Assembly: GCA_028554795.2 (NCBI GenBank)
Contig: CM068835.1
Coordinates: 34,442,901-34,506,900 of the forward strand
Length of the DNA stretch: 64,000 nt
Direction: 5' to 3'
Origin: Sinohyriopsis cumingii
Lineage: Eukaryota; Mollusca; Bivalvia; Unionida; Unionidae
Shown: piece by piece, positions 1 through 64,000 of the stretch
How the letters are laid out: the number at the start of each line of letters is the position of its first letter
Numbering within the stretch: position 1 is the first letter of the stretch
Translations under genes and position numbers: made by a program
The notes under the pieces: generated by a model
The model's input: the letters and a program-made list of their open reading frames with translations, nothing else
Databases searched by the model: none
What the model was told of the DNA's origin: nothing

Positions 1-387
1 CAACCTTACACTCGCAAACCACGACCTGCCACGGCAGTGACTGCGTCTCCGGCATCCTCACGTTCATCCACTTCTCCGTTGATGACACAAAGAACTGAAG
101 AGTACTTGGAGACGTTGATCACACCAAGAACATCTCCGTTGATGACCCCCAAAAGAACTTCCCCAGTGGCAGGACCCTCCAATTTAGTGGCAGTGGCTGC
201 TGCTCACAAAGTACCTTCTCCCAAAATCAAAGTCCAAGAAAGATCGGGCATGTTACAAAGTTTACTGGATTTGTCCAAGCAAGAACTGGCTCGATTTAGT
301 CCGTTGCGTACCCCTGCACGACGTGTCATGCCTGTCCTCAAACTGATACGACGTAAAGACAATCAGTGGCGACGCGTTCCAGTATAA
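1..387 (+). CDS. C-terminal part of an unknown Ser/Thr/Pro-rich Maverick protein
   Basis: The frame is open from base 1, so the gene starts outside the window; the GTG at 37 is not a real start. The visible part is rich in Ser, Thr and Pro, with two similar TSPLMT segments near the beginning. It ends in a basic stretch containing a Leu-rich helix-like segment (SLLDLSKQEL) and several Arg/Lys pairs. I recognise no domain. The stop codon is embedded in a TATAAAA sequence that is well placed for the next gene. Position just before the virion genes suggests an element-encoded protein, possibly a virion or DNA-binding component, but that is inference. Confidence 0.5.
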   Translation, partial: QPYTRKPRPATAVTASPASSRSSTSPLMTQRTEEYLETLITPRTSPLMTPKRTSPVAGPSNLVAVAAAHKVPSPKIKVQERSGMLQSLLDLSKQELARFSPLRTPARRVMPVLKLIRRKDNQWRRVPV

Positions 388-389
388 AA
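383..389 (+). promoter_or_regulatory. TATA box for the core-protein gene
   Basis: TATAAAA lies about 60 bases upstream of the ATG at 447 and overlaps the stop codon of the preceding ORF. The spacing suits an RNA polymerase II promoter with a short leader. It supports starting the next gene at 447 rather than at any upstream codon. Confidence 0.5.
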
Positions 390-446
390 AAGGCCTGTGA
401 CCGAGTAGGGTATCAGTGTTTTTTTGGTGCTCCTAAAGACTCAAAG

Positions 447-833
447 ATGTCACCCTCCAGAAAACCCCAAGGAAAGAAAAGGAAAGGACTGCCACCACGT
501 TTAGCCAAACATGGGGACCTGTTATCTGTCCTGTCCAAAGCTTCTCCACCCCTACGAAAAAAACTCATTCAAACGGCCTCCAAAGAGGTGATCGATACCG
601 TGTGCGAATGTTGTTTGAACGTTTTGAAAGGCACGATCCCTTTGTCCAAACACCAGAAACAATGCTTGAGCAAACATCGTCACGTTCTTCGCCAAATGGT
701 TCAAAAGAAAATTCCCATTCGTCAAAAAAAGAAGATGTTGGTCCAACGTGGAGGCATTTTACCTCTCTTGTTAGGCCCCATACTGAAAGGAGTCTTGGGA
801 ACCATGTTGGGAGGACTGATGGGAGCAAGATAA
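447..833 (+). CDS. Maverick basic core/membrane-active protein (adenovirus pX-like)
   Basis: A 128-residue protein starting at the first ATG after the TATA box (SPSRKPQGKK follows). The first half is strongly basic and contains a CECC cluster and a Cys/His/Lys-rich helical segment. The last 35 residues change to RGG followed by a Leu/Gly-rich hydrophobic tail (LPLLLGPILKG). This layout, basic with a terminal hydrophobic helix after an RGG turn, recurs in Maverick/adintovirus virion proteins that have been compared with adenovirus pX and pVI, which condense DNA or disrupt membranes. The layout is visible; the role is inferred from family knowledge. The next gene begins about 50 bases downstream on the same strand. 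Confidence 0.6.
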   Translation: MSPSRKPQGKKRKGLPPRLAKHGDLLSVLSKASPPLRKKLIQTASKEVIDTVCECCLNVLKGTIPLSKHQKQCLSKHRHVLRQMVQKKIPIRQKKKMLVQRGGILPLLLGPILKGVLGTMLGGLMGAR

Positions 834-882
834 AAAGGCCTTCGGAAGTCCCAAGATCTCAGAATCGACCGCTGACAACCCC

Positions 883-1590
883 ATGGAAGGACGAAAACTA
901 GCTTTAGTGCCTTACAAACGATGGATGGAATACCATCGGTGGCAAGAACAACGCACCCCGCATTTACCTCCCAATCCCAATTTGAGCGAGATGTCCCAGT
1001 TACAACACGAATTGCAATCCTTGATGGATCGCCAAGATTTGTCCGAAACAGAAAAATCGCAAAAGTACGGTCAACTCTTGCAAAGACTGCAACTCTTTCA
1101 CCAGAAAGCTTTAGACGAAACAGCTTTACCCACTCTAAAAGATTTTAAGACCTTGATGAAAAGTCCAGCACCATCATCATCATTACCCCCACCACCACTT
1201 CCATCCGCAAGGGTCACCAGAGATGCTACCCCACAAAGACCTGAGGAAGAAGAGATGCGCGAAGTGTTTCAAACACCGTCAGCAGCTCCCATTTCGAGTA
1301 AGATTGCAGCATCCTTGTTGACCCCGTCCCCCACACCCCAACGAGAAGAAATGAAAGCTTGGGTTAAAAAGATGATGTCCACGCCTCCTTCGACAGAAGC
1401 GAAAAAGAAAGAAAGGAAACCAGAAGCGAAAAAAGAAAAGAAAACCAAAGCCATTCCATTGCCACCTCCACCTCCACCACCACTACCTTCGACTTCTACT
1501 CCCGTAGCCCATCGGACACGTAAATCCGTTTCCAAACCACCCTTTCGACCCACCCAAAGTAGCATCACCGAAGAGTGGGTGACTTATTAA
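883..1590 (+). CDS. Proline-rich Maverick protein of unknown function
   Basis: A 235-residue ORF starting at ATG 883 (MEGRKLALVP). Residues about 30-85 are predicted helical and Gln/Leu-rich, with EKSQKYGQLLQRLQLF, a pattern I associate with a recurrent but unnamed Maverick protein placed just upstream of the integrase. The middle is Pro/Ser-rich and Lys/Glu-rich, with a run of eight prolines near residue 200. The tail ends in an acidic-aromatic EEWVTY. No catalytic motif is visible. It could be a virion scaffold or a DNA-packaging accessory protein; this is inference from position only. Confidence 0.6.
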   Translation: MEGRKLALVPYKRWMEYHRWQEQRTPHLPPNPNLSEMSQLQHELQSLMDRQDLSETEKSQKYGQLLQRLQLFHQKALDETALPTLKDFKTLMKSPAPSSSLPPPPLPSARVTRDATPQRPEEEEMREVFQTPSAAPISSKIAASLLTPSPTPQREEMKAWVKKMMSTPPSTEAKKKERKPEAKKEKKTKAIPLPPPPPPPLPSTSTPVAHRTRKSVSKPPFRPTQSSITEEWVTY

Positions 1591-1616
1591 CACACCAACA
1601 CACAAAAAATAAAAAA

Positions 1617-2366
1617 ATGGAAAAAGTCTTAGCCAGCATTTACTACGATCCCTCGCATCCTGCAGGTTACGCAGGAGTTCAAAAATTGTATCGTGCTGCC
1701 AAAACGCGACTGAAAAGTCTCCGTTTACCTCAAGTGCAACGATGGTTACAAGAACAAGCTACCTACACTTTACACAAACCCATTCGACGCAAGTTTGCCA
1801 GAAGTCGCACCCGAGTGGAAGGCATCGATCATCAATGGCAAGCCGATTTAGCCGATGTCTCTCATTTGGCCAGCTACAATCGTGGCTACAAATATTTGTT
1901 TTGTGTCATCGACGTCTTTTCCAAATTTGCCTGGGTCGTGCCCTTGACTTCCAAATCCAGCAGCGAGTTAGTGCGAGCCCTGCAACGGGTGTTGAAACAA
2001 AGCGGTCGTCGCCCTCTTCGATGGCAAACGGACAAAGGCACCGAATTTCTGAACCAAGCTTTCCAAAAAGAATTAAAGAAACGTGACATTCATTTCTTTA
2101 CCACCGAGAATCCCGAAACCAAAGCCAGCATCGTGGAACGTTTTCAACGCACTTTGAAAGAACGCATGTGGAAATATTTTACGCATCACCACACTCTGAA
2201 GTACATCGACATCTTACCGCACTTGGTGCAAGCGTACAACCAATCTTACCATCGAAGCATCGGACGTGCCCCGCAAGACGTGACTCCCGACAACGAAGTG
2301 TTGGTGTTTGAGCGCCTGTTCGGACGTCCCCGACGAGGGCTGTCCCCAAGAAAAGTGGAGAGTTGA
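1617..2366 (+). CDS. Maverick integrase (rve, DDE family), catalytic part
   Basis: Retroviral-type integrase core of 249 residues from ATG 1617; the upstream in-frame GTG at 1575 overlaps the previous gene and is rejected. The catalytic acidic triad is present: Asp in WQADLADV, Asp in QTDKGTEF, and Glu in the segment KASIVERFQRTLKERMW. The N-terminal sequence YYDPSHPAGYAGVQKLY and the later AYNQSYHRSIG are typical of Maverick integrases. The enzyme would insert the element into host chromosomes. The frame ends at a TGA at 2364, whereas the expected C-terminal SH3-like and chromodomain part continues in the next frame from about 2340. The break is therefore a real frameshift, a sequencing error or programmed slippage. 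Confidence 0.9.
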   Translation: MEKVLASIYYDPSHPAGYAGVQKLYRAAKTRLKSLRLPQVQRWLQEQATYTLHKPIRRKFARSRTRVEGIDHQWQADLADVSHLASYNRGYKYLFCVIDVFSKFAWVVPLTSKSSSELVRALQRVLKQSGRRPLRWQTDKGTEFLNQAFQKELKKRDIHFFTTENPETKASIVERFQRTLKERMWKYFTHHHTLKYIDILPHLVQAYNQSYHRSIGRAPQDVTPDNEVLVFERLFGRPRRGLSPRKVES

Positions 2367-2728
2367 CCGTAGGAGATTGGGTGCGCATTGGCAAAACCAA
2401 ACGCACTTTCGACAAAGGTTACTTACCTAACTGGACGACCGAATTGTTTCGCGTCACTGGACGAGTACATGGCCGTCATCCTGCCGTCTATAAATTGGAA
2501 GACATGAACGGAGAAGTACTCAAAGGAACGTTTTATTTGCCCGAGTTACAACGTGTCACCAAAAAAGAAGACGACGTGTACGACATCGAAAGCATTCTCG
2601 AACGCAGAACCCGTAAAGTGGGCAAACAACGTGTCAAAGAAGTCAAAGTACGTTGGAAAGGATATCCACCCAGTTTCGATTCTTGGATCGACGCTTCGCA
2701 AGTCATCGACTATAAAAAGAAGAAGTGA
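2340..2728 (+). CDS. Integrase C-terminal part with chromodomain (frame-shifted from the catalytic part)
   Basis: This frame continues the integrase after the break: LTVGDWVRIGKTKRTFDKGY is the DNA-binding SH3-like segment usual in these integrases. It is followed by a chromodomain (VYDIESILERR, then VRWKGYPPSFDSW). Chromodomains on integrases bind modified histone tails and can steer insertion. The reading frame overlaps the end of the catalytic frame, so the two parts are best read as one gene with a frame break between about 2320 and 2363. The TTG at 2363 is not a believable start. Downstream, the membrane-protein gene begins within a few bases. Confidence 0.8.
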
Positions 2729-2733
2729 CCATC

Positions 2734-3156
2734 ATGCCCTTTCACACAGCAGACGCAGCTACTACGTCGACCACTCCTCCTTCACCCAGTTCTTCTGTGC
2801 AAGATTTACAAAAACAACCCTTGTGGGTGTGGTGTGGAGAACGTGTGCCTAAAACGCAAATCGTCTTTTTCTGCCAAATCTTCGTGGTGTATTGTGTCAT
2901 CGGGGCAGCCATCGCCAATTTGAGTTTGCAACAAGGAGACAAACAATTGTGGACCATTTTATTGAGCAGTTGCATCGGTTACCTGCTTCCCAATCCCTCC
3001 CTGAAATTCTCCTCAAACGGGAACGTTGTGTCCAGTGCCAGTGTCAGTGCCAGTCACCACTCCAACAACCACAACCAGAACCCCATTTTGGGCGGAGACA
3101 CGCCTCTGACATCCAGTAATATCCCCTCGGACAGCCACAGAACTCTGGAATTATGA
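2734..3156 (+). CDS. Maverick two-pass membrane protein
   Basis: The start is taken at ATG 2734 (PFHTADAATT), because the in-frame codon at 2725 is a GTG. The protein has a Ser/Thr/Pro-rich N terminus, a short polar segment, and two hydrophobic stretches: QIVFFCQIFVVYCVIGAAI and LWTILLSSCIGYLLP. The motif YLLPNPSLK follows directly. This two-segment arrangement ending in LLPNPSLK recurs beside Maverick capsid genes; its role is unknown, and a virion or host-membrane protein is plausible. The stop overlaps the start of the next gene by an ATGA, so expression of the pair may be linked. Confidence 0.6.
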   Translation: MPFHTADAATTSTTPPSPSSSVQDLQKQPLWVWCGERVPKTQIVFFCQIFVVYCVIGAAIANLSLQQGDKQLWTILLSSCIGYLLPNPSLKFSSNGNVVSSASVSASHHSNNHNQNPILGGDTPLTSSNIPSDSHRTLEL

Positions 3157-4088
3157 GTCACCAAAACCAATTTTACTTAACCTTACCCAGTGACAGTTCC
3201 ATGGAGGTGTTTCAAAACAACACGTTGTGCTGTTACACGGCCAAATTACCTCAAGCCATCCAGTTAGATCACGAAGCCCATTGGGAAGTGGCTTTAGTAG
3301 AAATGATTCACCCGACCCAAGTCCACAATATCACTGCCCAGCAAAATTGGTTTAAGGTGGAAGTTCATGACAAACAATTGCAAGAGGAGTTGGATAAGAT
3401 TGGCACATCTACCAATAAAACCTATGATGACAAAACTAAAACGACCACCTACAACTTGTTCATTCTCCCAGGCTATTATTTCAGTGGTCATCATTTGGTC
3501 AGCGCCATAGCCTCCAGGTTTAATGGCGTGTTCCATAAAGCTTTGAGTAATGTCCAAAAAAGTGTCACCCTGGAATACCACAAAATAGCTCGTCGCTTTC
3601 TGATGAAATTTTCTGAGGGGTCCAAAAAATTCATGTCTTTCTTATTTTGTCCTGAATTGTTTGACATATTGGGCGGTGACACGGAGATGAGAATGGTCAT
3701 GATGAAGAAAAACGAATTGCCAGTCATTTCCGACAACGATATTTTTGCGAGGTATTTTCGTTTCCCGGTAGAACTGAACCAAGGACTGAATTTGATCTTT
3801 GTGTATTCCGATGTGGTGGAATACAACGTGGTGGGACACACCTCCGTGCCGTTACTGCGTGTCATTCCTTTCAAAGTGGATTCTGCCACAAACGCTGACG
3901 AGGAAGGTGGAAACACTTATCACGTTCACCGCGAATTTGTCCATCCTCACTATTTGCCGGTCAGCAAGTCGTATTTGGACACGGTCAACATTACTATAAA
4001 AGGAGATTTGGGACAAAATATTCCATTCACCAAAGGAAAAGTCACGGTGAAACTCCATTTTCGAAAACGGTTCTCTCACGACTCGTAA
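3153..4088 (+). CDS. Maverick minor capsid (penton-like) protein
   Basis: A 311-residue protein starting MSHQNQFYLTLPSD. Position and N-terminal pattern (LPSDSSMEVFQNNTLCCYTAKLPQ, then WEVALVEMIHP) match the penton/minor capsid protein of Mavericks, a single-jelly-roll protein expected at the five-fold vertices. Later there is a Thr/Tyr-rich beta segment (TTTYNLFILPGYYFSGHHLV). A closing strand region is rich in Val/Lys (GKVTVKLHFRKR). No catalytic residues are expected. It lies directly between the membrane protein (4-base overlap) and the pVI-like gene (3-base gap), as in other elements of the group. Assignment rests on family pattern, not on a database search. Confidence 0.75.
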   Translation: MSHQNQFYLTLPSDSSMEVFQNNTLCCYTAKLPQAIQLDHEAHWEVALVEMIHPTQVHNITAQQNWFKVEVHDKQLQEELDKIGTSTNKTYDDKTKTTTYNLFILPGYYFSGHHLVSAIASRFNGVFHKALSNVQKSVTLEYHKIARRFLMKFSEGSKKFMSFLFCPELFDILGGDTEMRMVMMKKNELPVISDNDIFARYFRFPVELNQGLNLIFVYSDVVEYNVVGHTSVPLLRVIPFKVDSATNADEEGGNTYHVHREFVHPHYLPVSKSYLDTVNITIKGDLGQNIPFTKGKVTVKLHFRKRFSHDS

Positions 4089-4091
4089 GTC

Positions 4092-4508
4092 ATGTATCCA
4101 GTGTACCAAGGGGTGGCTCGACAGCGAGGACACGGTTTAGGAGACATGTTAAAATCGGCCTTTCGTTCGGTGGCCCCGGTGTTGAAACCGATGGTAACAC
4201 GAGGATTGCACGCCTTGAAAGATGCGGCACTGACACAAGGCAAAGAATTTCTCCAAAATGTCATCATCGACAAACAAAACCCTAAAGAAGCCTTCATGAG
4301 GGCAGGCAAAAATGTCTTGCTGCAAACGGGTAAAGACATTTTAGGCCGACGAGACACACCTATAAATGCCCTGCACGCTACCGAATCAGGCATTCAGCAA
4401 GGACAAGGCAGAAAGAGACGACGCAGAAAACACCCTTTCACCAGACTTCAAGCGAGAAAGGCCAAGAAAAGAAGAACCGTTCGAGACTTAGACGTTTTCG
4501 ATTATTGA
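4092..4508 (+). CDS. Maverick pVI-like basic capsid-associated protein
   Basis: A 138-residue ORF. It opens with a Gly/His motif (VARQRGHGLGDMLKSAFRS) that forms an amphipathic helix, followed by a hydrophobic/basic segment and a helical middle. The C terminus is extremely basic (GQGRKRRRRKHPF, then KAKKRR), ending in an acidic-aromatic DLDVFDY. This order, with an N-terminal amphipathic helix then a basic nucleic-acid-binding tail, is the one seen in the protein next to the major capsid gene in Mavericks and compared with adenovirus pVI. The same tail survives as a fragment in the decayed element at 27.93-28.05 kb, confirming it as a conserved gene. Role in capsid assembly or membrane escape is inferred. 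Confidence 0.65.
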   Translation: MYPVYQGVARQRGHGLGDMLKSAFRSVAPVLKPMVTRGLHALKDAALTQGKEFLQNVIIDKQNPKEAFMRAGKNVLLQTGKDILGRRDTPINALHATESGIQQGQGRKRRRRKHPFTRLQARKAKKRRTVRDLDVFDY

Positions 4509-4527
4509 GGAAGAACAAAAAAAAAAA

Positions 4528-5853
4528 ATGATGCACCGAGAGTCTTGTGCTTGTTCCAAGACGGAACTGGATATGTTTGCCATGCCCCCCACCATGATGA
4601 CGATGCAAGAATCCCAGTGGGTGGAATTTCACCCGGTCTCCTCATTGACCGATTCCGCTCCCATCGAGTTTGAAATCAAAGGACAGCCCGAAGATTACAT
4701 CGATCTGAATAGCAGTTACCTGTATTTGAAAGTCAAAGTGATCAAAACTGACAACACCAATCCTGGAGCCAATGATAGGGTAGCGCCCGTCAACAATTTC
4801 ATGCATTCCTTGTTCAGCGAAGTGGACTTGTACTTGAATAACAAACTGGTCAGTAGCAGCATGGATACTTACCCGTATCGCGCCTACTTGGAAAATCTCT
4901 TGACGTACGGAAAAGAAGCCAAAAACACTCATCTGGATGCTTGCGTGGTATGGAAACCTGACACGGCAGGTGAGAACACGTTTAGCGATACAGCCCTGAC
5001 AGCAGATGACAATCTTCACAATGTGGGGTTTAACACACGTAGAACTAAAATTCTGCAAGGGCGAAGTTTAGAACTGATGGATCGTTTGCATTTGGACATG
5101 TGGTTACAAGAAAAGTATTTGCTGAACGGTGTGGATATCCGCCTGAGACTGAATCGTAGCAGTGCCGCTTTCCATTTGATGACCCATGCCAATGAATACA
5201 AAACTGTTATCCAAGAAGCCAAGCTCTACGTGCGTCGCGTAGAAGTGTTACCTAAAGTGGGAAACGATATCAGTCAAACGTTAAGCAGAACAACTGCCAA
5301 GTATCCCATACGACGCGTAGAAGTGAAAACGTTCACCATTCCTGCTGGACAGCGATCCATGATCGAAGATCATCTGTTCCAAGGACAGTTACCCAAGCGT
5401 TTGATTGTTGGTATCGTCAAGAATACAGCCTTCAACGGAGTCCACAACGAAAATCCTTTTGAGTTTAAGCATTACAATGTGTCCAAGATCGAAGTCAGTC
5501 GCGATGGCAAGACCTTGTGTACCCGACCTTTCGAGCCTAACTTTGCCCAGAAGAATTACTTGAGATCGTACTTGTCCCTGTACGAAGCCACCGGTCAGTT
5601 AGGAACCAACACCAGTCACGGCATTACGTACGACGATTATGACGGAGGCTATGCTTTGTGGGCTTTCGATTTCACTCCAGACCAAGGCAGCGACGAGGGA
5701 CATTTCCACCCTATAAAATCTGGCCAGATTCGAGTGGAAATTCAGTTTGCGAGTGCACTGGAAGCAGGGAACACAGTGAACGTCATCCTGTATGCAGAAT
5801 TTGATAATACGATAGAAATCAACAGTTTAAGAGAAGTCATCCTAGATTACTAG
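4528..5853 (+). CDS. Maverick major capsid protein (double jelly-roll)
   Basis: A 441-residue protein starting with two methionines (MMHRESCACSKTELDMF) followed by AMPPTMMTMQESQWVEFHP. This N terminus is the hallmark of the Maverick/adintovirus major capsid protein, the family often annotated in invertebrates as F54H12.2-like. Further family segments are visible: YIDLNSSYLYLKVKV, a DLYLNNKLVSSS strand-turn, and a GVDIRLRLNRS core strand. The protein would form the hexon-like trimers of the capsid shell. The full length and open frame suggest it could still be made. A start-to-near-end decayed copy lies at 28.06-29.2 kb. Confidence 0.92.
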   Translation: MMHRESCACSKTELDMFAMPPTMMTMQESQWVEFHPVSSLTDSAPIEFEIKGQPEDYIDLNSSYLYLKVKVIKTDNTNPGANDRVAPVNNFMHSLFSEVDLYLNNKLVSSSMDTYPYRAYLENLLTYGKEAKNTHLDACVVWKPDTAGENTFSDTALTADDNLHNVGFNTRRTKILQGRSLELMDRLHLDMWLQEKYLLNGVDIRLRLNRSSAAFHLMTHANEYKTVIQEAKLYVRRVEVLPKVGNDISQTLSRTTAKYPIRRVEVKTFTIPAGQRSMIEDHLFQGQLPKRLIVGIVKNTAFNGVHNENPFEFKHYNVSKIEVSRDGKTLCTRPFEPNFAQKNYLRSYLSLYEATGQLGTNTSHGITYDDYDGGYALWAFDFTPDQGSDEGHFHPIKSGQIRVEIQFASALEAGNTVNVILYAEFDNTIEINSLREVILDY

Positions 5854-5858
5854 AAGCC

Positions 5859-6344
5859 ATGGAAGACTGTTATCCCTCTTTACCTAGTGGAGAAACTTTG
5901 GAGATGGAATGTAAGGAGACCGTGGAAAAAGAAGAAGTGATCATGATGAAATCGAGATGGCCAGAACAAGAAGCCCATTTAGTCTCCTGTTTTGCCAAAC
6001 ACTTGGTCGACAAAATGACGGAATTGATCAAGAAAAATTGTTATGGATGTCAAAACGATCATCCCAGTCAAATTCAACACGATAAATGCCTAATGTTAAG
6101 TCAAGAAGAAAAATTGGACGAGTATCTGGACGAAGCTTGGAGTCTCATCTCGAACAAAGACGTGTTGCACCAGTGGTATAAAGACTTGCGTGAACATTCT
6201 TGTCCAGCATTAACCACTCAAGAGATCCATCGTATCGAAGCTCTCCTGAATCAGAGTGAGGAAACAGAACGAATAACCGTTTATTCGTCAGACATTTTCA
6301 AGCAAAAAGTCAGGATCGAATTGACGACTTATTATTACCTGTGA
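5859..6344 (+). CDS. Conserved Maverick Cys/His protein of unknown function
   Basis: A 161-residue ORF starting six bases after the capsid stop. The acidic N terminus is followed by a helical segment and the motif NCYGCQNDHPSQIQHDKC (residues about 60-77), with three Cys and two His that could bind zinc. The same C-x2-C...SQ..HD.C pattern is familiar to me from proteins beside Maverick capsid genes, but no function is established that I know of. The remaining part is helical with Trp residues. Being sandwiched between the capsid and protease genes suggests a late or virion role; this is inference. Confidence 0.6.
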   Translation: MEDCYPSLPSGETLEMECKETVEKEEVIMMKSRWPEQEAHLVSCFAKHLVDKMTELIKKNCYGCQNDHPSQIQHDKCLMLSQEEKLDEYLDEAWSLISNKDVLHQWYKDLREHSCPALTTQEIHRIEALLNQSEETERITVYSSDIFKQKVRIELTTYYYL

Positions 6345-6365
6345 AGAAGAAAAAAACACAAAACA

Positions 6366-6926
6366 ATGGATACCTGGGAACTGTATTACCTTTTGAACCA
6401 CAGTTCGTATACGGCTTCTTGGAATCCTGTCGTCTGTGCTAAAGATGAACTCCCTCATCGCAAACCTAAAGACCATCAAGCTTACGTGATCAACACGGAC
6501 GACAGTCATCTCCCAGGAACCCACTGGGTAGCCGTCTACTTTCCTCAAGAAGGCTGTGTGGAATATTTCGATTCGTACGGATTGCCCCCTTTGGAAGACG
6601 ATATCATCGACTTTATGAGAAGAAATGCTCAAACCACCCGATTCAATAACGTGAAATTACAAGGCACAGATTCCTTGGTGTGTGGACAGTACTGTGTGTA
6701 TTTCCTGCATCATCGCAGCCTGGGCTATTCCTTAGAACATTTAGTGACTCATTTCGATCCTCGTTCTTCTGCTAGAAACGATGTGAAAGTAGATCGATGG
6801 TTTTGTGACCATTATGCTTATCTTTTGTCTCAAGCTAGGAAACGTAGTGTCCATCAATGGCCTAATGATTTCCAACAGTGGAAATCACAATTTCATTCAC
6901 AACGTTGTCAGCCTTGTTTAAAGTAG
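6366..6926 (+). CDS. Maverick adenain-like cysteine protease
   Basis: A 186-residue protein, close in length to adenovirus protease (about 200). The catalytic set is in the expected order: His in GTHWVAVYF, Asp in EYFDSYGLPP, Gln in VKLQGTDS, and Cys in LVCGQYCVYF. The C48/C5 clan uses this fold for maturation cleavage of capsid and core proteins. Most likely it processes the pX- and pVI-like proteins encoded upstream. It starts at ATG 6366 after an A-rich leader and is the last core gene. About 100 bases after the stop there is an AATAAA, so this mRNA probably ends by normal polyadenylation, unlike the accessory genes that follow. Confidence 0.92.
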   Translation: MDTWELYYLLNHSSYTASWNPVVCAKDELPHRKPKDHQAYVINTDDSHLPGTHWVAVYFPQEGCVEYFDSYGLPPLEDDIIDFMRRNAQTTRFNNVKLQGTDSLVCGQYCVYFLHHRSLGYSLEHLVTHFDPRSSARNDVKVDRWFCDHYAYLLSQARKRSVHQWPNDFQQWKSQFHSQRCQPCLK

Positions 6927-7031
6927 ATTGTATTTGAAGAAAAAAATGATTGTGATTTGAAAAAAATTGTTTGATGTTATAGTGTTGGATTATTGTTAAA
7001 AATGTTGTTGTTTAGTGTTAAGTGATTTTTG

Positions 7032-7037
7032 AATAAA
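7032..7037 (+). terminator. Polyadenylation signal after the protease gene
   Basis: AATAAA lies 106 bases after the protease stop in a T/G-rich stretch typical of a cleavage region. It contrasts with the stem-loop ends of the three following genes. Confidence 0.5.
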
Positions 7038-7164
7038 AAATGTTGTGTTTAGAAAAAAATGCCTTTGTCTTTTGTTTAGCTATAAGAATGTTGGATTGAT
7101 GCTCTTTCATTTCTTACTATCCCTCTCATGACACTCACTGAACGTTGCGGCTCGAAAACCGTGT

Positions 7165-7206
7165 GGGGGATGTTTTCCTTCACGTCCGCGCTTTAACTTT
7201 AAGAAC
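7165..7206 (+). promoter_or_regulatory. Accessory-gene promoter box, copy 1
   Basis: GGGGGATG followed by TTTTCCTTCACGTCCGCGC and CTTTAA. The same box stands before the other two accessory genes at the same distance (about 90 bases from box to ATG). The position used by TATAAA in the other two copies reads TTTAAGAA here, a weakened TATA. Confidence 0.65.
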
Positions 7207-7256
7207 CGGGTTGTTCCCAGTCTAGCCATCCATTGTCGACTCATCCTCCTAAGAAG

Positions 7257-7610
7257 ATGTGCTCCAAACTAGCTAAGCTCAACGAAGCCTACGTGAATCT
7301 GCATAGGGTCAGACACAGTCTGATACCGAAACCAGAAGAAATAGAGAACGTGAGAATGTTAAAAATCACTGAAGACCTGATAGAAGAGCTCTTCAGAGAA
7401 GAAATGAACAGGGAGAAAGAAGAATGGACAGAGAAGTACAGACTTCAGAGACAGCAGCAACAGCAGCAACAACAGCAGCAGCAACCTGAAGCTGACAGAG
7501 GCTTTGTCGATTGTCGTATCGACACCAAAGAATTCTTCTTCTCTTTCCGAAGAAGCAGACCTATCGCCAGAAAGTCTATCCTCAGAGGACATCGCATTCT
7601 TAGAAACTAA
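7257..7610 (+). CDS. Accessory coiled-coil protein 1 (tandem family)
   Basis: A 117-residue protein from ATG 7257 (MCSKLAKLNEAYVNL); the earlier in-frame TTG is not used. The N-terminal heptad-like Leu pattern (KLAKLNEAYVNLHRVRHSLI) matches the equivalent part of the next two genes (RLEKLLELHVHLEYARRIL and KIQTLQDVLDNLGIMEQML), so they are paralogues. The middle is Glu/Arg-rich, followed by a 12-residue glutamine run and a basic tail. The function is unknown; small charged helical proteins at a Maverick end may act on host regulation. The gene has its own promoter box and a histone-like stem-loop 30 bases after the stop. Confidence 0.6.
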   Translation: MCSKLAKLNEAYVNLHRVRHSLIPKPEEIENVRMLKITEDLIEELFREEMNREKEEWTEKYRLQRQQQQQQQQQQQPEADRGFVDCRIDTKEFFFSFRRSRPIARKSILRGHRILRN

Positions 7611-7639
7611 AAAAGAATGCCATAGCAAAACAAAAAAAC

Positions 7640-7680
7640 AGCCCTTTTTAGGGCTACCCAATACTCTAGAAAAGAAATAA
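7640..7680 (+). terminator. Histone-like 3' stem-loop with downstream purine element, copy 1
   Basis: Stem AGCCCT, loop TTTT, stem AGGGCT, followed by ACCCA (7640-7660). The A-rich 5' flank, 6-bp stem, 4-base loop and ACCCA tail fit the replication-dependent histone mRNA end. The consensus differs mainly in the stem bases and in the loop, which is TTTC there. About 10 bases further, CTAGAAAAGAAATA resembles a histone downstream element for U7 binding. Confidence 0.7.
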
Positions 7681-8007
7681 CGATCGATTTGCCAATGTGT
7701 GTAGGTAGAGTAGTGTGAAAATAAACACTAACTCTTTCTTAAAACAATGTGAGGGTATGTGTTTGTGTGTTTGTGTGATTGTGTTTGTAAGTGATAAAGT
7801 AGGTTGGTGTGGATAGTAGATTAAAATGATGTTTGTTTTTTTGGGCTGTTTGAGGTGTATATTTTGGGTTAGATTGGATTGCTTTGCGTATGTGGATAGT
7901 CTATTGAAGTGATGGGTAGCATAAAAAGTGAGTGAGTGTTTCTTTTAGGTCCGCGCGTTGTTGTTTTTTTTGGTCATGATCTAGGTAAGATGAATTTTAT
8001 GTTATTA
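7681..8007 (+). other. Spacer between accessory genes 1 and 2
   Basis: G/T-rich non-coding DNA. Its first part (from AATGTGTGTAGGTAGAGTAG) is nearly repeated after accessory gene 2 (8546 onward), showing that the whole gene cassette was duplicated. A partial promoter box (GGTCCGCGCGTTG at 7948) and the segment TCATGATCTAGGTAAGAT lie just before the full box, as they also do before gene 3. Confidence 0.6.
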
Positions 8008-8046
8008 GGGGGATGTTTTCCTTCACGTCCGCGCTTTCAGTATAAA
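8008..8046 (+). promoter_or_regulatory. Accessory-gene promoter box with TATA box, copy 2
   Basis: GGGGGATG, then TTTTCCTTCACGTCCGCGC, then CTTTCAG and TATAAA at 8041-8046. The ATG of gene 2 is 54 bases after the TATA box, a normal RNA polymerase II layout. Confidence 0.7.
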
Positions 8047-8099
8047 TTGAAACTCGTTCGGCAGTCCAGCTACCCTTGTTGATTGATCAACACCAAAAA

Positions 8100-8462
8100 A
8101 TGAACACGAGACTTGAGAAACTGTTGGAGCTTCATGTGCATCTGGAATATGCCAGGCGCATATTAAATGAACTGGCCGCGGAAGCCATTGTCGAGGAGGG
8201 AAGGATAAGAGAGGAGGAGAGAAGAAACAAAGAAGAGGAGGAGAGAAGATATAAAGAAGAAGAAGAAAGAAGATATAAAGAGGAAAGAAGAAACAAAGAA
8301 GAGGAAGAGGAAAAGGAGAGAAGAAATTTCAAAATCCCAGAGAGCGAAAATTGGGATTCTGAAGCGACATATCCTGCCTCTGCTCTCTGCCCCCAAAAGG
8401 TAAAAAGTAACTGGGGGATAAGATGTGTATGTGGCGCCAGGCCTGGAAGGTGCCACCATTAA
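8100..8462 (+). CDS. Accessory coiled-coil protein 2 (tandem family)
   Basis: A 120-residue protein from ATG 8100 (MNTRLEKLLELHVHL), preferred over the in-frame TTG at 8076. An N-terminal Leu-patterned helix is followed by a long Glu/Arg/Lys region with imperfect 8-residue repeats (KEEEERRY, KEEERRN), almost certainly one extended charged helix. The last 40 residues are different, with a Cys-containing basic end (RCVCGARPGRC). It is a paralogue of the flanking genes by its N terminus, promoter and 3' end. The repeated codons suggest expansion by slippage. The function is unknown. Confidence 0.6.
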   Translation: MNTRLEKLLELHVHLEYARRILNELAAEAIVEEGRIREEERRNKEEEERRYKEEEERRYKEERRNKEEEEEKERRNFKIPESENWDSEATYPASALCPQKVKSNWGIRCVCGARPGRCHH

Positions 8463-8491
8463 CCAGGTGTCCATGAAGTTCCAAACAAAAC

Positions 8492-8530
8492 AGCCCTTTT
8501 CAGGGCTACCCAATACTCTAGAAAAGAAAT
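8492..8530 (+). terminator. Histone-like 3' stem-loop with downstream purine element, copy 2
   Basis: AGCCCT, loop TTTC, AGGGCT, then ACCCA (8492-8512). Loop and 3' flank are identical to the histone consensus, and the 5' flank is A-rich (CCAAACAAAAC). CTAGAAAAGAAATA follows. It lies 30 bases after the stop of accessory gene 2. Confidence 0.75.
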
Positions 8531-8743
8531 AACGATCGATTAGCCAATGTGTGTAGGTAGAGTAGTGTGAATATAAACACTAACTCTTTATTAATAGTGG
8601 AAGTGTATGTGATTGTCTGTTTGTGTTTGTGTTAGTAACTAATAAAGTAAGTTTGCGTGAATAGTAGATTATGGGTTTCTTTATTGTTTCTTAGCGTATG
8701 TGGAGAGTATAGTTTGGGTTATATTATACGAAATGAGAAAAGT
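8531..8743 (+). other. Spacer between accessory genes 2 and 3
   Basis: G/T-rich DNA matching the spacer after gene 1 in its first half (GTGTAGGTAGAGTAGTGTGA, then ATAAACACTAACTCTTT). No ORF or RNA gene is visible. Confidence 0.55.
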
Positions 8744-8850
8744 GGGGATGTTTTCCTTCACGTCCGCGCGATGTTAGTCATGATCTAGGTAAGATCAAAT
8801 TTATGTTATTAGGGGGATGTTTTCCTTCACGTACGCGCTTTCACTATAAG
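8744..8850 (+). promoter_or_regulatory. Double accessory-gene promoter box, copies 3 and 4
   Basis: The box occurs twice here: at 8744-8770 (no TATA directly after) and at 8812-8841 (with one change, CACGTACGCGC), followed by TATAAG at 8845-8850. Between them lies TCATGATCTAGGTAAGATC, also present upstream of gene 2. The ATG of gene 3 is 50 bases after the TATA site. Confidence 0.65.
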
Positions 8851-8899
8851 AACCCATAGTGTTCGTTGTTCAAACCATTCTGCAAAGAATAAAAAGAAG

Positions 8900-9289
8900 A
8901 TGGCGTCAAACCAAATCGACAAAATACAAACCTTGCAAGACGTTTTAGACAACTTAGGAATAATGGAACAGATGCTATTAAGACTGGTTGAAGACCATTA
9001 TTCCTATAGTCCCCATCGTGTGAAGATGGAAATTAATAACTTAAGGAAAGCAAAGGACAAGATTAGTGGTGTCATGAAAGAGATCAAGGAGGAGAAGGAG
9101 GATGAAGAGGAAAGAATAAGAATACGCAATTGGAACGAAAAAATTGAAAAAGAAGAAGAAAATGAAAAGAAGAAGAAAGAAGAGGAGGAAGAGAAGAAAA
9201 AGAAAGAAGAGGAGGAGAAGAAAAAAAAGAAAGAGAAGAAGAGTGTAGGAGATAAAATAAGAACTTGGTGGAGGAAAAGAAGAAATTAG
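8900..9289 (+). CDS. Accessory coiled-coil protein 3 (tandem family)
   Basis: A 129-residue protein starting MASNQIDKIQTLQDVL. The N-terminal helix and the later NNLRKAKDKI segment are followed by about 50 residues of Glu/Lys repeats and a basic Trp-containing tail (TWWRKRR). The decayed element 2 has a clear relative at 29.35 kb (MASNRLEKL..., NLRKAKERLKEL), so this gene type is conserved at the right end of different elements. The stop is only about 20 bases from a perfect histone-like stem-loop. The function is unknown; the Lys/Glu-rich helix could bind nucleic acid or chromatin, which is speculation. Confidence 0.65.
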   Translation: MASNQIDKIQTLQDVLDNLGIMEQMLLRLVEDHYSYSPHRVKMEINNLRKAKDKISGVMKEIKEEKEDEEERIRIRNWNEKIEKEEENEKKKKEEEEEKKKKEEEEKKKKKEKKSVGDKIRTWWRKRRN

Positions 9290-9303
9290 AAGAAGAAGAA
9301 AAC

Positions 9304-9348
9304 CCAAAGGCCCTTTTCAGGGCCAGCCATATTTCTCGAAAAGAGATA
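9304..9348 (+). terminator. Histone-like 3' stem-loop with downstream purine element, copy 3
   Basis: The best match to the histone mRNA end in the window. CCAAA is followed by stem GGCCCT, loop TTTC, stem AGGGCC (9309-9324) and AGCCA. The consensus differs by one stem pair and one flank base. CTCGAAAAGAGATAG follows at about 9334, in the position of a histone downstream element. Confidence 0.8.
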
Positions 9349-9402
9349 GTCTTTGAATTGCCTACCCTTTTTTTAAAAAAAATTTTTTTTAAAAAAAAAT
9401 CC

Positions 9403-9608
9403 CATGTTCCATTCCCCTTGTCCCTAAACAAGCCCAAACTATTCCCCATGTTAAATTCCCCTTGTCCGTAGAGTGACCCACGATTTATCGCCATGTTAAT
9501 TCCCCTTGTCCGTAATCTGACCCACGATTTTTCGCCATGTTAAATTTCCATTGTCCGTAATCTAACCCAGGGGGGGTCTGTAATGCTAATTCCCATTGTC
9601 CGTAAACT
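9403..9608 (+). repeat. Terminal tandem units of Maverick 1 (right end)
   Basis: About four units of 44-47 bases built on CCATGTTAAATTCCCCTTG followed by TCCGTAATCTGACCCACGATTT. Related units in the opposite orientation form the left ends near 14.1 and 23.3 kb (GACAAGGGGAATTCAAC). The right terminus is placed after CCGTAAACT; read inward this begins AGT, as expected for Maverick ends. Confidence 0.65.
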
Positions 9609-9659
9609 ACCCCCCTTAACTACTTACCTGGGTCTGCACTGCCCTCGTAACGCTAGAGG

Positions 9660-11440
9660 ACACGTCCATAGATTTTATTTTACCCACGTCTTCAGAGCTG
9701 TGTCGTAGCACGTAAGTTTTCTCTTGCAATACAATTTTGTCTAAAGACTATCTAGCCTTGTCATTATCCACGAAAGACGTTGTTATAACTCTTAGAATAT
9801 ACCATTAGCAATAACGGTGGAAATCAGTTGAAATTCAAAAGATCGTCATAAGCAATATATAATTTATTTTAATTAATTGTAGGTATTGTCTTTACTTTGT
9901 TACAGATTATGTCAATATGGCACATTCAATATTTTTTATGCTTGTATGCCTTAGAATCTAACCGATGTGGGAGACGAAGCGACGATGACAATCCCAATTA
10001 CAAAACGTATCACCCTTTATACCGTATTCTCTCAAATAAATTTTAGTAAAAAGGTGAAACCTAAATGTGTACATATACTAACCATATAGATAGCCTACAA
10101 AATTCCATTCCTATAAGCAATGTGGTTGAAGAAGCAATGGCAAATTAAAATCCCCTCTTTTGAGACACAACTGTAAGAACTTTATCCATAAATAACCATT
10201 AAGTAACAAGGAAAGCTTTGTTGTGCATCTATCATCCACGCAAACCACATATCTGGCATATAGTTACAATACAATTTCTAAAGCACTATAGAAGAAGAAG
10301 AAATAACAAATGAGTTCCTTTAATGCGTACGTTTTGGACAATTTGCAATTCATTATCTCCACACTCTCCAAGGGAAAAGTATTGCGTATTTTCACCATCA
10401 AACAAGAACCCTACAAAGTTTCACTGAAATATTTTAATAGGAGTGGGAGTAAGAGCAGATGTAACATTTGTCACTGATTGTGAGATCCACGGGCGGATGA
10501 ACAAACTACAATGTACACGATATTCCTGAATTGCAGCGATAATGGAGAAAGAATGAAAAAGTAAAGATTTACTAATTCTCTTTCCCGACATCCGTTCAAG
10601 AAATATCCTCTAAGATGGACCACACTAAGAAAGCGAAAACTTTCTGCGAATCTATACCAAACACATATCTAGCCGACAAAGGTGCAATCCTCTCAACAAT
10701 GTCGGAAAAGAATCAATGACCAAAAAATTGCCCAAAATACATTCGTAGAATATTTCTCAAAATAAAATAGCCTCAAAAATGTGCCAGTGGAAACAGACAA
10801 AACATTATTTCGTATTTATACCAACTACTTGTCTAACGCACTCAGTCTGAATAATATCTTCAGAGTAGTGTGAACGGAGAAGCAATGACTTACTGAATTT
10901 CCCAAGTACACATTTTTCTGGAACATTGTCAAACAAAAATGGACCAGATGGAAAAAGAGAAACCTGATATAAGACATCTACACCAAACATATATCTCACT
11001 ATAAACTTCTACAAAATCCTCTACCAAATTAATGGCAAGAAGTGTTGACAACCTGAGTTATCAAAAAGAAAACTATTTACGACAAATTTTCAAGAACATT
11101 TTCAAAGCATTAAGCAGAAAAGGGAACACTCTTATTTTGCATCTCGATGAACATGAAATCTAGCTCTCAAAGTCCCTGTCCAAAAGAAAACTAAGCAGAG
11201 TTGGAGGAGAAACAATGACAGACGGAAAGACTGATTTAAGATGCCATCGACAAATCCCCGTTTTTACACAAGTACGGAGAAAATTGCTAAGAATATAAAT
11301 TACGTTCATTAAGCTCTGAATAACTCGTAACCTCAAGGCACATAATTAATTTAATTGTGGGATTGGAAGTCCGAATCTACAAGGATAAACATGAAAGTTC
11401 AATTCGTATAGCATTGTTTTCAGAACTGTAAATCATACAT
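9660..11440. other. AT-rich host DNA, no gene seen
   Basis: No ORF longer than about 60 codons and no recognisable repeat, RNA or exon. It is ordinary AT-rich flanking DNA to the right of Maverick 1. Confidence 0.5.
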
Positions 11441-11442
11441 AC

Positions 11443-11684
<242 letters not shown>

Positions 11685-13012
11685 AACTGTACGATATATT
11701 AAGATAGTATATAGATCATTATATAACCACCCCTTAACATACTGGTTATATTGATATTTCTTATCAACGTCACGTGGCGTCTGGGTTTGACTGGGTTTTA
11801 GATTTACATGCTGATTACCCGGTTCTGTAAATAAGTTTATAGAAATCATGTTCCTGGTTCCGTTATGATGAAAGGCTACATTACAAATAGTTTAATAATT
11901 ATGAACATTAAACAAGTGAATAAGAATAAAGCGTCTCCTCCTCTTCGTCATCTTCAATCTATATTTCAATATTATTTACACAAATTTTATGAAATGATGT
12001 GATTCCCAGTATCAAGGTAAACATATTCAACATAGAAAGAGAGATAAACTATTAAAATTGACTTGAAGTTAATTCCCATTTGGTTTGTCTGCAACAGATA
12101 AGAAGCCTCATTTGCTTTTCTGTAGCTTGTTAGACTGCATTTAAATAGTATTCCTCAAAGATTTGTACTAGGGCTTATTCAAACAAGGTATCGTTTGGGG
12201 GATAAAGGAATGCAAAATGATTAGTCAAATCTAATTACTTTCGCGCATTATTGCTTGTGAATGCTATTGGTACAATATTTTGTCAGGCTGTCAGTAATCC
12301 AAGGATTAACACGGCTTTTCTCACCAAAAGAAATGCATATTTTTGGAGCATTGTTTGCTGTTTGAACCTGATATAGTGGGACGGAAAGTCATTTAACATG
12401 TGTATCTCGATTGTTTTATTAAAATTGCAACATACTTTATACCGATTTAAAACTTTAGAAAAACGTATGTAGAATACAGCGTACGAGAACTTCAAGCAAT
12501 TTATTCGAAACTGAAGCAAAACGATGGGATCATTATTAGTAACAGCATGTGGCACACAAGACCGTTCCAGTTGTTAATAATATATTACAAATTCAGCGAC
12601 AGTCCTTACCATTATGGCTTTAGTCTTCTATTTCGATGTAATCACATGGCCATAATGCTTTCAATATTTAATTATCTATTCCGTGTGACTCTTCTGAACT
12701 TCATTTTGTTTCTTTCTATCTTCATTCTGCTCCTACACCTCATCATCATTATTGTTATTATTATTATTATTATCATTATTAGTAATATCATTATTGGTAG
12801 TGGAGGTGGTGAAACAGCATTAGTGGTAATATTAATAGTACTCGTAACCATCGTGGTAGAAGTAATAGTGGTTACACCAGCAATCTATATACCTTTTGTT
12901 TTAGAACAAATATATAAAAGAGAGGTACTTTATACAAACTAGCTTAATGGTTTCTTGATATCAGTGTCTCTCCCCAAATCTTTTTCAACATTTATAGCAA
13001 TACTAGACTGGA

Positions 13013-13017
<5 letters not shown>

Positions 13018-13084
<67 letters not shown>
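13018..13084. repeat. (TA)n microsatellite
   Basis: An uninterrupted run of TA dinucleotides of about 65 bases. The ORFs across it (YIYIYI) are artefacts. Confidence 0.95.
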
Positions 13085-13086
<2 letters not shown>

Positions 13087-13274
13087 ATTGTTACTTTTAT
13101 CACACTACTTCCCGTTAAGATTTGGAGACGATTCAAGTTTCATGACGGTGGAGTCCGATTGAAGAATACGATCAATACTAATCACAGTGCAAACAACAGC
13201 CTAATATATGTGTCTGATTTGGATTCCTAACGTAAATTTTAACAATTTATCAGTCATATCGTTACGATATCTGC

Positions 13275-13530
13275 AGTGTGGTAGTTTATAGTGATGTCTA
13301 GTATTAGGGCATTATGCCGCAGCCATGTGGAATAATAGCCCACCCTATCACATTAACTTGACACCAGGCCGACCAGTCCTAATACTAACCTCTTAACCCT
13401 GAGCTCATAGAAAGGCAGCTGTTATTACTATCGTATAAGTCCTTGGCTTGACTCAGCCGGGGTCGAACATGCGACTTCGTGAATCCGAGGCGGACGCAGT
13501 TTCCACTATGCAACCTGAGCGGTCGCCTTA
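13275..13530 (-). mobile_element. tRNA-derived SINE (family 1), minus strand
   Basis: On the minus strand, a tRNA-like head is visible: A box at GCGACCGCTCAGGTTGCATA and B box in ATGTTCGACCCCGG. A body follows with AGCTGCCTTTCTATGAGCTC and GGTCGGCCTGGTGTCA. The same body is on the plus strand at 17.9 kb. Copy B of the segmental duplication has it at about 22.57-22.78 kb with the head deleted. It is not a functional tRNA gene, because the cloverleaf is incomplete. Confidence 0.75.
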
Positions 13531-13705
13531 AATATACTTTCTTCAGAATACTCAGACATTTATAGAATATATGATCAAATTGTTTGTTTGATTCTTCCGT
13601 GGCGACAACAGTGGTGATAGTAGGAGCCGTAACCATAGTAGTAGAAGTAATAGTGGTTGCAATAGCAATCTGTACACTTTAAACAAAGAATATACAGAAA
13701 TATAC

Positions 13706-13811
<106 letters not shown>

Positions 13812-14486
13812 GGTTTACAAATATAAGAATTATGTATAATATTCACTTTGATTGCTTACACAACTTCCGGGGTCCGTTTGATGAATACGACCAGTGCTAA
13901 TCACAGTGTTAAAAAAACAGCCCGATTTATGAAATATCTCTAGACAGGGTGTATTGCTAATAAAACTATATGCGCTAAGAGGCTATATGTATATGAAGTG
14001 TGGATTGCTCTTGATAAGCGCGCTTATCTCACGTTAGATAATAGTAGTATATGGGGACAATATAGCGACAATGGGATTGGAATGTTACAATAGTGACTTT
14101 GCCCTATGGCGACAAGGGGAATTCAACAAGGGTGGGACTATATAGCGACAAGGGAAATTGAACATAGCGACAAGGGATTGAGACTGTCTAGTGACAAGGG
14201 GAATTTGAGATAGGTGACGTCACCGTACTGTAGTCTGGGGAAACAATAGTAACAATGTTGCATGAGGCTGACCACACTCGGGCGGAACAGTGTTTCAATG
14301 GGTTGACCTGAATACGCGCTAATCTAGGGATACATACAACAAAGAAATAGCTATATAGATATGGTTAGAGACATAGACATATTCAAGCACAGATTTATCG
14401 ACATAAATCTATCAAACAAACAACTATACAACCGACTAAAATAATTTGTATGCGAGAGAATATTCATCCTTTCGAGATAGTTGAGT

Positions 14487-14502
14487 GGCCCAAAGAAGGG
14501 CC
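14487..14502 (-). terminator. Decayed histone-like stem-loop at a Maverick left end
   Basis: Read on the minus strand: CCAAA, then GGCCCTTCTTTGGGCC, then ACTCA, with CTCGAAAGGATG behind it. The GGCCC/GGGCC stem is kept, but the loop has changed. It sits downstream of the leftward gene relic, mirroring the right-end stem-loops. Confidence 0.5.
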
Positions 14503-14529
14503 TTTGGTTTTTAGTTTTGTTAACACCAT

Positions 14530-14805
14530 TCAGTTAACATGGAGTGCAACGCACGGGTTTTCTTCTCTTCCTCAAACTTGGACTGACATCTGGACCGTAG
14601 ATTAGGACTCGCTTCAGACAACCTTGCCTCTCCACATGTATTCTTTGTTTCCAAAGGGCCGTATCAGTGATCTTCGTCATAACCCATTATGATTCGACAT
14701 ACATGGGATAGCCCGGGTCGAAGATAGGAGGGTAGACGATTCTACGTTGGTCCACATCTTGTGACGAGAACATGTGAATGGAATGAGGTGATCCGCGGTT
14801 ATTTA
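14530..14805 (-). pseudogene. Relic of the short leftward Maverick left-end gene
   Basis: On the minus strand, TATAAATA (near 14,800) stands about 30 bases before an ATG that opens MWTNVESSTLLSS. The frame soon breaks. Later pieces (ARLSEASPNLRSRC, FEEEKKTRAL) match the intact 63-residue version in element 2. No domain is recognised. Confidence 0.5.
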
Positions 14806-15129
14806 TATTTTAAGAACGAATCGAAACGGATTGACTTCGTTCACCAATCCTAACACTCGTTACAAAGTTCAGTCACAGTGCGGAGTCAGTCTTCTAACCC
14901 GAAGAGAGATACATGTGATGTCACCCATCTCGTCGAAAAGACACTACTTAATGTTTGCCAAAATCAAATAAAACTCAAATTCTTTTTTTTTTCATCATGT
15001 CCGTGTGTGAGTGCGTGAGTGTAGGTCCTTATTATAAAAGTAATAACCAAGATACACTTACGTTTTTATTTTTGGTATATTCTCTGGTACAAATTACATC
15101 CAAATTTCAGAACACATCACTTTATAAAG

Positions 15130-15407
15130 TTTATTTTCTTCTTCTTTTCCTTTCACTCTCTCCTTTTTTAAAATGTCTTTACATTCACAATTGTTTCTTT
15201 TACCTACTCTTCTTCCTAACTTTCTTCTCGTCTTGTTTTCTTCTCTTTTATCACGGGTATGGGTTCTTTTTTTCCCCTCTGGATGGTGCCAACTCCTCCT
15301 GTATGACAGTCCTCCCTCCTACTCCTGTTGTTTCTTATGTCGGTTCTCTTTTTTCTTATGGCAGTCTGAAGACCAACGCCCTTCCTCCTGACAATGATAA
15401 CAGACAT
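15130..15407 (-). other. Purine-rich minus-strand stretch, possible relic of a Lys/Glu-rich left-end gene
   Basis: The plus strand is strongly pyrimidine-rich (TTCTTCTTTTCCTTTCACTC). Read on the minus strand it would encode Lys/Arg/Glu-rich peptide like the accessory genes at the right end. The minus-strand frame at 15,216-15,407 is short and the match is only in composition. The equivalent stretch is at 24.28-24.5 kb. The plus-strand ORFs here (Phe/Leu/Ser-rich) look like shadows. Confidence 0.25.
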
Positions 15408-15459
15408 GCTGACTTTTACCCTTTTAATGCCTGTCTTGCTTTGACGTTGTAAATCAGAA

Positions 15460-17090
15460 GTAAATATATCGTATCGTCACAACATCATAACAGCATATTG
15501 TATAATTCGTTGCTTCCAAATGCAAAACTTCTATAAAATAATATTTGTTTAAACTACATACAAACAAACAAACATACGTACGTACGTACTTACATACATA
15601 CATACATACATACATATCTATATTTTGAATAACCTTTGATATATGTCGCTATCTATATTATATGCTACTATTTTATGCGTTTAATTTACATTTGCAGAAT
15701 CGTTCAGTATTCTACGATACTGGACACCTTGATATTGCACGCACATTCACAACACGTGTGAATAAAAATAGTATAGTGTATTAGTAACTATTTCGCAAAC
15801 AAACTATGTACACTCATGTAGCAGACTTTAGGTTTTAATTTATTAGATTTGTTTGTGGATGAATTAGAACAGCTTTTTCGTGTATTTGAAAGTAGAGATG
15901 ATAAAGTGAACAATGTGTACGAGTTTACCGAGTCACAAATTAAACTTTCAAACAAGGAAATGAATGAACGTGATTTTCGCAATATCCACAACAGCCATGA
16001 GAGACACAGTATTGAAAATACCATTCTGTTCAATCTAATAGTTATTTAAGAGAAATGTTCGGAACATTTCGTCAATGGAATGGTTCAGACTATGAGCAGT
16101 AATCTCTTGGATATATAAAGTATATAAAATAGCATCGAAAATGACACTGAGGGCATGGGCTATCGTATGTCAATCCCATAGTACCATTTACTAAGATAAA
16201 GTACTAAATTCGTAAGGAAAATGCGACTGAAGGTTTTATTGGAAAGTAAGAGATCCAGCTGGTTTGTACTTTTGCGCGTTAACTTTATTGATACAGTGTT
16301 TCGGATTTAGGCTAGAGATAGACGCCGTACATGATACAGATCATAACATGGCGAAGGAAGCATGCAAGTGACCAGGCATAAGTATCTCTTCTTTAGTTGG
16401 CAATAAGAATGGCAAAAACATATACTTGCATTTTTCATCATGAATATCCTCAAAATGAAATGTCTATGCTCTGCAAATCCGAATTCCATGAGCTTCATTA
16501 CGCATTTCGAAATTGTAATGTAATTTCGACTATATTCCAAAATCAATATTATTCTCCTTACTGCGCTCAAAATAGAATGAACATTATATTCCATAGCGTT
16601 TTTTTGATAATTACCATTGAAAGAGTTCATATTATGATTCCAAAAATTCAATGACGGAATATGAATACACGTGCAGATGAGTCAAGATGCCTCACTCGCT
16701 GGTCAGATCAGATATATTTCATGTGAGATTGACACAAATAAAGTCAATACATACTCATGAAATTTATTACAATCGACACAAATATCAAAATCCTTTTACT
16801 CCAGACCATAAGCAAAAGATGTTCCAATGCGCATTCATTCACACTATAACTCTAAATTTCCATTTTAAGTACAACAAAACGACAATACCCTTTGAAAGTG
16901 ATGTCGAGAACGAGACTAAGTTCAAACTTCACTGGGCGGAGTTATGTTGGCATTAATATTGGTGTTGTGTACCGATGAATCTGCTGTTGTGTATTAATTT
17001 TGAAATAGACCATAAATTCAATTACTTTTGTTCCTTGTAGTGTATTGTTATTTATATATCTAAGCTTTCGGTAGAATAAGAAAATGAGTA
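15460..17090. other. AT-rich host DNA, no gene seen
   Basis: Contains a short ACGT/CATA microsatellite at about 15,580-15,615. Small ORFs of 60-115 codons on both strands overlap each other and show no domain or splice context. Nothing else is recognised. Confidence 0.5.
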
Positions 17091-17102
17091 TATACTAAAA
17101 AT

Positions 17103-17223
17103 GTTACTGCATTTGTATGGGAAAATATGAATTCGTTTTGTGGGATGGATACTGTGCTGCACAGGGTCGTGCAGTATCCCTCCAAAAATCTCGTTCATAT
17201 TTACCCATACAAATGCAATAACC
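17103..17223. repeat. 120-bp imperfect palindrome (MITE or hairpin)
   Basis: GTTACTGCATTTGTATGGGA at 17,103 is answered by TACCCATACAAATGCAATAA ending near 17,221. The inner parts (GGATACTG / CAGTATCCC) also pair, around a centre near 17,162. The whole could fold into one hairpin with arms of about 55-60 bases. A foldback transposon is the simplest reading; a small-RNA precursor is possible. Confidence 0.65.
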
Positions 17224-17224
17224 G

Positions 17225-17895
17225 ATAAAGGTTGTGTGTAATTTGTGTTCATGAAAGTAACTTGTAGCGATAATCTGTAAACAAGATATTACCTAGATAA
17301 CTTTTGTTCATGGGTGCAGATTATATTTTTTTTAAAAGTCAAAATATAATTAAGCGTTTACAAGTTAAAGTCAACCTATATCATAACTTCTTGTCAAGAT
17401 TGGAATAATTTCTCAACGGCTAGTGAGTTAAGGAGAGTTCGTAGAATAATGAAGTTATTTCCTATTGGAAAAGTTGGTCAGATGAGTTCTTTTACGATAT
17501 AAGTTATTGTAAACTTTAGCGACAAGTATTTCGATCTTATTTCCATTTTCTTATTTTAACATCAGTTTGAAGATATGCTTAATGTTATATTTTCATACTA
17601 TTTAAGAACAAACATTTGCTTGGATTCTTCATTGACTTATAAAAGTTGTATTATACTTAAATATTAGTCATGAATTATTGTGAATTTATTAGAAGGAGAT
17701 ATTCTATTCTGATACATGAAGACTCTTGGCATTCCGCGCATTCGAAGACCTGGAATTTGTTCTGAACACTCAATTCTTTTGGACTTGTGTACAAACTTTT
17801 ATGATCATTTTGGATTTAATTCATAAAGCACTAAGTTCCTCTTAAACAGTTCATTTTATAACTTTGATAATTCAATTATTTGTTACATTCTTTAA
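17225..17895. other. AT-rich host DNA, no gene seen
   Basis: No substantial ORF or recognised repeat. Confidence 0.45.
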
Positions 17896-18125
17896 TCGCT
17901 TCGGTGGCCTAAGTGTTTAGAGCGTCAGCTTCGGATGTGGGAAGTCGCGGGTTCAAGGCCGGCCGGTCATACCAAAGACATATAAAAATGGTACTAGCAG
18001 CTGCCTTGATTTATGCTCAGAATTAAAAGGTTAATGTTGGGACCGATCGGCCTAGTGGCACGATAATGTGATTGACAATTTTTAAAGCTACGTAACATAC
18101 TGCTACATGTCTGCAACATGATGGC
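17896..18125 (+). mobile_element. tRNA-derived SINE (family 1), plus strand
   Basis: Head TCGGTGGCCTAAGTGTTTAG with an A box, and a B box at GGGTTCAAGGCC (17,949-17,960). The body GCAGCTGCCTTGATTTATGC and GACCGATCGGCCTAGTG is shared with the copy at 13.3 kb. The head resembles a tRNA but lacks a full 3' half, so this is a SINE and not a tRNA gene. Confidence 0.75.
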
Positions 18126-18269
18126 TTAGAGCTAAACATGACTATAAAGTGCCCCACTGAAGGCATCATACCGATAAGAGAAATCCAAATGACACGTGCA
18201 CACGAGAAAGAAAAAGTTGTTCGTTTTGCTTCTTTCTGCTACTTAGTGTATGTCTATAGAGTAGTAGCA

Positions 18270-18295
18270 CATACATACATACATACATACATACG
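18270..18295. repeat. (CATA)n microsatellite
   Basis: Six to seven ACAT units. Confidence 0.9.
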
Positions 18296-18299
18296 TGCC

Positions 18300-19450
18300 G
18301 GTACTGATGTGTCCAGCAGGTCATGTTTCCTGCCGGTATTCTATTTAACAAAAACTATGTATTTAGTTCTATATTGTATAATGCAGTCCATCTGAAAGTT
18401 AATATGTCACTGAAGATTCGTCATGCTGTACTCAAGCACTTTCTACACCACATGATCTTACTTCTTGCTACTGCAATTTATTTCTGACTGATGTGTTATC
18501 AAACACCTTTCTGACTGACAAATTCTTTCACCCGGGCAAAGTTTCGCGAAGCAACTTTAGTTTATATACAATTTGTGCAAGTGTTAAACGTAGGAAAATC
18601 GTACTCTGTTTCGTGTGTTTCCCAACAAAGACATCCGAAGGAAGATATCGTAGATTTAAGAACCTAATTTGCGTAAGCTGCTCCTTTGTATCGGAGGTAG
18701 ATAATAACATGGTAAAATGTAATATGTCACCTGTAAAATAATTACAAAGGATGGAGACGAAGATGACGACTACAAGAACAACAATAACAACATAATGACT
18801 AAAGAATCCGGGAAAATACGCCTTGAGTTATTGAAAATATCAAATCAAATAGATCTTTTCTTTCTGAATAATAAAGTTATGCTGCTTGTTTTTATGTGCT
18901 GTTACGAATTTGTGGTCTTGCCGCCACTAGGCATTGTCAGAGTTCCCATAACACACCCCTCCCCAAAACAAAGCCTAAAAGAAAAGTCTTTAAAGACCTT
19001 TAAACAAAACAATTTTTCTTGCCTTGTCTGTCTAATTGGAAAACCGCTATTGTGTGTGTGTGTGCGTGCGTGCGTATGTGTGTGAGGAACAGACAGACAG
19101 ATTATCTAGCTATAAGTAGATGAATATACATAATTTTCCTAACTTGTTTAAGAGAACGGCTAAGCTGTATTTATCTATATCAAACCAGTTATCTAATCAT
19201 TTAACTATATTTATCGACATGTAATTCCTTCAAATGCAACCTTCTAAACATAACTAATATTCATTGCAATACTAAAAATAAAGTTTTGATTGAATTTCAC
19301 TTTTGCTTCAGTTGTTTACACTGTAAGACTAAATTCTCTAAAAGGGCAACTGTATTTCATACTTTAACACCCCTCTCTGTTTAAAGGCCAGTAAAAGTTT
19401 TAGTGGTATGTGATGTAGATCTATTTCATTAGATCTAAATCGAGGATCGT
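18300..19450. other. AT-rich host DNA, no gene seen
   Basis: Includes a (TG)n/(CG)-type microsatellite at about 19,050-19,083. The segment near 18,722 (ATGTCACCTGTAAAATAATT, then CAAAGGATGGAGACGA) is nearly repeated at about 24,845. The ORFs of 60-96 codons show no domain. Confidence 0.4.
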
Positions 19451-19454
19451 CTCA

Positions 19455-19905
19455 ACATGAATTCTCTCAAACATACACACACATGCACAATGCATAAATT
19501 CTCTCAAACAAACACACACATGCACACTTTATGAATTCTCTCAAACATAAAAACACATACACACTTCCAGAATTCTCTCAAACATACACACACATACACA
19601 CATCAGGAATAATCTCAGACATACACATACTCACTTCATGAATTCTCTCAAACATACACACACATACACACTTCATGGATTCTCTCAAACATACACAAAT
19701 ATATACACACTTCATGAATTCTCTCATACATATACATACACACTTCATGAATTTTCTCACAGACATACACACATATATACACACTTCATGAATTCTCTCA
19801 AACATACACACTTCCTGAATTCTCTCAGACATACACACATACACACTTCATGAATTCTCTCAGACATACACACATATATGCACACATCATGAATTCTATC
19901 AAACG
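19455..19905. repeat. Minisatellite with GAATTCTCTCAAACATACAC units
   Basis: About twelve variable units of 30-42 bases, each containing (A)TGAATTCTCTCAAACATA followed by CACA/CATA runs and CACTTCA. ORFs on either strand here are translations of the repeat. Confidence 0.9.
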
Positions 19906-19909
19906 GTAT

Positions 19910-21240
19910 TAAGTTAATTTCTCCAATATCACTGATTAATATTTTAACGATATAAATTATTTTTTAAAAATTGTATTTACTTTATAATACATTAATGCAC
20001 GGAAATAAAATTTGATACGCTGATAGGTTCATGTCTTCAATTCTTAAATTCAGATACATAAACAATGAGTCCTTTTATCTTCCTATCAGTTGTATTCACA
20101 ATGCACAAAACGTTCAGGGAAGCTTACCAAATGACAAACTTTATAAACGATATGTGTGCTTGCAAACAGGTATGTCTTCCACTGATGAAATTTATGATAT
20201 AAAATAATTGAACGACAATGAAATGTATCGAAACAAGTACTTATTATATTAATAAGTCAGTCGATCTTTCCATGCCTCCATCAGTCAGTGTCAGCAATTA
20301 CATTTTGTCCATGCCAAACGTACTTATTTATGTCTGTCTTGAGAAGATTTTTATCAGTAGTGGGCAAGACCCATTCAACTTATATAATGGCATTTGTGCT
20401 ACCATTTTTGTCTGCATACGCAGATGACTTGGCTAGATTTCAAAGTCATTACAGCAATCTTTTTTACACATTTTAAACTGACTAAAATTTGACATTAAAA
20501 AAGAAGCATTGTTAGCATGGTTAAGCGTGAAACACCTGAGGCAGAAAAATAAAATTTAATAGTCATATTTCTATTCGTATTTAGATTAACTGATTAAGTT
20601 TCCTACAAATTTCATAAATGTGTTTCTTTCTTTACTTTTTAACGTTTTTAACATTATATTTTATTTTAAATTTTGCTGTACCTGACATTTTCATGATTTT
20701 AAGACGTAATCAAGATATTTACCTAAATCTGAGTTCAGAACGTGACTTTATTTAAAAGTCAGGGTGTTTTCATTACGAAATATACTACATCGCATGCCAA
20801 GTCACATTTGTGTATAAAGATATTTGTTAAACAATTATTCATTAATACTTTATTATCAGTCGGTATAATTATTTACTTAAATTATTCATTGGAATGTCAA
20901 TGTGCTCATTGACGTTTTGGACTCAATCGCTCATTTTGGATTATTGAGGACTCATTTAAAGTCATTCAAACTTTTCGAATTCATTCCGAGCATTTTATGC
21001 TTGTGAACTTGTGATAAACCATTTAGCATTACGTGAAATTAACTTCACAATACTGTACGTGTCATCTGCATTTCAGGTTGTATTCTAGGGTAATAAATTG
21101 TTTCTTGAAGTTTACAAAAACTGATTGTTTAACTTCCTATATGTTACATATGTTGATACCACAGGATCGTAACACAGCTAGAAACTCGAAATAAAGACAT
21201 GAATAAATGGTAATTGCAGTTTTAATTACAATGAAAGATT
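19910..21240. other. AT-rich host DNA, no gene seen
   Basis: No exon, RNA gene or recognised repeat. Two overlapping plus-strand ORFs near 20.2-20.5 kb have no family signal. Confidence 0.45.
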
Positions 21241-22099
21241 TTTAAATAAATGTTATAGAGAGAGAGAGAGAGAGATTTGGAAATGAACGATATATTAAGA
21301 TAGCATATAGATCATTCTATAAGCACCCCTTAATATACTGGCTATATTGATATTTCTAATCAATGTCACGTGGCGTCTGGATTTGACTGGGTTTTTAATT
21401 TACATACTGATCACCCAGTTCTACAAATAAGTTTATAGATATTATGTTCCTGTTTGTTTTATGATGAAAGGCTACATTGCAAAGAGATTAAGAATTATGA
21501 GCATTAAACAAATGAATAAGAATAAAGCGTATCCTCCTCTTCGTCATCTTCAAACTGTATTTCAATATTACGTACACAAATCTTATAAAATGATGGGGTT
21601 CTCAGTATCGAGGTAAACTGTCAGTAATCCAAGGATTGACACGGCTTTTCTCATCAAAAGAAATGCATATTTCATTAGCATTTTTGCATTATGAACCTGC
21701 TATAGTGGGACGGAAAGTCATTTAACATCTGTATCTCGACTGTTTTATTAAACCGCAATATAATTTAAATCGATTCAAAACTTTAGAAACATTTTTATAG
21801 AATGCAGCATACGAGAAATTGAAGCAATTCGAAACTGAAGAAAAACAATCAGGTCATTATTAGTAACAGCATATGGTACACAAGACCGTCCCAGTTGTTA
21901 ATAATATATTACAAAGTCAACGGCAGTCCTTACCAGTATGGCTTTAGTTTTCTTTTTCGATTTAATCACATGACCATAATGCTTATAATATTCAATTATC
22001 TAATTCTGTGTGACTCTTCTGAACTTCATTTTGCTTCTTTATATTTTCATTATCTACCTACACCTCCTCCTCATCATTATTGTTATCATTAGTAGTAGC

Positions 22100-22135
<36 letters not shown>

Positions 22136-22566
22136 GGTAGTATTATTGGTAGTGGAGGTGGTGAAACAGCATTAGCGGTAGTATTAGTAGTACTCGTAAC
22201 CATCGTGGTAGAAGCAATAGTGGTTATCCTAGCAATATGTATAGCTTTTGTTTTAGAAAAAATATATAAATGATTGGGGTTTTTTCAATAAAAGAGAACT
22301 ACTTTATACAAACTCACTAAATGGTTTCTTGATAACAGGGTCTCTCCTCTAAACCTTTCTCAACTCTATATATATATATTAACTTTAGTCGCACTACTTC
22401 CCATTTGGATTTGCAGACGATTCAAGTTTCATGACGGTGGAGTCCGATTGAAGAATACGATCAATACTAATCACAGTGCAAACAACAGCATAATATATGT
22501 GTCTGATTTGGATTCCTAACGTAAATTTTAACAATTTATCAGTCATATCGTTACGATATCTGCAGT

Positions 22567-22780
22567 GTGGTAGTTTATAGTGATGTCTAGTATTGCGGAA
22601 TTACGCCGCAGCCATGTGGAATAATATCCCACCCTATCACATTATCTTGACACCAGGCCGACCAGTCCTAACACTCTAACACTAACCTCTTAATCCTGAG
22701 CTCATAGAAAGGCAACTGTTATTACCATTGTATAAGTCCTTGGCTTGACTCAGCCGGGGTCGAACTTGCGGTTGCCTTGA
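22567..22780 (-). mobile_element. tRNA-derived SINE (family 1), head deleted
   Basis: Same insertion as at 13.3 kb in the duplicate. The body is kept (GGTCGGCC region, GAGCTCATAGAAAGGCA on the plus strand), but the A-box half after GTCGAACTTGCG is gone. Confidence 0.65.
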
Positions 22781-22933
22781 ATATGCTTTCTTCAGAATAC
22801 TCAGAACAAAGGACAAATTGTTTGTTTGATTCTTCCTAAGCAGCAACAGTGGTGATTGTAGTAGTCGTAACCACAGTAGTAGAAGTAATAGTGGTCTGTA
22901 CAATTTAAACAAAGAATATACAGAAATATACAG

Positions 22934-22936
<3 letters not shown>

Positions 22937-23001
<65 letters not shown>
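22937..23001. repeat. (TA)n microsatellite
   Basis: An uninterrupted TA run of about 65 bases. Confidence 0.95.
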
Positions 23002-23005
<4 letters not shown>

Positions 23006-23236
23006 ATGGTTTAAAAATATAAGTATAATGTGTAATATTCACTTTAATTGCTTACACAACTTCCGGGGTCCGTTTTATGAATACGACCAGTGCTAATCAC
23101 AGTGTAAAAAACAGCCCGATTTATGAAATATCTCTAGACAGGCTGTGTTGCTAATAAAACTATATTCGCTAAGAGGCTATCTGTCTATGAAGTGTGGATT
23201 GCTCTTGATAAGCGCGCTTATTTCACATTAGATAAT

Positions 23237-23735
23237 AGTAGTATATGGGGACGATATAGCAGCAATGGGACTTGAATGTTAAAATAGTGAGTTTGCCCTA
23301 TGGCGACAAGGGAACTCAACAAGGGTGGGACTGAGTAGCGACAAGGGAAATGAACATAGCGTCAAGGGATTGGGACTGTCTAGTGACAAGGGGAATTGGA
23401 GATTGGTGAAGTCACCGTACTGTCGTCTGGGGAAACAGTGGTAACAATGTTGCATGGGGCTGACCACAATCGGGCGGAACGGTATTGCAATGGGCTGACC
23501 TGAATACGCGCTAATCTAGGGATACATACAACAAAGACATAGATACATAGATATGGTTAGAGACATAGACATAGTCAATCATAGAGTTATCGACATAAAT
23601 TTATCAAACAACTATACAACCGACTAAAAGAATTTTATGCAAGAGAGAACATTCATCCTTTCGGGACAGTTAAGTGGCCCTGAAAAGTGCCTTTGGTTTT
23701 TATTTTTGTTAACACCATTCAGTTAACATGGAGCA
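23237..23735. repeat. Left terminal inverted repeat of Maverick 2
   Basis: Contains degenerate GCGACAAGGG units, then GTCACCGTACTGTCGTCTGG, GGAACGGTATTGCAATGGGC and, at its inner edge, the minus-strand stem-loop. All of these recur inverted at 29.74-30.57 kb. Confidence 0.75.
23676..23691 (-). terminator. Histone-like stem-loop at the left end of Maverick 2
   Basis: On the minus strand: CCAAA, GGCACT, loop TTTC, AGGGCC, ACTTA. The loop and flank are consensus-like; one stem pair is mismatched. It is about 30 bases after the stop of the leftward gene. Confidence 0.6.
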
Positions 23736-23910
23736 ACGCACGGGTTTTCTTCTCTTCCTCAAACTTCGGGTGACATCTGGACCGTAGATTAGGACTCGCT
23801 TCAGACAACCTTGCCACTCCACATAGGTTCTTTGTTTGACATACATGTAAATAGGTCGGGTTGAACAGCATTGAAGATAGGAGGGTAGACGATTCTACGT
23901 TAATCCACAT
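23719..23910 (-). CDS. Short leftward left-end protein of Maverick 2
   Basis: A 63-residue ORF starting MWINVESSTLLSS and ending FEEEKKTRALLHVN. It is open here but broken in the duplicate at 14.5-14.8 kb. A TAAATA-like TATA site lies about 35 bases upstream (minus strand, near 23,950), and the histone-like stem-loop follows the stop. It is small, mixed in charge, with a Cys pair and a basic/acidic tail; no domain is recognised. The surrounding element is decayed, so the ORF may be fragmentary. Promoter, ORF and stem-loop in the right order are what support it. Confidence 0.4.
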   Translation of the reverse strand: MWINVESSTLLSSMLFNPTYLHVCQTKNLCGVARLSEASPNLRSRCHPKFEEEKKTRALLHVN

Positions 23911-24605
23911 CTTGTGACGAGAACAGGTGAATGGAATGAGGTGAACCGTGGTTATTTACAGTTTAGGTACGATTCTAAACGGATTGACTTCATTCACCAA
24001 TCCTAACACTCGTTACAAAGTTCAGTCACAGTGCGGAGTCAGTCTTCCAATCCGAAGAGAGGTATCTGTGACATCACCCATCTATTCGAAAAGAGACTAC
24101 TTAATGCTTGCCAAAATCAAATAAAACTCAAATTCTTTTTTACATGATGTACGTGTGTGAGTGCGTGAGTGTGGGTCCTTGTTATAACAATACAAACCGA
24201 GATACACTTAGATTTTTCTTTCTGGTGGATTCTCTAGTACAAATTACAATCAAATTTCACAACATATCACTTCATAAAGTCCATTTTTGTTATTCTTTTT
24301 CTTTCACTCTCTCCTTTTTAAAAATGTCTTCTCTGTTACAGGTTTCTTCCTTTGCCTACTCTTCTTCCTTATTTTCTTCTCGTCTTCTTTTCTTCTCTTT
24401 TTTCACGAGTATAGGTTCTTTACTATTTTTCTGATGGTACCTATTCCTCCTGTTCGAAAGTGTTCTCCTCCTACTCCTGTTGTTTCTTATGTCGGTTCTC
24501 TTTTTTTCTTAGGGCAGTCGGAAGACTAATGTCCTTTCTCTTCATAATGATAACAGGTATGCTGACTTTTTCCCCTTTTAATGCCTGTCTTGCTTTGACG
24601 TTGTT

Positions 24606-25205
24606 GACATTCTAAAGACCAATGTCCTGTCTTCTGTCAGATATTGCAAGTATCTTCACTTCTCATGACACCTCGCAATGATTTAATCAGGAGTTCGATC
24701 TGGGTTGGCTCTTTTATTTTTCTGATAGAACATAGAGTAAAATAAATACTTTGAGTGAAGACACTGACCCTTCACGTAGAGAAGAAAATGACCTTTAATT
24801 TATATATAGGATCACAAGGCGTTTAAAATGTAGTCATCTGAAATATGTCACCCGTGAAATTATTGCAAAGGATGGAGACGATCACACCATTTCGTGGAAT
24901 AAGGAGTAGAAGAAAGTAAAAGGCAGAAACGTAACCTATCGCCACACATAATAGCTGAAGTCTTGGCTCAAATCCATGGCAGCAATTTTGAAGATGACAT
25001 GAGTGCGCCAGAATCCAAAGAGTCAACGCCAAAACTAAAGTACATCACCATTAACACCTGAAAACTAGAGACAAATAAACGCTCCAATAGAAAATTTAGA
25101 ACCAAGGCCTACACGTACACAGTGAAATCTAAAGATTTCAAGTCAGACGTACAGATGAAGAAAACAGGAGTCCATCGCCGATTTGTGTGATTCTTTGTTA
25201 ACCTC
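24606..25205. other. Left subterminal DNA of Maverick 2, no gene seen
   Basis: Between the duplicated left end and the polymerase start. Only a short minus-strand ORF without a domain is present. Confidence 0.4.
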
Positions 25206-25211
25206 GCCGAA

Positions 25212-27915
25212 ATGGCAATGTCGAGCCAAGGAAGACGATCGCTTCACACCTTCCATTTATCACGACAGTCTGAAGTCCCTCGTTTGGATAGTATTTGGCA
25301 GTCCATCACAATCACCACCTTCCAAAGTCATCGACAATATTCAACACGTCAATCAGTCACCAACGGAAAAGCGTCACTGTACTTAGCCCACGTGTCTCTT
25401 CCCAAACGTACCGGACAAGCAAGACAAGTGTTCTTGGTAGACAACCTTCGCAGTATTAAGCGTAGCTTCGTACAAATTAACAACCCTAAATACAAGATGA
25501 GTTTAGCTCGTGCCATCGTGGTGGGACGAACGTATGCCGACAAGAACGATAACGCAATATGGAAAAGAGCCTGGAAAACTATTTAACGATAGAACTGAGC
25601 CAAATAACAAATATGAGCAGAGCTTCTGTTACAGCAAGCTGGCCTATCCTGTGGTATTCCTGAAATGTAAAAATTGCAACATGTCTTGAAACTGTTGTTT
25701 TGAGGCGAAGATTTCACAGGCGGAAAATACATTCACGTCTATCATCACGATGATCATTTTGATGCCATTACCAGTATCACGGGATTCCTGGGATACGGTT
25801 ATTACTATGAGAAATGTGACTATGTTTATAACAAGCATTGTGGGTGGAAATTTGAGGGGTGTTTGGCCTATAAACCCTGTCTTAGCGAAGAACAAAAACG
25901 ATCGCATTGCCCAGCTTGTCAGTGCACTTTTGTCAGCCCTACCTGTTACCAACTGCATCTGAAGAAGCAAGGTTTACAGCAGAAAAGTACTTGTCATCTC
26001 CTAAAATTGTGCCCTACTTGTGGAAAATGCTTACGTACGAATAGTACAAAGCTTAACGTATGTTCAGGAAAGAAACGATGACACATTTGTCGTCAAATCG
26101 TGGACTTGGAACACGATAGCTACATTCAAAAATACCAACCTCAACAGGAAGAGCAAGAAGATGACCAGAAGAAAGTGAATTTCATTTTTTTTTCGATTCC
26201 GAATGCAAGCAAGAGACCGGATTTCAGGATCCAAATTTCTGCGTGGCTCATCGAGGTGCGAGTAGTGCATGCAAAAACCGATCTTTTTTCATTGCCGCCA
26301 CTGTAGCAAGATTCCTGGAGGATATTAAAAAATATTTCGGGGACCTAACACGCCGACCAGTTTTAGCCAATGGATCTTAGAAACTATCGACCAAACGTGG
26401 AGTCAAGAGGACATCAAACTTTCCGGAGATTGCATCCCTATGCTACGGTGAAAGCTCATAATTATTCGGGATACAATGAACAATTTCTTATCAACTACTA
26501 TATGGTACAAAGCACCGAAAGACATAAAGTCACTTTTAATGGAGCAAGTTCATTTCCATCCATATGGGAGAAGTGAAGTTTAAAGATTCCATCAGTTGCT
26601 TCGCCATTCGTTTTAATCGAATGCCTACAACATTTTGGAGTGACAGAAATGCCCAAAGGCTATTTTCCGCACTTTTATAATACCGAAGCCAATCAACATG
26701 CTGTCCTGCCACATTTGTCTGATGCTCACTATTACGACCCGGACAGCATGCGGACCGAACAACGAGAAGCTTTCTCCGCCTGGTAAAACACTCACGCCTC
26801 AAACCCCTTCGACTTTCAGGAAGATATGTTAAAGTATTGTCAATCGGACGTGGACATTTTACGGCGTTGTTGTGGAAACGTTTGAGAATTATTCATGGAG
26901 AATGGAGGGATCTATCCTTTGCTAAAAACCTGTACCATTGCTAAAGTTTGTTCCTTAGTGTACCGCAATGTCCTTCGTCCTCAAACAACCAATTTTGTCA
27001 AACTACTTTACTCGGTCAAAGCTATAAGCAGGCTACCTTGCTTCTGCTACAAGGAAGACAAATGGATCCAACACGCCCGAAACGGAGGAGGTGATAAGAC
27101 TATTGGAACGTATTAAGTGGATGGCTGAGACTTAGAAAACCCAAAGATCGTGTACGAATTTAACGGTTGCTTACTTCACAGTTGTTCAACCGGTTACCTT
27201 CAACGTGACACTAAATATGAGTTTTTACAATGTACCATGGAAGACTTGTACGAGGTCACTTGTCAGTGTCGATTGAAGTTAGAACCGCAATCATTCCAAG
27301 CAGTGGAAATGTGGGAACACGCTAACAACCACCGTTTGAAAACCAATCCCTAATTTAAGCACATCCTGGAAAGATACAGAGGGACAGTTTGTATAGAGGA
27401 CCGACGAATAACAAATGTTTGATGTACCACGCCAACGAGAAGAAAGGAGAAGAAATTGAATACCTGGACGTGGTTGCTGTATCTTTACTTACGAAAATAG
27501 TGTCACTTCCCAGAAGGACACCCACATTTGCTGACGAAACACATAGATTTGGACAACATTCAACAATACGAAGGATTGATTGAATGTAAAGTCTTGCCTC
27601 ACATGAACTTGTACAATCCCGTTTTACCTCACCATTGCCAATGTAAATTGATGTTTCCCTTGTGCCGTACTTGAACCGAAACGAGCAACCAAGACCAACA
27701 ATGAACAATGTTAGCACACCCACGAAGAAGGAACTTTGACAGAAATGTGAGTTAGCGTGGAATTGTTTCAAGCTCTGGACCTGGGATACCAACTCTTAGA
27801 AGTGTAAGAAAGTTGTCACTTACCTAAGACAGAACATTATCACAAGGATGACGAGACTCAGGAAGGCGTTTTCGCAGACTACGTGGATGCACTCAACGCT
27901 ACTCAGAAAGGCATT
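25212..27915 (+). pseudogene. Maverick DNA polymerase B (protein-primed), broken and truncated
   Basis: An open N-terminal stretch of 124 codons from ATG 25,212 (MAMSSQGRRSLHTFH) is followed by many stops and frame changes. Family landmarks appear in order across three frames: Cys pairs of a zinc-binding segment (CPACQC, CPTCGKC), an exonuclease region (AHNYSGYNEQF, then MPKGYFPHFYNTEANQH), YCQSDVDILRRCC, YEFNGCLLHSC, a degraded (G)GRTN-type segment (YRGPTNNK), and FADYVDALN. The catalytic palm motifs beyond this are missing because the gene is cut where the pVI-like tail begins. The enzyme would copy the element's linear genome; this copy cannot work. Confidence 0.85.
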
Positions 27916-27929
27916 CCAAATTCCCTGAC

Positions 27930-28050
27930 GCCACAGCAAGGACAAGGCAGAAAGAGACGACGATGACAGACAACACCTCCAGAGGACTTCACACACACAA
28001 CGCTAGAAAGACAAACAAATGAAAGAGAATTAGAGGTTTTTGATTATTAA
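27930..28050 (+). pseudogene. 3' fragment of the pVI-like capsid-associated gene
   Basis: CAGCAAGGACAAGGCAGAAA is identical to 4,398 onward in Maverick 1, and the ending GTTTTTGATTATTAA corresponds to the same C terminus. Only the basic tail remains. It joins directly to the truncated polymerase, marking an internal deletion. Confidence 0.85.
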
Positions 28051-28058
28051 ACAGAAAA

Positions 28059-29205
28059 ATGATGCACCGAGAGTCTTGCAAGGGTTCCAACTCAAAACGG
28101 GATCTGTTTGCAATGCCGCCAACTATGATGACGATGCAAGAATCCCAATATAAATAATGTTATCCCATCTCATCTTTGACGACGTCAACCACCATCAAAT
28201 TTGGAATCAAAGGACTGCCCGAAGATCACATCAATCTGAATAGCAGTTACTTATTCCTAAAAGTCAAAAAGATAAAAACGAACGACATCGCTCGGTGAGC
28301 TGATGCTAGAGTAGCTTTGGTCAATAATTTAATGCATTGCTTGTTCAGCCAAGTGGATTTGTACTTGAATAACAAACTAGCCAGCATCAACACGGATACT
28401 TACCCTTACCGAGAGTACCTTTAAAATCTCTTGATGAAATAAAAAGATGCCAAGAACACTCATCTGGATGCTTGAGTAGTATGGAAACGTGACACCGCAG
28501 ACGAGGACAAGTTTGACGACACAGTCGTAACTGAAGCTGACTGTCCTCACAATGTGGGCTTGAACGACCGTCGAAATAAATCCTGCAAGGGCGTACTTTA
28601 GATCAGATATATCGTTTGCATTTGGACCTGTGGTTGCAAGAAAAGTATTTGCTGAACGAGGTATATATATCCACCTGAGACTGAATCTCAGCAGTACCGT
28701 ATTTTATTTGATGACCCATGCCGATGAATACAATACCATCACCCAAGAAGCCAGACTGTACGTTCAACGCGTGGAAGTGTTACCTAAAGTGCGAAACGAT
28801 ATCAGCCACACTTTGAGCAGAGCGATCGCCAAGTATCGATATGATGCGTGGAAGTGAAACCTTTCACCATTGCCGCTGCACTCCGATCTAAGTTCGAACA
28901 TCATCTGTTCCAAGGACAGTTACCAAACGTTTAGTCATTGACATCGTCAGCAGATAAGCCCTCAATGGAACCGTCACAGCCAATCCTTTCGAGTTTGAGC
29001 ACTAGAGAGTTTCCAAGATCGAAGCCAGTCTCAGTGGCAAGACCTTGTGTACCAGACCTTTTGAACATAGGTTTGCCGAGAAGAATTACTTCAAATGGTA
29101 CTTGTCCCTGTACAAAGCCAGGGGACAGTTAGGGACCAACACCAATGAAGGTACTTTGTACGACGAGTATGCAGGAGGCCTTTTAGATTTCACTCCATAC
29201 CTTCT
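28059..29205 (+). pseudogene. Major capsid protein pseudogene
   Basis: Starts MMHRESC like the intact gene at 4,528 and follows it closely (FAMPPTMMTMQES, NSSYLFLKVK, then EARLYVQRVEVLPK), with several in-frame stops and shifts. It stops matching at about TTTAGATTTCACTCCATAC, losing roughly the last 60 codons. The protease and Cys/His protein genes that should follow are absent. Confidence 0.9.
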
Positions 29206-29272
29206 TTAGTATGTATTGGTTGGAAGTATAAAGTTATTGATGTTAATAATGTCTTGGTTTGTAAACTTTATG

Positions 29273-29303
29273 TTAGGTTACGTCCGTGTTTGATGTATAT
29301 AAA
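29273..29303 (+). promoter_or_regulatory. Relic accessory-gene promoter in Maverick 2
   Basis: GGTTACGTCCGTGTTTGATG resembles the CACGTCCGCGC core of the boxes in Maverick 1, and TATATAAA (29,296-29,303) follows at the same spacing, about 50 bases before an ATG. Confidence 0.5.
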
Positions 29304-29348
29304 GTATAGCGTTCGTCATTTGTACTATTCAACACTGAATGATCAAAT

Positions 29349-29728
29349 ATGGCGAGCAATAGATTAGAGAAGTTACGGAATTTGCAAGGGGTACTGCATG
29401 ATTTGGGGATGGTGTAAGAAATGCAAGAAAGGTTGATTTATGGTTCTTATTTCCCCCACAAAGTCTTGGAAACCTACAATTTGAGGAAAGCAAAAGAAAG
29501 ACTAAAAGAACTCATCAAACAGGAAAAAGAAGATAGGAGGATCGGGAGGAAAAAGAACAGACGAGAAGATACAATGAGAAAATGACGAAAGAGGCCAAGA
29601 AGGAAAGAGAATACGAGATTGATACAGAGAAGGTGGAAGAGGAGAAGGAAGGACGAAGAAGAAGACGAAAAAATGTAGTTAAGAAGATAAGGAACTGGTG
29701 AAATATAAGAAGAGAAGAGAAAGAGTAG
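29349..29728 (+). pseudogene. Broken accessory coiled-coil gene
   Basis: Opens MASNRLEKLRNLQGVL, clearly related to accessory gene 3 (MASNQIDKIQTLQDVL), and continues NLRKAKERLKEL before Lys/Glu/Arg-rich DNA with several stops. It occupies the same place, next to the right terminal repeat, as the array in Maverick 1. Confidence 0.7.
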
Positions 29729-29743
29729 ACGAAAATGTTCAAC

Positions 29744-29759
29744 GACCTTTCTAAGGGCC
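29744..29759 (+). terminator. Decayed histone-like stem-loop, right end of Maverick 2
   Basis: GACCTTTCTAAGGGCC followed by ACTCA and CTCTCGAAAGATG. Position and flanks match the intact stem-loop at 9,309; stem pairs have decayed. Confidence 0.5.
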
Positions 29760-29929
29760 ACTCAACTCTCTCGAAAGATGCCTATTCTCTCTTGCCTAAA
29801 TTTATTATGTCGGTTGTATAGATTTTTTTATATATATTTATGTCAATAAATCTATGTTTGTCTGTGTCTATATCTCTATGCATGTCTATATATCCATGTT
29901 TTCATTATAATTGTCGCTAGAGTAATGCG

Positions 29930-30190
29930 GGGGCCCCGAGTGGCCGAGTGGTCTAAAGCGCTCACCGTTACGGATCACTGCCATCTCACCTCTGTCTGCG
30001 TGGGTTCGAGTCTCGGATTCGGCCAATGTGGATATGTGAGAAAGCTTGCCAGTAGCTTCTCGAGGGTCGGTGGTTCTTCCCGGGGATTTCCCGGTTTCTT
30101 CCTCCACCATTAATACTGGCCGCCATGTATAGCCTATCGCGTGCTGAAAAATGGCGTTAAACCCTACAACAACAACAACAGAGTAATGCG
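29930..30190 (+). mobile_element. tRNA-derived SINE (family 2) with 11-bp target duplication
   Basis: Head GAGTGGCCGAGTGGTCTAAA (A box), GGGTTCGAGTCTC (B box), a body with GCCAATGTGG and GTAGCTTCTC, and an (AAC)n tail after AATGGCGTTAAACCC. AGAGTAATGCG occurs immediately before (29,919-29,929) and after (30,180-30,190), so insertion into the terminal repeat is certain. Confidence 0.9.
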
Positions 30191-30599
30191 TATTCAGGTC
30201 AGCCCCATGCAACACTGTTCCGCCCTTTTGAGGTCAGCCGCTAGCAACATTGTTACCAATCGTCCCCAGTAGCCAGTACCGTTACGTCACCCCTCTCCAA
30301 ATCCCCTTTTTGATAGACAGTTCCAATATCTTATCGAAATGTTCAATTTCCCTTATCACTATACAGTCCCATCATTGTTAAATTCCCCATAACGCCATAG
30401 GGCAAAGTCACTATATTACTAATATATTACTAATGCTAACTTTAAGAAGACGTTGTTATTTAAAAACTTCTATAATGTGTCTATAATAAATAAACCAAGC
30501 TGATCCACAGGGCAGACTCAATATTTTATCATTAAAGTCTCGTTGTCGCTATATACTCCCCAAATACTACTAATGCTAACGAGACGTTGTAATTTGGAA

Positions 30600-33500
30600 A
30601 CTACAAAAATGTGAATGTGATCAGTAACCTAGTTGATTCTCGGTAGTATTAATTTAGGATTGGTAGAACACAAATCCCTGCAAAAGTTACATTAGTATTA
30701 TAAAACCTAATGCATCGACCGCTGGAACTCCTCAGCTACGATCTGCAAAACCCATTGCAACAGAAATACTTCCCATGCCAACTTCTATAATTTTTTTAAA
30801 CTTATATTCTGTTTTGTCCTTTTGTATCGCTAAAACGCCCTGTCTCTTTAAGTAAATCATCATTAATTTCATCAATTTTCATGAGCCTAAACTTAATTAA
30901 TTACTACTTTTTATTCAGCGTCATTTAACTATTTTATTTTTGGGCTCATGGTATACTTTGTATAATCAGGTATTTAATCTTAAACAGGTGCAACGAAATT
31001 GAGATCAACAAATCAGCATGTGTATAATACACAACTTGGAACATATTTTAATATAAAAAATTTATACTGTTCGCTAGCTGTCAAGTAATGAGTTTGCTTC
31101 CTCGATTAACTCCATCTAAATTATGCTTGTTTGGTCTTTAGAATCTCTCATTATGGTGTTTCAAGTTGTTTTTTAAATTGAACTTTTCTTGACCTCTTAT
31201 TTCACGTGAAGTTACATACCCTGTTGATTTAGAAAAATAAATTTCTTCAGTTTTACTTTAAATAACCTATTTCCTTCGCTTTCTAACATTCGTCTAATTT
31301 GTAAGTAAATTACAGTTTTCCTATACTTTTATGATTTGTTGTGAATTTAATGTCATACTTGTTGCTGGTAAATTGTATCCCAGTTATTTCCCTGTCATTT
31401 TGTCTTCATATATGGTACCGGCAGATCAAACAGTATCTTCTATAGATTCAAAACAAAGTTAATTCTTTTTCAAGTGGACTTCGATCCATTTAAACAGGGT
31501 TAAAAGGTTAACAATGTATGGAATTAATTGGTTAAAGAACATCGACTTTAACCATGTCCAATCCCTACTCCTCGTCCTTCACCGTCCGTTAAAAATTATA
31601 AGCCTCCTCAATCAACAGATCAACAAAGTTTTCTTTATCTGTAAAAAGACTATGTCATACTCATACATAATTTAAAGTTAAATAAAGAGGAATTGTGTTA
31701 AATTAATTTTAAATTTTTACACATCGCATTGCCAAGAAATAAAGAAAGGTAAGTTTTTATTTTCTAATATTGCTAACTCAAAGATAGTTTTTCATTCAAC
31801 AGTATAACTATTAAACCAAGTGGAAACAAGTTTCTACAGGATATAGGTTAGAAAAGACCAGTAAACATAGTAAATAGCCCATATATCATTAAAATAGGAC
31901 TAGCCATATCTAATTGCAAATACATTTATTATAAATGTTAAATGATATGGAAGAAATACATGAGAATTTACAACATGGAAATACTGATTGTACGAATAAA
32001 ATTCATGACCTAACAATGACTGAGAACGATCTATGGATAAAAAGGAAATATATATTTATATTCATCAAATAGTAGAAGAAAACATTAAGAGTATATTTGA
32101 CAGCTGTTGACAATTGACCTTGAATAGGTTATTAATTGACCTCCTTTCTGGAATTGTTCTTAAAGATTTATATGTAGTAACAAAACTAATTAGCGATTAG
32201 GTGATGTATTAACTAGATAATTAATAACTGAACATGTTACTTGAATTCAGAAAGCAAAGACAATGCACATATTTATTTGCTGTATACTTTATACTTTTAG
32301 GTGCGCTTAGTCTTAGGTTTATGAATCTTGATTCCCTGATTGATTTGTATAATATTATAATTCATATGCATTTAATAAAACAAATCTGCTCTATTTTATC
32401 CTATATTTTGTGGTATGTGGAGTGACCCTGTGCGGTGGTGCTACTGTTATAAAAAGAATGTTTGTCCGACCCTTGCATCAGATTTCCATTTAACATTTTG
32501 AGTACCGGGTTCTCAGAATTTTCCTATAAGATTTTGAAGGTAGGCGTCTCAGGATTTCTCATACATTCAGAAGGCAGACAGTGTATGTGTGCTAGGTTTT
32601 GTTGCTATAACTGCTTTGTCCAGTGGCCAAGGATTCGTGAAATTGTGAAGACCGATGGCATCCTTGCATTAGCAACTAATGTCAATTGCAAAAGTCTATG
32701 ATTTGTTTCCTGAACATTTCCAGACCAGTGACTTAGGGAGAAAGTCAAAGGTATGGGTTAACGATCAAATGTCAAGTGGCCCAGAGCATTAATATTCTAG
32801 AAAGGTGACCGAAGGCTTTCAAAAAAAAAAAAAAAAAAAAAAATTGGGGATGGTTGCATGTTAGCTGAACATTTTCTTAAAGTGAATGAAAATTGTTTAA
32901 CCGGTATGATCTGGCTGAAAACGGATTTCGGAAGCTCAGAATCGATCCAAGCTATATAGCTACCCGTAAAGATGAGACATTATGTGACCTAAGAGGTCAT
33001 TACTGGGCATATGTAGCTTTAAAAGAGACGTTATTCTTCCATCGCTTAAAAATGTTCAAATCCGTGCAGAAAGAATATTGATTTTAACCCTTCAGTAAGA
33101 TGTTATAGTTAAGAATATGACAAGACAACAGAAAATACTTAGGTCCAGAGAAACTGTTGGCCCAGTGCGTGGTTTTCTTTATAAAAACAGCTGTAGGAAG
33201 ATTACTTTTATGTCTAACTATGGACTACACGATCCATTTTCTTAAATAATTTTATTTTAGTATCCGTTTGCATGTTTCAAGTAGGGTTTCTTATTATATC
33301 TCATGAAGAAGTACTGCAGACATTCGATGACCTTACAGACAAAAATTAGTGGGCTTGATATGGATTGGTTACCAGTTACAGGTCATCAGTGCCTGAAATA
33401 TAACAAGCAGTTTTGTTGTTGACATTTATCTATCATGTTATCAAATTCGCACAACCATCTTACAAATATACGAAAAAACACAGGTTCATTCAACACGCTT

Positions 33501-33600
33501 TGCTTTGACGGCCCTCAACTAAATTCAAAAACTATTTTGTCGAACAGCAGTTACTGGTTTAGAATATATAATAGATGCATTTCAGTGTGGTTGGTATTAC
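30600..33600. other. AT-rich host DNA, no gene seen
   Basis: Contains a short A run at about 32,820-32,842. The ORFs are under 80 codons and lack domains. It lies downstream of the VMO1-like gene and may hold its 3' untranslated region. Confidence 0.45.
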
Positions 33601-33613
33601 AAACTAGAGCATT

Positions 33614-33871
33614 TTAGCTCATTTTTAATTCACAACAAAAAAACTTGACATCATTGAGGCCCGTGTCGTCTCCTCCACGTTGAGGCCCCTCTATACGGGT
33701 CTGTATGCCGCAAATGGCAGAGTTTACGGGACAACTCTCACTCCATCCCCCATAGGAGCCCCAATTTCCTTGCCCAGGAGGGTGGACCAGCTCGTATTGG
33801 TGTCTATCTGACGTAAGATCACGACACATGAACTTCACGTAGTTAGTTGCCGTATCGTCACGATGAGTTCC
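33614..33871 (-). CDS. VMO1: VMO1-like gene, exon 3 (C-terminal)
   Basis: Minus strand, entered by an acceptor TTTGGTTTAG at 33,872-33,873, phase 0, and ending at a stop at 33,614. It encodes the end of the second internal repeat (GTHRDDTATNYVKFMC) and the whole third repeat: GNWGSYGGWSESC, then ICGIQTRIE and DDTGLNDVKFFCC. The ICGIQT...DDT.LNDV.F.CC ending is diagnostic of vitelline membrane outer layer protein 1. VMO1 proteins are secreted beta-prism proteins of egg coats and mucosal or calcified secretions. Joined with exons 2 and 1, the predicted protein is 215 residues, usual for the family. Confidence 0.88.
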   Translation of the reverse strand, partial: GTHRDDTATNYVKFMCRDLTSDRHQYELVHPPGQGNWGSYGGWSESCPVNSAICGIQTRIEGPQRGGDDTGLNDVKFFCCELKMS

Positions 33872-33879
33872 CTAAACCA

Positions 33880-34015
33880 AAATGAAATAAATAAAATGAA
33901 AACCAAAATTAAATAAAATTAATTAAATTGAAATAAATAAATAAAATATTTAAAAAAAACAAAAAAGTATCAACGTTATCAAAATAATAGATATATAGAT
34001 AGATAGATAGATGAA
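33880..34015. repeat. A/T-rich low-complexity and (GATA)n tract
   Basis: AAATAAAAT-type simple sequence followed by four to five GATA units, inside intron 2 of the VMO1-like gene. Confidence 0.8.
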
Positions 34016-34178
34016 TCAAGTATCATTGAAAGATCTGCAGAATGATATGCATCGTCCATAGGATATACAGAAACGTACAATATATTTTTGCGGTTTTTTG
34101 ATACTTTGCACACACACTAACAAAGACAACACGCATACGCACACACTCATTCCTTTACAACATATTCACAACCTCATC

Positions 34179-34432
34179 GGGGCCCCGAGTGGTGGAGTGG
34201 TCTAAAGCGTTACGGATCACTGCCATCTCACCTCTGTCTGCGTGGGTTCGAGTCTAGTATTCGGCCAATGTGGGTATGTGAGAAAGCTTACCAGTAGCTT
34301 CTCTTGGGTCGGTGGTTCTTCTCGGGGTTTTCCCGGGCTCTTCCATTAATACTGGCCGCCATGCATAGCCTATCATGTGCTGAAAAATGGCGTTATATCC
34401 CACAACAACAACAACAACAACAATAACGAGCT
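34179..34432 (+). mobile_element. tRNA-derived SINE (family 2)
   Basis: Same family as the copy at 29.93 kb: GGGGCCCCGAGTGGTGGAG, GGGTTCGAGTCTAG, GGCCGCCATGCATAGCC, then ATGGCGTTATATCCC and an (AAC)n tail. It is in intron 2 of the VMO1-like gene, antisense to it. No clear target duplication was found. Confidence 0.85.
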
Positions 34433-34439
34433 TATCAAG

Positions 34440-35445
34440 GCATCACGATATTGTAAATTACAAGCTTCAATGGAAAACGGTACAGATTTTCATTCCAGCT
34501 CAGACATATGTCTTTCACCTAAACTTTCTTGGTGCATTCGTATTTGTACCACAGTGAAGTCAACACAAATAGACTTGGGAGATTTGGAAGCAGTTTAAAC
34601 ACGATTTTTTAACATAATAACGTAACAACACTAGAAACTATTTGAATTTTATATAATCTACGAGAACCTTCCACAGTCATGGCGAAACTGCACTACATAT
34701 CACATTAAAGTTAAAACACGGGAAATGATTTCAATTTAATAGAATCTACGAAACCTTCCACATTCATGCTGAAACTGCACTACATATAAAATTAGTTCGG
34801 ACCTCCAACTTGAGCGAAATAAAGCCTAATCATGTTCCTAATTTTCAGAGGAGATCAAATTATTTTTACGTCCTTGCTTTTTCTTACAAAATATTCGTTT
34901 CAGTAATGTTTCTGCTTGTCCATTTTCTCAGCAGTGTGAATTTTCTGACAAGCATGCTCGTGACTCCAGACAAGATTAACTAGAAAGGAATGCTAATGAT
35001 GTTCAACATTGTGAATTTTCCTAAATACGTGTCCCATACTTCATGGCTGTTGCCATCACATATGGCGGTAACGTTACTTATTTCTCAAACAATACACCGA
35101 CGATAACATCTCTTTAACATATTCAAATACAGAATAAATACTGGAAGGAGACATTCACTATCGCCATGCATAAGGCACTGGACGAAAAAGTGCGGTGTTG
35201 ATGTAAACAAAAGCATGTAATGTACTGATGCCAATATATTATAAGTTAATATTGTTCAACTGGATATAAATTAAATGAATATATATATTTGCTTGAAATG
35301 AAATGATTTTCCCAACTTTATGTTTAAAGACCTTTCAAAGGCAACACAAATTCGTTCTTTCTGTAACTTGTGGCATCAGTATTCGGGTAAGCTCAACTGT
35401 CCGTTCTGTAACCCTTCCTTATACAAGAAGGAATGGACCATTTAC
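34440..35445 (-). other. Remaining part of VMO1-like intron 2
   Basis: AT-rich; a motif (GAACCTTCCACAGTCATGGC near 34,668) repeats about 85 bases later (GAAACCTTCCACATTCATGC). Nothing else is recognised. Confidence 0.5.
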
Positions 35446-35449
35446 ATAC

Positions 35450-35656
35450 TTTGTTGGGTTCGACTTGAAGTGAAAACGAGGTAAGGAAGTCATGTGTCCC
35501 GGCCTGATTATCGCATCTTGACCATCCTGTCCAGTCACCGTAGATTCCTTCTCCTGATCCCACCTGACCTCCAAACAGAGAGCCCTCTACAGATTCGCAT
35601 TGAAGAAGGATTGCATTTAAACTTGTGTCATCCCTGCTGTGTTGGTTGGGTTCTAT
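35450..35656 (-). CDS. VMO1: VMO1-like gene, exon 2
   Basis: A 207-base minus-strand exon with phase 0 at both ends: acceptor CCATTCAG before 35,656 and donor GTATGT after AAA at 35,450. It encodes IEPNQHSRDDTSLNAILLQC, finishing the first internal repeat, then GIYGDWTGWSRC and FLTSFSLQVEPNK of the second. Each matches the VMO1 repeat pattern (WG.W...C, then .VEP.Q...DDTALN.I...C). No start codon belongs here, so it is easily missed by ORF scans. It lies 9.6 kb from exon 1 and 1.6 kb from exon 3. Confidence 0.85.
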
Positions 35657-35799
35657 CTGAATGGAAGATATGGCAATAAAACAGGGTTGTTTTTAAGCAA
35701 AGATCAAATAAAACATTTCGTCGAAGTAATAGTCTAAATACGGTTTGTGGGTCATATTCTAACCTGACCTTTACCCCTTAACCTCTGACCTTCTCCCTA

Positions 35800-38100
35800 A
35801 AGTAATTGGTCCACTGGCCCTCAAAATAAAGTTTTTCTTAGAGCATGGGTCACTGGCCTATAAAATGTTTTTATGAAAACAAACCTTTTCGTGAAGAAAT
35901 ATGTGTATGTGATAGTCAAAATTATGTTAACACAGCGAAAAAATCAGGGACACTTGTCAAATGTTTATGAAAAAAAGCATTGACTAGTGGTCACCATAAT
36001 ATTTTTGAAAAATAACCGTGCCGCTGGTTATTAATCTTATGAGAAAAACCTGGATCTGATAGTCAAAAATTTGTGCCAAAACTTGTGCGTCTGGTCATCA
36101 GAAACTTTCATGCAAAACCATCCGACAGTTGTCTTCAAAATTTTATCCGAAAACAGCTGGGCGATATGTTATCAAATGTTTGCGAACAAAAATCTATTTG
36201 CCAGTTATTATCCAATTTGTTTGAAAACGACTGAATCAATGATTTTTTAAAATTGAACTGAAACCCCAATTCCCACATAAGATAGATGGAAAAAAATCTG
36301 AGCTAGACATACCTTCTATTCAATAAAAGACATAACATAAGATAACAGAAATTATCTAGTTAATACAGTGAGTATTATCTATTAATGAGATATGTGTACG
36401 CACTATCATCGAAAAATGTATATAATTTTATTTTTAGGCCTAAACATATATCTTGTGTTAAACTCAGATCTATGTATGTTTCATGTACAGTCGGAAAAAA
36501 GAAGGTCAAGGTCATTCTACTGAGACAGAACATGCAAATCAAACATTTGCAACCTGTGGTAAAACCAATCGAGAAGCTATGCGCATATTACCTATTATAA
36601 TTCTGCCAAATATTTGGGTCATATATGCAGGTTGTTTATGCTATATGTTTGGCAGAAAGTAGTAAACGTGAAGATGGTTTTCTAAAACTTTGAAGGTCAT
36701 GTACACTAATCGAGAGCAATACACAATTGATTTACATTACGAACAGAAATGTCCATTAAATATTAACTGCATGCGGAGGCAGATTTCGCGGGGAACAAAA
36801 ACACTTTTACAGAATAGCGAACCAAGGACAAATTCATGCAGATTCCCCAGTTTCAGGCAGGGATAGTTGATACGACAGCTTACGAAAAAGTATATCATAA
36901 ATACAAATCTATTTGACAGTGATATATACCTACTCAAAATATGCATGGACTAACGAGGGAAACACAAATATTTCAAACATTTTACGAATGAACGCTACAA
37001 AAGATAAAATTCGATGAAGGATTTGAATTTAAATAACATAAAGGTTAAGATATTATTTTTAAAACAAATATTTAATAAATTTTCAATCTCTCAGACAATA
37101 AGGCGTATCTAGTAGAAATATTACATCCATCTCATAGGATTAGAACTGAAATTATGTTAATAAAAAAGACACATGAAAATGGATAGATATATTACAAAAC
37201 TGTATTGATGCATACAACACATCACATCACCGATCTAGAGACGTGTCGCCAAGTGAAGCAGTGAACCTCCCATCAGTTCCAAAGTATAAATTAGCTTATC
37301 CATCTACCATACTGCAGTGCATACCAAATATAAATCGGGCAGAAATTCAAGATCTCAAATTATGAGTCTACTTTTCCTAAATTATATCTTCCAAATTTCA
37401 ATCAAGAGATTTGTATAATGAAAGAAGTAATATCTGGACCCAGCATTGTTTAAATTATATATTCAAAGGGAAATAATATGGGAGGAATTTAATTGTTTAC
37501 AAGCAGGAGTTGTCTCCATTCAACAATGAGGATTGCATAATTAATACGGAAAATATTTAAAAAGGATAACAATAAATAGAAAAGGATATGTGATAGTAAA
37601 CAGGAAAAAATAAAATGGCTATTTTAATAGCGGAGCCTGAAGAAAATAGTGTTGCCTTAAAGTAGGTACTATCTTCTATAATGCTGTAAACACTATGGTT
37701 GTTTTATGTAAAATATACTTGCAGTGGAAGTCATTACCTGGAATTTTAGTTATCAATTTAAATCTATTGATCAAAAGAAATATAGTAAACCTACATACAC
37801 ATGATGTACACAATGAACAAATATAATTAAATTTGAATAATTTATAATAGAGGAAAATCAACGGATGCAACCAAAAAACAATTACCTGTTAATGTGACAA
37901 AGCTACAAAGGATGTTTCATATTCTCTCCCGCTAATTTCTTAATTTAAAATCCATAGAAAAGACTGAAAACATTCCAAAAAATGTTGAGAGAAAGAAATT
38001 TTACTACGTAATTGATACAAAATATCCTTGATACAACAATACCAAATATCAAACATAGAAATTACGGCCGTCTCTAATTTCTATTAAAAATAGAAGAGAA
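35800..38100 (+). repeat. Dispersed segment with integrase remnant, copy 1
   Basis: Matches 61.5-64.0 kb at several points: GCCGCTGGTTATTAATCTTA, GCTATGCGCATATTACC, TGATGCATACAACACATCAC, GGAGCCTGAAGAAAATA. The first 450 bases are a decayed tandem repeat built on GGTCATCAAA...TTTATGAAAA. It is probably the remains of an old Maverick. Confidence 0.7.
37190..37300 (+). pseudogene. Decayed Maverick-type integrase fragment
   Basis: One frame reads CIDAYNTSHHRSRDVSPSEA, matching the AYN...HRSIG..P segment near the end of the integrase core (AYNQSYHRSIGRAPQD at 2,238 onward). No catalytic residues remain nearby. The same fragment is at 63.1 kb. Confidence 0.6.
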
Positions 38101-38697
38101 CTTAAAATAACTGCGAATGAAACTAAAATGAATAGTGGCAAGAAAACTACAAGACCAGTTTAAAAGAATACAAATTAAATTAATACAAATTTGAAGCTGG
38201 AAAAGAAGCTAACAAACAGTTTTCTTTATCAAAAGAAAATGGAAATTTGCGATTTACGATTAGTAGAAGCCCAGTTCGATTTGTTGATTCAACGAACCAG
38301 GGGACCATGATAATCAACATTATGCATATTAGTATAAAATTAGGCAAGCAAAAAAAAAACATAATTAACACAACTGAAACAAAAAGTTAGGTTGGTGAAC
38401 CGAGCACAACATTTGATCAGAAAACAAACATAAGCACACGCTTTTATTTAACACAAATCTTATCAAACTTTAGATACTGATAGTTTTATACATAATTCAA
38501 ATACTGCATAAAATATAACCGTGATAAATATAAGCATTGGTTGAATAAATGGCTAATAAATGTACGAAATATAAAAATTGAAAACATATATAATATATCC
38601 GGCATTGCCTACGAAGTAGCAGCAAGACTTGGAAGAATAACAATAATTAGACTAAGAAAAGGAGAAAGAAGATATTTTAACCATCTATGAAGAAGAT

Positions 38698-38780
38698 AAT
38701 AATCATTATTGTACATTAAAGGATTTCTAACACGTTGTATTATTAATCATTATTGTACAATAAATGATTTCTAGCACGTT
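38698..38780. repeat. Short tandem duplication
   Basis: AATCATTATTGTACATTAAA ... TTTCTAACACGTTGT and AATCATTATTGTACAATAAA ... TTTCTAGCACGTTGT, two units about 47 bases apart. Confidence 0.8.
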
Positions 38781-39551
38781 GTTTTGTCTCAAGCACTTAA
38801 AAGACACTCTAAAAAGCACTTTTGCAACAAACGCTTAAATTATTTATTATTCTGAATTAAGCTTTCAAGGACATAAAATAGTATGCAACCAAACATCAAA
38901 TACAACAGAAATTGTTCCCAAAGATACGTCATGGACAATCCAAGGAGCACAACACACAAGTAGGGTTTTGCCTTTATCCTAAATCGACTCACAAGGAACA
39001 AGATGTATGGTAGAATTTTTCAAATACTAATAATTGTGTTTTAAAGGTTGAATCTGGAACCGAATAAGGAATAATTATGATACTTAACATTTATACTACA
39101 GACAAACATTGGCGATACCAAAATAAGAAATAAAAATAATGCGATACGGTTAATGCGATTTATAAACTTAAATGTACTAACGAGGAAGTAATACAAGAAA
39201 TAATATTTACGGTGACTGAAACGAACCTGGAAGAAATATACCAGTATATTTAAAAATTGCCACCAGAAAAAAACAACTCATTCTCATTGAATATGCTTTA
39301 TCTCCAATACAAATGAAATAGATAAAAGGTAAAAGGGACACTAAACCTTCCGTTTCTAGTTAATTAATTCTGTAAAAAAACATTTACACTGTATCAAAGT
39401 TTAAAGATGCATCTTCAGTTAAGAATAAAATCAAATAATACATAGGGTATTTACATATAATCAAGAGCCGTAGCTAAATAATATGTTGAGCTTAATACAT
39501 CTTGAAAGAGACAACTTTTAATTTTATATGAAACAAAATATAGCTTTACGA

Positions 39552-39745
39552 CAAAAGCGATTAAAACAGCGATTATCTCAAATTAAATATGCTTGAAGAC
39601 TGATTATTTACCAACTTATAGTGTCACAAGATATGAATATAATTAGATAAAAGCGATTAAAATAGCAATCATGTCAAATTAAATATGCTTGAGGACTGAT
39701 TATTTACCAATTTATAATTTCACAAGAGATGAATGTAATTATGTA
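39552..39745. repeat. Tandem duplication, unit about 97 bp
   Basis: AAAAGCGATTAAAACAGCGA through GATGAATATAATT occurs twice with a few changes (second unit from 39,649). Confidence 0.85.
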
Positions 39746-40811
39746 AAAACATCACAATAAGAAAGGCCTTCTGTGGACATTTTATCTGCGTAACAGACTA
39801 CTATTAATTTAATATTTCCACGAAGATATTTTTATTCCATCACTCCAAAAGATATTTCATAATGCCTACCACTCAATATCTGCTCTGTAAAGTCTGGTTG
39901 TTTCCTTTTTCCTTCATACAAATTCGCACAAAAGTCTATTAGAAATTAATTTTCTGGTATGCACTAATAAATGATTCTATTCTTTTATCGGTTTATTACC
40001 AGGATCTATTAAAATTCCATTGTTGTCTCTGTAATACCATTTATTCATCGGGTGTGACTCTCGATCATGACATGTATGCATCTACGTTTTCTTTTATGTT
40101 TATCTTTAGGTTTATCTATTGTTGAACATTTATTAACTTAAGTTCTGTTTCGTGCAATGTGTTATCATGCATGCTTCTAAAGTTCAGCCATAAATAACGA
40201 TGATCAGAATAAACATTTAACATTAGTGATTTTTATTATTCATTGCGGAACAATTTACATAACTTCTGTAAATGGTTGACCCAACCTATATCCCTGTTAA
40301 TAAGAAACGTTAAGTAATCCTTACACAGTTGTGTCATTAGAGTATGTTGCTGGATTGAAATATTTCTCAGGATCAGTTTATCTGTATCTTTGTGCAGAGT
40401 ATCAAAAAATCCATTTAGTTAGCCAACAAAATCAGAAGTAAACGAATTGTATTAGTTTGGTTTCCACCTTATATCCCTTCTGATACGTTTACTTAAGTAA
40501 TCATGACCCTAAACTCCTGTGGAAGACCATAAAAATCCAACGGACAGTGGTCATTTAGCATCTAAGTGAATTCTGAAAATCTTGCAGTTTACAATAAACT
40601 GAAAAGCTTATGTGATAGTATTTGGTTCATTACCTGATCCTGATTTTAAGTTTGTTTACCAATCATTATTCCTTCCTCTATTTTGTTTGTTTTCACAGGA
40701 GTTGGTAATCAGAAGACTTTCAACGTCGCGAAAACTGTATAATCACCCAGTTATAAATATCGTTACAATCGTAAGAAAAATTTAGTTGTTTGATAACTTG
40801 TTTACAATGAA

Positions 40812-41500
40812 ACGACTCTTTCGTCTTAAGCAACGTTACAAGAAAAGAGCGAAAACCAACTAGTTTTTTAACTATCAACTAATTTTTTTCCCCCAGAATA
40901 CAAGTGAAAATTTCAAAATAACTTATACTAATGTGAATGAAAACTTCAAAAATCCTAAAAGTTCTTTCTCAAATCAAGAAATATAGGGTACAGAGAATGA
41001 ATTGCGGCCGTGTTCCAAATAAATTCCAAGTTGGTATGTGCGTATATGCCGCTAGACTCGAATGCGAATATGCCAACAGTCTTGATGTATCACGATGATA
41101 TAATCCAAAATGTCCTTGAACAAATTCACAATAATCACAAAATAAGTATTTAGTCAGAAAAGTATTGATAAGTACTTTGTAATTCAAGTGAATAATTTAA
41201 ATAAATAAATCCCCGCAAATAAAAACCGAACACAACAATAAGACTGGTCCCCACTACTCTACCATCTTAATTGAAATTTCCATCACATTGTAAACATAAT
41301 TGTTTCTAAAAAGTTCTAAAGTCAGAATCAGGGCTCGATCTAGGACTTAAACTTAGTCAATATGTTTATCCTACATAATATGAGACATATAGTATTCCGA
41401 CCCTCAATTATGGACAAAGATCAATCACACAATACAAATTAAATATACATAACAAGAAATTAAATTTGGTTCTCCGTTATCCTTTGCAGCGAAAGATACA
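40812..41500. repeat. Dispersed repeat family X, copy 1
   Basis: Shares blocks such as AGTCTTGATGTATCACGATG, CTTTGTAATTCAAGTGAATA and AATCACACAATACAAATTAA with copies at 41.65 and 58.27 kb. No coding capacity or terminal repeats recognised; ends approximate. Confidence 0.6.
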
Positions 41501-41644
41501 AATTAACTACAAGCTACAACCATAGAAAAGAACATTGGCTGGAAAAGAATATATAGGACACTGAACAAAGCCAAAACACTCCACCAACATACTTTCCCAC
41601 CATGAAAGATAATACAATCAGGCAACATATAACAAATAGAGTTA

Positions 41645-42100
41645 TGACTCTATCGTCTTATAAAAAGAAATAGAAGAAAGCGAAACCTTCTCAGTTTTGT
41701 AAAACTCAAGAAAAATAATCTGTTTACCCTAGAATATGAATGAAAAATTTAAAAAGAACTAACATTAGTCCTAAGAGTTATATCACGAGTCAATATTTAT
41801 AGTTTCAATTGAATTTCAGTGGTGTTCTAAATAAATTCCAATAATCAAGGTATTGATATGCTTGTAAGCTCAAATGTGTTAATGTGCCAGAGGCCTGAAC
41901 TGTGGCAATGTGAAAACAGTCTTTTGTTGTATAGCAATAATATAATCAAAATGTTTTAAATTCACTATGATTCCAAATACATGATTAAGTGCAAGAAGTT
42001 TCAATGAACACTTCGTAATTCCAGTGAATATATTAAATCAATAAATCCACCCAATTCAATATATGAAAACAACAATCAAGACTGATTCCACTTGGGGTGT
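41645..42100. repeat. Dispersed repeat family X, copy 2
   Basis: Contains CAGTGGTGTTCTAAATAAAT, CGTAATTCCAGTGAATATAT and the same order of blocks as copy 1. Similar blocks may extend to about 42.6 kb. Confidence 0.55.
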
Positions 42101-45100
42101 TAAGACAAAAAATGAGTAACTTTTTTAAGCAAACAATATTGATATAAAAAGCAAAGACGCAATAATAGCGCCAGGATGTACGTCAGTCTCCTCTCTACAA
42201 CATTCATAGTTGTTAACAAGTTTTAGAATTCCCAAGTGAAAAACTCATTGGCTTGGACTCAGATACAAGTAGGCTTGTTTAACTCCATAAATATTGATCT
42301 GAATATTTAATCTATAATGATAGAGAAATATTAGCAATATATGATGTTGTCTGCAAAGTAATTGTCACCAGTCCGGTAGGACCATTACATTCATTTTGGA
42401 CTAAATCAGTTACAAAATACAGAGATACATAAGCATAAAGATTGAGAAAAGCCAGCACAACCTACAAATTAAATATGCATAACAGTCCCTAAGATAAATG
42501 TATCAGAAGTTTTAGATGTCAAGCACATAAGAATTCAAACGAGATAAAGTATACTGGGCCGCGGATTTGTCAACGGCGTCAAAGAAAAGGAATCCCTTAT
42601 CCTACGAAAGGAGAATAGAAGGTCCTACACATAAACCAATATAAACGTGTTGTGTCGCAATAAATGATATCACCCTTCAAGGTGTTTTCAATACAAAGGA
42701 AAAAAGAAGAAAGAGTCAAGGGAAGAAAAATAAGAGATTTCATCAGAAGACACAGCAGAAGGAATCCCTTTCAAATCCAATGCAGGGCAGCACCGATAAT
42801 GCTTGAAATATTATTGGGATTCTTATTCACATACGAACGCAAGTGAAAATCAGATTATCAAGACATCGTAGCGATGACTGAAAAATTGTTAAAGCTACGT
42901 TAAAAATCCAAATCACATCACATCACACTTTTAAACTGAGTTTGCATGTAATTATATTGGTGTTTTATAGTATATAACGTGTGTTGAATTTTTATTATGT
43001 ATGAAAATACTACTGAAATATATAATCAATACCACTTTTCACATGAATCTACATGTGTGTGCATTGTAAATAACTTATCTTTAATTGTAATTATTAGTTA
43101 TAGTCTATAAAAGTTTGAGTGCTGGATAGTGATACTGAGTGATTGTTTATCTAAAGTTAGAGGTTAATCTTCTCTACTGTTCCACTAATTGTACACCCTA
43201 TTTTCACATAATATATTTGTAGATATGAGTGATGGTCAGTAACACTTTTATTAACTAGTATACATGAATGCAGGTTATTAGATGCGGATACTGTTCAATA
43301 ATAGTGTATTCGTTAGTAGGGTTTGTATCGGTTAGTAGATTCTTGTAAGCAAGTCTGTATCTTGGTCAGTAGGTATGGGTTATAATCAGTAGGTGATTGT
43401 CAGAAGGACAGTGCATAGGTCAGTAGGGGTATCTTCAACCTATTGCCATTTTAAGCATTATATTTACCCATGTCCCCATCAATATTTCAACATGGCAGTG
43501 TACTCACTTCTCCTAGCCACCTAAGTGCCATACTAATGTTATATTTCCTTCGCTTCGTCTCCATTGGTCATACTAATGTTAACCCCATGGACTCTTAAAT
43601 ATGGAATCCTCATTGTCCCCGAATGGTCCAACTTTCAAGATGGAGGACGTATATTAATTCCAATTAGTATCCCACGTCTACATATAAACGTATGCAACTA
43701 AATATACATCCTACAGTTGTAAGCATATTGTTAAATAATTTTGCCAGATTTTCATGAATTATAATTCATTGCTTTATATCTTTTCAAAGTATCATAATAG
43801 TTAAATTTAAAAGAGCATATTTATAAAGATATCTACTATGCTGTCTTTCAAATAGACTTTTTTCTATTTTCTTTATAAGATATCTTTATTTCGGAAAAAT
43901 GGATCTGCTATTTCTTTATCAGCCGGTGTACTATGCTGTGGATGTGACCGTGAGCAAGTAGCTCAGATAACGACTTAGACATGTTTCTCTCATAAGAGAC
44001 GAATACTAGTGAAGTGGGTTTCTGTCAGACAAAACCAAATCTTACTACAACCGAGCCACGTTTTTCTTTTCTCCATATAATTTAGGAGTTAGTGAGACAA
44101 GTTTCTCTCATAAAATATAAGGGATTATTGAGGCATGTTTTTCTTGTCAAGAAAATATTGACGACCACTCATAACATTTTACGAGTAAGGCACGTTTCAC
44201 TAATAAAATTTGGATGTTAATGCCCCACGGTGGTGTCCAGCGAGTAGGTGAAGGTCAAAAGTTAAGTTAAAGGTAGAAGTTTATACCTACTCTTACTGAT
44301 CCAAAGTAATTATATGCATGATAATAAGCTAAGCAACACATTGAGTGTATCTACCAAATGCTAAACATTAATTTAAACATAATTTCACGGTAAATGAGCA
44401 CATAAATAAACCCCACTACGATACCAAAGACTTATGGCGGGGAGTGGGAATATAAATCTAACCAAATGAACTAAATTTGAATTAATAAATTCAGACATAT
44501 TAGAACAACCATTAATATGCTGTCATGTCTTTTTACTATTTCAACTTACAGTATCTTACACGAGATTGTGAAAATGGTCTCTTGATACAACCATAGGCAC
44601 TTCCTATGTTTACGTATACAAGTTCTGTAATGAGACCTCTCGGAAGGCTTTATGCACTTTCCCGCTTGTCTAAATCTCATATGTATGCCCATTAGTTTGG
44701 CATTTCTTACTTCTCTTAACTACATAGAACTCATTTTCCTGTCATCTTCCCGGGTCATAAATTGTGACTGATAACCAAGACTGGTAGCTTTAAAACAGAA
44801 GAACAGCATAATATCAAACGGCAATTTTTGGATTTTAAAAAGAGTGTATAAAATCTTAATCTGTAAACCAGGAAGTGTGGTTAAAACATCAAGGGATTTT
44901 GTAATTTCTGAAATTAAATCAAAAAGAAAATAAAGGATAATTGTATTGTCATTACACTTGTTTAAATAACGAGGTGCGAATTAAAATTAGTTTAACGCCA
45001 TATAAGAAAAATTTATACTGTTGTGAGATAGGATAAAAATATGTGTTGCATCCTGGAAAATTCAGTCCCATCTGTGAGTAATGCTGAAATATAATATATC

Positions 45101-45261
45101 CCTCTATATAATTTTACGGAAGACACAAATATTTTTAAAAGTAGATTAAAACTCTCTAGTTTCCTGTGATACCGGTGCTAATTTAGTTTTTTTTTTTTCT
45201 TCTCATTCCTTACTGCCACCAGTCATTACAAACATAAATGACAAAAGTTTCAAATGCATAC

Positions 45262-45444
45262 CTTCATGCTGTACCCAACAGCGAAACTTCCTTCGGCACA
45301 GAAATCAGGACCATGCCAGTCTCCCCACTCGGCGCCATTGTCGACAGTAAGAATCTTCACAACATTTCGTGGAACATTGTGGACTAAAATAAAACTCTGG
45401 ATTGTAATAGAGAGATTCAAAATGTAGATCAGTGTATGCAACAT
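45262..45444 (-). CDS. VMO1: VMO1-like gene, exon 1 (signal peptide and start)
   Basis: Minus strand, ATG at 45,444. The first 21 residues are hydrophobic (MLHTLIYILNLSITIQSFIL), a likely signal peptide for secretion. VDNGAEWGDWHGPDFC and SFAVGYSMK follow, the opening of the first VMO1 repeat. The exon ends at AAG with a donor GTATGC (45,256-45,261), phase 0. Together with exon 2 (35.5 kb) and exon 3 (33.7 kb) it completes a three-repeat beta-prism protein. Both introns fall inside repeats between the GY/F.L.VE half and the DDT.LN half, so exon borders follow the internal symmetry. Related genes are frequent in molluscs, which supports the host guess. Confidence 0.85.
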
Positions 45445-45459
45445 TGTTACAGTGTTGGG

Positions 45460-48360
45460 ATGTAATGAAGTTACCTGCTTATATTGTATATCTATAATTT
45501 CAACGTAGTATAATGTCAGTCATAAATTAGATGATCTTAAAGACTGCAAAAAGTTTATAAATTCATTCATATCTTGTTGCTTGATTCCAGAAGAATGAAC
45601 AAATTGATATCTAATAAACGTCCATGAAATAATGCTAGGCGCTATAGAAAATGTACATTTCATCCACAAATCAAATCTTCATCCATCAGAGCGTTTACCA
45701 CATGGACAACATTTAATGTATGTCTCAATGAAAGAATGTAGGACCCATAGATTGCACAAAACAAGTGTTATAAACCAAGTACCAGCTTACGTTCCTAGAA
45801 TGTCATTTAGGTGGGGTCAATTTAGAATTAAATAGCATTTGCATCCATCCTGCCTGAAGTACAAAGAATGTTTTATAAATACTACAGTGAAGTTATGCTC
45901 CGGTTAACTGGAAAATATGTTTATGTATTTCTTGTTCTTTTGTGGGAGATGAGTGTCTCCGGATGGATATCAACCATATATAAGCACTGTTTAAAATATT
46001 TTTTTATGCTCACTCAAAAACTATTTCCATAGAACTGATAATGATGCATTTCTGATGACATATGCAAAGATTTTTGTACTGAAACTATACAGAGTACAGC
46101 CCTTGCTTATGTGTCGTAAATTAAACCATTTTTTAATATGGAGAAATAACTCACTTTACAAAAACTTAATATATCTATGTATTTTTTTCACAATAACACA
46201 AAGAATTCAAAGTTCATTCAAACCTAGCTGGTGATCTTACCTGAAATACCTACAGGTAAGAGCAGAATTTTAGACCAGATCTTTAACTCCTTTCCGATAT
46301 GGCAAAGTTACAGATTAGAAATGGTTGTAAATAACACTAGTCTCGTTACATCACAAAACTTCCGTATGCGGACTATAAGCGAATATGCCTCTAGACTTGT
46401 AAACAACCATGACATTTTCAAGACAGATCCACAAAACATACAGAGATAGTTACTGTTGTATCTCACGTCAACAAACACATTTACGTGTGTTTGAATTTAA
46501 ATGTAATATTCCAATAAACTGTTGTCTTTTACTGTTCGTTTTTGCATCACTAAGGGGGTCCTAATCTTCCCTTGACACTGGGATTTTATTACGACTTCTA
46601 ACCAGAGACAACCTTTCCTGTGATCCCTTTTCTGCCTAATATAAAAGAGTGGTTCTATAAAAAAATAATAGATGGTTAATAGGACTGATTCAGGAAGGCA
46701 TAATTAAAGTATGCCAAGAGTTTTTTTTTTCAGTTACAGTACATTTTAGTTATTTAACCAGCCATTCATTAATCAGCTCACTCATGTCCCCATATGAACA
46801 GCGTCCCATTTCCACCTGTCAGAAACGTTCTTAATATAACCGTAAATCAGAGCCTTCTGTCATTTCAAAACACTATCTGTTTTTGATTGTTTTCCCTCTC
46901 GCTTACGCTCACTTAATTTTATCTTGCTTTACCAGCCTCCTCATTTAAAACGTAACACGAATTATATGTAATGGCTTGTTTTTAGGAGTGTAGCGCTTTA
47001 TCTTGAGTTATTTGATGTGGATTTCCTGATACGGGAATATTTTGAATTAATTGTAATTATTGAGCGAGGCTAAAGTCAAAGCTTTTGACGCAGGGTACTA
47101 ATCCCAGGTATCTATGTATCGTATCTTCCTTAGGCGGAAAAATTAAGTGATCCAATTCAAAAATATTTAACTGAAATTGATAAAGCTTGTAAAAGTCGTC
47201 TTTTAATTTTGAAAAAAAAAAGTAATCATGTAGTGAGGTGCTCAGTATTTGTTCAGAAAGTGGCAGATGTTTCTAAGAGTCTTTGTTTTGTTATCAGTAA
47301 CTAACGTTTGTTACGCATCACAGCCAAAGTTGACCAATAATGTCGTTCTTAATCTTTTTATCCAGAGACAACAAGATATGACTCCCGTATTTTAAATGTT
47401 CTTTTTATAAGACCCCTATATTTTAAATGTTCTTCTTATAGCTTCTCTTCTTCAATATTGCTCTTCCAATTAAATCCAAATTGTCCTCGCCTCAGTACGA
47501 TATGAGTATAACTTCAACTATTTGAAACATAATAGAAGGTAATCGCAGTGATACATCATTCTGGTGGGCGAACATTTGGCTAAATATAGAGTGATCAGAT
47601 TCTTATATACATTTGATGTATTATCAAAGAACAAACTTAAGGCAACCAACATTATGATAAATATTTCATTTCTATGCTATATCGCCTGTGTATATATTCC
47701 ATCATACTGTAATTTATTAAAAATTGGTTTTGGATAGGAATTGATCATTTTATGGGTATGGGCATCTGGAGATCAGAAGGAAAGGTCAATGTAAGGTTGA
47801 GGCTTATAAAGCACGTTAGGTGTATCAAAATCAACTTTTCAATCGAATAAAATTTACAGAATAATTGAAGATATAGCCTGCTAATTGTATGAACGGTAAT
47901 CTACATTTCACAAACTTTAAGTTAGAGATAGCCTAAATCACTTAAGTGTTTTATGAAACGTTTCCATGGCAATGTATTTTTTTTGGTAGTCCTTTTTTCC
48001 AAAATCTTGTACTGGGCCAAACAAGGGTCATCATGAACAAGTTATTCATTGTCCTCAATGTAGGAGAGTTACTATAATGATAAGAAATTATGGTACTGTT
48101 CGTGCACCTATGCAGATATTTTATTCGTATGTAGACGGATAATTGAGCAGACCCAATATGTTTCTATTGTATCTATTTTGTTGTTTCTCTGATCGGATGC
48201 CTGTAAATACATTTTTATTTGCAACATCATAATATTTAACTATGTCTAAAACTTAGCTTTCAAAAAACAAGGAACAGCCTAGCAACATGTTCCGTTTTGT
48301 CAACATTACATTAAAGAAATGATTTAATTGATGTTTGGTCTTGAATTTTGCTTTCAGATC
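45460..48360. other. AT-rich host DNA upstream of the VMO1-like gene, no further gene seen
   Basis: Contains a small tandem repeat at about 47,390-47,440 (CCCGTATTTTAAATGTTCTT, then CCCCTATATTTTAAATG). The ORFs are short and without domains. The promoter of the VMO1-like gene should lie just after 45,444, but I cannot point to a clear TATA box. Confidence 0.4.
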
Positions 48361-48366
48361 CTGGAA

Positions 48367-48411
48367 CGCTCCGGTGGCCTAAGTTATTAGAGCGTCCACC
48401 TCGAATCCGGG
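48367..48411 (+). mobile_element. Fragment of a tRNA-derived SINE head (family 1)
   Basis: CGCTCCGGTGGCCTAAGTTA followed by AGAGCGTCCACC matches the head of the SINE at 17.9 kb; the B box and body are missing. Confidence 0.6.
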
Positions 48412-48464
48412 AGCAAATATGTCCAAGCATGCATTATCGTTTTTAATTAAAATCCAGAATAACT

Positions 48465-48570
48465 GTTCGATCCCCCATTTATTTTCATAAATCAATTTAG
48501 AAACAATATTCACAAATCCAAGTGAATAGAGTTCCAAATTAATTCCAGTGGTGTTCCAGATCAATTTCAT
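48465..48570. repeat. Fragment of dispersed repeat family X
   Basis: TTCACAAATCCAAGTGAATA and TCCAGTGGTGTTCCAGATCA match blocks of the family at 41-42 kb. The short minus-strand ORF here is not a gene. Confidence 0.45.
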
Positions 48571-48579
48571 AATTGAACG

Positions 48580-51500
48580 TACTAATGTATCAATAGCCCA
48601 GTTAATTAAGTTATTTTCTTTTATTCAAGCTACAGTCATTTACACATCCATCGCTACCAAATCTATCCAGAGAACTAACCATACTCTAAATCAAGTCTTA
48701 ATTGACATAAATATCCATTGATTGTTGCCAATGTATTTGCGTTTGTTCGTTTTCCGCCCTTCACAGTTATTTTGCTGTTACCATGGCAATGGATAAATAA
48801 ATAAAAGTAAGAAGTAACTTAAATGTAGTTGTACCATCTCTCTCTCGGTCTCTCTCTCTATTGTTATTTCATTTATATTCTGTGTTGGCTTTTCTTCGTG
48901 ATTACATATTACATTTAATTGGTATTATGTGATTGAACTACGTCCATAATCGAGGAGTTGGGCCTACATATCTAAAGTCACGTAAGGCAAACATGTTTAC
49001 TAAATTTGAGTTCAAGATACAGCCTTGATTGTGACCCCCACAGTCTTAAATCGTACAATATCTTAGCTACCTTGTCCTCATTGTTAAGTGCACTCTATCC
49101 CCGAAATTACAATATGTTAAACCACGAATTATTACCATATGATTTGCAGTCGTCATATTTCGTTGCATTTGTTTGATACATATTTTAACACTGAACGCCG
49201 TTTGAATCTCCTTTTCTCTGTAGCCTCATATTGATGTTATTAGGGGTTATTAGCCTGAAAAACAACATCATAACGTTAACACTCAAATAAGACACTGATA
49301 CGTTTACATTATTGTTCTATTTGAATAGTCTTTTTGTAATAATTTGGTACGCTGTAGGTAATATTCTAACTTACCATTATTTCTACTTTTAGTGATATGG
49401 AGAGAGACAGACAGACAGACAGACAGAGGGTCTGAAGTCGCAATGAAACCTCGAGTTCTGCGGCATCAAACAGTTTAAAATAAGAGATTGCTATCCAAAG
49501 TATTAGAATTAATTAACATAAAATTGCTTGTTTGCACAGCATAACATGACTGGAATCTGAGCTGGATATACAGCAATGAATCAGAGTTTTGCTCCCATAT
49601 ACCATAATTATTCAGAAAAGAATTACGGAATCACGTTCTCATGTTTAAATTATTTGTTATATATTTATTTTTTATTACCGTTTTAGTACCATTAAATTTT
49701 CGATATTCATTTGTACTTACGTTTTGTATTTGTAGTCCATAAGTATACATATGTACTGGTTAGTCCTTTCCACTTTAATTGTACCTACGTAATTGGAAGC
49801 GGGCTTTGCTAAGTTGTGAGAACTTGTATTCCGATCTCACCTACTGTAAATATGGCAATACAAATGTTTAATCCAGAATTGAATTACTGGAAATTATAAA
49901 AAGGTGTATTGTCTTTTATTGATTGTAGCGGAGATTTTGATTCTGTTTGTCGGTGAGTCTGTGAATGAAACGATTCAAATTACTCCGAACTAATGACAAG
50001 TTCAAGTGTTTGTAACTTTTATCACAACATGGAATGCTACGCGACCTTTGCAGGAGAACACTCCTGCTTTCTCCAAAGTTTGTGCGGGGAATGACATGTA
50101 TCTGGATTCATTCTCGCAACAAAATGAATAATATGGAACGAATACATATATTACAAGTTTTTGAAACTGCATCACATTTAATAATGTTTTACCTTGTTAT
50201 TTGCAGACACTACTGTAACATCTGGGTCGGGTGCAAATCCTTTCCAAGACATTATCAACGCTATTTACTAGCACGTTAAGTTATAAAAATTTAAAATTAG
50301 CATATAAAAAAAACAAAGATCATGATATGTTGTACCCGTGAAAATGATCGTTTACAATTTAAACTTGATTGAAAAATAACGTTTCCGTATATGCTATATT
50401 TAAGTACCAAGAAGACATTTTCCAAATCTAATGTTGATTCCTTAAGTTATGAAACACCAATGACATATAAACATCGCAACTCCTATTTAAAAGAATACAT
50501 TACTTCAACACCCCCTTGGTTTGCATTTACAACTCTGGATCAGTCAATTTTGCCTTAGATGCTTTAAGGTTACGAAGTCTGATTGTTTTGAAAATGATAA
50601 AGAAAGAACTGAAAACATTCAAAATTAATTCCTCAAGAGCAATACACGTATTTATGTATTGCATTTAAAAATGGGTAGACACCTAATCCATTAAATCTTG
50701 CAAGATTGGATTTTGGCTCTCATGTATAATTGAGGAAAAACTAAAATACAAAAATATCATATACTCAGTAAGGAATCGAAAACGAGTCAGAATTACAAAT
50801 ACATTGAACGTGTCAAGCTACAGAAGCATCCAAATAAAGAATTGTTTCCTTACTGAGCACGACCTGAATTTTGAAAATGACTTTTTAACTCTACGTTCAA
50901 ACACATATTTACTTTCACTTGCATTTAAGACGATACATCACAGTCTCCCAGTAAACATAGGCCTCAGGGAAAACATACCACATCCTTAAAGAAACTGTAA
51001 TCTGTTTAATTAATAAGACGTTCCAGGAATTCAAAATAAGAAGATTTGTACCTATTATCTCTTGAATGCTGAAACTGTTACTGATCAATGACAAGATCTT
51101 CAACTTAGCTGCTATGGTGGATATATTGGATGTCATTTAGGACAATGTGGACATCATTACAAGTCTTTGGGTAAAAATCTTATTTCAAATTAATAATCCA
51201 TTTTGGGAGAGTAGTGACAAAAATATTTTCGAAACAGCCGTCGTGATAGCTATATTGGATGGATGACTGAAACATTTGTCAGTTAGGTCCAATGACAGTA
51301 TGTATTATTAAAAGTATATCTCGTGAAAACCCCGAGTTCATATAACCATCTATTTGGGAGGGGTATAGCTGACACTAGTTTCAAGATAACCACCTGGATG
51401 GCCATATAAACGATAGGTTTTTTTAAAGGAACAAGAAGAATTCTTCTAATGAAAATCAATATGACGTTCCATTTAGAAGTAACGAAAAGATTTTTATTGT

Positions 51501-52960
51501 GGCCTCATTTTATATATCAGATCAGCCCCGTTTTAATTTAGGATCAATGAAGCATTATAAGAAGTCGTTTAGTGAAACATCTACGCTGATATGATCATTC
51601 GATCAGGAGGAGTAGTAATAAAACGATTTTCATGCTGGTGACTGTAGCAGACATGTTGGACATCAGATGGGTAACTCCTCGGGGACAGAAAGAAATATCA
51701 ATGACAAGATTTTCATATCCGAGCAACGACATTATCATTTGGGATAAATTAGACCATGGGATGAATGCGTTTCATTCCAATCCTCCAAGTGGTGTACGAA
51801 GATGGACAAATAACAGACAAGAAGATTTTTTAATGTTCTATGACCAGTAGGGCTAAAGATGATCTAAATGATGAACCCCAATATGTGATCATCTATTAAT
51901 TATACTGAAGCGAAATATTTCCACCTTTCCTTTTAATATTAAACCAAATTGTTAAATTAAAAGAACAGCTTTTGATAGTAACTGTTTCTATATTCATAAA
52001 ATTATCAAAATTTGTGGAAACATGATACTGAAAGTTATGACAAAATTTGCATAATTAATAGATTTAGCCCCGGAGAAAATAAAGAGAATGCACCTATCTG
52101 AAAAAGGTGCACCAGACGAAATCGTAAGCTAATATGCCACAACTTGTTAAATATTTCATAGCATCTATTTTGGAAAACACTTCGATAAAATTTCATTTCA
52201 AGAAAAATGCGTTCATACTTAAAGCAGTGAACGATGTTTAAATCATCTTATCTCTTAACCCTCAACTTCCTATCGTTGAGAAGCAGTTTCACTTCAGTTT
52301 AAAATGAATGTATTGAGTCCGTTCTTACCGCAACAATAAATGCAGAATACATGCTTGGTTCGAGTGAATACAATTATATATATCTCTGAGAGGGTGAAAA
52401 TACTCACCTATGAGATAAAATATATCCCTTATCCGCTTGGAACGAACAAATTTCTTATTAGTTTATGCTCAGGAATATTAGCTAGTAATATGTATAACAG
52501 ACTGAAAAAGCAGATTTCTTACGGGATAATGGATGACAACTTAAGTTGTTTTCATTTTATGTTCTGTTGAGTTAGGTGTATATTCGCACCCAATATATTA
52601 TTAAAAACTAATTCTCTTTCCTAAGTCAAATCAAAAAGCACATAAACGAATAAAAATTTAATAAAAAACATTATGTTGTGGGATTTTAACCTGGTACTCT
52701 TGCAACACCCATAAAGTAAAGGGACCAATTGCAACTGTTTATATGTATTCAGAAACAAAACTGTACTTACAACATCATTTATTAAATGCTTGGTAATAAA
52801 TCATCATATTCGCATTTTCAAGGTACAAAATGATGGTGGGTAAATAATCTGTACATGTAAAATCTTTGATGCTACAATTTTATATTCATTTAATTTATTA
52901 TGTAAATAATTCTGGCCCAGAGATAAGCAAACATATCCGCTATAAATTATCGTATATCAC
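48580..52960. other. AT-rich host DNA, no gene seen
   Basis: Contains a (TC)n tract at about 48,838-48,862 and a (GACA)n tract at 49,393-49,425. Between 51.1 and 51.7 kb, phrases of the type GCTATATTGGATGGATGACT recur loosely every 130-150 bases and may be a very old tandem repeat. No exon is supported. Confidence 0.4.
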
Positions 52961-52964
52961 TGTG

Positions 52965-55920
52965 TTGCTCAGCAGGTTATCACCAGTGTATTATTATTAT
53001 TATAAATCATCATTAAAAGCATTATCATTCAATAGGTTATATATGGTGTCATTATTATAAATCGTCATATAATATCATGTCACCGTGTAGGTTATACTTG
53101 GTGTCATTATTATAACTCATCATACAGTACCATGTCACCGAGTAGGTTATACTTGGTGTCATTATTATAAATCACCATGCAGTACCACGTCACCGAGTAG
53201 GTTATGCTTGGTGTCATTATTATAAATCATCATGCAGTACGACGTCCCGACTAGGTTATACTTCGTATCATTATTATAAATCATCATGCAGTACGAAGTC
53301 CCCGACTAGGTTATACTTCGTATCATTATTATAAATCATCATACAGTACCACGTCACCGAGTAATTTATACTTGGTATTATTATTATAAATCATCATACA
53401 GTACCACGTCAACCGAGTAGGTTATGATTGGTGTCATTATTGTAAATCATCATACAGTACCACGTCACCGAGTAGGTTATACTTGGCATCATTATTATAA
53501 ATCATCATACAGTACGACGTCCCCGAGTAAGTTATACTTGGTGTCGTTATTATAAATCATCATACAGTACAACGTCCCGAGTAGGTTATACTTGGTATCA
53601 TTATTATAAATCATCATGGAGTACCACGTTCCCGAGTAGGTTATACTTGGTATCATTATTATAAATCATCATGGAGTACCACGTTCCCGAGTAGGTTATA
53701 CCTGGTATCATTATCATAAATCATCATACAGTACCACGTCACCGAGTAATTTATACTTGCTGTCATTATTATAAATCATCATACAGTACCACGTCACCGA
53801 GCAATTTATACTTGGTATCATTATTATAAATCATCATGCAGTACCACGTCACCGAGTAGGTTATGATTGGTGTCATTATTGTAAATCATCATACAGTACC
53901 ACGTCACCGAGTAGGTTATACTTTGTATCATTATTATAAATCATCATACAGTACCACGTCCCCGAGTAAGTTATACTTGGTGTCATTATTATAAATCATC
54001 ATACAGTTCCACGTCCCCGAATAGGTTATACTTGGTGTCATTATTATAAATCATCATACAGTTCCACGTCCTCGAGTAGGTTATGGTTGGTGTCATTATT
54101 ATAAATCATCATACAGTACCACGTTCCCGAGTAGGTTATACTTGGTGTCATTATTATAAATCATCATACAGTTCCACATCCCCGAATAGGTTATACTTGA
54201 TATCATTATTATAAATCATCATGCAGTACCACGTCCCCGAGTGGGTTATACTTGGTGTCATTATTATAAATCATCATACAGTACCACGTCCCCGTGTAGG
54301 TTATGATTGGTGTCATTATTTTAAATCATCATGCAGTACCACGTCCCTGAGTAGGTTATACTTGGTATCATTATTATAAATCACCATGCAGTACCACGTC
54401 CCCGTGTAGGTTATGATTGGTGTCATTATTATAAATCATCATACAGTACCACGTCCCCGAGTAGGTTATACTTGGTATCTTTATTATAACTCATCATGCA
54501 GTGCCACGTCCCCGAGTAGGTTATACTTGGTATCATTATTATAAATCATCATGCAGTACCACGTCCCCGAGTAGGTTATGCTTGGTGTGATTATTATAAA
54601 TCATCATGCAGTACCACGTCCCCGAGTGGGTTATACTTGGTGTCATTATTATAAATCATCATACATTTCCACGTCCTCGAGTAGGTTATGGTTGGTGTCA
54701 TTATTATAAATCATCATACAGTACCACGTTCCCGAGTAAGTTATACTTGGTGTCATTATTATAAATCATCATACAGTTCCACATCCCCGAATAGGTTATA
54801 CTTGATATCATTATTATAAATCATCATGCAGTACCACGTCCCCGAGTGGGTTATACTTGGTGTCATTATTATAAATCATCATACAGTACCACGTCCCCGT
54901 GTAGGTTATGATTGGTGTCATTATTTTAAATCATCATGCAGTACCACGTCCCTGAGTAGGTTATACTTGGTATCATTATTATAAATCACCATGCAGTACC
55001 ACGTCCCCGTGTAGGTTATGATTGGTGTCATTATTATAAATCATCATACAGTACCACGTCCCCGAGTAGGTTATACTTGGTATCTTTATTATAACTCATC
55101 ACGCAGTGCCACGTCCCCGAGTAGGTTATACTTGGTATCATTATTATAAATCATCATGCAGTACCACGTCCCCGAGTAGGTTATGCTTGGTGTGATTATT
55201 ATAAATCATCATGCAGTACCACGTCCCCGAGTAGGTTATACTTGGTATCATTATTATAAATCATCATACAGTACCACGTCACCGAGTAATTTATACTTGG
55301 TGTCATTATTATAAATCATCGTACAGTACCACGTCCCCGAGTAGGTTATACTTGGTGTCATTATTATGAATCATCATACAGTACCACGTCACCGAGTAAG
55401 TTGTACTTGGTGTCATTATTATAACTCATCATGCAGTACAACGTTACAACGTCCCCGAGTAGGTTATACTTGGTATCATTATTGTAAATCATCATGCAAT
55501 ACCACGTTACCGAGTAGGTTATATTTGGTATCATTATTATAAATCATCATGCAGTACCATGTCCCCGAGTAGGTTATACTTGGTATCATTATTATAAATC
55601 ATCATGCAGTACCACGTCCCCGAGTAGGTTATACTTGGTGCCATTGCTATAAGTCATCATATTCTGTTGTGTTACTCAGTAGGTTATCCCTGTGTCGTTT
55701 TACAAAGCATATACTACTGTGTCTCTGAGCATATTATCCCTGGTTTTATAAATCATTATGTATTACCATGTCACTCTAAGTCAGTAGATTACACCTCGTG
55801 TCATTATTACAAATTATCGTATACAACCATGGCACTGAGTATGTTATCCCAGGTGTCATTATTACAAAATTACTCAGTGGTTATCCATACTGCCATTATT
55901 ATGAATAGTCATTAACAAAA
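52965..55920. repeat. 55-bp satellite array with higher-order structure
   Basis: About 50 units of 55 bases: ATTATTATAAATCATCATAC, AGTACCACGTCCCCGAG, TAGGTTATACTTGGTGTC. Units differ at a few positions; from 54.05 to 55.25 kb an 11-unit block of 605 bases is present twice. The edges (before 53.1 and after 55.65 kb) are degenerate, as expected for old satellite margins. Confidence 0.97.
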
Positions 55921-55924
55921 TTGT

Positions 55925-56190
55925 CACTCTTGTTATGTTTGGTGTTATTATAATAAATCATCATATACTACTGTGTCACTCTTGTTATGTTTGGTGTTAT
56001 TATAATAAATCATCATATACTACTTTGTCACTCTTGTTATGTTTGGTGTTATTATAATAAATCATCATATACTACTTTGTCACTCTTGTTATGTTTGGTG
56101 TTATTATAATAAATCATCATATACTACTGTGTCACTCTTGTTATGTTTGGTGTTATTATAATAAATCATCATATACTACTTTGTCACTCA
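55925..56190. repeat. 52-bp satellite sub-array
   Basis: Five nearly identical units of 52 bases (GTCACTCTTGTTATGTTTGG, TGTTATTATAATAAATCATC, ATATACTACT). It is related to the 55-bp unit by the ATAAATCATCAT core but was separately amplified. Confidence 0.95.
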
Positions 56191-56768
56191 GTAGGTTATA
56201 TCTGATGAAATTATTCCAAAGTATGCACTACTCTGTCACCAAATATCCTTATTATAAGTCATCATAAAATACTTTTTCACTTGGTAATCTGTCATAATTA
56301 TAAATCAATCAATATATAATAATGTGTTACTCAGCATATTATACACGTCGTTATTATGAAATTAGTCTGCAGGTATGAACTTCTAAAGTCCAATCTATAT
56401 ATGATTCTATTTTTTTCTCAGTTAGTTTAAATCAATAATTTATTTTCTGACTAATTTGCTACTTGCACCGATACTCCTAATTGGATGCGTTATATTTCTT
56501 GGCTGAAATGCTTCAATTGATAAATAACTACCATTCTGCCCATGATTAGTATAAAATCATTTTATGTGAGTCCAAAAGAATCTAAGTTTACACTTTGCGC
56601 AACCATGTGTTACCTTGTCACAGCCCAGTTAGGTAATTTCATTTGTACGGCTATATTTTATAATGAGTTTGACTACTACAAAGATATATAATTTTGTTTG
56701 GGCAACTTACGCTTCTGTTTGAAATATTGTTTCCAGTCAGCTGTAAATGTTTTCTAAAGATATGTTAC

Positions 56769-56975
56769 CTTCTTAGCAGAATCAGTCATCTTAGTAAAGA
56801 CATTCCCTGCTGTCACTGTTCTCTTCGGCCTCCATTCATAAACTGTCCATGGAAGGTCTGTAACATGCCTAGGTTTTATTTGCTTGCAGATCCAGCCAAA
56901 ACCTGCAGAACTCATTCGTCTTAGTGCTGAGATCTGTTTGTCGTCCAAATGCATGTACTGTTTCACAAATCTGAG
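56769..56975 (-). CDS. Possible internal exon of an unrecognised gene (exon B)
   Basis: Minus strand, 69 codons, phase 0 at both ends, preceded by an acceptor (TTAAGTTTCAG) and followed by a donor (AAG then GTAACA). It encodes LRFVKQYMHLDDKQISALRR, then a Trp-rich part with TDLPWTVYEWRPKR. The composition is protein-like and the frame is free of stops, but I do not recognise a family. It pairs in phase with the exon at 57.26-57.43 kb. It could also be a remnant of an old gene or transposon. Confidence 0.35.
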
Positions 56976-57262
56976 CTGAAACTTAATGATAAATGTTTAC
57001 TCTAGGACAACAAAATTAATCAGTGTAAAGCAACAGAATGCCGCCATTCTGACTCTTTTGTCAAGTTAGCTGTAGGGGATATAATTCTGTGCAGAAGCAA
57101 CAGAGTAGCAAGTACAATTGTTGATCCCATTCGAGTCGTCACTATTTCCTCATTTAGGAAGTTAATAACAAACACAATAGGTGCAGAGATGATAGTGATG
57201 TACAATTACACATACATAAATATGAAAATGCACTATTTTATATTTGATTTGTATGACCCCAC

Positions 57263-57430
57263 CTGTGGTTGCCGATAAAGAATGGTTCTGTCCGTGCGGA
57301 GACCGCAACAATCCATTCTTGTGGTAAAGTATGTGTGGCCGTCCACTACCGGATAAATAGTCATACTACGTACATTCCGATGGATTGATTGCCTCAACGA
57401 GTGTACATGCATTAAGTAACTTAAGATCAA
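57263..57430 (-). CDS. Possible internal exon of an unrecognised gene (exon A)
   Basis: Minus strand, open frame with SMTIYPVVDGHTYFTTRMDC then TDRTILYRQPQ, ending at CAG before a donor GTGGGG, phase 0. The next minus-strand exon (56,769-56,975) has the same phase. The 5' border is unclear; an AG at about 57,424 or 57,433 could be the acceptor. No start codon context or further exon was found. The family is not recognised. Confidence 0.33.
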
Positions 57431-58039
57431 AATTGTCCATTCTTGGTGTAAAACAATGTCAATTTAATTATTTATATGGTTATGTGTGTTAATTGTTATG
57501 ACTATAGAGTGTAAGGGTGATTTTTAAACACATAACATAGCTATACCCTTTAGTAGGATGAACATAACTCTCGGAATTGCTCAAAATCACTCCAGTTTAC
57601 TTTTTTATATTATAGCAACAAGAAACATCAACACGATGTGCTTTTCCGTTTGTTCAACATTATGCGACTGAGGAAGCTGTGAGCTTTCCACATATGGTTC
57701 CAGACTCACTCTTCTGGCACATTCGACTTATAACAGCAAATACCCAAATGTATGTGTTTGATGTCGACATTCCGTGGCGCTGTTGTAGACATATTTGAGT
57801 GGTTTTTATCAGGTGCAGTTGTATCCAGATGTTAAAGTAAGCGTTTACCATCAACGAAAGCTTGTGGATTTGTGTATAGAAATAATTTTGTTCCCGAAAC
57901 ACGCTAGCTATTGTACTACCTTAACTGTAGCGTACATATGCAAGATTCAAAGCAAATGGATTCTAGATGTTAGAAACCGTGGATAAAATAAAATGTGTCC
58001 TAAATCAGTCGATGGCTGGTATTTGGGAAACCACCATAT

Positions 58040-60300
58040 TCCATACGAATTGCACAAATATAAAACAGTTCATCCTTATTTAGCCCTGAAAATATCGATA
58101 TACATATTTACGATCAAAGAGATACGCGACGATATAAATCTATAAATGAGATGATCTGTCATATTGTTTAGCGGAAGTGTGGGAACACGATCACAACCGA
58201 CCTTTAAACAAATGAACCAGAATTTCAAAGCGCATTGTCGAAGGCTACGACGAGGTGGATATTGTCTTACGATTCCATGATCTTAACTCAGTAACAAAAA
58301 CAAAATAACGGAAACCAACAAGGTTAGTAAAATTCAACAAATAATTTATATCCCAAGAATACAAAATGAAAATTCAAAGGACACAATAGTGCGAATTAAA
58401 TCCAAATAAAATTCCAAATGTTCCATCAGAAGTCTAAACGTATATAATGTTATGAACTAATTTCAATAACCTAGAATGTACTGATCTACCAAACGTTTTG
58501 AATAAAGTGATGTACCAACAGTCTTGATGTATCACAATAATATAATAAATAATTTCTTTGAATGAATTCACAATAATCTCAAAGTAGTATTTTAATCTGA
58601 AAACTACATGAGCACTTTGTAATTCCAACGAATAATTTAAATACATTTTTCGAATCAAATTTATGTCTGAACTCAACAGTAAATGATTCCTATTACAAAC
58701 CATTAAACATAAATAACTTCTTCACATACAAATGATCAGCTGACATATGACGCAATAATATTTTCTGGAAACCTTTACAAATCTGTAAACAAGATCGGCC
58801 TTTGAGCTTACATTTGAGTGAAAAAATGACAAAAAGCAGGTAGTCCCAATTCTCAGCCATGACAATGGTCAATCACGGACAGAGGTCAAGTACACAATAT
58901 AAATAATAACAATTGAACCCCTGTGTCCTTGCGACCAGAGCATACCATACCAAATGATTGTGGCAGTATGCCGATGAGTTCAATGGAGAATAAATTAAGT
59001 ATATTGAAGTCTTTTTCTTGTACTCTTGGGTCTGCAGATATTTTTATTTCTAATAGACCAAACCCAAATTTTCACATAGCTTATTGATGTTAAGCACACT
59101 AACCAGGATGAAGAAATTGTCAAAGGCAAAGTTATTTAGCGTACAACTCAGTCTGCCTCATCAATGCAAGTGAAAACTGTTTCCATTTTGTCACACCTGT
59201 GTTGAAATTGCTAATCAACATAAACCCTGATGTCAAGACGTCAATGAGCGAGCTTGACAAACATGGATATGTGTGGGCTTGTACAAAATAGTTGTTAGAA
59301 CTTTACGACATCTGCCATTTCCCGACTGCAAAGTGACGGATATGGTCTCCGGACATTTTACGTCAACGAGTTACTAACTTCGAAACAAAAGCCGAGCGGA
59401 TATCTCATTTGGTTTCGCACAATACAAGCGAATGACACATTCACGCAATGACACCGATCCAACTGAATATAATTGGAAATGGTTGAGCTCAGCAAAGCAT
59501 TATGGGCTTTTGCCAAAAATAGTATTACAAAGGTTGTTGGAAAAACTAGCCGAGTGCCCTTTTTTTCGAACATACAATGATGTGTTGATCAAAGCTGATA
59601 CATTCAGCTGTTAGAGGAAAATCGAAAGTTGGTTTATTGCCAAGAGACGTACCACTTTGTCGAAAGAAATGAGCTTACCAACGTGATCGCTGCTGCTTTC
59701 TTGACAACCAAAGCTTCTTTGAATTTAAAATTGTTTTGAAACTTCTAGGTGACCTATTGCTTTATTTTGATGCAGATAATAGTACGTACATCGATCGACC
59801 TGAATATAATCACCCACACATCGAAATAAGATGTGTTGGAGCGTAGACCGAAGAACATACCTAAAACGATTTTCTCATTTTTTCCAGTTGCAAAACAAAG
59901 AACCATTAGTACCAGTATAAAAGGGACAAATCCACATTAAAGACAAAGCGAGAAGACTTTAACTTATTCCAGTCAAGTAGTGAATATTGACTTAAGAAGT
60001 CCGTGAAGTCAGTACAATACAAAGCCTTTCAAGTTCCACCCATGATCCGCAGGAGACTATACGTTTGTTAGTGAACTTTAAAACACCATACCTTATATTT
60101 ACCATTGATGAGTATTAAAAAGGTTGCATCGAAGGGACGAAACAGTTATTACCAAAAGATACTTTAGCAATAAACGGTCCCTCCACACAGAAAAAAGACG
60201 AGTGTTGCTGCACCCTACAACAAGACCAATACAGCCTCTGACACTATCGAAAGTGATACTGTCACCAGGAACAGACCTAACTATCTTTTCTGCAACTCAC
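58040..60300 (+). pseudogene. Remnants of a third Maverick DNA polymerase B
   Basis: Two separated parts. At 58.09-58.26 kb, DQRDTRRYKS and then, after a shift, EVWEHDHNRPL match YLQRDTKYEF and EMWEHANNHRL of the polymerase in element 2. At 59.75-59.83 kb, LLLYFDADNSTYIDRPEYN fits the motif C region (YxDTDS with Asp-Thr-Asp changed to Asp-Ala-Asp). It is followed by C-terminal-like segments to about 60.3 kb. A family X repeat (58.27-58.95 kb) is inserted between them. Many stops; no intact domain. Confidence 0.6.
58266..58945. repeat. Dispersed repeat family X, copy 3
   Basis: AGTCTTGATGTATCACAATA, AGCACTTTGTAATTCCAACG and CACAATATAAATAATAACAA match copy 1 in order. It is nested in the polymerase remnant. 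Confidence 0.55.
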
Positions 60301-60311
60301 CCTCGATAATA

Positions 60312-60430
60312 CAGGCTAAAGTAAACGTGATCGTTCCAGGACCACACCCGTATTATTTCATAGAATCTCTAATGACAGGAGAAGACACATTTCACGTGGC
60401 CTTGTGTGGTAATTGTGATTTTACCATTTG
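60312..60430 (+). other. Short conserved-looking open stretch after the polymerase remnant
   Basis: A 39-codon plus-strand stretch reading VNVIVPGPHPYYFIES then FHVALCGNCDF. The Cys-x2-Cys and Pro/Gly/aromatic pattern looks protein-like, and it has a stop only at the end. I do not recognise it; it may be a fragment of another gene of the decayed Maverick. Confidence 0.25.
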
Positions 60431-60439
60431 AGTAAACAT

Positions 60440-61490
60440 ATTCAAAGGGATATGGCCTAAATATATTTAGGTACCTTCTGCCAAAGCTTTAATTAGAGAC
60501 GAATTCTGTACTAGGGATAATTTTTTAAAATGTAGTGTTTCATGTGTAGCGTCTAAATGCACAATTGCCTTTTATGGAAGTTGACTCGGTTCAGTCTATG
60601 CTGATGTAGCCCAATGGTATATATTCTGTCACTACTTTCTATTGACCGATAAAGAAAACATTTAAGGACTCTTCCAGAAGTATTACAACAATAACAACCA
60701 AAAAGGCATTCAACGGTTAACAGTTCATATCTCATCGCTATGTGAAGTCTGGAGCATAGTGATCCTAACGATCTTTCAATAGATAATCTCGAAACAACAT
60801 TGCGAGTCTAACTTAGAGTTAAGAGAACACATTTACAAATATTTAACATGAATTCTAGTAAAACTCCTGTACGAAGTGCTCCACAGAAATTTTGTGGGAG
60901 ACCGTGAACAACTGGATCAAAGACTTTCCTGTCTTTATCTGCTCTTGATCCGACTTTTTCTGGTGCAATAAAAGTAATACCACTTGTAAAACAAGTGAGT
61001 CATAGAACGGATGTTACGAACTTAGGTAGACTTTTCGAGACAAGAATTAATTCAACACAGTCTATCCTTTTCTCCTTCTATGTACAAGGTAATACTGCTA
61101 TGACATACCGACAACAATGGACACACAAAATTCTCTATATGTAAGACGATCTCACCGTATTCACATTAAATGCATAGACATGATTTTATCTCCAGAGATT
61201 TTACGGTATCGTCGTTGTCAAACGACTCGTAAAACTGGACAATTCAACATCCCTCTATCGCCAAATACTGGGATTTCTTTTGTGATAGCCAAGGCTAAAG
61301 CGCCGATGAGAAAGTAGAACATTCAAAATGACCAAAGCATAACATCAATAGCGTGCGTAGATATGTTTAAACGTATTGAACGTAATTGGTCTTTTGGAAA
61401 AGACACAAGTATGACTTTACCGTCATTTCATTCGAACGGTGGTGAAAAATAAATCTGCAGTGCCAACCCTTAACTGAAAATATAATGTTC
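60440..61490. other. AT-rich DNA, no gene seen
   Basis: A 66-codon ORF at 61,117-61,317 has no recognised domain. It may be part of the decayed element between the polymerase and integrase remnants. Confidence 0.35.
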
Positions 61491-62429
61491 CTAACACACA
61501 GGGCCAATGGCCTATAAAGATGTTTAATGAAAACACATGGGATACCGCCGCACCGTTTTCAATATTTGTATGAAGAAACCTGGAGAGATATCACCAAACC
61601 TTGAAGATAATTAGCAAAGAAACCCAGACCACTTCTCAAATTTTTAATGGGAAAAATAATAGCTAGTAGTCGCCACATTTTTATGAAAACGAACTGTGCT
61701 GCTGGTTATTAATTTTAAGAGAAAAACTTGGGTCTGTTAATCAAATACTTGTGACACAAAACAATTTGCCACTCTCTTCAAAACCTTTGACGAAAACACT
61801 TGCGCCAGTAGTCTTCAAAATAATATCCTCAAACAAACTGATCCAGAAGTCATCAAATGTTGGCCAGTGATCATCCAATTTTTTTGAAAAACACTAAGCC
61901 AGTGATCTTTAAAACGGAATGAATGAAATCCTCCACTGACAGATACGATTTTTAAAATATCATGAGTCAATTGCATCTCCTATTCCACTAAAGACATATG
62001 ATAATTACAAGTGTCTAGTTAATACACCATTATTCAAAAAAAGCTCAAACATCCAAAATTTATATAATTCAAATTATATGTTTACGCCCTAACAAATATA
62101 TCTAGTTCAATTCTGTACCTATGCATGTTTCAAACACTGTCTGTATAAATATAGTCAATGTCGTTCTACCAAGATGAGCAAGCAAAACATATTTCAAACC
62201 CGTAGTAAAGCCGATCGATAGACTATGCGCATACTACCGACTATAACTCTGCAAAAAATAGGGTCATACACCAAGGTTGTTTAGGCTAAAATTTCATACA
62301 AATCATTTTAAGTGTTTTTTCATAAAATTTAAACTTATAATACTCTAATCAAGAACAGAACTTAAAGATTTTCCATAAAAATCCGAAACGTCAAGTGTTC
62401 GCAAATATTAATTGCGTGAGGCGGCAGAT

Positions 62430-63055
62430 TAAGATTCAGGACACATAACACTGACAAGTTAAGCATACAATCAGGACACTTACACATCGACAGATAATGC
62501 ATGAAACAAGGATACTTACACATTGACAGATAATGCAGGACACCAGGATTCTTACACATTGACAGATAATGCAGGACACCAGGACACTTACACAATGACA
62601 TATCAAGCAGAAAATCAGGACATTAACACAGAGACAGATTCCGCAGGTAACCAGGACACTTCCACACTGACAGATATAGCAGGAGACCAAAACAATTACA
62701 CACTGATATATTAAGCAGGAAACCAAGACACTTAAAACTATTGAGATAGATTAAGCAGGAAACATGGACAATTATACGAGACAGCGAAGCAAGGACATTG
62801 TCGAAAAAAAACAGGAAACCAGGACACTTACTGACAGATTAAGCATGAAACCATGACACTTACACGATGACAGATAAAGCATAAAACTAGGACACTTACG
62901 CATCGACATATAATGCATGAAACCAGGTAACTTACACACTGACAAATTTCGAAGGAAACAATGACTCTTACACACTGACAGATCAAGCAGAACACAATGA
63001 CACTTACACACTGACAGATTAAGCAGGAACCAGGACACTTGGTCCTAGATAACAA
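62430..63055. repeat. 36-bp minisatellite
   Basis: About 16 units of 36 bases: CACTTACACATTGACAGATA, ATGCAGGACACCAGGA. It is absent from the matching place in copy 1 (36.8-37.15 kb). Since 36 is a multiple of three, both strands show long artefactual ORFs. Confidence 0.93.
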
Positions 63056-63110
63056 AGCAAAGACAAAGGTCGGAAAATATTTCATGAAAATGACACCAGG
63101 CAATATATAG

Positions 63111-63225
63111 ATATATTACAAAACGTTATTGATGCATACAATAAATTATATCACCGATCTATCGACATGTCGCCAATTGAAGCAGTGAGTCTCCCAACAG
63201 TTCAAAGGCATGGATTAACTTATCC
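63111..63225 (+). pseudogene. Decayed Maverick-type integrase fragment, copy 2
   Basis: One frame contains IDAYNKLYHRSIDMSPIEAV, closer than copy 1 to the AYN...HRSI..P.. segment of the intact integrase. It lies downstream of the polymerase remnant in the order expected for one Maverick. Confidence 0.65.
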
Positions 63226-64000
63226 GTTTACCTTGCAACAGATGTATATGGTGCATCTATATATAAAATAGGCCAGAAAGCCAACATCTCTACATTTGCT
63301 AAAGGATATCCTCCTAACTTAATGTAAGAGATCTGAATAATCATAAAGGTAATATCGAGACCCTGCAGTATTTAAATTATAATCTTGAAAGGGAGCAAAT
63401 ATCGATGTAACTGACTTCTAATACAACCAGGAGTTATCTGTATACAGCATTTAAATTCACTTAATCAATACTGGGAACACAAATAAAAACAATAAATGGC
63501 AACACATGTGTGATTGTAAACTTGGAAAAAGATATGACGAATAAATTAATATTTGGAGCCTCAAGAAAATATTGTCACATTTATGTAGGTAATATTTTAT
63601 ACATCACTGTAAACATTTTAATTTCTATATGTTAAAGAAATGTACCCTATATATATGGAAGCAGTTATCTGTTATGCATATCAAATGTATTGATCAAATG
63701 AAACATAGAATAACTGCCTTCACACGATGTAAACATTTTACAAATATAATGAAATCTCAATGGTTTATAATTGAGGAAAATCAGAGAATGTATTGAAACA
63801 AAAATTGCTTGTGAAATTAGAAAAGATATAAAGGATATTCAACATTCTTTCACACTAATTTCATAATTTAAAATCCATAAGAAAGACTGAAATAAAGTCA
63901 ACACATATTTTGATTGAAAGAAATATTACTCTGTAAATGACATAATATTTTCTTGATGCTAAAATACCAAAATAGGAAAGAAGGATAATACGACCTTCTC

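Follow-up and report, generated by a model that had tools for sequence, protein, structure and literature searches.

To our knowledge, the histone 3' end is held to be reserved for the mRNAs of replication-dependent histone genes. The purine-rich element downstream of the hairpin is required for cleavage but dispensable for SLBP binding, and some histone genes are known to have dual-mode 3' ends. Among viruses, the H4 of bracoviruses is an example of a viral histone, and the mRNAs of iridoviruses end in a hairpin and lack poly(A). The latter resemble the transcripts proposed here in being viral mRNAs without poly(A), but their hairpin is not known to be the histone stem-loop/U7 signal. Viral histones (reviewed in PMC9145170) also represent viruses meeting histone biology; there the protein was taken over, whereas the element described here carries the regulatory signals. 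Stem-loop, SLBP, polyadenyl, and S phase are all absent as terms from the main text of that review. In the accessible part of a paper on adintoviruses and their kin (PMC11071296), S phase and polyadenylation are not mentioned and the two mentions of "histone" concern histone-like proteins. A literature search for the histone stem-loop together with Mavericks returned no paper, and polinton or Maverick never occurred together with histone terms among the matches listed. This agrees with the preliminary description of the locus, which knew of no such account for Mavericks. As far as literature searches show, the element would be the first mobile element found to have taken over the whole expression programme of histone genes.

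The window, i.e., the whole stretch of DNA analyzed, comprises 64,000 nucleotides from the bivalve Sinohyriopsis cumingii (contig CM068835.1). Judged by its genes, the host-resident element is a Maverick, an adintovirus-like endogenous virus. Like Mavericks/Polintons and adintoviruses in general it encodes an rve integrase, a double-jelly-roll capsid protein and a protease, the latter being weakly adenain-like (best PDB match, E 0.00026; Pfam score below the cut-off) (Table 1). The capsid protein (MCP) has at least 95 matches in the same genome, and relatives were found in Mercenaria, Ostrea, and Crassostrea. There were no matches to MCP in a phage collection, and none were confirmed in viral contigs searched with MCP, the MCP profile, and the accessory-1 profile. 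Homology to copies L071-L080 ceases at the probable right end in most of them, with earlier ends representing broken alignments only.

Table 1. Features of the Maverick and its accessory cassettes (window coordinates).
Feature	Position	Strand	Basis or remark
Retrovirus-type integrase (rve core)	1617..2366	+	Pfam match, 1.5e-14
Major capsid protein (MCP), predicted double jelly-roll fold	4528..5853	+	Predicted structure and capsid matches
Adenain-like cysteine protease, weak	6366..6926	+	Peptidase_C5 16.2 bits, cut-off 21.3
Histone-type promoter box 1 (GGGATGTTTTCCTTCACGTCCGCGC)	7167..7191	+	TTTAAG 6 nt past box; precedes accessory gene 1
Accessory gene 1, 117 aa (MCSKLAKLNEAY...)	7257..7610	+	ORF; two helices and beta hairpin predicted
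Histone-type stem-loop 1, AGCCCT-TTTT-AGGGCT	7640..7655	+	Rfam Histone3 29.9 bits; host-trained model 53.6 bits
Purine-rich downstream element CTAGAAAAGA	7666..7675	+	Same letters past host H3, H4, H2B, H1
21-nt stretch identical to host histone H4 promoter (TTTCTTTTAGGTCCGCGCGTT)	7939..7959	+	42.1 bits
Histone-type promoter box 2	8010..8034	+	TATAAA 6 nt downstream
Accessory gene 2, 120 aa (MNTRLEKLLELHVHLEYAR...; C-terminal CVCGARPGRCHH)	8100..8462	+	ORF
Histone-type stem-loop 2, AGCCCT-TTTC-AGGGCT	8492..8507	+	Rfam Histone3 31.0 bits; host-trained model 53.6 bits
Purine-rich downstream element CTAGAAAAGA	8518..8527	+	3' of stem-loop 2
Promoter box 3a, upstream copy	8745..8769	+	No TATA-like motif in following 20 nt
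Promoter box 3b, 1 mismatch	8814..8838	+	TATAA 6 nt downstream
Accessory gene 3, 129 aa (MASNQIDKIQTLQDVL...)	8900..9289	+	ORF; different ORF in 4/10 other copies
Histone-type stem-loop 3, GGCCCT-TTTC-AGGGCC	9309..9324	+	Rfam Histone3 35.6 bits; host-trained model 46.9 bits
Purine-rich downstream element CTCGAAAAGA	9335..9344	+	3' of stem-loop 3
Probable right end of element	9624..9628	.	Homology with copies L071-L080 ceases

Stem-loops of the histone-mRNA type had been reported after three accessory genes, and they were found there, with the stem starting 29, 29, and 19 nt past the stop for stem-loops 1, 2, and 3, respectively. They have the traits of the Histone 3' UTR stem-loop (RF00032), i.e., a stem of six base pairs whose second pair is G-C, a 4-nt U-rich loop, an A-rich 5' flank and an AC-rich 3' flank. 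When positions 1-12000 were scanned, the three stem-loops (Histone3 E-values of 3e-5, 1.2e-5, and 2.2e-7) were the top three by E-value among eight Rfam matches to any family, and all three lay on the sense strand shortly past an accessory stop. The remaining five matches had E-values from 1.1 to 9.5 and fell 23-69 bits below their own cut-offs. The Histone3 scores are above background, with stem-loop 3 alone exceeding the gathering score of 34 and the other two falling below it. A weak Rfam match to sbrA on the minus strand overlies stem-loop 1.

The histone unit of the host (H3, H4, H2B, H2A, and H1; L070) carries the same type of hairpin followed by a downstream element, and its five genes scored 35.0-39.4 bits under Rfam Histone3. 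We built a second covariance model solely from these five 3' ends. It recovered stem-loops 1-3 in a 292-kb search with E-values, which are rough, of 3.9e-11, 3.9e-11, and 2.6e-9, and it matched 30/30 cassettes in ten other copies picked by hand from the capsid matches. Capsid-centred loci (1.5 kb on each side) contained no hairpin matching this model in any of 30 copies. The claim that core genes are without the hairpin holds for these loci and for the part of the element inside the window, the left part lying outside it. Each of the 13 host and element sequences chosen for comparison forms the full set of six stem pairs, two of which are changed on both sides; two such changes were reached by 20 of 500 shuffles and full pairing by none. 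A chance hairpin was rejected on the basis of the Histone3 scan, the host-trained model and the comparison with Markov controls.

Host and Maverick also have the GAAAAGA element in common, and its spacing of 10 nt from the stem equals that of host H3, H4, and H2B. The offset in the host is 13 (H3, H4, and H2B) or 14 (H2A and H1). Among 43 element hairpins, for which AAAAG within a set window was a scan criterion, a GAAAAG-type element was found at offset 13 in 38 and at offset 12 in 5. All histone-mRNA-type parts listed in the preliminary description (stem, loop, both flanks, and GAAAAGA) were thereby confirmed, and the host histone genes carry the same ones.

The promoter half of the cassettes adds to what had been observed before. 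A box common to host histone promoters was found upstream of a TATA-like motif, deviating by one nucleotide from the H2B box and by two from the H1 box over 23 nt; over 25 nt, box 1 has two mismatches to the H1 promoter box. In the host it is weak and reversed at H2A (five mismatches), short at H4 and was not found before H3. We take the box core CACGTCCGCG to resemble an HINFP site. Twenty Markov versions of the window contained no match to the box at up to 5 mismatches of 23, and the box was present 1307-1335 nt past MCP in 30/30 MCP loci, including the copy described here. When element and host histone sequences were compared (9.7 kb against 10 kb), nine matches surpassed the best of 50 Markov controls, and these were seven promoter boxes and two hairpins, nothing else. 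The stretch identical to the H4 promoter scored above the best control (32.2 bits). A 16-nt match within the H3 coding region tied the best Markov control.

Because a promoter box and a TATA-like motif precede every accessory gene and a histone-type hairpin ends it, the accessory genes are, on their sequence, cassettes of a histone-type promoter, an uninterrupted ORF and a histone-type 3' end. The distance from box start to ATG is 86-90 nt, with the TATA-like motif 6 nt past the box. A Pfam scan of the three ORFs gave no family above cut-off and no histone among the weak matches listed, and a captured histone ORF was ruled out as the identity of the accessory genes. The predicted structure of accessory gene 1 has a pTM of 0.35. 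Where the third ORF was exchanged in other copies, box and hairpin were retained around the swap. The cassettes thus resemble the replication-dependent histone genes of the host in stem, UUUN loop, A-rich 5' flank, AC-rich 3' flank, GAAAAGA at the spacing of H3, H4, and H2B, H2B/H1-type box, TATA-like motif and short uninterrupted ORF. They differ from them in that their ORFs match no histone family and sit in a mobile element along with which they are dispersed, and in that stems 1 and 2 open with an A-U pair, which none of the five host hairpins has.

The cis-elements are almost certainly the histone-type signals that they resemble, and at this level the earlier interpretation is supported; we are less confident that 3' ends are formed by them alone. 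The signals would imply an S-phase, non-polyadenylated expression of the accessory genes, and the promoter likeness to host histone genes lends independent support to the S-phase part. As a whole, the locus is best explained by accessory genes that are very likely built as replication-dependent histone-type transcription units. A host factor reading the box would then switch them on together with the histone genes in S phase, SLBP would bind the hairpin of the mRNA and U7 snRNP would pair with the GAAAAGA element. Cleavage a few nucleotides past the stem would yield accessory mRNAs without poly(A), which would be translated in S phase and decay once replication stops. Capsid and protease genes are without these signals. 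The accessory (perhaps early) proteins would in this way be coupled to host and viral DNA replication. It seems reasonably probable that the virus lineage turned its accessory region into modular pseudo-histone cassettes into which different genes are swapped. Histone locus body, SLBP, and U7 snRNP would thereby serve to express proteins other than histones during S phase, from transcripts lacking poly(A).

A milder form of this explanation, compatible with it, is that the 3' ends are dual-mode, with hairpin and downstream element used in dividing cells and AATAAA giving polyadenylated mRNA in non-dividing ones; we give it slightly less than an even chance. The preliminary description had the protease gene using AATAAA instead of the hairpin. 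An AATAAA is indeed present at 7032-7037, 105 nt past the protease stop, but the motif also occurs at 7720 and 8641, 64 and 133 nt past stems 1 and 2, so that poly(A) signals separate the gene classes imperfectly. Because AATAAA lies near many element hairpins, poly(A) or dual 3' ends are possible; 1/5 host histone genes likewise has it within 150 nt past the stem. Among A-type hairpins it is found within 150 nt past the stem in 15/24, in 12 of them at +64, and human H2AC18 has overlapping histone and poly(A) signals according to the accessible part of PMC9756948. Against a dual mode, G-type hairpins have AATAAA within this distance in only 2/19, and in the third cassette the first AATAAA is at 10035, beyond the right end of the element.

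The remaining explanations deny the signals their present role in 3'-end formation. The identity to the H4 promoter and the near-identity to the H2B and H1 boxes could suggest that the accessory region was captured from host histone genes along with flanking signals that are now passive and functionless. We consider this quite unlikely, as no match besides box and hairpin exceeds the controls, the ORFs match no Pfam family above cut-off, the signals outlast the ORF swap and stem pairing survives changes on both sides. Moreover, neither the loop nor the AAA preceding the stem varies among the 19 G-type hairpins, whereas the outer flanks do, although constancy in this set is partly built in since the scan itself required the paired columns and AAAAG. 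The hairpin could instead be an SLBP decoy, or a signal for cell-cycle-regulated translation or decay, which does not form 3' ends. The many copies indicated by the capsid matches could titrate SLBP if transcribed, but a cleavage-specific downstream element kept at host spacing and a promoter that agrees with host histone genes as well make this very unlikely. It is extremely unlikely that the hairpin acts at the DNA level, as an origin, packaging signal, or terminal repeat of the element, and looks like the histone hairpin by chance. The third hairpin lies some 300 nt short of the right end, but the other two are internal and follow one gene each, and in L002, L003, and L007 the two hairpins are on different strands, each matching the sense direction of the gene it belongs to. 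This orientation, together with the match to the downstream element and spacing of host histone genes, largely refutes a DNA-level signal.

Stem, loop, and downstream element all recur in related elements. A Histone3 scan of the same genome gave 75 scored places, all above the gathering cut-off. Eight of these were inspected along with the ten copies; five were the same box-ORF-hairpin cassette and three (L002, L003, and L007) belong to a second family with a divergent gene pair, each gene having a hairpin in its own sense direction. The box was not found in this second family. Searching prokaryote genome contigs with the MCP profile identified three Maverick pieces in MAGs (L081-L083) with an MCP 41-45% identical, and neither hairpin (host-trained model) nor box was found in any of them. 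One of these pieces stops soon past the protease and two appear decayed. Conservation of the hairpin in related elements thus holds for the cassettes of the ten copies but not for these distant pieces, and the histone-type cassette is not a general Maverick trait; histone-type promoters and 3' ends on accessory genes set the present element apart from them. Neither hairpin nor box patterns gave matches in viral contigs.

Viral genes that are not histone genes here carry a histone 3' end and the matching promoter box, and they do so in many copies. The cassettes represent natural test constructs, with histone box and hairpin separated from histone ORF and cluster, and suggest how an endogenous virus may bring its genes into step with S phase while encoding no switch of its own. 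Box and hairpin together could serve as a marker for related elements in other invertebrate genomes.

For the U7 snRNA of the host, Rfam RF00066 and pattern searches of its genome gave no convincing candidate. The RF00066 match (29.3 bits, E 0.27) was rejected as sub-threshold, and the same search gave matches in 6/14 prokaryote controls. An exact U7 pattern, which wrongly demanded at least 2 nt ahead of the Sm site, had no matches, while a looser one had 19 compared to 11 in the reversed control. Seven of the 19, chosen for a full AATTTGTCTAG, were rejected since none had a U7-like 3' stem or score. Two of the inspected matches resemble pieces of integrase genes.

The window element encodes an rve integrase, a weakly adenain-like protease and a capsid protein whose predicted model (mean pLDDT 69.6, pTM 0.76) matches those of adintovirus, adomavirus, virophage and large DNA viruses, and it is therefore a Maverick/adintovirus. 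Named relatives of the capsid protein (MCP) among the best 120 of 1399 were from Mercenaria, Ostrea, Crassostrea and Saccostrea, which points to a probable bivalve host. At the right end, homology between ten copies stops at about 9624-9628; the element's left part extends beyond the window. Five imperfect 44-45-nt subterminal repeats (9398-9614) lie ahead of this end, and similar stretches were seen in most of the eight best genome-wide Histone3 places (L001-L008). The accessory proteins are charged and had no Pfam family over the cut-off. Accessory 1 was mostly helical in its predicted model (pTM 0.35), and the protein collection contained nine relatives, all with uninformative names. As a guess, the accessory proteins may be early or replication-linked.

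The preliminary description placed a histone-type stem after each accessory stop codon, and covariance matches were found at all three. With Rfam Histone3 at E up to 10, positions 1-12000 gave three matches, which were the top three by E-value among eight matches to any Rfam family, although only the third was retained when the whole window was searched at the gathering score. A strict hairpin scan of positions 1-12000 recovered the same three hairpins and none on the minus strand.

Histone-type hairpins matched in the window (empty cells, no value reported)
Feature	Match	Strand	Stem start past stop (nt)	Rfam Histone3 (bits)	Host-trained model (bits)
Stem 1 (7640-7655), ORF 7257-7610	7635-7680	plus	29	29.9	53.6
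Stem 2 (8492-8507), ORF 8100-8462	8487-8532	plus	29	31.0	53.6
Stem 3 (9309-9324), ORF 8900-9289	9304-9349	plus	19	35.6	46.9
Further match	14466-14507	minus			36.4
Further match	23655-23696	minus			35.7
Further match	29739-29779	plus			27.3

In the host genome (2.9 Gb) the replication-dependent histone genes form tandem units of about 8.3 kb, as estimated from their spacing. The unit used here (L070) contains H3, H4, H2B, H2A and H1, and all five 3' ends scored 35.0-39.4 bits with Rfam Histone3. These genes end in GGCCCT-TTTN-AGGGCC 27-38 nt after the stop (GGTCCT/AGGACC in H1), with the downstream element CTAGAAAAGA, or CCCGAAAAGG in H2A. Stems 1 and 2 have the exact CTAGAAAAGA 10 nt past the stem, the same as H3, H4 and H2B, while stem 3 has CTCGAAAAGA at an equal distance. 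We selected 13 sequences from host and element, and all six base pairs form in every one of them; two pairs show changes on both sides, pair 1 being G-C or A-U and pair 3 being C-G or U-A. Among 500 shuffled controls full pairing never occurred, and two pairs changed on both sides in 20.

A covariance model built solely on the 3' ends of the five host genes was run on 53 sources (292 kb). With E-values of 1 or less it gave 53 matches, these E-values being rough owing to a short calibration. Ten other element copies (L071-L080), our pick from at least 95 capsid matches with 95-100% identity, had three matches apiece (30/30; 29/30 with the strict script), so that the hairpin recurs in related elements. 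Judged by these capsid matches, this is a large family of elements, and a young one. The eight best genome-wide places had 17 matches, including a weak one (15.9 bits). No match was found in the 30 capsid-centred loci (L009-L038) and none on the core genes seen, as the preliminary description had it for the latter. Locus L039 and three distant Maverick pieces (L081-L083) also had no match.

A strict scan of the loci found 43 element hairpins, 24 A-type and 19 G-type. It demanded pairing and a downstream AAAAG, and the constancy of those parts is therefore partly built in; six hairpins matched by the host-trained model failed it (one each in L001, L004, L007 and L079, two in L002). The AAA 5' of the stem and the loop were invariant in all 19 G-type hairpins and their outer flanks variable, while A-type hairpins are still similar over the entire region. 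Counting open frames of at least 60 codons, the stem started 13-56 nt past the closest stop in 40/43 hairpins and 86 nt past it in one. For the remaining two no such stop was found: the third frame of L008 continues through the hairpin and that of L076 terminates earlier. The third ORF type of the ten copies was MASN in six, MPAAS in three and MVAVS in one, with box and hairpin retained.

The promoter signals are an addition to the preliminary description. The box GGGATGTTTTCCTTCACGTCCGCGC is found at 7167, 8010, 8745 and, with one mismatch, 8814, and TATAA or TTTAAG follows 6 nt past those at 7167, 8010 and 8814. In the host unit it is present in the H2B (1 mismatch of 23) and H1 (2 mismatches) promoters, weak and reversed before H2A (5 mismatches), in a short form before H4, and not found before H3. 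A stretch of 21 nt (7939-7959) is identical to the host H4 promoter. When element and host unit were compared by blastn, nine matches (seven promoter boxes and two hairpins) exceeded 32.2 bits, the highest score among 50 Markov controls; three equalled that score, one being 16 nt within the H3 coding region. Twenty Markov versions of the window had no copy of the box, which was present once in each of 30 MCP loci (the window's own copy counted), 1307-1335 nt past the capsid gene. In this family, host-matched cis-signals are present on each accessory gene examined and on no core gene seen. CACGTCCGCG resembles what we take to be the HINFP site. According to PMC5706932, H4 promoters are bound by HiNF-P, which brings in NPAT and Pol II.

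A histone promoter factor would then direct S-phase transcription of the accessory genes, their transcripts would undergo SLBP/U7-dependent cleavage, and the mRNAs would be non-polyadenylated. Host U7 snRNA was not found when the genome was searched by Rfam model and sequence patterns. It is also quite possible, going by the motifs, that the accessory genes have dual 3' ends, histone-type and poly(A), as AATAAA was found within 150 nt past the stem in 15 of the 24 A-type hairpins; it was found in 2 of the 19 G-type hairpins and one of the five host histone genes. Human H2AC18 (PMC9756948) is a precedent for such dual ends. No earlier description of such Maverick signals was found in the literature searched, most subscription journals lying outside it.

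Genome-wide Histone3 scoring covered the best candidates. Among the matches listed, none of the 75 scored places lay in any listed histone cluster, and 69 scored 42.6-45.6 bits, exceeding all five L070 genes; as a control, 1 of 14 prokaryote genomes matched, under the cut-off. We examined the best eight of the 75 (3 kb each). Five (L001, L004, L005, L006 and L008) had the same box-ORF-hairpin cassettes as the window element, and L002, L003 and L007 represent a second family with other ORFs. The latter is counted as Maverick-like because L002 and L007 have the right-end repeats of the window element; no capsid gene was seen within the 3-kb pieces. All three have a divergent gene pair with one hairpin per gene, each in its own gene's sense, and lack the promoter box. 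CCAAT and TATA motifs lie between the divergent genes, and CCAAT motifs are also present in the host H3 promoter. Beside the pair in L003 lies an ORF (830-1189) that encodes two zinc knuckles of the CCHC type (CYICQKKGHWSSEC).

The three further window matches lie in apparently decayed relatives. Two belong to decayed relatives of the second family on the minus strand (14001-15900 and 23401-25100), in which an MWTTVESS-like gene remnant is followed by the hairpin, and this suggests that the 3' signal predates the present burst. Remnants similar to the zinc-knuckle ORF lie beside them. The third is in an older decayed Maverick piece on the plus strand (28801-29800), in which an apparent capsid remnant is followed by a box-like TTACGTCCGTG together with TATATAAAG, then by a broken ORF of the MASN type and the weaker hairpin.

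Viral contigs gave no confirmed relative of MCP or accessory 1 and no hairpin or box pattern. The distant pieces L081-L083 had neither hairpin nor box, which says little since L081 stops 0.8 kb past the protease and the capsid frames of L082 and L083 are broken. They come from prokaryote MAGs (a tubeworm symbiont, a Bathymodiolus symbiont and a Breoghania sp.), and these Maverick contigs are probably contaminating animal DNA. In L082, the piece from the mussel-symbiont MAG, a weak twister-P1 ribozyme match was seen downstream of the capsid gene at 11734-11798 (28.9 bits; gathering score 67.2).
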